A DNA stretch of 34,168 bases from the NCBI GenBank assembly GCA_024699645.1, contig JAILPE010000112.1:69385-103552 (forward strand), in the 5' to 3' direction. Below the pieces are notes generated by a model. That model ran no database searches and had not been told where the DNA came from. It worked only from the letters and a program-made list of their open reading frames with translations. Made by a program: the position numbers and the translations under genes. The stretch's first letter is position 1; the number at the start of each line of letters is the position of its first letter. This document shows, piece after piece, positions 1 to 34,168 of the stretch. Source of the DNA: Lachnospiraceae bacterium (GTDB lineage: Bacteria; Bacillota; Clostridia; Lachnospirales; Lachnospiraceae).

Positions 1-882
1 GAGCTTGACCTCTTTGAAGCTTTCAACAAGCATGCAGGTGATGCAAGAATACCTGCTAAGATCAAGGAGATGGAGGCAGAACTCGGTGTCGGAAACAAAA
101 AGCCTGAGGTTCTTACAAAGCTTGCACAGTATGAACTTACACTTCTTGACTGGGTTGAGGCTCATAAAGGTTACAGAAAGTATGTTGCCATTGCAGGAAA
201 ATGCTGGCCCGCATTCCAGACACAGTTTGGTTTCGTGCCTTGCTACGTAAACAGCCGTCTTACGGGAATGGGAATCCCTGTTTCATGCGAGGTTGATATT
301 TACGGTTGTCTTTCAGAGTTTATCGGTACATGTGTAAGTGATGATATCGTAACACTTCTTGATATCAATAACTCTGTACCCGATGATATGTACAAAGAAG
401 CTATCGAAGGCAAGTTCCCTTATACTCATAAGGATACTTTCATGGGCTTCCATTGCGGAAATACATGCTCGAAGAAGATGGCATTCTGTGAGATGAGAAA
501 TCAGAAGATCATGGCAAGAACACTTCCTGTTGAAGTTACAAACGGAACTCTTGAGGGTGATATCGCTCCCGGCAAGATCACATTCTACCGTCTTCAGTCA
601 ACAGCAGATGCTAAGCTTCGCGCTTATATCGCTCAGGGAGAAGTACTTGATGTACGTACAAAGTCATTCGGAAGTATCGGTGTATTTGCTATACCTGAGA
701 TGGGCAGATTCTATCGTCATGTTCTTATCGAGAAGAATTTCCCTCATCACGGTGCAGTAGCATTCGGCCATTTTGGAAAAGCTCTTTATGAGGTATTCAA
801 GTATGTCGGTGTTCCGATCGAGGATCTTGATTATAATCATCCGGCATCACTTCCTTATCCTACTGAGAATCCTTTTAAATAA
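1..882 (+). CDS. L-fucose/L-arabinose isomerase-like protein, C-terminal part (5' end outside window)
   Basis: The reading frame is open from the first base, so the gene begins upstream and only its last 293 codons are present. The protein resembles the C-terminal half of the fucose/arabinose isomerase superfamily (COG2407 type), cytoplasmic metal-dependent enzymes that interconvert aldoses and ketoses. The supporting motifs are a conserved acidic patch in CEVDIYGCLSE, expected to carry a metal-binding glutamate, and the histidine-rich PHHGAVAFGHFGKAL stretch near the C-terminus, typical of the active-site end of this fold. There is no signal peptide or membrane segment in the visible part. 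The true sugar (fucose, arabinose, xylose or other) cannot be read from the sequence. Sugar catabolism fits the adjacent sugar transporter locus, but a strong hairpin separates the two, so they are probably separate transcripts. Confidence 0.75.
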   Translation, partial: ELDLFEAFNKHAGDARIPAKIKEMEAELGVGNKKPEVLTKLAQYELTLLDWVEAHKGYRKYVAIAGKCWPAFQTQFGFVPCYVNSRLTGMGIPVSCEVDIYGCLSEFIGTCVSDDIVTLLDINNSVPDDMYKEAIEGKFPYTHKDTFMGFHCGNTCSKKMAFCEMRNQKIMARTLPVEVTNGTLEGDIAPGKITFYRLQSTADAKLRAYIAQGEVLDVRTKSFGSIGVFAIPEMGRFYRHVLIEKNFPHHGAVAFGHFGKALYEVFKYVGVPIEDLDYNHPASLPYPTENPFK

Positions 883-1218
883 TTAATCCGAGACTCGGAT
901 TAGCATTATTTGAGTGATAAAAAATGTTGCTTTTTGGAGAAAAAAACACATATTGAAGTGCCATAATTGGTAAAAGTTTATAATAAACCGCCGTATTACT
1001 TGTAATTCGGCGGTTTATTAGCATTATACGGGAGCCTGATAGCAAAATTTGATAGGTTCAAACATAGCAAATGAAGCTATAATTTGATAAGTGCATTTTC
1101 AATTGAATTTATTATGGATAAAGTTGTGTGCATGGATATTTAATCCGAAATCAGGTCATTTTGTTTTAAGACAGGAAAGACCCCGGATCGGAAGAATATA
1201 ATATCGGGAGGCTTTAAA
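883..1218. other. Intergenic region, 336 bases, no gene
   Basis: No convincing coding frame lies here. It holds a short hairpin (884-902, stem TAATCCGA, loop GAC, no T-run) just after the isomerase stop, a long hairpin at 981-1020, and an A+T-rich stretch at 1040-1115 that probably carries the promoter of the transporter operon. A TATAAT box is at 1078-1083 without a good -35 partner. AATTTGATA is repeated at 1046-1054 and 1081-1089, and ATAGCAAA at 1040-1047 and 1065-1072. The repeats may be regulator sites. Confidence 0.6.
981..1020 (+). terminator. Long hairpin, probable terminator after the isomerase gene
   Basis: TAATAAACCGCCG at 981-993 pairs perfectly with CGGCGGTTTATTA at 1008-1020, a 13-bp stem. 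The loop can extend the stem with ATTAC/GTAAT after one mismatch. The T-rich tail lies inside the stem rather than after it, so it could work in either direction. Confidence 0.7.
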
Positions 1219-4143
1219 GTGAAAAAGGCTAAAGGACTGATCATATTTGCTGCCGCTGTTGTTTTGATTATCGGTTTTGTTTTGATCTTGGGACTTTTTG
1301 AGGAGGATAACTTCATCAAAAAGTATGAAGGAACAGATCTTTCGTATGATGTTCGTGGACTTGGCCGTGAAAACACTTACAAGCTTTTTATGCTTGAGCA
1401 TGAGTCTTCGCCTCTCGCAACAGAAGGTTTTTCTGTTGAAGCTACAGATTATGCTCAGGCTGTTGATGTAGAAGTCAGAAATGAATGCGACGGTGTAGAG
1501 AATGTACTTTATACCGGTGACACTTCCGAAGTCACATGGGAAATTAATGCTCCGCAATCGGGACTTTATAATGTTTCTCTTAGGTATTATCCCGTACAGA
1601 GCAGAGGAGTTGAGATTGAGAGAGAGTTTAGGATAAACGGTGAAGTTCCTTTTGTCGGAGCCGAAGATCTTGCATTCTCACGTATCTGGACCGATGCTAC
1701 CGAAGTTCGTACCGATAACCGTGGTAATGAGCTCCGCCCTTCTCAGATCGAAAGATTTGAGTGGCAGGAAGCAATGTTCTCCGATTATCTCGGATATGAG
1801 ATCGAGCCTTATCGTTTTTGGCTCGATGAAGGAAAAAATACAATTACTCTTAAATCTGTAAATGAACCTGTTATCATCAAATCTATTGAATTCTTACCGA
1901 TCACGGTAAATTATACATATTCTCAGTATTCTGACGATCATAAAAATATGACTTCTTCATCCGAGTCGCTTTCATATGTCGGAAAGATCGACGGAGAGAA
2001 TGCATCCGGTCGTTCCGATGCTTCACTTTATGCTCGTTTTGACAAATCTGTTTCCAATACAGACCCTTACAGTATTACCACAACAAAGCTCAATTATATC
2101 GGCGGAGACGCATGGAAGGTTCCCGGCCAGTGGATCGAATGGGAATTCGAAGTTCCCGGCGACGGATTTTACAATATTACAATAAAGGGACGTCAGAGTT
2201 ATCAGCGAGGAGGCGTTTCTTCGAGAAAGATAACGATAGACGGGCAGTTGCCGTTTGAAGAGGCAATGGCTGTCGGCTTTGTTTATAACACAGACTGGGA
2301 TATGATCACTCTTTCGGATTCGGATGAGAAACCTTATGATTTTTATCTTACAAAGGGTAAACATACGATCCGTCTTGAGGCTACACTCGGTGATCTCGGA
2401 GAAGTCCTCAACGATCTTTCGGACAGCGTATTCAGGCTTAATCTTATTTACAGAAAGCTTATAGTACTCACCGGTACCAATCCCGACTCACACAGAGATT
2501 ATAATATCAAGAGTGTTTATCCCGACATAATCGAAGCAATGGGTCTTGAAAGCAAACGTCTTTATAAAACGGTTGATGATTATATTGCGATCACCGGTGA
2601 AAAGTCCGATCAGATAGCAAATGCGATCACACTTGCCGCACAGCTTGAACGTTTTAACAACGACCCGCGTGATATCACAAAGACTCTTAAAAATTTCAAA
2701 GAAAATATAGCAGCACTCGGAACTTCAATAAATACTATCAGTGAAAGTAAACTTGATATAGACTACATGATAGTCCAGGGTAAAGAAACCGAAAAGGTAG
2801 AGGATGATGCCGGATTTTTCTCGAATCTCTGGCATGATATCAAATCTTTCTTCGTTTCATTCTTCTACGATTACAATTCGATCGGAGATGTATATGACGA
2901 AGATGATGAAGACACTATTGAAGTTTGGCTTCTTGCCGGACGTGATCAGAATTCGATCATGAAGATGATGGTCGATGACACGTTTACACCTGAGACAGGG
3001 ATTAAAGTCAATGTTCAGCTTATTGCGGCCGATGCGCTTCTTCCCGCGGTAGTTGCAGGAAAAGGCCCCGATGTTGTACTTACGGGTAATCAGCAGGATC
3101 CCGTTAACTACGCTCTTCGTAATGCGGTTGAAGATCTTACGCAGTTTGATGATCTTGACGAGGTGCTTTCAGAGTATCCTATCAGCTCGTATCGTTCTTA
3201 TCTTTTCGAAGGCGGTATGTATGCTCTTCCCGAAACACTGAATTATAATGTATTGTTCTATCGTAAAGACATTCTTGAAGAATTCGGACTTGAGCCGCCT
3301 CAAACATGGGATGATCTTATCAATATGCTTCCCACTATCCAGGGAAACAGTATGACACTTGCCGTACCTTCTACGGAGCGTAAGATCGGTAATGTGATCA
3401 ATCCGGATCTTTCACTGCTGATCTCGATGACTTACCAGTACGGCGGTGATTTCTATGATGATGACGGTAAGAAGATCCAGATAGACAACGAGGAAAGTGT
3501 TCAGGCGTTTACAAAATACACCAGTCTGTTTGTTGATTACGGTATTCCGCTTGAGCTTGATTTTGTAACCCGTTTTCGTTCCGGAGAGGTTCCGATCGGT
3601 ATTGCGGATTATAACACATTCAATACTCTTGTCCTTTCTGCACCCGAGCTTCGCGGACTTTGGGATTTCATGCCTATTCCGGGTGTTAAGAAGGTAGATG
3701 AGAACGGAGAGGAATATATCGACAGAGCAGTGCACGGATGGGGCCAGTGCTCGATGATGATCAAAACGGATAATGAAAAGGTAAGAAACAATTCGTGGAA
3801 ATTCCTTAAGTGGTGGGCGTCGTCCGAAACACAGGTTCGATACGGACGTGAGCTTGAATCGGTTATGGGTTCCGCAGCCAGATATGCAACGGCCAATGAT
3901 GTGGCATTTAAACAGCTTGCATGGAGCGCTGATCAGATAAAGGTACTTGAAGAACAAAGAAAGTGGGCAAGAGGATTCAGAGAGATCGCCGGTGGATACT
4001 ACACCAGCCGTCACCTGACAAATGCCGTACGTAAAGTTGTAAATCAAAAGCTTGATCAGAGAGAAGTGCTTCTTGATTACACAAGAACGATCAACGAAGA
4101 GATTACCAAGAAACGTAAAGAATATGGTCTTGACACTGATTGA
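1219..4143 (+). CDS. Membrane-anchored giant solute-binding protein with two N-terminal beta-sandwich domains
   Basis: A 974-residue protein, over twice the normal length of a family 1 extracellular solute-binding protein. Residues 5-27 are a hydrophobic anchor with no lipobox cysteine, so it is probably held by an N-terminal membrane helix. Two related domains follow (about 60-230 and 235-420). Each has a GxYN...RG...R...I(N/D)G..PF core and ends in YxFxLxxGK(N/H)TI, like galactose-binding-type carbohydrate modules. Residues about 530-552 form an aromatic, amphipathic stretch (FFSNLWHDIKSFF), followed by an acidic linker. Residues 565-974 are the sugar-binding protein proper, with GKGPDVVLTG and WKFLKWWASSETQ motifs typical of the family. 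It starts at GTG 1219 with GGGAGG seven bases upstream. It is first in a tight operon with two permease genes, which should be its partners. The ligand is unknown. Confidence 0.85.
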   Translation: MKKAKGLIIFAAAVVLIIGFVLILGLFEEDNFIKKYEGTDLSYDVRGLGRENTYKLFMLEHESSPLATEGFSVEATDYAQAVDVEVRNECDGVENVLYTGDTSEVTWEINAPQSGLYNVSLRYYPVQSRGVEIEREFRINGEVPFVGAEDLAFSRIWTDATEVRTDNRGNELRPSQIERFEWQEAMFSDYLGYEIEPYRFWLDEGKNTITLKSVNEPVIIKSIEFLPITVNYTYSQYSDDHKNMTSSSESLSYVGKIDGENASGRSDASLYARFDKSVSNTDPYSITTTKLNYIGGDAWKVPGQWIEWEFEVPGDGFYNITIKGRQSYQRGGVSSRKITIDGQLPFEEAMAVGFVYNTDWDMITLSDSDEKPYDFYLTKGKHTIRLEATLGDLGEVLNDLSDSVFRLNLIYRKLIVLTGTNPDSHRDYNIKSVYPDIIEAMGLESKRLYKTVDDYIAITGEKSDQIANAITLAAQLERFNNDPRDITKTLKNFKENIAALGTSINTISESKLDIDYMIVQGKETEKVEDDAGFFSNLWHDIKSFFVSFFYDYNSIGDVYDEDDEDTIEVWLLAGRDQNSIMKMMVDDTFTPETGIKVNVQLIAADALLPAVVAGKGPDVVLTGNQQDPVNYALRNAVEDLTQFDDLDEVLSEYPISSYRSYLFEGGMYALPETLNYNVLFYRKDILEEFGLEPPQTWDDLINMLPTIQGNSMTLAVPSTERKIGNVINPDLSLLISMTYQYGGDFYDDDGKKIQIDNEESVQAFTKYTSLFVDYGIPLELDFVTRFRSGEVPIGIADYNTFNTLVLSAPELRGLWDFMPIPGVKKVDENGEEYIDRAVHGWGQCSMMIKTDNEKVRNNSWKFLKWWASSETQVRYGRELESVMGSAARYATANDVAFKQLAWSADQIKVLEEQRKWARGFREIAGGYYTSRHLTNAVRKVVNQKLDQREVLLDYTRTINEEITKKRKEYGLDTD

Positions 4144-4211
4144 TCGGTTCTTGGCCGAACGGTTCAGATAATATAGGGAGTGACGAAACGCTCTTTTCAG
4201 AGGAGGATGCT

Positions 4212-5150
4212 ATGTCATCGTTTGCTAAATCATATGTAAGTATGAAAAAGAACAACGTACGAATCGCGTGGAAGAAAGCAAAGTCAATGAAGTCTTGCTA
4301 TCTTTTCCTGCTTCCGTTCTTTGTGCTCTTTTTCACCTTCTATATATTGCCGATCTTTTCGTCAATATATTACAGCTTTACTTATTACAATATTTTGGAG
4401 CCACCGAAGTTTATATTCCTCCAAAACTATATAAATCTTATATTGCAGGATGATGTCTTCCTGATCGCGATCAAAAATACATTTGTGATCGCTGTCATAA
4501 CCGGACCTGTCGGTTATATGCTTCAGTTTGTTTGTGCCTGGTTCATAAACGAACTTCCCAAATGGCTTCGTGCCGTTGTAGTTATCCTTTTCTATTCGCC
4601 TTCGATCGCAGGAAATATATACTATATTTTCTCAATCTTCTTCAGAGGTGATGCGTATGGTTACGTCAACGGTATGCTGATCGACGTGGGGATCATTAAT
4701 GAACCGATTTTCTTCCTTACAAATCCGGATTACATGATGGGACTTATCATTGCGGTTCTGTTGTGGCTTTCAATGGGAGCCGGATTCCTCGGTTTTGTTG
4801 CCGGTCTTCAAGGTGTCGATAAAGCACAATATGAGGCGGGATATATAGACGGCGTTAAAAACAGGTGGCAGGAATTGTGGTACATAACTCTTCCGAATAT
4901 GAAGCCGATGCTTTTGTTCGGTGCCGTTATGGCGATCACTTCATCATTTGGCGTCAGTGCTCAGACCATGGCTCTTTGCGGTTATCCCAGTACGGACTAT
5001 GCAGCACGAACCATTGTTACACACCTTTATGATTACGGTTTTACCAGATTTGAAATGGGTTATGCTTCGGCCATCGCTACCATACTTTTCCTGGCGATGA
5101 TCCTTTGCAACAAGGCAATTCAGGCACTCCTCAGAAGAGTAGGCCATTGA
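4212..5150 (+). CDS. Sugar ABC transporter permease (MalF/LplB-like)
   Basis: A 312-residue inner-membrane permease with about six hydrophobic segments. The EAA loop that docks the ATPase is at about residue 208 (EAGYIDGVKNRWQELWYITLP). It belongs to the carbohydrate uptake type 1 group and should pair with the next gene. The frame is open further upstream to 4140, but ATG 4212 is chosen because GAGGAGG ends five bases before it and the N-terminus then looks normal (MSSFAKSY). The frame upstream codes for an unlikely polar leader. The gene starts about 70 bases after the large binding-protein gene and continues the operon. No ATPase gene is nearby, so it probably uses a shared MsmX-like ATPase encoded elsewhere. 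Confidence 0.9.
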   Translation: MSSFAKSYVSMKKNNVRIAWKKAKSMKSCYLFLLPFFVLFFTFYILPIFSSIYYSFTYYNILEPPKFIFLQNYINLILQDDVFLIAIKNTFVIAVITGPVGYMLQFVCAWFINELPKWLRAVVVILFYSPSIAGNIYYIFSIFFRGDAYGYVNGMLIDVGIINEPIFFLTNPDYMMGLIIAVLLWLSMGAGFLGFVAGLQGVDKAQYEAGYIDGVKNRWQELWYITLPNMKPMLLFGAVMAITSSFGVSAQTMALCGYPSTDYAARTIVTHLYDYGFTRFEMGYASAIATILFLAMILCNKAIQALLRRVGH

Positions 5151-5174
5151 TCTTATTAAGAGAGAGAGAAAAAT

Positions 5175-6065
5175 ATGAAAACGTCAACAAAGCCTTATCA
5201 TAAAAAACCGAAGATATTGCGTCGGCGCCAGCCTAACCGTTCAAGAGGAGGAGATATCGGCATCTATATTTTCCTTGCGATCATGTCCGTTATCATGGTG
5301 CTTCCGCTTTTGTTTGCCATAAATCAGTCACTTAAGCCCATGGATGAACTTTTCCGTTTCCCGCCGACATTCTTTGCAAAGAATCCCGGTTTTGACAATT
5401 TCACGGATCTGTTTGTAACCATGAATAAGTCGACTGTACCGTTCTCGCGTTACATATTCAATACATTGTTCACGACGGCGGTCGGCACGGCAGGACATCT
5501 GCTTATCGGTTCGATGGCGGCTTTTGTGCTTGCCAAATATAACTTCCCCGGAAGTAAATTCTTCTTTGGTGTGGTTGTTACAGCCCTTATGTTTACGGGT
5601 TCGATACTTATGATCCCCAATTACCTCATCATGAATTCACTCGGTTGGATAGATTCGCTTCTTGCAATCATAGTTCCGGCGTTTGCTTCACCGATGGGTG
5701 TATTCCTAATGAAACAGTTTATGGAGGGATTGCCGACGGCTCTTATAGAAGCGGCAAAAGTTGACGGTGCTTCCGAATGGTATGTATTTACCAGGATCGT
5801 AATGCCTAACGTTAAGCCTGCCTGGCTTACGATGATAATTTTTTCCGTACAGAGTCTTTGGAACAATCCGGCTTCCGTATATATATACTCCGAGGAAAAG
5901 AAAGCTCTTGTATATGCGCTTTCTCAGGTTTCTCTCGGCGGTGTTGCCAGAACCGGTCAGGCTGCGGCAGTTTCTGTTGTTACTATGATCGTTCCGATCT
6001 TGTTGTTCATTATTTCCGAGAGCCAGATACTTGAAACGATGGCAAGCTCGGGTATTAAGGATTGA
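5175..6065 (+). CDS. Carbohydrate ABC transporter permease (MalG/YtcP-like)
   Basis: A 296-residue inner-membrane permease, partner of the preceding gene. It has a basic N-terminus, a first membrane segment at about 29-50, and an EAA loop at about residue 192 (EAAKVDGASEWYVFTRIVMP). Its ending, LETMASSGIKD, matches the usual MalG-type C-terminus, which contacts the ATPase. The gene begins 24 bases after the previous stop behind a weaker AGAGAGAG ribosome site. Together with the large membrane-anchored binding protein it completes the first importer of the locus, apart from an ATPase. Confidence 0.92.
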   Translation: MKTSTKPYHKKPKILRRRQPNRSRGGDIGIYIFLAIMSVIMVLPLLFAINQSLKPMDELFRFPPTFFAKNPGFDNFTDLFVTMNKSTVPFSRYIFNTLFTTAVGTAGHLLIGSMAAFVLAKYNFPGSKFFFGVVVTALMFTGSILMIPNYLIMNSLGWIDSLLAIIVPAFASPMGVFLMKQFMEGLPTALIEAAKVDGASEWYVFTRIVMPNVKPAWLTMIIFSVQSLWNNPASVYIYSEEKKALVYALSQVSLGGVARTGQAAAVSVVTMIVPILLFIISESQILETMASSGIKD

Positions 6066-6075
6066 GGTGGCGCGT

Positions 6076-7572
6076 ATGAAGAGATTGGTAGTTTTTATGG
6101 CTCTTGTCCTTGTACTGGCCGCGGTTTCACCGGCTGTTGTTTCGCAAGCCGATTCAGGTTATTCATATAACTATGATTTTTGGGGTGAGGAAATACACGC
6201 CCCCAACCCTTATGCAGTAAAAAAAGCTCTTACTCATGTTGAACTCGGACTTGATAAAAAGCTTTCCAAAGCTCAGGGTTTATTTGTCAAAGATAATCTT
6301 ATCTATATTTGCGATACAGGAAATAACAGGATAATCGTACTTGAATATGCGGACGAAGAATACAAGGTTAAGGAAATCATCGAGTCTTTTGAGGGAGCTG
6401 AGATCAATACGTTTAGTTCTCCGAGTGATATCTTTGTTACCGATGAATATTACTTCATCGCAGATACCGAGAATAACAGGATATTAAAACTCACCAAAGA
6501 TCTTAAGTTTGTTATGGATTTTACCAAACCCGATGATATTAACTTTGATCAGAGTATTACATTTTTACCTTCGAAACTTATCGTTGACGGTGCGGAGCGT
6601 GTGTTCTGTCTCGTAAAACGTGTAAATAAGGGTATTGTTAAATACGAAAATGACGGAAAGTTTAACGGTTTTGTCGGAGCTACTCCGGTAACATATGATT
6701 TGTTTGATTATATCTGGAAGACTTGGATAGCTTCCGATGCTCAGGCCGATGCCATGTCGGATTTTGTACCTACAGAGTATGATAATATCGCAGTCGATCA
6801 TGACGGATTTATGTATGTCGTAACCACAAACTTTTATGAGGGATCACTTATTGACGGTTCGGTCGATCCCGTCAGAAAGCTTAATTCTCTCGGAAATGAT
6901 ATTTTGATACAAAACGGTGATTGGGTTGTTGTCGGCGATATTAACTGGAATGATCAAGGTGTTTATACCGGCTCATCCAGAATTATCGATGTTACAGCAC
7001 TCGATGACGGAACATATTTTGCGCTTGATCGTACAAGAGGAAGAATCTTCGGATATGACGATCAGGGCAATATTCTTTGCTGTTTCGGTGGAAACGGTAA
7101 CAAAGACGGTTATTTCAGAATGCCCACCGCTATCGAACATATGGGGCACGATCTTCTTGTCCTTGATTCTCAGGATGCTCAGTTAACGATATTTACACCG
7201 ACGTATTACGGTAAAAAGATATTCTCCGCTATCTACGAATACCAACAGGGACGTTACGATAAGTCCGCTGACGAGTGGAGAGAAGTTCTTATGGTCAACG
7301 GAAACAATGAGCTTGCGTATAAGGGAATCGGTCGAGCGCTCTTAAGACAGAACAAATATGAAGAGGCGATGGATTACTTCAAGATAAAATATGATGACGA
7401 CAATTACGGTGATGCATTCCAGCTTTACCGAAAACAATGGGTTGAGGATCATGTCGTACTAATATTTATAATTATTTTGCTGGTACTTGTTGTACCGCTC
7501 TTGATAGGCAGAATAAAGAAAGTCAGATGGGAGGTGAAGGCATATGAAAACGAAAGCAAGAAGAATAGTTGA
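6076..7572 (+). CDS. Extracytoplasmic NHL-repeat / TPR protein with C-terminal membrane anchor
   Basis: A 498-residue protein of unknown precise role. A signal peptide (residues 1-25, ending near VVSQADSG) sends it out of the cytoplasm. NHL-type propeller repeats follow, including DTGNNRI at about 80-86, DTENNRI at about 130-136 and a later pair around LDRTRGRIFGY and LDSQDAQLTIF. A short TPR-like helical unit lies at about 400-445 (YEYQQGRYDKSADEW, ALLRQNKYEEAMDYF), and a hydrophobic helix at about 460-480 is followed by a basic tail. The propeller should sit outside the cell, tethered by the C-terminal helix. ATG 6076 is chosen behind GAGGTGG; the upstream in-frame ATG at 6031 lies inside the previous gene. 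The position between permease genes suggests an accessory or docking part of the transporter. Similar genes are, from memory, neighbours of YIP1 and DUF5696 genes in Paenibacillus and Clostridia. Confidence 0.8.
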   Translation: MKRLVVFMALVLVLAAVSPAVVSQADSGYSYNYDFWGEEIHAPNPYAVKKALTHVELGLDKKLSKAQGLFVKDNLIYICDTGNNRIIVLEYADEEYKVKEIIESFEGAEINTFSSPSDIFVTDEYYFIADTENNRILKLTKDLKFVMDFTKPDDINFDQSITFLPSKLIVDGAERVFCLVKRVNKGIVKYENDGKFNGFVGATPVTYDLFDYIWKTWIASDAQADAMSDFVPTEYDNIAVDHDGFMYVVTTNFYEGSLIDGSVDPVRKLNSLGNDILIQNGDWVVVGDINWNDQGVYTGSSRIIDVTALDDGTYFALDRTRGRIFGYDDQGNILCCFGGNGNKDGYFRMPTAIEHMGHDLLVLDSQDAQLTIFTPTYYGKKIFSAIYEYQQGRYDKSADEWREVLMVNGNNELAYKGIGRALLRQNKYEEAMDYFKIKYDDDNYGDAFQLYRKQWVEDHVVLIFIIILLVLVVPLLIGRIKKVRWEVKAYENESKKNS

Positions 7573-8224
7573 TTTCTTTACAAACAGAGCGGCATATGAC
7601 AGATTTTTCAAGAGCCTTCGCTATGCATTATATGTAATCCTTCATCCGTTTGACGGTTTTTGGGATCTTACTCACGAAAAGAGGGGCAGTCTTGCCGCTG
7701 CAAATTTTATTTTGATACTTTCACTTCTCACGTGTGTATTCAGACTGGAATTCACGACATTTCAGTTTATCAAGGTGAATCTTGAACGTGCGAATTTCCT
7801 TGTTGAGATGCTCGGAATCCTGCTTCCGTTTATCATATTTGTTGTTACGAACTGGGCACTTACAACATTGTTTGACGGAAAAGGAACACTTAAGGATGTT
7901 TGGATTGCTTCGGCATATGCCATGACACCTTATCCGCTTATTGTTATTCCGAATACCATCCTCAGTAATTTCCTCGCGGAAGAAGAAGATACTTTTAATT
8001 ATTTCTTCCATGATTTTTCTCTGGTATGGTCGGCACTGCTTTTTATATCGGCGATCATGATGGTTCATGCTTACTCGATAGGAAAAACGATGATCTGTAT
8101 TATATTTACGTTTGTCGGAATGGCAGTCGTTATTTTCCTGCTACTTTTGTTCTTTAGTTTGATCAGTGATGCCGGAGCTTATTTCTATTCACTGTATAAA
8201 GAAGTAATCTTTAGAATTTATTAG
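7544..8224 (+). CDS. YIP1-family polytopic membrane protein
   Basis: A 226-residue protein with a basic, aromatic N-terminal stretch (about 1-35, containing ILHPFDGFWDLTHEKRGS) and about five hydrophobic helices. The HPFDGFWDL motif and helix pattern fit bacterial YIP1-type proteins of unknown biochemical role. The start overlaps the end of the NHL gene by 29 bases and has an excellent GGGAGGTGA site six bases upstream, so translation of the two is probably coupled. That implies joint production and possibly a physical complex at the membrane. It carries no catalytic motif I can recognise. Confidence 0.72.
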   Translation: MKTKARRIVDFFTNRAAYDRFFKSLRYALYVILHPFDGFWDLTHEKRGSLAAANFILILSLLTCVFRLEFTTFQFIKVNLERANFLVEMLGILLPFIIFVVTNWALTTLFDGKGTLKDVWIASAYAMTPYPLIVIPNTILSNFLAEEEDTFNYFFHDFSLVWSALLFISAIMMVHAYSIGKTMICIIFTFVGMAVVIFLLLLFFSLISDAGAYFYSLYKEVIFRIY

Positions 8225-8243
8225 TTTTAACGCAGTCGGATCG

Positions 8244-8278
8244 ATCCCGCTCCTAAAATTGTTTTAGGGAAGTGGGAT
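8244..8278 (+). other. Intra-operon hairpin before the DUF5696-like gene
   Basis: ATCCCGC pairs with GTGGGAT (one G-T pair), then after a small internal loop CCTAAAA pairs with TTTTAGG around a TTG loop. No T-run follows, so this is more likely an RNA stability or processing element than a terminator. Confidence 0.5.
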
Positions 8279-8303
8279 ATGACAGATAGAGGAGGATGTA
8301 CCT

Positions 8304-10859
8304 GTGGAAGGAAAGAGATCCTGGATTAAAAGCATACTGAATATATTCATCCCAATAGCTGTTTTGGGCATTGTAGTGATGCTTTTATTTAAGATTCAGC
8401 CTGAGGAGGTCGAACCTATTGAGATAGAGATCAGGGGTGGATCAATCGGTGAAGGCATGGCAATACTTGAGAATGACGATCTTATCTTTACTATGGATCG
8501 TGCTACTTCGCGTTTCTCTGTGACAGATAAGGCCACCGGAGTTGTTTGGGATTCTAATCCCGAAAATGCAGACAACGATCCGCTTGCTCCGACGATAGAC
8601 AAAAAGGCAAATCTCAAGTCGACGCTTTACATTACATACGGTAATGTGAACGGTATAATGACCACTTACAATAACAGTACATACAGCATTGACAAGGGGA
8701 TCTTTGATATTGTCGAGAACAAAGACTCAGTAGTTGTAAATTATACGATCGGTAATACAGAAAAAGAGTATAAGATACCGCTTGCGCTTTCGGAGAAGGA
8801 TTTTAAAGCCATCACGAAAAATATGGATAAGAAAGCTTCTAAGCAGGTAAAAGAGTATTACAGAAAAACAGATATAAACAATCTTCGTGCTTCGGATAAC
8901 AAAGAGGATCTTCTTGCAAGATATCCCGATCTTGCGGATATGAAGCTTTATATTCTCCGTGACGGAGTTGCACAACACTTAAAAGCAACAATCGAAACCT
9001 ATTTTTGGAATGCCGGATATACAGAAGAGCAATATCAGGCTCATTTGGCACGTTATTCGACAAAAAAGAGCGAAGACATACCACTTTTTAACATAAGCGT
9101 TGAATATAAGCTTGACGGAAGAGATCTCGTTGTTTCTGTTCCGATGGATAAGATTGAATACAAACCCGATTATCCTCTTGTAAACATTGAATTACTTCCT
9201 TATTTTGGTGCAGGCGGTACGGAAGATCAGGGATTTATCGTGTTACCCGAAAGCAGCGGTGCGATAATAGAGTTTAATAACGGAAGATCGGATCAAAATC
9301 CTTATTATGCAAATGTATACGGTTGGGATTATGCATCATCAAGAACTTCGGTTGTTACCGAGACGAGAAACTCATTCCCCATGTTCGGTCTTTCAAAGAA
9401 CGGTGCATCTTTCCTGTGCATGCTTGAAGACGGTGCTTCATACGGTAATATAAATGCCGATGTCAGTGGTCGATTCGACGGTTATAACCATGTTGATGCC
9501 GGTTATTCGATCGTACATTATGAGTCTTATGATGTTACGGAAAAATCTAATGCTACATTTTATGTTTATGAAGATAGTATTCCGGCTCAAATGATCTCTC
9601 AGAGATATCGTTTCGGAGATGCTGATAATTACAGTGATATGGCTGCTGTCTACAGAAATTATCTTCTTGAGAGATATCCGAATCTCGGATCGAAGAAGAG
9701 CGATAAGATGCCCGCTGTTATTGAGGTTATAGGCGCTATAGACAAAGTACAGCAGACCGCGGGAATACCTTATAAGCAGCCGCTTGAGCTTACTACTTAC
9801 GATGAGACTGTCGAGATCGTCGATGAACTGAAAAATCTCGGGGTTGATGATTTTGACCTGAAACTTACCGGTGCGGTAAATGACGGCGTTAAACATTATG
9901 TATTCACTGATGTTGATACGGTATCACGTCTGGGTGGGAAGAGCGATTTTAAGGATATGCTTGAAAATCTCAAACAGAGAAATATTAAAGTATATCTTGA
10001 GGGTCAGACGGACTTTGCCTATGATTCAGGTTGGAGTGACGGATACATCGGTTTCAGAGACGGTGCTAAATTTGTTTCAAGAGAACAGGCCGAGCTTTAT
10101 GATTATTCGTTCGTATGGTACGGCCAAGAGGATTATAACGATCCGTATTATCTTGTTAAACCTTCATACAAGAAAGAATGTTTTGATGAATTTAAGTCAT
10201 TTACCGATGAATATCAGATAGGAATGGCTCTCAGAAATACAGGCTACCTTCTGAACAGTGACTATAATCCGAAGGATAAAGTTACGAGAGAGGAAGCCAA
10301 GAAGCTTTCTGAAGAGATACTTTCCGATGCAGCCGAATACGGTACGATCGTTAATCATGCAAATGATTACGCACTTCAATATGCCGATGTAGTTACATCG
10401 ATGGATATCAGTAATTCGAATATGGCAATTATCGATTATGATATACCGTTCTATGAGATGGCTATACACGGTCTTGTAGATTATACGGGAGTTCCTATCA
10501 ACCTTTCGGAAGACTTTGAATATGAGATACTTAAATCGGCCGAGTTTGGTGCCGGGTTAGCCTTCACCTTTATGAGATGTTCTCCCGATAGGATTCAGGA
10601 AACGCTGTATTCCGAGTACTTCGGCGGTTCATTTGATCTGTGGAAAGATAAAGCCGCACAGTTATATAAGCGTTTTAAGAACGATTTTGATGATGTTTCG
10701 GATAAAAAGATGATAAGTCATAAGATTGACGAAAACAACATCAGGATAACAGAGTATGAAAACGGTACAAAAGTTTATGTAAATTATGAGTACAAAGATA
10801 TCGAAACAGACGGGGTGAAAGTTCCCGCCAGAGACTTCGCAGTAAAGAGAGGTGAGTGA
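8304..10859 (+). CDS. DUF5696-like membrane-anchored protein, probable glycosidase-like fold
   Basis: An 851-residue protein. Residues about 8-30 form an N-terminal membrane anchor without a clear signal cleavage site, so the rest should lie outside the cell. A large beta-rich region (about 45-460) is followed by a stretch with barrel-like alternation (about 470-760, including GVDDFDLKLTGAVNDG, NIKVYLEGQTDFAYDSGW and GTIVNHANDYALQYADVV). The C-terminal beta domain ends NGTKVYVNY...VKVPARDFAV, an ending I associate with glycoside hydrolases of clan-like TIM-barrel families. I recognise the overall pattern as DUF5696, a family of unknown function found beside sugar ABC transporters. The start is GTG 8304, eight bases after AGAGGAGG. 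It may trim glycans at the surface before import. Catalytic residues are not known; acidic residues in the barrel part are candidates. Confidence 0.75.
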   Translation: MEGKRSWIKSILNIFIPIAVLGIVVMLLFKIQPEEVEPIEIEIRGGSIGEGMAILENDDLIFTMDRATSRFSVTDKATGVVWDSNPENADNDPLAPTIDKKANLKSTLYITYGNVNGIMTTYNNSTYSIDKGIFDIVENKDSVVVNYTIGNTEKEYKIPLALSEKDFKAITKNMDKKASKQVKEYYRKTDINNLRASDNKEDLLARYPDLADMKLYILRDGVAQHLKATIETYFWNAGYTEEQYQAHLARYSTKKSEDIPLFNISVEYKLDGRDLVVSVPMDKIEYKPDYPLVNIELLPYFGAGGTEDQGFIVLPESSGAIIEFNNGRSDQNPYYANVYGWDYASSRTSVVTETRNSFPMFGLSKNGASFLCMLEDGASYGNINADVSGRFDGYNHVDAGYSIVHYESYDVTEKSNATFYVYEDSIPAQMISQRYRFGDADNYSDMAAVYRNYLLERYPNLGSKKSDKMPAVIEVIGAIDKVQQTAGIPYKQPLELTTYDETVEIVDELKNLGVDDFDLKLTGAVNDGVKHYVFTDVDTVSRLGGKSDFKDMLENLKQRNIKVYLEGQTDFAYDSGWSDGYIGFRDGAKFVSREQAELYDYSFVWYGQEDYNDPYYLVKPSYKKECFDEFKSFTDEYQIGMALRNTGYLLNSDYNPKDKVTREEAKKLSEEILSDAAEYGTIVNHANDYALQYADVVTSMDISNSNMAIIDYDIPFYEMAIHGLVDYTGVPINLSEDFEYEILKSAEFGAGLAFTFMRCSPDRIQETLYSEYFGGSFDLWKDKAAQLYKRFKNDFDDVSDKKMISHKIDENNIRITEYENGTKVYVNYEYKDIETDGVKVPARDFAVKRGE

Positions 10860-10864
10860 CAAAG

Positions 10865-11773
10865 ATGGCTAAGCTGAAGAAAAAATCAAAGATGTCGCTT
10901 GCCAATAAGAAAGCAATGATCGGATATTTGTTTATACTTCCGTTTGTGCTTGGTTTCTTGTTGTTTATGGTCAAGCCTCTTATCCAATCGATCATTATGT
11001 CGTTTTCTGATGTTCAGGTAGGAGCAGAAGGATTCGAAAATGTTTATGCGGGTCTTGATAATTATAAAAGAGCGCTTACGATTGATCCGAATTTTTCACG
11101 AATGCTTCTTGAAGAAGTATACAAAATGGTCTTCAATTCGCTTGCTACCATCATTTTCAGCTTCTTCATAGCACTACTTCTTAATCAGAAGTTTAAAGGC
11201 AGAGCGTTTGTAAGAGCGATATTCTTCCTTCCCGTTATTTTTTCATCCGGTGTCATTGTCGGTCTTGAATACAACAATACACTGCTTTCGGGAATGAAGG
11301 AGATTATGGAGGAATCGTCTTCATCCGGCATTGCCGATACTCTTGAGATGATCCTTTCAAGTACCGATCTGGCAAACGGTTTTGTTGAGACGATCATATC
11401 GCTGGTTAATTCGGTATACGATATAGCCATTGCCTCCGGAATTCAGATCATCATATTCCTTTCGGCACTTCAGACGATACCCAAGAGTATGTATGAAGCC
11501 GCTGACATTGAGGGATGTACCAAGTGGGAGAGTCTTTGGAAGATCACTTTTCCTATGATAAGCTCCATGTTCCTTGTTAACTGGATATATACCATCATCG
11601 ACTTTTTCATGAAGTCAGATAATCAGGTAATACAGCAGGTTCAGACTGAGGTTACACGTAATCTCGACTTTGGTTACGGTTCGGCGCTGTCTTGGATTTA
11701 TTTCGGCGTTGTTATTGTCTGGATAGGTATATCTTCGCTAATAATCTCGAGGGTGGTGTACTATTATGAGTAA
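10865..11773 (+). CDS. Sugar ABC transporter permease, second importer (MalF-like)
   Basis: A 302-residue inner-membrane permease with a basic N-terminus (MAKLKKKSKM), first helix at about 20-40, and an EAA loop at about residue 211 (EAADIEGCTKWESLWKITFP). It carries an unusually long polar insertion between helices (about 130-170, GMKEIMEESSSSGIADTLEM). A GTG at 10856 overlaps the previous stop, but the ribosome site AGGTGA lies too close to it, so ATG 10865 is chosen. It is only slightly related to the first permease of the locus, which argues for a separate importer rather than a recent duplication. It pairs with the next gene, whose start it overlaps by eight bases. Confidence 0.9.
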   Translation: MAKLKKKSKMSLANKKAMIGYLFILPFVLGFLLFMVKPLIQSIIMSFSDVQVGAEGFENVYAGLDNYKRALTIDPNFSRMLLEEVYKMVFNSLATIIFSFFIALLLNQKFKGRAFVRAIFFLPVIFSSGVIVGLEYNNTLLSGMKEIMEESSSSGIADTLEMILSSTDLANGFVETIISLVNSVYDIAIASGIQIIIFLSALQTIPKSMYEAADIEGCTKWESLWKITFPMISSMFLVNWIYTIIDFFMKSDNQVIQQVQTEVTRNLDFGYGSALSWIYFGVVIVWIGISSLIISRVVYYYE

Positions 11774-12773
11774 ATCAAAGGCAGTAGCGGAAGGTAGAAG
11801 ATCCTTCAGTGAGAGAAACAGACTGAGCGGCGGGTATCTGCTTAAGAAGACCGCCGGCAGGGTCACCTTTAAGATCCTTAGATTTGTGCTTATCTTTGGG
11901 CTTTGCTTTATGATCCTTGAACCGATCGTAAACAAGTTCTGTGTAAGTATCATGACTGAGAAGGATCTGTATGATACTACTATAAATATTCTGCCGCGTC
12001 ATCTGACGACCGGTAATTATTCGGTTGTAATGGAACTGATGGATTTCTGGAAAGCGTTGTTTAATTCGCTTTGGATTTCAATTGCAGTATCCATAGTTCA
12101 GATAGCTGCATGTACTCTGGCAGGCTACGGATTCGCGAGATTTAAATTCCCGCTTAAGAAATTCTGGTTCGCGTGTGTTATACTTATCATCCTTATTCCG
12201 CCCCAGACTATTTCATCACCCCTTTACCTTCACTTCAGATTCTTTGATGTGTTCGGTATATTTAATGCGGTAACGGGATCCCCCATCAACCTCAGAGGAT
12301 CCGTAATTCCTTATTTCCTTATGTCTGCAGGATGTATGGGACTTAAGAACGGTCTTTATATCTTCCTCGTTCGTCAGTTCTTCCGCGGTATTCCCAAAGA
12401 ACTTGAGGAAGCAGCGTATGTTGACGGTTGCGGAACCCTTAAAACATTCGTAAGGATAATGCTTCCGGATGCAAGACCTATCCTTACTTCCTGTTTCCTG
12501 TTCTCGTTTGTATGGCAGTGGACCGACAGTTTTTATTCGGCACTCTTTATCGGAGGAAAGAAATTACTCTCTACCGGCCTTGCTTCACTTGCCGATAATT
12601 TTACGAATTATTTTCAGATCGTTAATCAAAGAACAGGACTTGCGTCCGAGGCTTTACTTCAGCAGATGAATGCAACGGGTGTATTGCTTGTTGTTACACC
12701 CATTATCTTACTTTATCTGATCGCGCAGAAGGGCTTTGTTGAGTCGCTTTCTTCGACAGGTATCAAGATGTAG
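11766..12773 (+). CDS. Carbohydrate ABC transporter permease, second importer (MalG-like)
   Basis: A 335-residue inner-membrane permease. The N-terminal 45 residues are polar and basic, longer than usual, and are followed by about six helices. The EAA loop is at about residue 215 (EAAYVDGCGTLKTFVRIMLP), and the C-terminus VESLSSTGIKM is the standard MalG ending. The ATG overlaps the stop of the preceding permease (ATGAGTAA arrangement), and GAGGGTGGTG lies upstream, so the two subunits are translationally coupled. It presumably serves the lipoprotein binding protein encoded next. Confidence 0.92.
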   Translation: MSKSKAVAEGRRSFSERNRLSGGYLLKKTAGRVTFKILRFVLIFGLCFMILEPIVNKFCVSIMTEKDLYDTTINILPRHLTTGNYSVVMELMDFWKALFNSLWISIAVSIVQIAACTLAGYGFARFKFPLKKFWFACVILIILIPPQTISSPLYLHFRFFDVFGIFNAVTGSPINLRGSVIPYFLMSAGCMGLKNGLYIFLVRQFFRGIPKELEEAAYVDGCGTLKTFVRIMLPDARPILTSCFLFSFVWQWTDSFYSALFIGGKKLLSTGLASLADNFTNYFQIVNQRTGLASEALLQQMNATGVLLVVTPIILLYLIAQKGFVESLSSTGIKM

Positions 12774-12779
12774 GGTCGC

Positions 12780-12808
12780 TTGACGCTTTTTACCTACTGA
12801 ATTATAAT
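12780..12808 (+). promoter_or_regulatory. Internal promoter before the lipoprotein binding-protein gene
   Basis: TTGACG at 12780-12785 and TATAAT at 12803-12808 are 17 bases apart, a near-consensus vegetative promoter. Its position right after the last permease stop would let the lipoprotein be made in excess. A leader hairpin (ATTCGC, GAAA loop, GCGGAT at 12843-12858) lies downstream. Confidence 0.8.
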
Positions 12809-12901
12809 GTTGATTAGTGCCGAAGTGATTCGACACTGATGTATTCGCGAAAGCGGATCATAAATTTAATGCACCCTTGTGGTGAGAAGGAGAGAGGTTT
12901 T

Positions 12902-14416
12902 ATGAAAAAAACAAGTAAGATTGTAGCACTTTTCATGATCTTGGTTCTTGTTCTTTCATGCGTGGCATGTTCTTCAAGCGACGAGAAAAAGAATGATGAT
13001 GCTACAAAAACGGAGACAGGCTCTAAGGAAAATAACGATACCAAAGAGACTGAAAAGAATGATGCTAACGATGCAGATAACACCGTTCAGACTCCCGATA
13101 CAACTGATGATGATGCAGATGTTGAAGAGGAAGAAGAGGAAGAAGAGGAAGATGAATATCCCGATGTTATCCTCGGAGCTGACGGTAAGCCTGTAGATCT
13201 TGGCGGAATGGAAGTTAAGATCGCAGCTTGGTGGGCTAATCCTGATCCCGATGAGTCTACTGCATACGGTGAGGCTACAAAGAATTATCGTGATTGGATC
13301 CAGAAGACTTATAACTTCACTATTAAGGAAGAGTCTATAGGTAGCTGGAATGATTATCCTTCACTCCTTACAAACTTCTGTACAACAGGTGGCGATGAAA
13401 ACTATGTTTTCGTTTGCGACGAGAGAAGTTTCAGTGGTTTCAGATCAGGTCTTTACAAGGATCTTGCAACTCTTGACTGCCTTGACTTTACAGAGGAGAA
13501 GTGGGACAAGGGCGCTAAGGATCTTCTCAGACTCGGTGATTCCATCTATGGTATGAGAGCAGACAGAACAGAGCCTCGTGGAGGTATCTTCTTCAATAAG
13601 AGACTTCTTACCGAAGCAGGTATCGATCCTGAATCACTTTACGATATGCAGGCAGCAGGCACGTGGGATTGGGCAGCATTTGAAGATCTCTGCGCTAAGC
13701 TTACCCGTGATACAAACGGCGATGACATCCCCGATGTTTACGCTATGTGTTCTACAAACTATGACTTTATGAAGCCTTGTCTTGCTTCTAACAACGCTTT
13801 CGTTATTGAGCGTGATGCAGACGGCAAATTTGTGAATGCTACAGGTACGGATAACTTCATCCAGGCTTGGGATTGGGCTAAGGATATGCGTGCTAAATAT
13901 CAGATGCCTGCTCCCGAAGGTGCTCAGTACGACTTCCCTTATACAGCATTCCTTAATGCTGAAGTTGCACTTCAGGCAGCAGAGGAGTACAGAGTATCCA
14001 ATAACCAGGAACTTCCCGATGATTTTGGATTTGTAGTATTCCCTAAGGGACCTGCAGTTTCTGATTATACTTGCTATTCATACGATCACCTTCGTGTAAT
14101 CCCCGCTATCTATGATGATGAGAGAGCATGGAAGATCGCATTTGCGTTCAACCTCTATACAAATCCTACACCCGGTTATGAGGATGCTGAAGATTGGAAG
14201 ACAGGTTACTATCCTCAGTTCAGAGATACACGTGCTGTAGATGAGACTCTTGAGATCCTTACAAGGAATCCTATTCCTCAGCTCTTCCCTCTTGTTGACA
14301 ACGTTAACCGTGACAACTCTTACTTCTGGAACATTGATTCCAAGACAGGTCAGGAGCAGTATGAAGAGATGAAGGATGAGATCGATTACTATGTAGGTGT
14401 TGCAAACAGCTATTGA
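12902..14416 (+). CDS. Lipoprotein sugar-binding protein of the second ABC importer
   Basis: A 504-residue secreted lipoprotein. The signal sequence ends in LSCVACSSS, with Cys20 or Cys23 as the lipidated residue. Residues about 24-90 form a flexible, highly charged tether with a run of glutamates (about 77-87) before YPDVILGADG. The body is a family 1-type solute-binding protein, with segments such as GGIFFNKRLLTEAGIDPESLYDMQAAGTWDWAAFEDLCAKL typical of the hinge and ligand region. An upstream in-frame ATG at 12839 is ignored because AAGGAGAGAGG directly precedes ATG 12902 and the signal peptide starts there. Codon choice looks more biased (many AAG, CTT and GAT codons) than in the permeases, consistent with high expression from the internal promoter. 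The ligand is unknown. Confidence 0.9.
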   Translation: MKKTSKIVALFMILVLVLSCVACSSSDEKKNDDATKTETGSKENNDTKETEKNDANDADNTVQTPDTTDDDADVEEEEEEEEEDEYPDVILGADGKPVDLGGMEVKIAAWWANPDPDESTAYGEATKNYRDWIQKTYNFTIKEESIGSWNDYPSLLTNFCTTGGDENYVFVCDERSFSGFRSGLYKDLATLDCLDFTEEKWDKGAKDLLRLGDSIYGMRADRTEPRGGIFFNKRLLTEAGIDPESLYDMQAAGTWDWAAFEDLCAKLTRDTNGDDIPDVYAMCSTNYDFMKPCLASNNAFVIERDADGKFVNATGTDNFIQAWDWAKDMRAKYQMPAPEGAQYDFPYTAFLNAEVALQAAEEYRVSNNQELPDDFGFVVFPKGPAVSDYTCYSYDHLRVIPAIYDDERAWKIAFAFNLYTNPTPGYEDAEDWKTGYYPQFRDTRAVDETLEILTRNPIPQLFPLVDNVNRDNSYFWNIDSKTGQEQYEEMKDEIDYYVGVANSY

Positions 14417-14464
14417 TACGATCGGTTTGATCATTGATCTTACAGTATTGATACAAATATTTTT

Positions 14465-14494
14465 AAAGAGCCGCCTTTTTGGCGGCTCTTTTGT
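14465..14494 (+). terminator. Rho-independent terminator of the transporter locus
   Basis: AAAGAGCCGCC at 14465-14475, a TTTTT loop, and GGCGGCTCTTT at 14481-14491 form an 11-bp stem running into a T-rich tail. Confidence 0.93.
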
Positions 14495-14534
14495 TAAAAA
14501 GCCCTTTATACAAGCATTTTTCGAGTTACGGTAC

Positions 14535-14562
14535 TTGACTTTTGTTTGTGTAGTGCTATCAT
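14535..14562 (+). promoter_or_regulatory. Promoter of the aminotransferase gene
   Basis: TTGACT at 14535-14540 and TATCAT at 14557-14562 have a 16-base spacer, followed by an A+T-rich start region and the gene at 14611. Confidence 0.65.
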
Positions 14563-14610
14563 AACTAAATATTAATAAAAATATTAAAATATATGGAAGG
14601 GAATGATGTT

Positions 14611-15636
14611 ATGCAGAAGAAAGACATTGATTGGGGTAGCCTTGGGTTTGGCTATATCCAGACAGACAAAAGATATGTTTCCGATTTCAAAGACGGAAAA
14701 TGGGATGAGGGGCGTCTGACCGAGGATGCAAATGTTGTTCTTAATGAGTGCGCAGGTGTATTCCAGTATGCACAGACCGTATTTGAAGGCCTTAAGGCAT
14801 ATACCACAAAAGACGGTAAGATAGTTACATTCCGTCCCGACCTCAACGCAGAGCGTCTTGAGCAGTCTGCAAATAGACTTGAAATACCTGCATTTCCGAG
14901 AGAGAGATTTATCGATGCCGTTAAGCAGGTAGTTTCTGCAAATGCGGCTTATGTACCTCCTTTCGGATCGGGTGCAACACTTTACCTTCGTCCTTATATG
15001 ATGGGTACAAATCCTGTTATCGGTGTTAAACCCGCAACAGAATATCAGTTCAGATTATTTGCCACACCTGTTGGACCTTATTTTAAAGGCGGCATTAAGC
15101 CTCTTACACTTAAAGTCAGCGATTATGACCGTGCGGCACCTTGCGGTACCGGTAATATCAAAGCAGGTCTTAACTATGCAATGAGTCTTCATGCCATTGT
15201 TACTGCTCATCAGGAAGGTTTTGATGAGAATATGTATCTTGATGCTAAGACAAGAACAAATGTAGAAGAGACCGGTGGAGCCAATTTCCTTTTCGTAACC
15301 AAGGATAACAAGGTTGTTACTCCCAAGTCCGACAGTATCCTTCCTTCGATCACAAGACGTTCTCTTGTACAGGTAGCTAAAGAATACCTTGGTCTTGAAG
15401 CTGAGGAGAGAGTTATCTCTCTTGAAGAGGTTAAGGATATGGCTGAGTGTGGTCTTTGCGGTACGGCAGCAGTTATCTCTCCTGTCGGAAAGATCGTTGA
15501 TCATGGTAAAGAAATCTGCTTCCCGAGTGGTATGACAGATATGGGACCTATCACAAAGAAGCTTTATGAAACACTTACAGGTATTCAGATGGGTACTATC
15601 AAAGCTCCCGAAGGCTGGATATATGAGATAATGTGA
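14611..15636 (+). CDS. ilvE: Branched-chain amino acid aminotransferase
   Basis: A 341-residue cytoplasmic, pyridoxal-phosphate enzyme that exchanges amino groups between leucine, isoleucine or valine and 2-oxoglutarate. It is a class IV aminotransferase: VFEGLKAY near the N-terminus, the GTGNIKAGLNYA segment with the expected cofactor lysine at about residue 184, EETGGANFLFV matching the family signature, and GLCGTAAVISPVG near the C-terminus. The length fits the long BCAT group (about 340-360). An earlier ATG (14593) is in frame, but GGAAGGG lies just inside it and nine bases before ATG 14611, so the later start is preferred. The gene is monocistronic, with its own promoter and terminator. 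Confidence 0.93.
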   Translation: MQKKDIDWGSLGFGYIQTDKRYVSDFKDGKWDEGRLTEDANVVLNECAGVFQYAQTVFEGLKAYTTKDGKIVTFRPDLNAERLEQSANRLEIPAFPRERFIDAVKQVVSANAAYVPPFGSGATLYLRPYMMGTNPVIGVKPATEYQFRLFATPVGPYFKGGIKPLTLKVSDYDRAAPCGTGNIKAGLNYAMSLHAIVTAHQEGFDENMYLDAKTRTNVEETGGANFLFVTKDNKVVTPKSDSILPSITRRSLVQVAKEYLGLEAEERVISLEEVKDMAECGLCGTAAVISPVGKIVDHGKEICFPSGMTDMGPITKKLYETLTGIQMGTIKAPEGWIYEIM

Positions 15637-15655
15637 TCTTTTAAGCTATGATAAT

Positions 15656-15691
15656 AAAAATCCGGACTGTCGATCGGCAGTCCGGATTTTT
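15656..15691 (+). terminator. Terminator after ilvE
   Basis: AAAAATCCGGACTG pairs perfectly with CAGTCCGGATTTTT around an eight-base loop (15670-15677), a classic A-tract/T-tract terminator. Confidence 0.95.
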
Positions 15692-15693
15692 AA

Positions 15694-15772
15694 AAAGTCT
15701 TGATCATTAGAAAAGACTAAGCAGGATACTTATTTATAAAGTCCTGATCGTTAAATAAGACTAAGCAGGATA
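15694..15772. repeat. Two-copy 44-bp tandem repeat with hairpin core
   Basis: Units begin at 15694 and 15738. Their first 35 bases match at 31 positions and share AAGACTAAGCAGGATA exactly. Each unit can fold as AGTCTT (AGTCCT in copy two) with AAGACT. It lies between two terminators, outside any gene. Confidence 0.7.
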
Positions 15773-15778
15773 ATGCTA

Positions 15779-15813
15779 TAAAAAAATCCTCGGTAATTGA
15801 ATTACCGGGGATT
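15779..15813 (-). terminator. Terminator of the small membrane-protein gene
   Basis: A 12-bp stem (15786-15797 with 15801-15812, TGA loop, one G-T pair) is followed on the minus strand by a run of seven T residues (plus-strand A at 15780-15786). Confidence 0.88.
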
Positions 15814-15834
15814 TCCGCTTATAGTTCCAAATAA

Positions 15835-16164
15835 TTATTCTGCGGTTTCGGATTCGACGGTGTCATCGATCTCGAGGCTCTCGTCAAGTTCGGCATCAGA
15901 TGTCTCATTGTTGGAATCAATATAATCAGTGATATCAACACCGCTGTATCCGAGAACTGAAGCAAGTGCAACATCATCAAATTTACTGTCTTCAACGTTA
16001 ACATCATATACCGTCTTTGTCGATTGATAAATGATGAATCCAAAACATGCAACAACAATCAATGCAATGAGCACATAAAGAACATTAAATAATTTTTTCC
16101 TCTTTTGTGCAGCTTTACGTCCTGCCTTCTCTAATTTATACTTGTCTACTTTTTGTTGACTCAT
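15835..16164 (-). CDS. Small single-pass membrane protein, unknown function
   Basis: A 109-residue protein I do not recognise. It has a strongly basic, lysine-rich N-terminal part (about 1-24), one membrane helix (about 27-47, VLYVLIALIVVACFGFIIYQ) and a very acidic C-terminal tail (about 70-109). By the positive-inside rule the N-terminus should be cytoplasmic and the acidic tail outside. An AAGGGGAT ribosome site precedes the ATG, and a good promoter and terminator frame the gene, so it is very likely real and expressed alone. Such small basic-helix-acidic proteins are common in Lachnospiraceae genomes as hypothetical proteins. Confidence 0.75.
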   Translation of the reverse strand: MSQQKVDKYKLEKAGRKAAQKRKKLFNVLYVLIALIVVACFGFIIYQSTKTVYDVNVEDSKFDDVALASVLGYSGVDITDYIDSNNETSDAELDESLEIDDTVESETAE

Positions 16165-16200
16165 AGTCTATCCCCTTGTTTTCATTTTTAAGTCTGATAT

Positions 16201-16229
16201 ATTATAAACCAGCAGTGTTAAAGTTTCAA
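16201..16229 (-). promoter_or_regulatory. Promoter of the small membrane-protein gene
   Basis: Read on the minus strand, TTGAAA (16229-16224) and TATAAT (16206-16201) are separated by 17 bases. The expected transcript start is about 30 bases before the ATG. Confidence 0.75.
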
Positions 16230-16289
16230 TAAGTCATACGCGTTAATTTGTGATAACTTTATGAAAAATGATGTTTTAAGAGCCGGATA

Positions 16290-16369
16290 AGAAATATGTC
16301 CGCAAACCGGCCGGGAATCCGGCACGCAAGACCGGCGGGCGTTTCTTTGACGGCCGGGAGTTTCACGCT
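16290..16369 (+). ncRNA. Structured leader RNA of the GH5 gene, GEMM (c-di-GMP-I)-like candidate
   Basis: A G+C-rich leader in otherwise A+T-rich intergenic DNA. GTCCGC (16298-16303) pairs with GCGGGC (16335-16340). Inside, GCCGG (16310-16314) pairs with CCGGC (16319-16323) around GAAT. The unpaired strands read AAACC and ACGCAAGACC, very like the AAACC ... GACGCAAA core of the c-di-GMP-I riboswitch, and GGCCGGGAG at 16352-16360 resembles its second helix (AGCCGGGU). The loop is GAAT rather than GNRA and the CUAA strand is not obvious, so it may be a divergent member or another RNA. It ends about 20 bases before the GH5 start codon. Confidence 0.45.
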
Positions 16370-16387
16370 ATATGAAAGGATGTATAC

Positions 16388-17818
16388 ATGAAGAATATAT
16401 TTCTAAACAAAAGATCTGTTATGTTAATAACTGTCATTTCTTTGATTGTTCTCTGTTGTGCCGGTTGTTCCGAAAAACTTGTTCCTGCCGAACCTTACTC
16501 CGGTTCTGAAATAGATAAAGCACAGGACACTGATTCCAATGCGGACAGCACCGCTGCAGGAGAAGAAGGCGATATTTCCAATGCGGACAGTCCTGCTGAA
16601 GGAGAGGACGGCGATACTTTAAATACGGGCAGCACAGGTGTAGAAACAAACCGAGATAATTCTATGGCTGCTATAGATAAGGGTTTCGAAGATATCAAAG
16701 GAGACAGTGAATTGAAAGAAATTGTCCATTTGGATGATGATGTTGAAGGCCTAACGGGTGCGGTTGCATTTGTCAGAAAGTTACGTTTGGGCTGGAATCT
16801 TGGAAATACAATGGATGCGACGAGCAGTGTATCGGGAGGTGCAAATCTTAATCTCGAGACATCGTGGTGCGGAGTAAAAACCACTTCCGAAATGATAGAT
16901 ACTTTGAAGGATGCCGGATTTAAATCAATCCGCGTTCCCGTATCGTGGCATAACCATGTTGACGGTGAATTTAACATTGATGAGGCATGGCTTAACAGAG
17001 TAAAAGAGATAGTAGATTACGTTATCGATAACGATATGTATTGCACTGTCAATATTCATCATGACAATGCGAAGGAATTCTTTTACCCGACGACGGAGTA
17101 TCTTGAACAGTCGAAAAAGTATGTCAGGAGAATATGGGAACAGGTTGGTGAAACCTTTAAGGATTATGACGATCATCTGATATTTGAATCGTTAAATGAG
17201 CCGAGACTTGTTGGGACTTCCAACGAATGGAGTCTATCCAATAATGATATGTGTCGTGATGCGGTAAAATGTATAAACGAACTCAATCAGGTCTTTGTTG
17301 ATACAATACGTTCACAAGGAAGTTACAATTCCGAAAGATATTTGCTTGTGCCCGCATATGCCGCGCAGTGGGGAGCTGCTGTAAGCGACGAATTTGTTTT
17401 ACCCACAGACACTGCCGACAATAAGATACTCCTCGAAGTACATGCTTATTCGCCCTACAATTTTGCTCTTGCGGCACCCGGTGATTCGAACAGTACGGAT
17501 CTTTTCAGTTCAGGCAATAACTCAAGCACGGCGGAAATCAATAATATGATGCTAAAGTTAAAGCTAAACTTTGTTGATAAGGGGATTGGTGTTGTGATCG
17601 ACGAGTTCGGAGCGAGAGATAAGTCGGGAAATCTTGAATCAAGAACCGATTATGCCGGATATTATGTGAAAAAGGCGCGTGAATTCGGAATAACTTGCTA
17701 TTGGTGGGACAATAACGTATTCTTTGGATCGGGTGAAAGATTCGGGATATTTGACAGAAGATCCAACAGCATCAGATATCCCGAAATAGTGGAAGCACTT
17801 GTAAATAATTGTCAATGA
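16388..17818 (+). CDS. GH5 endo-beta-glucanase/cellulase, lipoprotein
   Basis: A 476-residue surface enzyme that should cleave internal beta-1,4 links in cellulose, glucomannan or similar glucans with retention. The signal peptide ends in a lipobox (LCCAGC, Cys27), so it is anchored by lipid. Residues about 45-100 are a low-complexity tether with a 14-residue repeat. The catalytic domain (about 125-476) contains LGWNLGNTMDA, RVPVSWHNH, the acid/base Glu271 in ESLNEP and the nucleophile Glu406 in VIDEFGA, followed by WWDN. These are hallmarks of GH5, best matching the bacterial GH5_2/GH5_4-like endoglucanases. ATG 16388 follows GAAAGGA. It is monocistronic, with a structured leader RNA and a shared terminator. 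Confidence 0.92.
   Translation: MKNIFLNKRSVMLITVISLIVLCCAGCSEKLVPAEPYSGSEIDKAQDTDSNADSTAAGEEGDISNADSPAEGEDGDTLNTGSTGVETNRDNSMAAIDKGFEDIKGDSELKEIVHLDDDVEGLTGAVAFVRKLRLGWNLGNTMDATSSVSGGANLNLETSWCGVKTTSEMIDTLKDAGFKSIRVPVSWHNHVDGEFNIDEAWLNRVKEIVDYVIDNDMYCTVNIHHDNAKEFFYPTTEYLEQSKKYVRRIWEQVGETFKDYDDHLIFESLNEPRLVGTSNEWSLSNNDMCRDAVKCINELNQVFVDTIRSQGSYNSERYLLVPAYAAQWGAAVSDEFVLPTDTADNKILLEVHAYSPYNFALAAPGDSNSTDLFSSGNNSSTAEINNMMLKLKLNFVDKGIGVVIDEFGARDKSGNLESRTDYAGYYVKKAREFGITCYWWDNNVFFGSGERFGIFDRRSNSIRYPEIVEALVNNCQ
16534..16659 (+). repeat. 42-bp coding repeat in the GH5 linker
   Basis: TTCCAATGCGGACAG occurs at 16534 and 16576, and a degenerate third copy follows 42 bases on. The units encode DSNADSTAAGEEGD, ISNADSPAEGEDGD and TLNTGSTGVETNRD. 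Confidence 0.75.
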
Positions 17819-17823
17819 TAAAA

Positions 17824-17864
17824 GTGATCTTCCCTGTTTAAACAAGGAAGATCACGATTTTTAT
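17824..17864. terminator. Bidirectional terminator between GH5 and AraC genes
   Basis: GTGATCTTCC (17824-17833) pairs with GGAAGATCAC (17846-17855). T-rich tails follow on both strands, serving both converging genes. Confidence 0.9.
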
Positions 17865-18754
17865 TCATGAGAATCCGAAAGATCAAGGTCGTAACTTCTG
17901 ATCAGGCTTTTATACTCGGTAGGACTGATCTTTTTGATCGACCTGAAAGCACGATTGAATGTGGAAAGACTTTTGTAGCCGCAGGTAGTGGCAACCTCAG
18001 TTGTCGATACATTCGGATATATCAAAAGCTTCTCGGCGTGACCTATTCGTTTCTGATTAAGATAATCAGTGAAATTGACGCCGGAAAACTGTTCAAATCT
18101 TTTGGAAAACTCAGACGGAGTGAGACCGATCATATCGGCAAGCTTTTTGCTTGTGAGGTCTGATGAAAAATTCCAGCTGATATAATTGCTCAGCGCAAGA
18201 AATTTATTAGCATATTCATGCTGTTTCTCGGGCGGAAGATCGGGAAAGAACGTTTTTGTCTCAAAGTTGGCTCTGCCGATAGTAACAAAAAACTTTATTA
18301 TGAGAGAAAACAATATCGGATCTTCATATGCGGTTTCCTGGAAAAACTCATATTCGATATCTTTAAGACAGGATGTGAGAATTTCAGCGGTTTTGGGATC
18401 TTCGCTTGCTTTGATATGTCTGTAATGGTGGATGGACTCGAGGATGGAGTTCATGCCCTGGAGACTTGAAAAAAGTGAATAATCAAAAAGTGTTATAAGA
18501 CGTTCACCTTCATCGGGAGCATAAAGAGTATGAAGCTCGCCGGGTGCAATGATAAAGACGTCTCCGGGATTGATCCTGTGACGGATCCCGTCACAGAGTA
18601 CATCGTAGTAATTAACATAAGGCATGATGATTTCAACGGAAGTATGCCAATGAGTGGCATAGTCTTCGTTTTGAACATTATGGTAGACACGTATCCACTT
18701 CATTCTCGGAAGTGCAAGTGTATTGTTATCTTGTACAACGTATGGATTGTTCAT
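17861..18754 (-). CDS. AraC-family transcriptional regulator (first of two paralogues)
   Basis: A 297-residue DNA-binding protein. The N-terminal half is a cupin-like sensor domain (RVYHNVQNEDYATHWHTSVEIIMP, then GDVFIIAPGELHTLYAPDEGERL), and the C-terminal 100 residues hold two helix-turn-helix motifs (LADMIGLTPSEFSKRFEQFSG; EVATTCGYKSLSTFNRAFRSIKKISPTEY). This is the usual layout of sugar-responsive activators. The frame is open upstream to 18805, but the best GGAGG (18760-18764 on the complement) sits five bases from the ATG ending at 18754, so that start is taken. It is divergent from the esterase gene and probably controls it and its own promoter. A close paralogue lies at 31103-31978. 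Confidence 0.9.
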   Translation of the reverse strand: MNNPYVVQDNNTLALPRMKWIRVYHNVQNEDYATHWHTSVEIIMPYVNYYDVLCDGIRHRINPGDVFIIAPGELHTLYAPDEGERLITLFDYSLFSSLQGMNSILESIHHYRHIKASEDPKTAEILTSCLKDIEYEFFQETAYEDPILFSLIIKFFVTIGRANFETKTFFPDLPPEKQHEYANKFLALSNYISWNFSSDLTSKKLADMIGLTPSEFSKRFEQFSGVNFTDYLNQKRIGHAEKLLIYPNVSTTEVATTCGYKSLSTFNRAFRSIKKISPTEYKSLIRSYDLDLSDSHE

Positions 18755-18795
18755 CATTGCCTCCGTTATGGTATTGTTTCTGTTCACAATAAATG

Positions 18796-18824
18796 ATTTT
18801 ATCATAAAAGTGAATTATAAACAA
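18796..18824 (-). promoter_or_regulatory. Candidate promoter of the first araC-type gene
   Basis: On the minus strand TTGTTT (18824-18819) and TAAAAT (18801-18796) have a 17-base spacer. AAGTGAAT, the first part of the box seen at 18928, lies between them at 18808-18815, suggesting autoregulation. An alternative -10 (TATAAT, complement of 18814-18819) is also present. Confidence 0.45.
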
Positions 18825-18901
18825 TTCATTATGTGTTTTTGTGAAGATTTTTAGCAGATGATGAACATTGTCGGCATAAGCGCCAGGACACGCCAATGAA
18901 A

Positions 18902-18964
18902 GCATTAATCAATGAATTCATAATAATAAGTGATTAGTATATTATGATCAAAAATTGCTATAAT
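18902..18964 (+). promoter_or_regulatory. Esterase promoter with candidate AraC operator
   Basis: TATAAT at 18959-18964 lacks a good -35. AAGTGATTAGTAT at 18928-18940 covers the region just upstream, and GCATTAATC lies at 18902-18910. Both elements recur before the GH67 gene. The layout fits an activator-dependent promoter. Confidence 0.55.
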
Positions 18965-19019
18965 TGATACAGATATGGAATCTAATCCAAAATAAAAATG
19001 ATCTATCGAGGAGGATTAT

Positions 19020-20714
19020 ATGAAAATGGGGCCCATTGCGCCGCAAGATCCTGTAAGACAGCGGCAGTTTTATTATGTAATGCTTGACAAGCAGGTCAGT
19101 ATCTTCCCGACACCTTCGGGTAAAAATGCATCGATAATCTTTGCGAACGACGGAAGACTCAGAAGTGCGTCCGAACTGGTCGGAAATGTTACTGACAAAA
19201 AAATGCTTGATCTTGTCGACACTACGAAAGGCATCAAAGAGCTGGTATACGGCATCGGCGTTTCGATGATCACGGATACAGGCGAAGGCGCTAAGTTTTT
19301 CTTTGAGCAGATCACAAAAGAAAATTCGGGCGGAACAACGATCAGTTGTGATGTTACCGGAGACGGTGTAGAGTACCTGCTTCCCTTCGATGCTTTCGAA
19401 TGGAGAGATGACGACAATACACCCGGACAGTTTAGATTTGAATTTGAGAATTTGGATGTTATTGCATCGGTAAATGTCAGATTTTATCTTAATGACGGTT
19501 ATACAGCTCCTCCTTTTGAAGGCATTGATAAGGTCGATCCCTCATCGGAAGGTTACAAAGAGATGATCTGTAACGGTGTTCTCAGTCTCGGTGATACCTC
19601 GAGATTAAAAGAAGTGTTCAAAAGAGCACGTGCCGGAGAGAATGTGGCAATAACGTTCATCGGAGGTTCAATTACTCAGGGCGCAGGCTCAAATCCGATC
19701 AATAAAGAATGTTACGCTTACAAAACATATGAAGGATTTAAAAAGATTGCTAATCCAAAGGGAGAAGTATCTTATGTAAAAGCAGGTGTCGGAGGAACCC
19801 CTTCGGAGCTCGGCATGATCAGAGTAGATAAAGATCTTATTAAATTCGGTGAGGTTGAGCCTGACGTTGTTGTGATCGAATTCGCTGTAAACGATGCAGG
19901 AGATGAGACAGGCGGAGATTGTTTCGAAGGTCTTGTAAGGCGCTGCCTGAACATGAAGAAAAAACCTGCAGTTATTCTTCTTTTCTCGGTATTTGTTGAC
20001 GATTACAACCTTGAAGAAAGACTTGTTCCGATCGGAGAGTATTATGATCTGCCCATGGTAAGTATCAAAAAAGCCGTTACAAAGCAGTTCTATCTGAAAA
20101 AAGACGAAGGCAGAGTTATTGGAAAGAACGCATTCTTCTATGACAGATATCATCCCGCAAACATTGGACATACCATCATGGCGGATTGTCTTATAAATCT
20201 CTTTGAAATAGCGGACAAAGAAGATGCTTCTGTATCGGACAAGAGTGACGGATCAAGGAAAGCTTTAAGAAGCAGTGATTTTGACGAAATTCATCTTATA
20301 GACAGAACACATAACGCTTATGGTGCTGTTATCGAAATGGGCAGCTTTTCGGATACCGATGAGAACCTTCAGGCTTGCCAGATGGATGAATCGATAGAAA
20401 GCACACCTCAGTTCCCCGATAACTGGAGACGTAACGGAAAAGGCTCCGAGCCATTCAGGATGAAGATTAAATGTAAAACTCTCCTTATCGTTTATAAAGA
20501 TTCAAATTCAAAAGATGAGGGAGATGTGGATGTTTATGTCGACGGGAAATTCGTTCGTAAGATCGATCCGAGAGCAATAGGATGGGTTCACTGTAATCCT
20601 TTTGTCATCATCCGCGAAAAAGAAGTTGAGGAGCATGTAGTGGAGATTAAGATGAGTGAAGGCTTTACGGATAAGAACTTCACGATTCTCGGGTTCGGTG
20701 CCGCTGTTCGATGA
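19020..20714 (+). CDS. SGNH/GDSL-type carbohydrate esterase (probable acetyl-xylan esterase)
   Basis: A 564-residue enzyme without signal peptide, so cytoplasmic. Residues about 1-200 form a beta-rich N-terminal domain. The SGNH hydrolase domain follows: block I GGSITQGAG with the nucleophile Ser217, GVGGT supplying the glycine, EFAVND with Asn291, and DRYHPANIGH with Asp375 and His378. A C-terminal beta domain (about 420-564) completes it. SGNH enzymes beside xylosidase and alpha-glucuronidase genes normally remove acetyl groups from xylo-oligosaccharides. The layout is reminiscent of CE2 or CE17 type enzymes, but I cannot assign the CE family. The start follows GAGGAGG by five bases. The GH3 gene lies 105 bases downstream without an obvious promoter, so they are probably co-transcribed. 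Confidence 0.82.
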   Translation: MKMGPIAPQDPVRQRQFYYVMLDKQVSIFPTPSGKNASIIFANDGRLRSASELVGNVTDKKMLDLVDTTKGIKELVYGIGVSMITDTGEGAKFFFEQITKENSGGTTISCDVTGDGVEYLLPFDAFEWRDDDNTPGQFRFEFENLDVIASVNVRFYLNDGYTAPPFEGIDKVDPSSEGYKEMICNGVLSLGDTSRLKEVFKRARAGENVAITFIGGSITQGAGSNPINKECYAYKTYEGFKKIANPKGEVSYVKAGVGGTPSELGMIRVDKDLIKFGEVEPDVVVIEFAVNDAGDETGGDCFEGLVRRCLNMKKKPAVILLFSVFVDDYNLEERLVPIGEYYDLPMVSIKKAVTKQFYLKKDEGRVIGKNAFFYDRYHPANIGHTIMADCLINLFEIADKEDASVSDKSDGSRKALRSSDFDEIHLIDRTHNAYGAVIEMGSFSDTDENLQACQMDESIESTPQFPDNWRRNGKGSEPFRMKIKCKTLLIVYKDSNSKDEGDVDVYVDGKFVRKIDPRAIGWVHCNPFVIIREKEVEEHVVEIKMSEGFTDKNFTILGFGAAVR

Positions 20715-20819
20715 TCACTTTGTCTTCTTTGAAACATATATATAGATATTACCTCAAATGCAACGATGAACTAAAAAAAAGGATCGACTTTTTGTAGTGC
20801 AGACTGAAAGGAGCACATT

Positions 20820-22997
20820 ATGATCACAAAAGAAAGAATGATGGAATGCAAAAAAATGGCTGAGAAACTTGTTTCTCAGATGACATCCGAAGAGAAAGTT
20901 TACCAGCTTCGCCATGGTGCTCCGGCTATCGACAGACTCGGTATCCCGTCGTACAATTATTGGAATGAATCACTGCACGGTGTTGCACGCGCAGGTATAG
21001 CTACTGTATTTCCGCAGGCGATCGGACTTGCCGCATCATTTGATGAGGAGCTTCTTGAGAAGATCGGTGATACGATCTCGACGGAAGGCAGAGCAAAGTA
21101 CGTCGGCCAGTTTAAATACGGCGATCACGGTATTTATAAGGGACTTACTTTTTGGGCTCCGAATATAAACATATTCAGAGATCCGAGATGGGGTCGCGGA
21201 CATGAAACATACGGTGAAGATCCTTTTCTTACTTCAAGACTCGGAGTAAGATTCGTAAAGGGTGTGCAGGGAGATGATAAGAAGTATCTTAAAGCTGCGG
21301 CATGTGCGAAGCATTTTGCCGTACATTCGGGTCCTGAGGCTGTACGTCACGGATTTAACGCGGTTTGCAATAAGCAGGATCTGAGAGAAACATATCTCCC
21401 CGCATTTAAAGCTCTTGTCTGTGAGGCCGGTGTAGAGGCTGTTATGGGAGCTTATAATCGTACGAACGGAGAGGTTTGTTGCGGAAGTAAGACACTTCTT
21501 AAAGACATATTGAGAGATGAATGGGGCTTTGAAGGTCATGTTACGTCGGATTGCTGGGCTATAAAAGATTTTCACGGTGATCACGGAGTGACAAAGAATC
21601 CCACGGAATCTGTTGCACTTGCAATGAACAATGGGTGTGACCTTAACTGCGGCAATATCTATCAGTATCTTGAAGATGCCGTCGCTAAAGGACTTACAAC
21701 TCAGGAAAAGGTAGACAATGCGCTTGTAAGAGTACTTGCAACACGATTTAAGCTCGGAATTCTCGGAGATTCATCGGATAACAAGTACAATAAGATCGAT
21801 TATTCGTATGTTGACACCGATGAAGCCAGAGCGCTCAATCTCAAGGCTGCTCTTGAAAGCATTGTCCTCCTTGACAATAAAAACGATCTGCTCCCGCTTG
21901 ATATCTCGAAAATCGGGACTATAGGCGTTATCGGGCCCAATGCCGATAACAGAAAGGCTCTTGTCGGAAACTATGAAGGAACTGCGTCCGAGTACGTTAC
22001 GGTTGTTGAAGGAATTAGAGAAGCTGTTAAGGGTACCGGAACACGTGTGATGGTTTCTGAGGGATGTCATCTTTACAAGGACAAGATGAGTGTACTTTCA
22101 GAGCCGGCAGACAGGATCGCCGAGGCAAAGAGCGTTTGCGAATTCAGCGATGTTGTTGTTCTTTGCGTGGGTCTCGATGCTTCACTTGAGGGAGAGGAAG
22201 GCGACACAGGTAACGAATACGGAAGCGGTGACAAACCGAATCTTAATCTGCCCGGAATTCAGGGAAAGCTTCTTGACGAGGTAACGTCTATGGGTAAACC
22301 GGTCATCGTCGTTTGCTTATCCGGAAGTGCGTTATATCTTGACAGTGCATATGAAAAGGCCGCTGCCACAATAGTAGCTCTTTATCCCGGAGCACAGGGA
22401 GGCAGGGCTCTTGCGCAGATCATATTCGGAGCAAAGTCGCCCGAAGGAAAGCTGCCAGTTACGTTTTACAGTGAGAAGAACACATTGCCCGATGCGACCG
22501 ACTATTCGATGAAGGGCAGAACATACAGATATATGCACGAGAAGCCTTTTTATCCTTTCGGATACGGCTTGTCATATACATCGTTCACCGAAAAGATCAA
22601 AGGTATAGAAGTTAACGGTAAAACCGTCGACGCAAGTGAAATAGTCATTAAAAAAGGCGATGTGATGGATATCGACGTAGAGGTCGAGAACACAGGTAAG
22701 TATGACAGTGCTGCGACTGTTCAGGTTTATGTTTCCTTTGAAAATGAAGATGCGCCTGTCAGACAGCTGAAGGGGCTTAAAAAAGTAAGTATTTCTGCCG
22801 GAGAGAAGACATGTGTCAGAGTTGCGCTTAAAGATGAGTCGTTTGCTCTGTTTGATACCGAAGGTATTTTAAAGCTCAATAAAGGAAAATATGTTGTTTC
22901 GGTCGGTAACTCACAACCGGATGATAGAAGTAAGGAGCTTACAGGAACAGCTTGCGAAACGATCGCTGTCTGCGTCGGGGAGACAGAGAATTTATGA
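20820..22997 (+). CDS. GH3 beta-xylosidase/beta-glucosidase
   Basis: A 725-residue cytoplasmic retaining glycosidase. The first barrel domain has YNYWNESLHGVARAG, a variant of the WNE(A/S)LHGVAR motif common in GH3 beta-xylosidases. KHFAVHSGPE is the substrate-binding KH motif, and the nucleophile is Asp244 in VTSDCWAI. The second domain carries the expected acid/base glutamate within SLEGEEGD (457-460), and a fibronectin III-like domain ends the protein (about 610-710). Xylo-oligosaccharide hydrolysis is favoured by the motif and by the esterase and alpha-glucuronidase neighbours; a broader aryl-glycosidase activity is possible. AAAGGAG precedes the ATG. The next gene starts only 10 bases after the stop. 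Confidence 0.9.
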   Translation: MITKERMMECKKMAEKLVSQMTSEEKVYQLRHGAPAIDRLGIPSYNYWNESLHGVARAGIATVFPQAIGLAASFDEELLEKIGDTISTEGRAKYVGQFKYGDHGIYKGLTFWAPNINIFRDPRWGRGHETYGEDPFLTSRLGVRFVKGVQGDDKKYLKAAACAKHFAVHSGPEAVRHGFNAVCNKQDLRETYLPAFKALVCEAGVEAVMGAYNRTNGEVCCGSKTLLKDILRDEWGFEGHVTSDCWAIKDFHGDHGVTKNPTESVALAMNNGCDLNCGNIYQYLEDAVAKGLTTQEKVDNALVRVLATRFKLGILGDSSDNKYNKIDYSYVDTDEARALNLKAALESIVLLDNKNDLLPLDISKIGTIGVIGPNADNRKALVGNYEGTASEYVTVVEGIREAVKGTGTRVMVSEGCHLYKDKMSVLSEPADRIAEAKSVCEFSDVVVLCVGLDASLEGEEGDTGNEYGSGDKPNLNLPGIQGKLLDEVTSMGKPVIVVCLSGSALYLDSAYEKAAATIVALYPGAQGGRALAQIIFGAKSPEGKLPVTFYSEKNTLPDATDYSMKGRTYRYMHEKPFYPFGYGLSYTSFTEKIKGIEVNGKTVDASEIVIKKGDVMDIDVEVENTGKYDSAATVQVYVSFENEDAPVRQLKGLKKVSISAGEKTCVRVALKDESFALFDTEGILKLNKGKYVVSVGNSQPDDRSKELTGTACETIAVCVGETENL

Positions 22998-23007
22998 GGA
23001 TTATAAA

Positions 23008-23691
23008 ATGAAATTAATATCGGGAAGGCTCAGCATTATATGCGGGCATTATGGAACAGGCAAAACAAATCTTGCATTAAATCTTGCAAGAGATCACGCA
23101 CGGATGGGTGAGAAAGTAACCATAGTCGATATGGACATTGTCAATCCCTATTTCAGAACTTCAGATTACAGAAAAATACTTGAAGACGAAGGCATTGAGG
23201 TCATCGCGCCTGTGTTTGGTGCGACAAATCTCGATCTGCCTTCACTTCCGGCGTCCATGTACATGGCATTTGAGAAGGAAGGAACAGTAATTTTCGATCT
23301 CGGGGGCGATGATGTCGGCGCGACTGTAATGGGCAGGTTCAGCGACAGGCTCGTCGGAGTTGATTATGAGATGCTTTACGTAATCAACAGATACAGAGAT
23401 CTCGGAGCAACACCGGATGGTACCGTGCAGATACTTAAAGAGATAGAAGCGGTCACACGTCTTAAAGCAACCGGATTGATAAACAATTCAAATCTTATGT
23501 ATGAGACAACGACTGAGCATATAGAAAAAGGATACGAATTTGTAAAAGAAACGGCCGAGCTTATCGGACTTCCGTTGGTCGCAAACGTTGTCAGAAGAGA
23601 TCTTTTACCGGATATAAGCGGTTCATCCGTGATCAGGACGGGAGAGATGATACCCGTTGATATTATTGCCGGCCCCTCCTTTTTGGATTGA
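23008..23691 (+). CDS. ParA/MinD-like P-loop ATPase
   Basis: A 227-residue cytoplasmic ATPase. The Walker A motif GHYGTGKTN is at about residues 13-21, a Walker A'-like VDMDIVNPYFR follows, and VIFDLGGDDVGA is the Walker B region. It resembles the MinD/CbiA superfamily but keeps a GxxGTGKT rather than KGGxGKT loop, so it is probably not a partitioning protein. From memory, genes like this often precede 2-oxoacid oxidoreductase operons in Clostridia, perhaps helping cofactor or cluster assembly; this is inference. ATG 23008 sits just after the GH3 stop with a TGAGGA site. The upstream in-frame ATG at 22891 lies inside GH3 and is discarded. Confidence 0.75.
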   Translation: MKLISGRLSIICGHYGTGKTNLALNLARDHARMGEKVTIVDMDIVNPYFRTSDYRKILEDEGIEVIAPVFGATNLDLPSLPASMYMAFEKEGTVIFDLGGDDVGATVMGRFSDRLVGVDYEMLYVINRYRDLGATPDGTVQILKEIEAVTRLKATGLINNSNLMYETTTEHIEKGYEFVKETAELIGLPLVANVVRRDLLPDISGSSVIRTGEMIPVDIIAGPSFLD

Positions 23692-23722
23692 TTATCCGAT
23701 GCAAATGTTCGGTGTTTTGCTG

Positions 23723-23751
23723 TTTACAAATCAAAAACGTCGTGATAAAAT
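23723..23751 (+). promoter_or_regulatory. Promoter of the vor operon
   Basis: TTTACA at 23723-23728 and TAAAAT at 23746-23751 with a 17-base spacer, between the ATPase and ferredoxin genes. Confidence 0.75.
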
Positions 23752-23803
23752 ACTAAATTATGTTAAAAACGATGCAGGCGTAAGACTGCGGGAAGGAGAA
23801 AAT

Positions 23804-24007
23804 ATGGCAAGATTGATTATCAACGAAACGAATTGTAAAGGATGCGAGATGTGCGTTAATGCATGTCCTAAGCAGCTGCTAAAGCTATCGGATCATATTA
23901 ACGGTAAGGGATACCATCCGGTTATGATGACAGATGAGGCTGCATGCATAGGTTGCAAATCGTGCGCCATTATGTGTCCTGATGTCTGCATTACTGTGGA
24001 AAGATAA
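23804..24007 (+). CDS. vorD: Ferredoxin-like delta subunit of 2-oxoacid:ferredoxin oxidoreductase
   Basis: A 67-residue protein with two 4Fe-4S cluster motifs, CKGCEMCVNACP and CIGCKSCAIMCP. It is the electron-transfer subunit of a four-subunit 2-ketoisovalerate or 2-oxoglutarate:ferredoxin oxidoreductase. ATG 23804 follows GGAAGGAGA; the longer in-frame extension from 23657 overlaps the ATPase gene and is discarded. It is the first gene of the vorDBAC operon, directly behind the promoter at 23723. Confidence 0.88.
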   Translation: MARLIINETNCKGCEMCVNACPKQLLKLSDHINGKGYHPVMMTDEAACIGCKSCAIMCPDVCITVER

Positions 24008-24068
24008 TTCGAAATTACTCTTAAAGAGAAAATGAAATTTGGAATTACGTACAAGGAGAAAAAAGATC

Positions 24069-25124
24069 ATGGCAGAAAAAGTTTTAATGAAAGGTAACGA
24101 AGCTCTTGCGGAAGCAGCTATTCAGGCAGGATGCAGGCTTTTCTTCGGATATCCGATCACGCCTCAGACTGAGCTCTCCGCATATATGTCTAAGAAGATG
24201 CCCAAGATTGGCGGTCTCTTCCTTCAGGCAGAATCGGAGTTGGCAGCAATCAATATGGTACTCGGTGCATCGGCGGCTGGTAAGCGTGCGATGACATCTT
24301 CAAGTTCACCCGGAATCAGCTTGAAGAGTGAGGGTATCTCTTATATAGCAGGTTCGGATGTTCCGGCTGTTATCATTAACGTTCAGCGTGGCGGCCCCGG
24401 ACTCGGAAGCATTCAGCCTTCACAGGCAGATTATTGGCAGGCTACAAAGGCAACCGGACACGGTGATTTCCAGCTTATCGTTCTTGCACCTTCAACTGTA
24501 CAGGAGATGGCAGATTTTGTAGGTCAGGCATTTGACCTCGGCGATAAGTACAGAATGCCTGTTATGATCCTTTCGGACGGTATGCTCGGTCAGATGATGG
24601 AGCCGGTATCGTTCCCCGAAAAAGGTGAACCGGTCATTCCCGAAAGACCTTGGGCAGCTTGCGGACATGGCGGAAAACGTCCTCATAATATTGTCAATTC
24701 GCTTTATATTGAAGCTAAAGACCTTGAGAAGACGGTAGTTGAGAGATATAAGAAGTACGATATCATCAAGAAGGAAGAACAGAAAGCAGAGTCTTACCTT
24801 ACAGATGATGCTGAGATCGTTGTTGTTGCATACGGTGCATCTTCCCGTGTTGCAAGAAGTGCGGTAAATTCAGCTCGTGCAGAGGGTATTAAGGTTGGTC
24901 TTGTAAGACCTATAACATTATGGCCTTTCCCTGTTGACGCAATCGAAGCTACCATTCCCACTGCAAAGAAATATCTCACTGTCGAGATGAGCATGGGTCA
25001 GATGGTAGACGATGTCAAGCTCGTGGTTAACGGAAGAGCACCTGTTTCATTCTTCGGAAGAACGGGCGGTGTGATCCCTACTCCGGGTGAGATACTTGAT
25101 GAGATTAAGAAACTTAACAATTGA
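24069..25124 (+). CDS. vorB: 2-ketoisovalerate:ferredoxin oxidoreductase alpha subunit
   Basis: A 351-residue cytoplasmic subunit (pyruvate:ferredoxin oxidoreductase domain I and II type). Typical motifs are GNEALAEAAIQAGCRLFFGYPITPQTEL at the N-terminus, SSSSPGISLKSEGISY, and QRGGPGLGSIQPSQADYWQ. It forms the CoA and TPP-bearing core with VorA and passes electrons to VorD. Branched-chain 2-oxoacids are the best guess, since VorB-type annotation is usual for this arrangement; 2-oxoglutarate (KorA) is the alternative. ATG 24069 follows AAGGAGA; the upstream ATG at 24039 is less well placed. Confidence 0.88.
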   Translation: MAEKVLMKGNEALAEAAIQAGCRLFFGYPITPQTELSAYMSKKMPKIGGLFLQAESELAAINMVLGASAAGKRAMTSSSSPGISLKSEGISYIAGSDVPAVIINVQRGGPGLGSIQPSQADYWQATKATGHGDFQLIVLAPSTVQEMADFVGQAFDLGDKYRMPVMILSDGMLGQMMEPVSFPEKGEPVIPERPWAACGHGGKRPHNIVNSLYIEAKDLEKTVVERYKKYDIIKKEEQKAESYLTDDAEIVVVAYGASSRVARSAVNSARAEGIKVGLVRPITLWPFPVDAIEATIPTAKKYLTVEMSMGQMVDDVKLVVNGRAPVSFFGRTGGVIPTPGEILDEIKKLNN

Positions 25125-25191
25125 TAACTTGTTTGTTTTGAATGATAAATGATTTACGATACGGAAACGTATGTTACGAGGAGGCAAAGAG

Positions 25192-25992
25192 ATGGCTATA
25201 GTATTTGAAAAACCTCATGCGCTTACTGATATACCTTTTCACTATTGCCCCGGTTGTACTCACGGAATTGTTCATCGTCTTGTTGCGGAAGCAATCGATG
25301 AACTTGGTTGTGAGGGAAGAGCAGTCGGTGTTGCATCGGTAGGATGTTCAGTATTCAGCTATAATTATTTTAATTGTGATATGGTACAGGCACCGCACGG
25401 ACGTGCTCCGGCAGTTGCCACAGGTATAAAAAGAGCTCAGCCCGATAATGTGGTATTTACATATCAGGGCGACGGCGACCTTGCCGCTATCGGTACTTGT
25501 GAGACGGTACATGCTGCAACAAGAGGAGAGAACATAACCGTTATTTTCATAAATAATGCTATTTATGGTATGACCGGTGGACAGATGGCTCCCACATCAC
25601 TTCCCGGACAGATCACACAGACCACTCCTTACGGTCGTGATGTAAAGATAGCAGGTTATCCGATCAGAATGTGTGAAATGCTTTCTACTCTTGATGGTGT
25701 TGCACTCGCACAGAGAGTTACGGTAGACAATGTTAAGCATGTAAACGAAGCAAAGAAAGCAATCAAAAAAGCTTTCGAAAATCAGATAAACGGTCTTGGA
25801 TATTCGATAGTGGAAGTTGTTTCCACTTGCCCCACCAACTGGGGAATGTCTCCCAAGGCTGCTGTTGAATGGCTTGAGAACAATATGCTTCCTTATTATC
25901 CTCTCGGTGTTTACAAGGATAAGACTGCTCAGAATTCTTCACACACAGGTGATGGTTCAAGCGATAAACCTCAAAAAGGAGGTGAGAACTGA
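25192..25992 (+). CDS. vorA: 2-ketoisovalerate:ferredoxin oxidoreductase beta subunit (TPP-binding)
   Basis: A 266-residue subunit that binds thiamine diphosphate. It contains CPGCTHGIVHR near the N-terminus, GCSVFSYNYFNCD, PHGRAPAVATGIKRA, and the GDGDLAAIG(T) metal/TPP motif, followed by NNAIYGMTGGQMAPTS. These are standard for the beta subunit of 2-oxoacid:ferredoxin oxidoreductases. ATG 25192 follows GAGGAGG by seven bases, chosen over the in-frame ATG at 25171, which precedes that site. A small GAAA-loop hairpin (25159-25172) lies just before it. The stop codon overlaps the ATG of the gamma subunit. Confidence 0.9.
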   Translation: MAIVFEKPHALTDIPFHYCPGCTHGIVHRLVAEAIDELGCEGRAVGVASVGCSVFSYNYFNCDMVQAPHGRAPAVATGIKRAQPDNVVFTYQGDGDLAAIGTCETVHAATRGENITVIFINNAIYGMTGGQMAPTSLPGQITQTTPYGRDVKIAGYPIRMCEMLSTLDGVALAQRVTVDNVKHVNEAKKAIKKAFENQINGLGYSIVEVVSTCPTNWGMSPKAAVEWLENNMLPYYPLGVYKDKTAQNSSHTGDGSSDKPQKGGEN

Positions 25993-26528
25993 TGGATAAG
26001 ACGATGAATGTCCTTCTTGCAGGTTTCGGTGGACAGGGTATCCTTTTTGCCGGTAAGGTTATGGCTTATTCGGGACTTGTTGACGGTGCCGAGATTAGCT
26101 GGCTTCCTTCGTACGGACCCGAGATGCGTGGCGGTACATGTAACTGCAGTGTCGTTATCAGCAAAGATGCGATCGGTTCTCCGCTTGTTGTTAATCCCGA
26201 CGTTCTTGTTGCAATGAACAAGCCTTCACTTCTGAAGTTTATGGATAAGGTTGTAAGCGGCGGTATTATTATCGTTGACAGCTCAACTGTTGATGTTAAG
26301 GTTGAGAGAACAGATGTTACCGTTTATTATGTTCCCGCTACGGTTCTTGCCGATGAAGGCGGTCTTAAGGGTCTCGCTAACATGATACTTGTTGGCAAGC
26401 TTTTTAAGGAAACCGGATTCGTTTCACAGGATTCTCTTGATAAGGGTCTTTTGAAATGTATCCCTCCGAAAAAAGCAGAAATGATCGAATCAAACAAAAA
26501 GGCTCTTGCACTCGGTGCTGCTCAGTAG
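25992..26528 (+). CDS. vorC: 2-ketoisovalerate:ferredoxin oxidoreductase gamma subunit
   Basis: A 178-residue subunit with GFGGQGILFAGKVMA at the N-terminus and SYGPEMRGGTCNCSV, both hallmarks of the gamma domain of this enzyme family. It overlaps vorA by one base (TGATG) behind a strong AAAGGAGGTGA site, so subunit synthesis is coupled. With VorD, VorB and VorA it forms a complete four-gene oxidoreductase that links oxidation or reductive carboxylation of 2-oxoacids to ferredoxin. A terminator follows. Confidence 0.9.
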   Translation: MDKTMNVLLAGFGGQGILFAGKVMAYSGLVDGAEISWLPSYGPEMRGGTCNCSVVISKDAIGSPLVVNPDVLVAMNKPSLLKFMDKVVSGGIIIVDSSTVDVKVERTDVTVYYVPATVLADEGGLKGLANMILVGKLFKETGFVSQDSLDKGLLKCIPPKKAEMIESNKKALALGAAQ

Positions 26529-26569
26529 TCAGAGATCATATGTGTATTTAAGAATAATTGGATATATAA

Positions 26570-26600
26570 AACGGCTCCGTTTTTACGGAGCTGTTTTTTT
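26570..26600 (+). terminator. Terminator of the vor operon
   Basis: ACGGCTCCGT (26571-26580), TTTT loop, and ACGGAGCTGT (26585-26594, one G-T pair), followed by a run of T residues to 26600. Confidence 0.93.
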
Positions 26601-26607
26601 GGGTAAA

Positions 26608-26654
26608 AACTGAGTAATATCTGACTTCTTTTTTTGTTGTGCAATAGTTATAAT
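26608..26654 (+). promoter_or_regulatory. Candidate promoter of the GH115 gene
   Basis: TATAAT at 26649-26654 without a good -35. AACTGAGTAATAT at 26608-26620 matches the AAGTGAWTAGTAT box at 10 of 13 positions and lies 41 bases before the -10, one helical turn further than in the other two promoters. The likeness is weak. Confidence 0.4.
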
Positions 26655-26708
26655 TTAATAGATGACGATATTGCGATCGTGAAAATTGTGCATGATTAGG
26701 AGGAGTGT

Positions 26709-29606
26709 ATGACTTTTGGTATATGTATCGGTGGCAAAACTTGTAATATCCGGGTGGAAGAATCGGCTTTTGAAGGAGTAAAACGTATCGCGCAAACTCT
26801 GTCAGAAGATATTGAATGTGTTTGCGGAAAAAAGCCTGATGTGATCGTTGGCGGTTCACAGGATCTGTCCGGTTATACGATTATCGCAGCTACGCTGTCA
26901 AAGAGCGCTTTGCTCGAAAAGCTTGATTATAAAGGACTTTTTGACGGATTAAAGGGCAAACGCGAGAGTTATGGTCTGTTCTGCCTTGATGCGTCGGATA
27001 TCGGCACCGGAGAAGGCAGAGTACTCCTTATAGCAGGATCCGACAAAAGAGGAACAATCTACGGCCTCCTTAACATCTCGGAGAGATGCGGAGTTTCTCC
27101 TCTTATATATTGGGGCGATGTTAAGCCGGTGCATATGGATGATGTCGTTATTGATATTCCTGACGGATTTATATCAAAGGAGCCTTCAGTAGAATACAGG
27201 GGTCTTTTTATAAATGATGAATTACCCGCATTCGGTAACTGGGCTATCGAAAAGTTCGGTGCTGCTAACGCCAAGGCATATGATGAGGTATTTAAGCTTA
27301 TCCTCAGACTTAAGGGGAATTATATGTGGCCGGCAATGTGGTTTGAAGTATTTTCGGAGGACGGACCCGGTATCAAAAACGCGGAACTTGCCGATATTTA
27401 CGGTATAGTTATGGGAACATCCCATCACGAGCCGCTTTGCCGTGCCGGATCCGAATGGCAGAGAATATACAAGAATTACGGTGACGACAATACCTGGAGT
27501 TTTGTAAAGAACGGTGAAGCGATCAGTAAGTTCTGGAAAGACGGATTGATCAGGAACAAAAACTATGAGAACATAATAACCATAGGCATGCGAGGAGAGG
27601 ATGACTCCCTTCTTCTCGGAGAGGATGCGACACTTGAGGACAATATAAACGTTCTTAAAAAGGCGATCCTGGAACAATACAGATTACTGAAAGAGAATAT
27701 TTCGCCCAACCTTAATGAGATCAACAGAATGCTTGCCATTTATAAAGAGGTTGAGGACTTCTATTACGGAAACGAAAATACGCAGGGTCTTAAGGACTGG
27801 GATGAACTTGAAAATGTTATTTTCCTCCTTTCGGACGATAACTTTGCAAATACAAGAGGACTTCCGACTAAGCTTGACCGAAATCATAAGGGCGGCTTCG
27901 GAATGTATTATCATTTCGATTATCATGGGGCTCCTATCAGTTATGAGTGTGTTAATTGTACGACACTCCCCAAAATATGGGATCAGATGACACTTGCTTA
28001 CGAATCCGGAGTGAAAAAACTTTGGATAGTTAACGTCGGAGATATAAAATTTAACGAGCTTCCGTTATCTTATTTTATGGATCTCGCTTATGATTATGAG
28101 AAATGGTCTGTTCCGAACCTTACGGATAAATACCTTAAGGAATTTGTCGATAAGAATTTCGGAAATGATGTTTCTGTAGGAAAAAAGAATGATATTGTAA
28201 GATTTGCCGAAATGTTTACGAGAATGAACGCTATCATTCATCCCGAAACAATGCATCCCGAGACATTTGCTCCCGAGCTTTTCAACGAGAGTAAAAGAAT
28301 GATAGCAATGGCAAAAGAGATCATTGAAATCGGAGACTCGATCAGAAACAGTGTTGACAGCAGATCCAAAGAAGCGTTTGAAAGTTTGTTCTACTATCAG
28401 GGCATGGTTTCGGCGTATTCCATACTTGCGGGATTATATGCCGGATTAAACAGATCTCTTGCACGAAGAGGAGCTCTTCGCGCAAATTCATATATCACTC
28501 TGATAGAAGAGATGATCGAAAAAGACAAGTCGCTTGTTAAGGAGTTCCATTCCTGGAATGGCGGAAAGTGGAATTATATGCTTGCTTCCGCACATACCGG
28601 ATTTAATAACTGGAATGACGATATCTGGAATTACCCGGCAAGTATGAAGGTCTATCCTCTTGACAGAAAAGCCGTTGTCATCAGCTTTGAAGACAGTACG
28701 TTTTTCCATACCGGATCTATGTGGACAGATTCTAAAAAGCTTGAATCTTTTGTGCTTTCCGATTCGGCTCTTGATGAAACGACTTTGTTTATAGATTTTA
28801 AAGCTTTATATGATTTTGATTACAAAATAACTTGTGACGATCCCAATCTGCTTATATCGCCCGTCTCCGGAAGAGTTGATTCTTCAAAGACCGATCATCT
28901 TGAGATAAAGATCGGGGCGGACAGATCAAAGATCAAGGAATACGGATATGCCGACATAGCAATTGAACTTGATTTTGGTGAAAAGAAGACACCTTGTGAC
29001 AATACTGTTATAAAGGATAATGTCCGGGTACATTACGGGCCTCTTGAATCAGGCAGCGAAATGTTCATTAACAAGAGTAAATCCGGAGTCATTGTCATTC
29101 CTGCCGGAAGCTATGCGTCCGCATCGGATTGTGAGGATGGAAGCTTTATCCTTGTAAAAGGACTCGGAATGTTAAATGATGCTGTTAAAGCGGTTCCGTT
29201 CGACATGAGTTATTTCGACCGGGAAGAAAAGCCTTATCTTGAATATATTTTTGAAACAGACTGCGCCGGCGAGTATAAGATTGATTTTTATACCATGGGA
29301 CGTAATCCGGTTGTTATGGGTAATGAGATGCGGTTTACGATTTCAGTCGATGATAATGACCCGATCGTGATCATGCCTTGTGACAGAAATTACAGGACTC
29401 ATTTCCATGACGCTCTTTGGAGCAGTAATGTTCTGACCGGAATCAATGTGGTTTCTGCGACCGTTAATCTTAAAAGCGGAGTCGGTTCTTTAAAGGTATT
29501 TGCTGGGGACCAGAATGTTGAGATAGAAAAGATCGTTATTTCACCGGCAAATTTGAAAATACCTTATAACAGGCTCGGACCGTGTGAAAAGGAAGTAACA
29601 AAATGA
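26709..29606 (+). CDS. GH115 xylan alpha-1,2-glucuronidase
   Basis: A 965-residue enzyme that should remove (4-O-methyl-)glucuronic acid from internal as well as terminal xylose units of glucuronoxylan or its oligosaccharides. Family motifs are clear: AGSDKRGTIYGLLNISERCGVSPLIYWGDV, YRGLFINDELPAF, LRLKGNYMWPAMWFEVF, and MGTSHHEPLCRAGSEW. The C-terminal third is beta-rich (about 780-960), as in known GH115 proteins. There is no signal peptide, so it is probably cytoplasmic, acting on imported oligosaccharides. TTAGGAGGAG precedes the ATG. Its last four bases overlap the start of the dipeptidase gene. Confidence 0.93.
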   Translation: MTFGICIGGKTCNIRVEESAFEGVKRIAQTLSEDIECVCGKKPDVIVGGSQDLSGYTIIAATLSKSALLEKLDYKGLFDGLKGKRESYGLFCLDASDIGTGEGRVLLIAGSDKRGTIYGLLNISERCGVSPLIYWGDVKPVHMDDVVIDIPDGFISKEPSVEYRGLFINDELPAFGNWAIEKFGAANAKAYDEVFKLILRLKGNYMWPAMWFEVFSEDGPGIKNAELADIYGIVMGTSHHEPLCRAGSEWQRIYKNYGDDNTWSFVKNGEAISKFWKDGLIRNKNYENIITIGMRGEDDSLLLGEDATLEDNINVLKKAILEQYRLLKENISPNLNEINRMLAIYKEVEDFYYGNENTQGLKDWDELENVIFLLSDDNFANTRGLPTKLDRNHKGGFGMYYHFDYHGAPISYECVNCTTLPKIWDQMTLAYESGVKKLWIVNVGDIKFNELPLSYFMDLAYDYEKWSVPNLTDKYLKEFVDKNFGNDVSVGKKNDIVRFAEMFTRMNAIIHPETMHPETFAPELFNESKRMIAMAKEIIEIGDSIRNSVDSRSKEAFESLFYYQGMVSAYSILAGLYAGLNRSLARRGALRANSYITLIEEMIEKDKSLVKEFHSWNGGKWNYMLASAHTGFNNWNDDIWNYPASMKVYPLDRKAVVISFEDSTFFHTGSMWTDSKKLESFVLSDSALDETTLFIDFKALYDFDYKITCDDPNLLISPVSGRVDSSKTDHLEIKIGADRSKIKEYGYADIAIELDFGEKKTPCDNTVIKDNVRVHYGPLESGSEMFINKSKSGVIVIPAGSYASASDCEDGSFILVKGLGMLNDAVKAVPFDMSYFDREEKPYLEYIFETDCAGEYKIDFYTMGRNPVVMGNEMRFTISVDDNDPIVIMPCDRNYRTHFHDALWSSNVLTGINVVSATVNLKSGVGSLKVFAGDQNVEIEKIVISPANLKIPYNRLGPCEKEVTK

Positions 29607-31042
29607 ATGAAAAAGTAATTACTTTTTTCAAAGAGATCTGCTCGATCCCTCACGGGTCGGGAAATTGTTCGAAGATCGGAGATTACCTGCTTTCGTTTGC
29701 AAAAAGCAGAGGGCTCTGGTCTGTACGTGACAAAAAAGGGAATGTCATTATAAAAGCTCCGGCTGTCAAAAGAGCTGATAGTGATGAACTTACAACAATC
29801 CTTCAGGCTCATCAGGACATGGTTTGCGTTAAAGAAGATTCATGTCCGCTCGATATGAGTAAAGATCCCCTTGATATCATGATCGAGGACGGTATCATCA
29901 GTGCAAAAGGGACGAGTCTCGGTGCCGATGACGGTATAGGCGTTGCGATGATACTTGAAGTACTTGATGATACAGAAAATCCTCGGCCTCCGATCGAAGC
30001 ACTTTTTACAGTTGATGAAGAGACAGGAATGTCCGGTGCGGCGCAACTTGACGCAAGCGTTTTAAAGGGTAAGAAGATTATAAATCTCGACAGCGAGGAA
30101 GAGGGCGTTGTCACATGCTCTTGTGCGGGCGGTGAGAGACTTGATACGGTGATCCCTCTTACAGGTAAGGACTCTTCCGAACGTGTTCATGTGAAACTGT
30201 ATGTCAGCGGTCTTGCCGGAGGCCATTCCGGATGCGATATCAACAAGGGAAGACTGAGTGCACTTCGTGTCCTGACCGAATTACTGAGCGAACTCGATGA
30301 TCTTGATTTTGCTCTTGCCGATCTTAATGGCGGTAAATTTGACAATGTTATATGCTCAGACGCATATGCTGTGATTTCGTTATCGCCGAGTAGCTGTGAC
30401 GTTTCGGATGGGCGTTTGAAAAAAGCAGTAGATAAAATTTTGACTGATTGTTCAAAAACAGAAAAAGGGCTCAAGATAACATCGGAGATAACGGAAACCT
30501 TAGGCTCGGATGATCGTAAGATTATGGGGCGCGACGAAACAAAGTCGTTCCTCGATGCAATGAAAAAGATCCCTCAGGGAGTGACTCTCATGATGAAAGA
30601 TCGTCCCGATTCTGTTGATACTTCGATGAATCTCGGAAAGGTCAGATCAAACGGAGAAGAACTATTGATGACATTCTCACTGCGCTCCAGCTGCGATGAG
30701 AGAAGAAAAGAGCTTGAAAATAGAGTGACCGATGCACTCAAAGATATCAAAGGATGCAAATGGAATGTCAGAGATCCCTATCCTGCTTGGAGATATGTAG
30801 CTTCATCTCCGTTAAGAGATAAGATATGCTCGGTTTATAAAGATCTGTTCGGAAAAGATATGGAGACAGCGATCACTCACGGAGGTCTTGAATGCGGATA
30901 TTTCGATTCGAAGATCGAAGGATGTGAGATAGTTTCTATCGGTCCGCAGATAGACGATATTCATTCCGTTAAAGAAAAAATAGCCGCCGATTCCGTTGAC
31001 AGAACCATGCAGCTATTAAAGAAGGTACTTGAAACCGTTTAA
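29603..31042 (+). CDS. pepD: Aminoacyl-histidine dipeptidase-like M20 peptidase
   Basis: A 479-residue cytoplasmic metallopeptidase of the PepD (M20C) type, which cleaves dipeptides such as X-His with two zinc ions. Metal and catalytic residues are visible: His70 in QAHQDM, Asp109/Asp110 in LGADDGIG, Glu139/Glu140 in VDEETGMSG, the dimer-domain GGHSG, and THGGLECGYF plus a late histidine in DDIHSVKE. Length and order fit the family. The ATG overlaps the GH115 stop by four bases (ATGA), so the pair is translationally coupled, an unexpected partnership for a xylan gene. Confidence 0.9.
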   Translation: MNEKVITFFKEICSIPHGSGNCSKIGDYLLSFAKSRGLWSVRDKKGNVIIKAPAVKRADSDELTTILQAHQDMVCVKEDSCPLDMSKDPLDIMIEDGIISAKGTSLGADDGIGVAMILEVLDDTENPRPPIEALFTVDEETGMSGAAQLDASVLKGKKIINLDSEEEGVVTCSCAGGERLDTVIPLTGKDSSERVHVKLYVSGLAGGHSGCDINKGRLSALRVLTELLSELDDLDFALADLNGGKFDNVICSDAYAVISLSPSSCDVSDGRLKKAVDKILTDCSKTEKGLKITSEITETLGSDDRKIMGRDETKSFLDAMKKIPQGVTLMMKDRPDSVDTSMNLGKVRSNGEELLMTFSLRSSCDERRKELENRVTDALKDIKGCKWNVRDPYPAWRYVASSPLRDKICSVYKDLFGKDMETAITHGGLECGYFDSKIEGCEIVSIGPQIDDIHSVKEKIAADSVDRTMQLLKKVLETV

Positions 31043-31084
31043 CTTATTCGGAGTACAGGCATTTATAGTATGTAATATCAGTAA

Positions 31085-31101
31085 CACTCGGGAAACCCGT
31101 G
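31085..31101. terminator. Weak hairpin between converging pepD and araC genes
   Basis: CACTCGGG and CCCGTG can pair around AAA (core CGGG/CCCG). There is no T-run on either side, so termination here is uncertain. Confidence 0.3.
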
Positions 31102-31102
31102 A

Positions 31103-31978
31103 TCACGAATCATAAACGGTGATACTGTTGAGACCCTTATACTCGGAAGGAGTGCAGTGCTTTAAATTTTTAAAAACCCTGTTGAAGGTAGACAATGAAT
31201 TAAAGCCTGACTGCATTGCCACTTCGGTTATGGAAATATCCGGTGTGATCAAAAGCTTTTCGGCATGTTCGATCCTTTTCTGAGTAAGGTACTCATAATA
31301 AGAAACATTTGTGAACTGCTTAAAAAGTCTGGCAAAATGGAAACGTGAAAAACCTGCAATGTCGGCAAGCTGTTCAACCGTAACGTCTTCAGTACAATGC
31401 TCGTTGATATAGTTGCAGACACGAAGAAACTTTTCAACGTATTCATGCTGTTTGTTTGATTTTACGTTTCCGAATTGCCTTTCGTTGTTTTGCGATTCGC
31501 GACCGATGTGCACAAAGCAGTTGATCAATTGAGAATAAATTCTGGCTTCACGGAAAGGATAGCGACTGAAATATTCCTTTTCTATATCGCTCAGAATAGC
31601 CGTGAGTTTTTTGGCAAGCTCTGTTTCGACCGAGCCCTCGATCAGCTTATAGGGATGGAAGTTTCTCAGAGCTGAGTCCATTCCTTTGAGATTACACATC
31701 AAAGCGTAGTCCATCATAATGATAAGACGTTCACCGATCGGAGGAGCATAGAGTGCATGAAGCTCTCCCGGAGGGATGAGAAGAATGTCACCTTCGTTGA
31801 TCGTGAATTTAATACCGCCTATTTCAATGTAGTAGCAATTGTGAATGGGCATGATGAGCTCCATCGCGTTATGCCAATGAATAGGGTAGTTTTCATTGAT
31901 ATTGTTGTGATAAACACGGACTCCGTTCATTCCTTCGTAAGAGACCGTTTCGACAATACCATTTAGAATTTCTATCAT
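31103..31978 (-). CDS. AraC-family transcriptional regulator (second paralogue)
   Basis: A 291-residue regulator built like the one at 17861-18754: N-terminal cupin (RVYHNNINENYPIHWHNAMELIMP; GDILLIPPGELHALYAPPIGERL) and a C-terminal double helix-turn-helix (LADIAGFSRFHFARLFKQFTN; EVAMQSGFNSLSTFNRVFKNLKHCTPSEY). The two share long matched stretches, including GELHxLYAP and EKLLIxPxxSxTEVA. The frame is open upstream to 32062, but ATG ending at 31978, eight bases after GGAGG, is the sensible start. It is divergent from the GH67 gene and probably governs it. Confidence 0.9.
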   Translation of the reverse strand: MIEILNGIVETVSYEGMNGVRVYHNNINENYPIHWHNAMELIMPIHNCYYIEIGGIKFTINEGDILLIPPGELHALYAPPIGERLIIMMDYALMCNLKGMDSALRNFHPYKLIEGSVETELAKKLTAILSDIEKEYFSRYPFREARIYSQLINCFVHIGRESQNNERQFGNVKSNKQHEYVEKFLRVCNYINEHCTEDVTVEQLADIAGFSRFHFARLFKQFTNVSYYEYLTQKRIEHAEKLLITPDISITEVAMQSGFNSLSTFNRVFKNLKHCTPSEYKGLNSITVYDS

Positions 31979-32103
31979 TATCAGAGCCTCCGTTAAGATA
32001 CTCAAAAATTGCGAATGAGTAATTTGTCTAAAAAAGCTAAAAATAGACGTAGTCAACATCAAAATAATGTAAAATTTATCTTCAAAATTTCTAAAGTAAA
32101 TGA

Positions 32104-32132
32104 ATTATAGCATTTAATAAACTCCGTGTAAA
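32104..32132 (-). promoter_or_regulatory. Promoter of the second araC-type gene
   Basis: On the minus strand TTTACA (32132-32127) and TATAAT (32109-32104) are 17 bases apart. The resulting leader would be about 120 bases. The -10 context TATAATTCA is also found before the first araC gene. Confidence 0.7.
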
Positions 32133-32174
32133 TAGAAAAAAGCAAAATTTGATTAGTCTTTGAGTGACATATGG

Positions 32175-32246
32175 GCATCAATCGCAATATATGATAATCA
32201 TTTGAACCAAAAGTGAATAGTATGATGAGCCTTAGGTTATTATACT
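32175..32246 (+). promoter_or_regulatory. GH67 promoter with candidate AraC operator
   Basis: TATACT at 32241-32246 is the likely -10. AAGTGAATAGTAT at 32211-32223 begins 30 bases before it, and GCATCAATC lies at 32175-32183. Both elements match those before the esterase gene. Confidence 0.55.
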
Positions 32247-32278
32247 CTGAGTTATGAAATATAACCAAGAGGTATGTT

Positions 32279-34168
32279 ATGAGCTATGAGTATGCTTGGC
32301 TTGACTACAGGTTCTGTCCTGAAGCAGCTTTGAATGAATGTTTTAAGCAGATCTGTTATAATGCATCAAGATCTGATGACAAGACAGAAAACAACATACT
32401 TCTTTCTGCTAAGTCCGAGATAGAGTGCGCAATTGAAAAGATCACAGGCAGTAAGCCCAAGATCGTTCAGGACGGCACAGATGTTTCGGAAGGCATACGC
32501 GTCATCCTTGATAAGAAGCTTGGCCTTAAAGATGGTGCATATTCTATAGAAGTAAAAGACAAATCGGTTACGGTTAGATCATCGAGCGCATGCGGAATAC
32601 TTTACGGAGTATACAGGTTCATTGCGCTTGTTAGGGTGAACGGATTAAAGAACGGAACCGTTATCAATGATTCACCCGCTTCTCCGATAAGAATGCTCGA
32701 TCATTGGGACAACCCTGACGGATCGATCGAAAGAGGATATTCGGGAAAGTCGTTCTTCTTCAGAAACAACCATCTTATTGCTGACGAAAGAACAAGGGAT
32801 TATGCAAGACTTGTTTCGTCTGTCGGTATAAATGCGGTTGCTATCAATAATGTAAACGTTAACGACATCGCAACCGGGCTTGTGAATGGGTACGACAGAA
32901 AAGAGCTTGCCGAGATTGCAGGAATATTTTCCGCATATGGCATAAAGCTTTTTATAAGTTTAAATTTTGCTTCTCCTTTATCTCTCGGAATGACACAGAC
33001 TGCCGATCCTCTTGATCCTGAAGTGGCGGATTGGTGGAAAAAGGCAGCACAGGATTTATACAAAGATATCCCCGATCTTGGCGGATTCCTTGTTAAAGCC
33101 GATTCTGAGGGAAGACCCGGACCTTTCTCGTATGGAAGAACACATGCCGACGGAGCCAATATGCTTGCAAGGGCGCTCAAACCGTTCGGGGGAATTCTTA
33201 TATGGAGATGTTTCGTATATAACTGCCAACAGGATTGGCGTGATCTAAAAACAGATCGCGCGAGGGCATGTTATGATAACTTCATCGGACTCGACGGGCT
33301 GTTTGATGATAATGTGATCCTTCAGATCAAAAACGGCCCTATGGATTTTCAGGTTAGAGAACCTGTGTCACCTCTGTTCGGTGGTCTTATGAAGACCAAT
33401 ATGATGATCGAATTTCAGATCGCCCAGGAATATACAGGACAGCAGAAGGATGTGTGCTACCTGATCCCGATGTTCAAAGAAATACTTGGATTTAAGACCT
33501 ATAATGGTGAAGATAAAGATACGGTGTGCGAGATAGTGACTCAGAGAGGACAAAACTGCGGAATGGTCGCAGTCTCGAATACCGGAGACGATCCCAACTG
33601 GACAGGGCACGATCTTGCCGGTGCAAACCTTTACGGATTCGGAAGATTGGCTTTTGATCCGTCGATTTCTTCGGAAGAGATAGCAGATGAATGGTCAAAG
33701 CTTACATTTGGTGATGATGATGAGGTTTCTCAAAAGGTTTCTGAGATTTTGATGAGATCATGGCCTGTTTACGAGAAATACACATCGCCGCTCGGGATCG
33801 GCTGGATGATCAGTACAGGTCATCATTACGGTCCTGATATAGAAGGGTATGAGTTCTCACCTTGGGGTACGTATCATCGCTCCGACAGGAACGGCTTGGG
33901 GGTTGAAAGAGGCAATAACGGCACAGGGTATATAAGCCAGTACAATGAACCTGTCAGAAGCCTCTATGAGAATCTTGAAACCTGTCCGGATGAACTTGTT
34001 TTGTTCTTCCACAGACTTTCTTACGACTATGTTCTTAAGTCGGGGAAAACAGTAATTGAGCATATTTATGACTCGCATTTCGAGGGTGTTGAGGATGTGG
34101 AGGATATGATCGACATCTGGAAGTCACTCGAGAAAAAGATTGATCCTTTGAGGTTCGGGCGTGTTATG
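32279..34168 (+). CDS. aguA: GH67 alpha-glucuronidase (3' end outside window)
   Basis: The frame stays open for 630 codons to the window edge; GH67 enzymes are about 680-700 residues, so roughly the last 50-70 are missing. The enzyme removes 4-O-methylglucuronic acid from the non-reducing terminal xylose of aldouronic acids. Catalytic residues line up with the Geobacillus enzyme at a constant offset of eight: acid Glu277 (VKADSEGRPGP), Asp356 (KNGPMDFQVREP) and Glu384 (QIAQEYTGQQ), matching 285, 364 and 392. There is no signal peptide, so it is cytoplasmic. ATG 32279 follows AAGAGG; the ATG at 32274 stops at once. The gene is divergent from an AraC regulator. Confidence 0.93.
   Translation, partial: MSYEYAWLDYRFCPEAALNECFKQICYNASRSDDKTENNILLSAKSEIECAIEKITGSKPKIVQDGTDVSEGIRVILDKKLGLKDGAYSIEVKDKSVTVRSSSACGILYGVYRFIALVRVNGLKNGTVINDSPASPIRMLDHWDNPDGSIERGYSGKSFFFRNNHLIADERTRDYARLVSSVGINAVAINNVNVNDIATGLVNGYDRKELAEIAGIFSAYGIKLFISLNFASPLSLGMTQTADPLDPEVADWWKKAAQDLYKDIPDLGGFLVKADSEGRPGPFSYGRTHADGANMLARALKPFGGILIWRCFVYNCQQDWRDLKTDRARACYDNFIGLDGLFDDNVILQIKNGPMDFQVREPVSPLFGGLMKTNMMIEFQIAQEYTGQQKDVCYLIPMFKEILGFKTYNGEDKDTVCEIVTQRGQNCGMVAVSNTGDDPNWTGHDLAGANLYGFGRLAFDPSISSEEIADEWSKLTFGDDDEVSQKVSEILMRSWPVYEKYTSPLGIGWMISTGHHYGPDIEGYEFSPWGTYHRSDRNGLGVERGNNGTGYISQYNEPVRSLYENLETCPDELVLFFHRLSYDYVLKSGKTVIEHIYDSHFEGVEDVEDMIDIWKSLEKKIDPLRFGRVM

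Follow-up and report, generated by a model that had tools for sequence, protein, structure and literature searches.

How Gram-positive fibre degraders without SusCD hold and import large branched glycans is a question on which a conserved core, present in multiple copies, bears. The copy analysed here lies in a stretch of 34,168 nucleotides (the window) from a Lachnospiraceae genome (G000; assembly GCA_024699645.1, contig JAILPE010000112.1), in which two ABC permease pairs and two binding proteins enclose three membrane proteins. We consider, with a probability of about 0.55, that this locus encodes a dedicated apparatus for glycan capture and import in plant-fibre-degrading Bacillota.

Organization of the locus

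Nine co-directional frames occupy positions 1219-14416 of one strand, in the order SBPa-TMa1-TMa2-NHL/TPR-YIP1-DUF5696-TMb1-TMb2-SBPb (Table 1). An earlier note on this DNA gave the same gene list and order, which are borne out with Pfam support for every frame; it spoke of eight genes and there are nine. SBPa (974 aa) matches SBP_bac_1 at residues 579-872 (E 2.3e-23) and SBPb matches the same family (E 5e-6). BPD_transp_1 is found in all four permeases, weakly in TMb1 (24.6 bits vs a cut-off of 26.4). The NHL/TPR protein matches NHL (5.2e-8) and, under the TPR cut-off, TPR (1.1e-5). The YIP1 protein is above the Yip1 cut-off (E 2.1e-11; 44.5 bits vs 28.6) and the DUF5696 protein matches DUF5696 with an E-value of 1.8e-177.

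Table 1. Features of the window (positions are those of the window).
Feature	Position	Strand	Remarks
Terminator-like hairpin	883-903	both	pattern match only; precedes SBPa and follows an isomerase-like frame
SBPa	1219-4143	+	N-terminal TM anchor, CBM35-like N-terminal half, C-terminal solute-binding domain
TMa1	4140-5150	+	ABC permease; start probably ~4212
TMa2	5175-6065	+	ABC permease
NHL/TPR protein	6031-7572	+	N-terminal hydrophobic segment, C-terminal TM; start probably ~6076
YIP1-domain membrane protein	7544-8224	+	one protein with NHL in 34 further loci
DUF5696	8304-10859	+	N-terminal TM anchor; GH129-like ectodomain; Asn at inferred catalytic positions 645, 684
TMb1	10856-11773	+	ABC permease
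TMb2	11766-12773	+	ABC permease
SBPb	12839-14416	+	lipoprotein-type binding protein; start probably ~12902
GH5	16388-17818		downstream of locus
AraC	17861-18805	-	
GDSL	19020-20714		downstream of locus
GH3	20820-22997		downstream of locus
GH115	26709-29606		downstream of locus
AraC	31103-32062	-	
GH67	32279-34168		cut by window end

Some starts being uncertain, the longest frames overlap at 4140-4143, 6031-6065, 7544-7572, 10856-10859 and 11766-11773; later starts for TMa1, the NHL protein and SBPb were judged from relatives and signal peptides. Two of the three overlaps reported earlier (7544-7572 and 11766-11773) are exact. The third, 10857-10865, is not, since DUF5696 ends at 10859: TMb1 starts either at GTG 10856, with a 4-nt overlap, or at ATG 10865, with none. 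Nothing in the window reached the Rfam gathering threshold, and promoter-like sites are not in excess (39 vs a mean of 38.2 in shuffles). The gene set goes beyond chance because the identical order recurs in other genomes.

Conservation of the neighbourhood

Of 299 genomes of the phylum searched with the PF18952 profile, 35 gave a match at E <= 0.001; the match exceeded the cut-off in 28 genomes and reached E < 1e-100 in 27. These 27 strong DUF5696 carriers belong to 11 numbered families and contain 47 listed places, at most four being scored per genome. A set of 60 genomes from the window's own family includes 13 with DUF5696 at E < 1e-100. The 61 loci compared are the window, 40 of the 46 places outside it, four named loci and 16 of the 21 strong own-family places outside G000. 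Three of the named records, two from Lachnospiraceae and one from an uncultured Clostridia, hold close copies (DUF5696 81-82% identical); the fourth is distant (28%).

Counting genes on the same strand and within one to seven genes, a range set by gene, DUF5696 is closely preceded by YIP1 in 59 of the 61 loci and by NHL in 57, and closely followed by TMb1 and by TMb2 in 58 each. TMa1, TMa2 and SBPa are nearby in 40, 39 and 38 loci, respectively. Under a strict definition of neighbours, applied to the first 45 loci, YIP1 is in place in 43 (one contig end, one absence), NHL in 41 (three ends, one absence), TMb1 in 43 (two absences), TMb2 in 43 (one end, one absence) and SBPa in 23 (16 ends, six absences). 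The single strict absence of NHL (L075, genome G255) is an artefact of frame picking, as the profile detects NHL there. In another locus (L110), TMb1-TMb2 precede SBPa rather than following DUF5696.

Co-occurrence was counted over the same 299 genomes as raw numbers, uncorrected for genome relatedness. An NHL-YIP1 profile (E <= 1e-30) gave 28 matches, namely the 27 DUF5696 carriers and G230. In G230, a contig ends on the 5' side of a 284-aa NHL-like frame; neither YIP1 nor DUF5696 follows that frame, and the genome has no SBPa match. It is a real, unexplained exception. The profile of the SBPa N-terminus (E <= 1e-10) gave 34 matches, including all 27 carriers (as a fragment in G099). The others are G100, G143 and five genomes of family f15, in which different proteins are matched partially (4.6e-29 to 3.7e-44). 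G100 and G143 have SBPa without DUF5696 or NHL-YIP1; their SBPa contigs (3.8 and 4.3 kb) end inside TMa1 and are therefore uninformative on co-occurrence. Among viral contigs, no DUF5696 relative was confirmed.

The association of these genes is therefore strong, and the expectation of the earlier note that they travel together holds across the 61 loci, where the neighbourhood is conserved. The note's alternative, that the middle genes occur independently of the transporters, was not seen in any of the 27 strong carriers, G230 remaining odd.

Two modules with a shared history

NHL and YIP1 form a single fused protein in 34 of the 61 loci; on the DUF5696 tree, the fused and split states have interchanged at least six times. 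In a permease tree of 93 sequences (40 TMa1, 46 of the 58 TMb1 and seven others, with TMa2 and TMb2 outside; short search, some long branches), TMa1 and TMb1 each occupy one side of a branch with an SH-aLRT of 100. Judged by this tree, they are dedicated permease clades. Furthermore, seven proteins of the locus diverge in parallel (Pearson 0.85-0.95 and Spearman 0.70-0.90 for pairwise identities over 36 loci and 622 pairs). In the seven pairs of copies found within one genome, the DUF5696 proteins are 21-36% identical vs a median of 26% over all pairs. Therefore, duplication is ancient and the genes of the block have been inherited together.

Within this unit, the permeases of arm A are more constant (median identities 0.51 and 0.48) and core B is more variable (TMb1 0.35, TMb2 0.36, YIP1 0.29, DUF5696 0.26). 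The locus consists of two modules: arm A (SBPa, TMa1, TMa2) and core B (NHL/TPR-YIP1, DUF5696, TMb1, TMb2 and a swappable SBP). Core B frequently lacks an adjoining arm A in families f45 and f59, full loci being found there too (L162, L168), whereas L163 and L164 have arm A by itself. Since each module occurs separately, the middle genes belong with TMb1/TMb2. The earlier proposal that the middle proteins go with the transporters can be refined accordingly: they go with the downstream pair, and the upstream arm can stand elsewhere.

Separate encoding of the two modules counts against a single obligate complex. It favours an explanation in which two ordinary CUT1 importers, clustered owing to their co-regulation, take up two products of one glycan, with NHL-YIP1 and DUF5696 assisting the second only, for instance in folding or assembly, and with no joint machine. 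The coupling loop kept in both permease pairs (see below) agrees with this explanation. However, SBPa is present somewhere in all 27 strong carriers and most full loci keep both halves together in the same arrangement; we regard two independent importers as rather unlikely.

Permeases and energy supply

The residues E, G and P of the EAA coupling loop are invariant in TMa1 (40 sequences), TMa2 (38) and TMb1 (58); in TMb2, G is kept in 58 of 58 and P in 50. An initial loop pattern matched only 26 of the 58 TMb1 sequences, and the idea of an uncoupled TMb1 was dropped since the alignment shows E, G and P in all 58. The locus displays two features of CUT1 importers: a pair of permeases with an EAA coupling loop and an extracellular SBP (SBP_bac_1 in SBPa and SBPb). 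The two copies of the system in G000 account for eight of its 21 PF00528 matches.

No ATPase gene is present in the locus. OB_MalK was found in 25 of the 31 genomes of the family sample and G000, which is 93% complete, is among the six in which it was not. A MalK-type ATPase is encoded elsewhere in the genome in all ten other carriers tested. In G000, a MalK-like ATPase, 48% identical, adjoins another importer.

The coupling loop also bears on whether core B is mainly a sensor, its permeases, NHL/TPR and YIP1 proteins reporting glycan occupancy to regulators while arm A alone imports. AraC regulators lie nearby, and contacts between proteins are commonly made through NHL and TPR repeats. Nevertheless, the ATPase-coupling loop is kept in all four permeases and Pfam identifies no signalling domain in any of the nine, which makes a sensor highly improbable.

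DUF5696, a glycosidase-like membrane protein

A DUF5696 profile (40 rows) matched the PDB entries of DagB (5opq, 1.2e-14), 8rzg (3.7e-14) and the GH129 enzyme NagBb (5wzn, 2e-9). The homology to NagBb and DagB spans part of the N-terminal domain, the barrel and the C-terminal domain; the window protein has no hit to the Pfam GH129 model itself. DUF5696 is, on this profile evidence, a distant relative of GH129-like glycosidases. It has an N-terminal TM in 55 of the 61 loci, according to a simple hydropathy scan, which detects no such segment in its relatives L091 and L092.

Catalytic positions were mapped from the residues mutated in DagB and from Asp435 of NagBb, as given in PMC5698469. The mapping relies on MAFFT alignments, preferred because hhalign to one GH129-like protein reached the C-terminal part only, and is alignment-dependent. 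On this mapping, the catalytic Asp and Glu of GH129 are not found in the window protein, which has N645 and N684. Column 645, at a strand end, is D in 24 of the 61 proteins, and column 684 is N in 16, E in 15 and D in 12. D645 is combined with E in one protein and with D in nine, i.e. with D or E in ten of 61. Among five comparison glycosidase-like proteins, two (L091, L092) have both D and E in these columns; the pair is G and E in L093 and L094, and D and V in L160. The YLD motif of L093 and L094 lies four columns further on, at a position occupied by E in 13, Q in nine and D in eight of the 61 transporter-linked proteins. The tree requires at least ten changes of D645, of which six are forced by supported branches. 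R662 and N733 are kept in all 61 proteins, and the acids E747, D711 and D653 in 57, 52 and 47.

The earlier note suggested that the machinery trims its glycan. This is unsupported because the window protein has Asn, and no carboxylate, at both positions inferred to be catalytic. DUF5696 could still be an active membrane-bound exo-glycosidase with a shifted active site, trimming chains for the importer: it is homologous to NagBb and DagB, some members retain D645 with or without an acid at 684, and D653, D711 and E747 are conserved. Set against the paired Asn of the window and the repeated changes of residue 645, this appears very unlikely. A role in holding the glycan or as a scaffold fits DUF5696 better. 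Probably, a glycosidase fold has been recruited as a membrane-anchored subunit that is, at least in the window, non-catalytic. AlphaFold2 with shallow alignments gave no usable model (mean pLDDT 35.0 for DUF5696 with five rows and 31.6 for SBPa with four).

Binding proteins

The C-terminal binding domain of SBPa has Lin1841 as best PDB match (5e-15). In its N-terminal half, CBM35 is detected in ten of 24 members and Golvesin_C in 12 (E <= 0.01), the window protein being weak. Residues 302-401 match a cycloisomaltooligosaccharide glucanotransferase (6.7e-10) and residues 101-178 a module of a GDSL enzyme (0.0016); we take both matched modules to be CBM35. Coiled-coil proteins are among the matches of residues 436-500 in the same PDB search. 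An N-terminal TM is found in 30 of 38 SBPa proteins and a lipobox in two.

The nearest solved relative of SBPb is an arabino-oligosaccharide-binding protein. In the 58 loci with TMb2, an SBPb-labelled gene comes next in 29 and second in seven; another gene of the same strand follows in 21 and one of the opposite strand in one. Three of these other genes that were scanned (L096, L103, L106) also encode SBPs.

Neighbouring genes and possible substrates

Glycan-degrading genes surround the locus, in line with the glycan role proposed in the earlier note, and also surround other copies. With GH5, GH3, GH115 and GH67, two permease pairs and two AraC genes, the region contains all that defines a gpPUL (Gram-positive polysaccharide utilization locus) in PMC5320581: a polysaccharide-degrading enzyme, a transport system and a regulator in one locus. 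As in gpPULs, enzymes, ABC transporter and regulator occur together without SusC/SusD; unlike here, that paper describes no NHL-YIP1 or DUF5696 part, and it leaves the holding of glycans to carbohydrate-binding modules.

The two copies in this genome have different surroundings, GH115/GH67/GH5/GH3 beside one and CBM65 and GH36 beside the other (L036). GH115 and GH67 are alpha-glucuronidase families and therefore point to glucuronoxylan, fragments of which are the likely substrate of the window copy. In five loci of the Lachnospiraceae family, which belong to one tree clade (L036, L097, L098, L100, L102), a CBM65 protein adjoins TMb2. Elsewhere, the scan, which covered part of the neighbours, revealed GH106 and a pectate lyase (L041), apiosidase-like, GH31 and GH42 proteins (L045), a PcRGLX-like protein (L069), GH42 (L043), GH43 (L060, L068), GH5 (L055), GH26 with CBM27 (L064), GH31 (L104), PF10091 (L047) and a ricin-type lectin (L039). 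Other scanned neighbours have no glycan link, including EF-G (L069), HEAT repeats (L057), LtrA (L066) and a match to S55 peptidase (L073); one L043 neighbour had no hit in the scan. Since the set recurs in relatives beside different plant-fibre enzymes, it is probably an adaptable machine for the uptake of complex sugars.

Proposed mechanism and comparison with known systems

In the apparatus that we favour, arm A would be a CUT1-type importer whose membrane-tethered SBPa could hold the chain with its CBM35-like modules. Core B would add another permease pair of CUT1 type (TMb1, TMb2), joined by two accessory subunits in the membrane: the NHL/TPR-YIP1 protein would be its scaffold, and the membrane-anchored glycosidase-like ectodomain of DUF5696 would bind or orient the glycan without cutting it. 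Core B would be served by an exchangeable SBP, which is SBPb here; some other loci have a CBM65 protein or a ricin-type lectin in its place. Both permease pairs would draw on one ATPase of MsmK type, encoded outside the locus, and neighbouring hydrolases would finish imported or released oligosaccharides. We infer that these proteins form a physical complex that handles long chains.

We favour this apparatus because of the gene order, the co-occurrence, the NHL-YIP1 fusion, the TMa1 and TMb1 clades and the parallel divergence of seven proteins. Its other grounds are the kept coupling loops, the MalK-type ATPase of other carriers, the CBM35-like SBPa, a GH129-like DUF5696 without a fixed catalytic pair and the copies lying beside different glycan genes. 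Against it count the failure to find OB_MalK in G000, the alignment-dependent catalytic mapping, the conserved D653, D711 and E747, the separate encoding of arm A and core B and the neighbours unrelated to glycans.

Bacteroidetes SusCD is alike by analogy, having a fixed uptake core whose accompanying binding proteins and enzymes differ from glycan to glycan. Unlike its outer-membrane transporter, the permeases here are inner-membrane ABC proteins, and none of the nine proteins has a Pfam hit to a SusC or SusD family. Tentatively, and at somewhat less than even odds, the system might be a Gram-positive counterpart of SusCD, in which a fixed core (NHL/TPR-YIP1 scaffold, pseudo-glycosidase DUF5696, ABC permeases) would capture long glycans at the membrane and be re-targeted by swapping SBP and enzymes. 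Such a core, if real, is perhaps previously undescribed. DUF5696 returned zero papers in the open-access literature searched, outside which most subscription journals lie, and no description of this system was found in that literature. A term search for Yip1 and NHL came up empty in the main texts of PMC5320581, PMC6344614, PMC3899296, PMC12710961, PMC8579813 and PMC11212667.

If the proposed apparatus is true, DUF5696 beside NHL-YIP1 would be a sequence marker of glycan-uptake loci in Bacillota, whose substrates could be guessed from neighbouring genes. If it is a counterpart of SusCD, a YIP1 protein of bacteria and an ectodomain resembling glycosidases would moreover be shown to serve as ABC importer subunits. 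The SLC3 heavy chains rBAT and 4F2hc are membrane-anchored proteins whose glycosidase-like, non-catalytic ectodomain partners a transporter. DUF5696 can be likened to them by analogy, not kinship, SLC3 proteins being eukaryotic, GH13-like and devoted to amino-acid transport. NagBb (5wzn) and the GH129-like DagB (5opq; PMC5698469) share sequence homology with DUF5696, which differs from both by its membrane anchor, its transporter locus and its lack of a fixed catalytic pair.

Among importers, a close comparison is Athe_2052-2054 of Anaerocellum bescii, as described in PMC12710961: like here, an SBP and two permeases with coupling loops lie near glycan enzymes. It is of CUT1 type and uses a shared MsmK ATPase that is encoded away from the locus, as the ATPase would be here. 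Unlike Athe_2052-2054, the locus of the window has two permease pairs, CBM35-like SBP modules, NHL/TPR-YIP1 and DUF5696.

Relatives of the operon components

The comparison loci L091 and L092 contain DUF5696-like frames, 560 and 584 aa long, respectively, that lack a membrane anchor and retain D and E in the two inferred catalytic columns of the alignment (645 and 684). The L091 frame is adjoined by a permease pair. Such relatives possibly represent the enzyme stock that gave rise to the DUF5696 subunit.

Parts of the N-terminal domain of SBPa occur in proteins of other lengths in five genomes of family f15 without strong DUF5696 (G007, G051, G089, G119 and G146). The NHL-like frame of genome G230 covers just the first 199 of the 702 profile positions, and neither YIP1 nor DUF5696 was found beside it. 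In L036, the second operon copy of the genome that holds the window, and in L097, L098, L100 and L102, TMb2 is adjoined by proteins carrying three to five CBM65 stretches, which are perhaps stand-alone surface glycan-binding proteins.

Genes and sites around the operon

The frame upstream of the operon contains a match to the L-fucose isomerase C-terminal domain (5.9e-35); its match to the NCBIfam sulfoquinovose isomerase model is weak (55 bits versus a cut-off of 700). A 494-aa frame occupies the corresponding place in L032 and L033. The gap 5' of SBPb contains a promoter-like site (window 12780-12808, 11/12 match); over the whole scan, such sites were no more numerous than expected by chance. 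Downstream, glycan genes surround three oxidoreductase genes, and the CbiA/ParA-like frame and the tail of the GH3 frame overlap.

Coordinates of the features discussed
Feature	Location	Position	Basis
Isomerase-like frame	window 1-882, cut by window start	upstream of SBPa	domain-model matches
CbiA/ParA-like frame	window 22891-23691	ahead of oxidoreductase genes	
Pyruvate/2-oxoacid:ferredoxin oxidoreductase, three genes (POR_N, TPP_enzyme_C, POR)	window 24039-26528		domain matches
CBM65 protein of second copy	L036:5027-6967	next to TMb2	
NHL-like frame, 284 aa	L161:7682-8536 (G230)		profile match
Protein with part of SBPa N-terminal domain (f15 example)	L167:7178-8812
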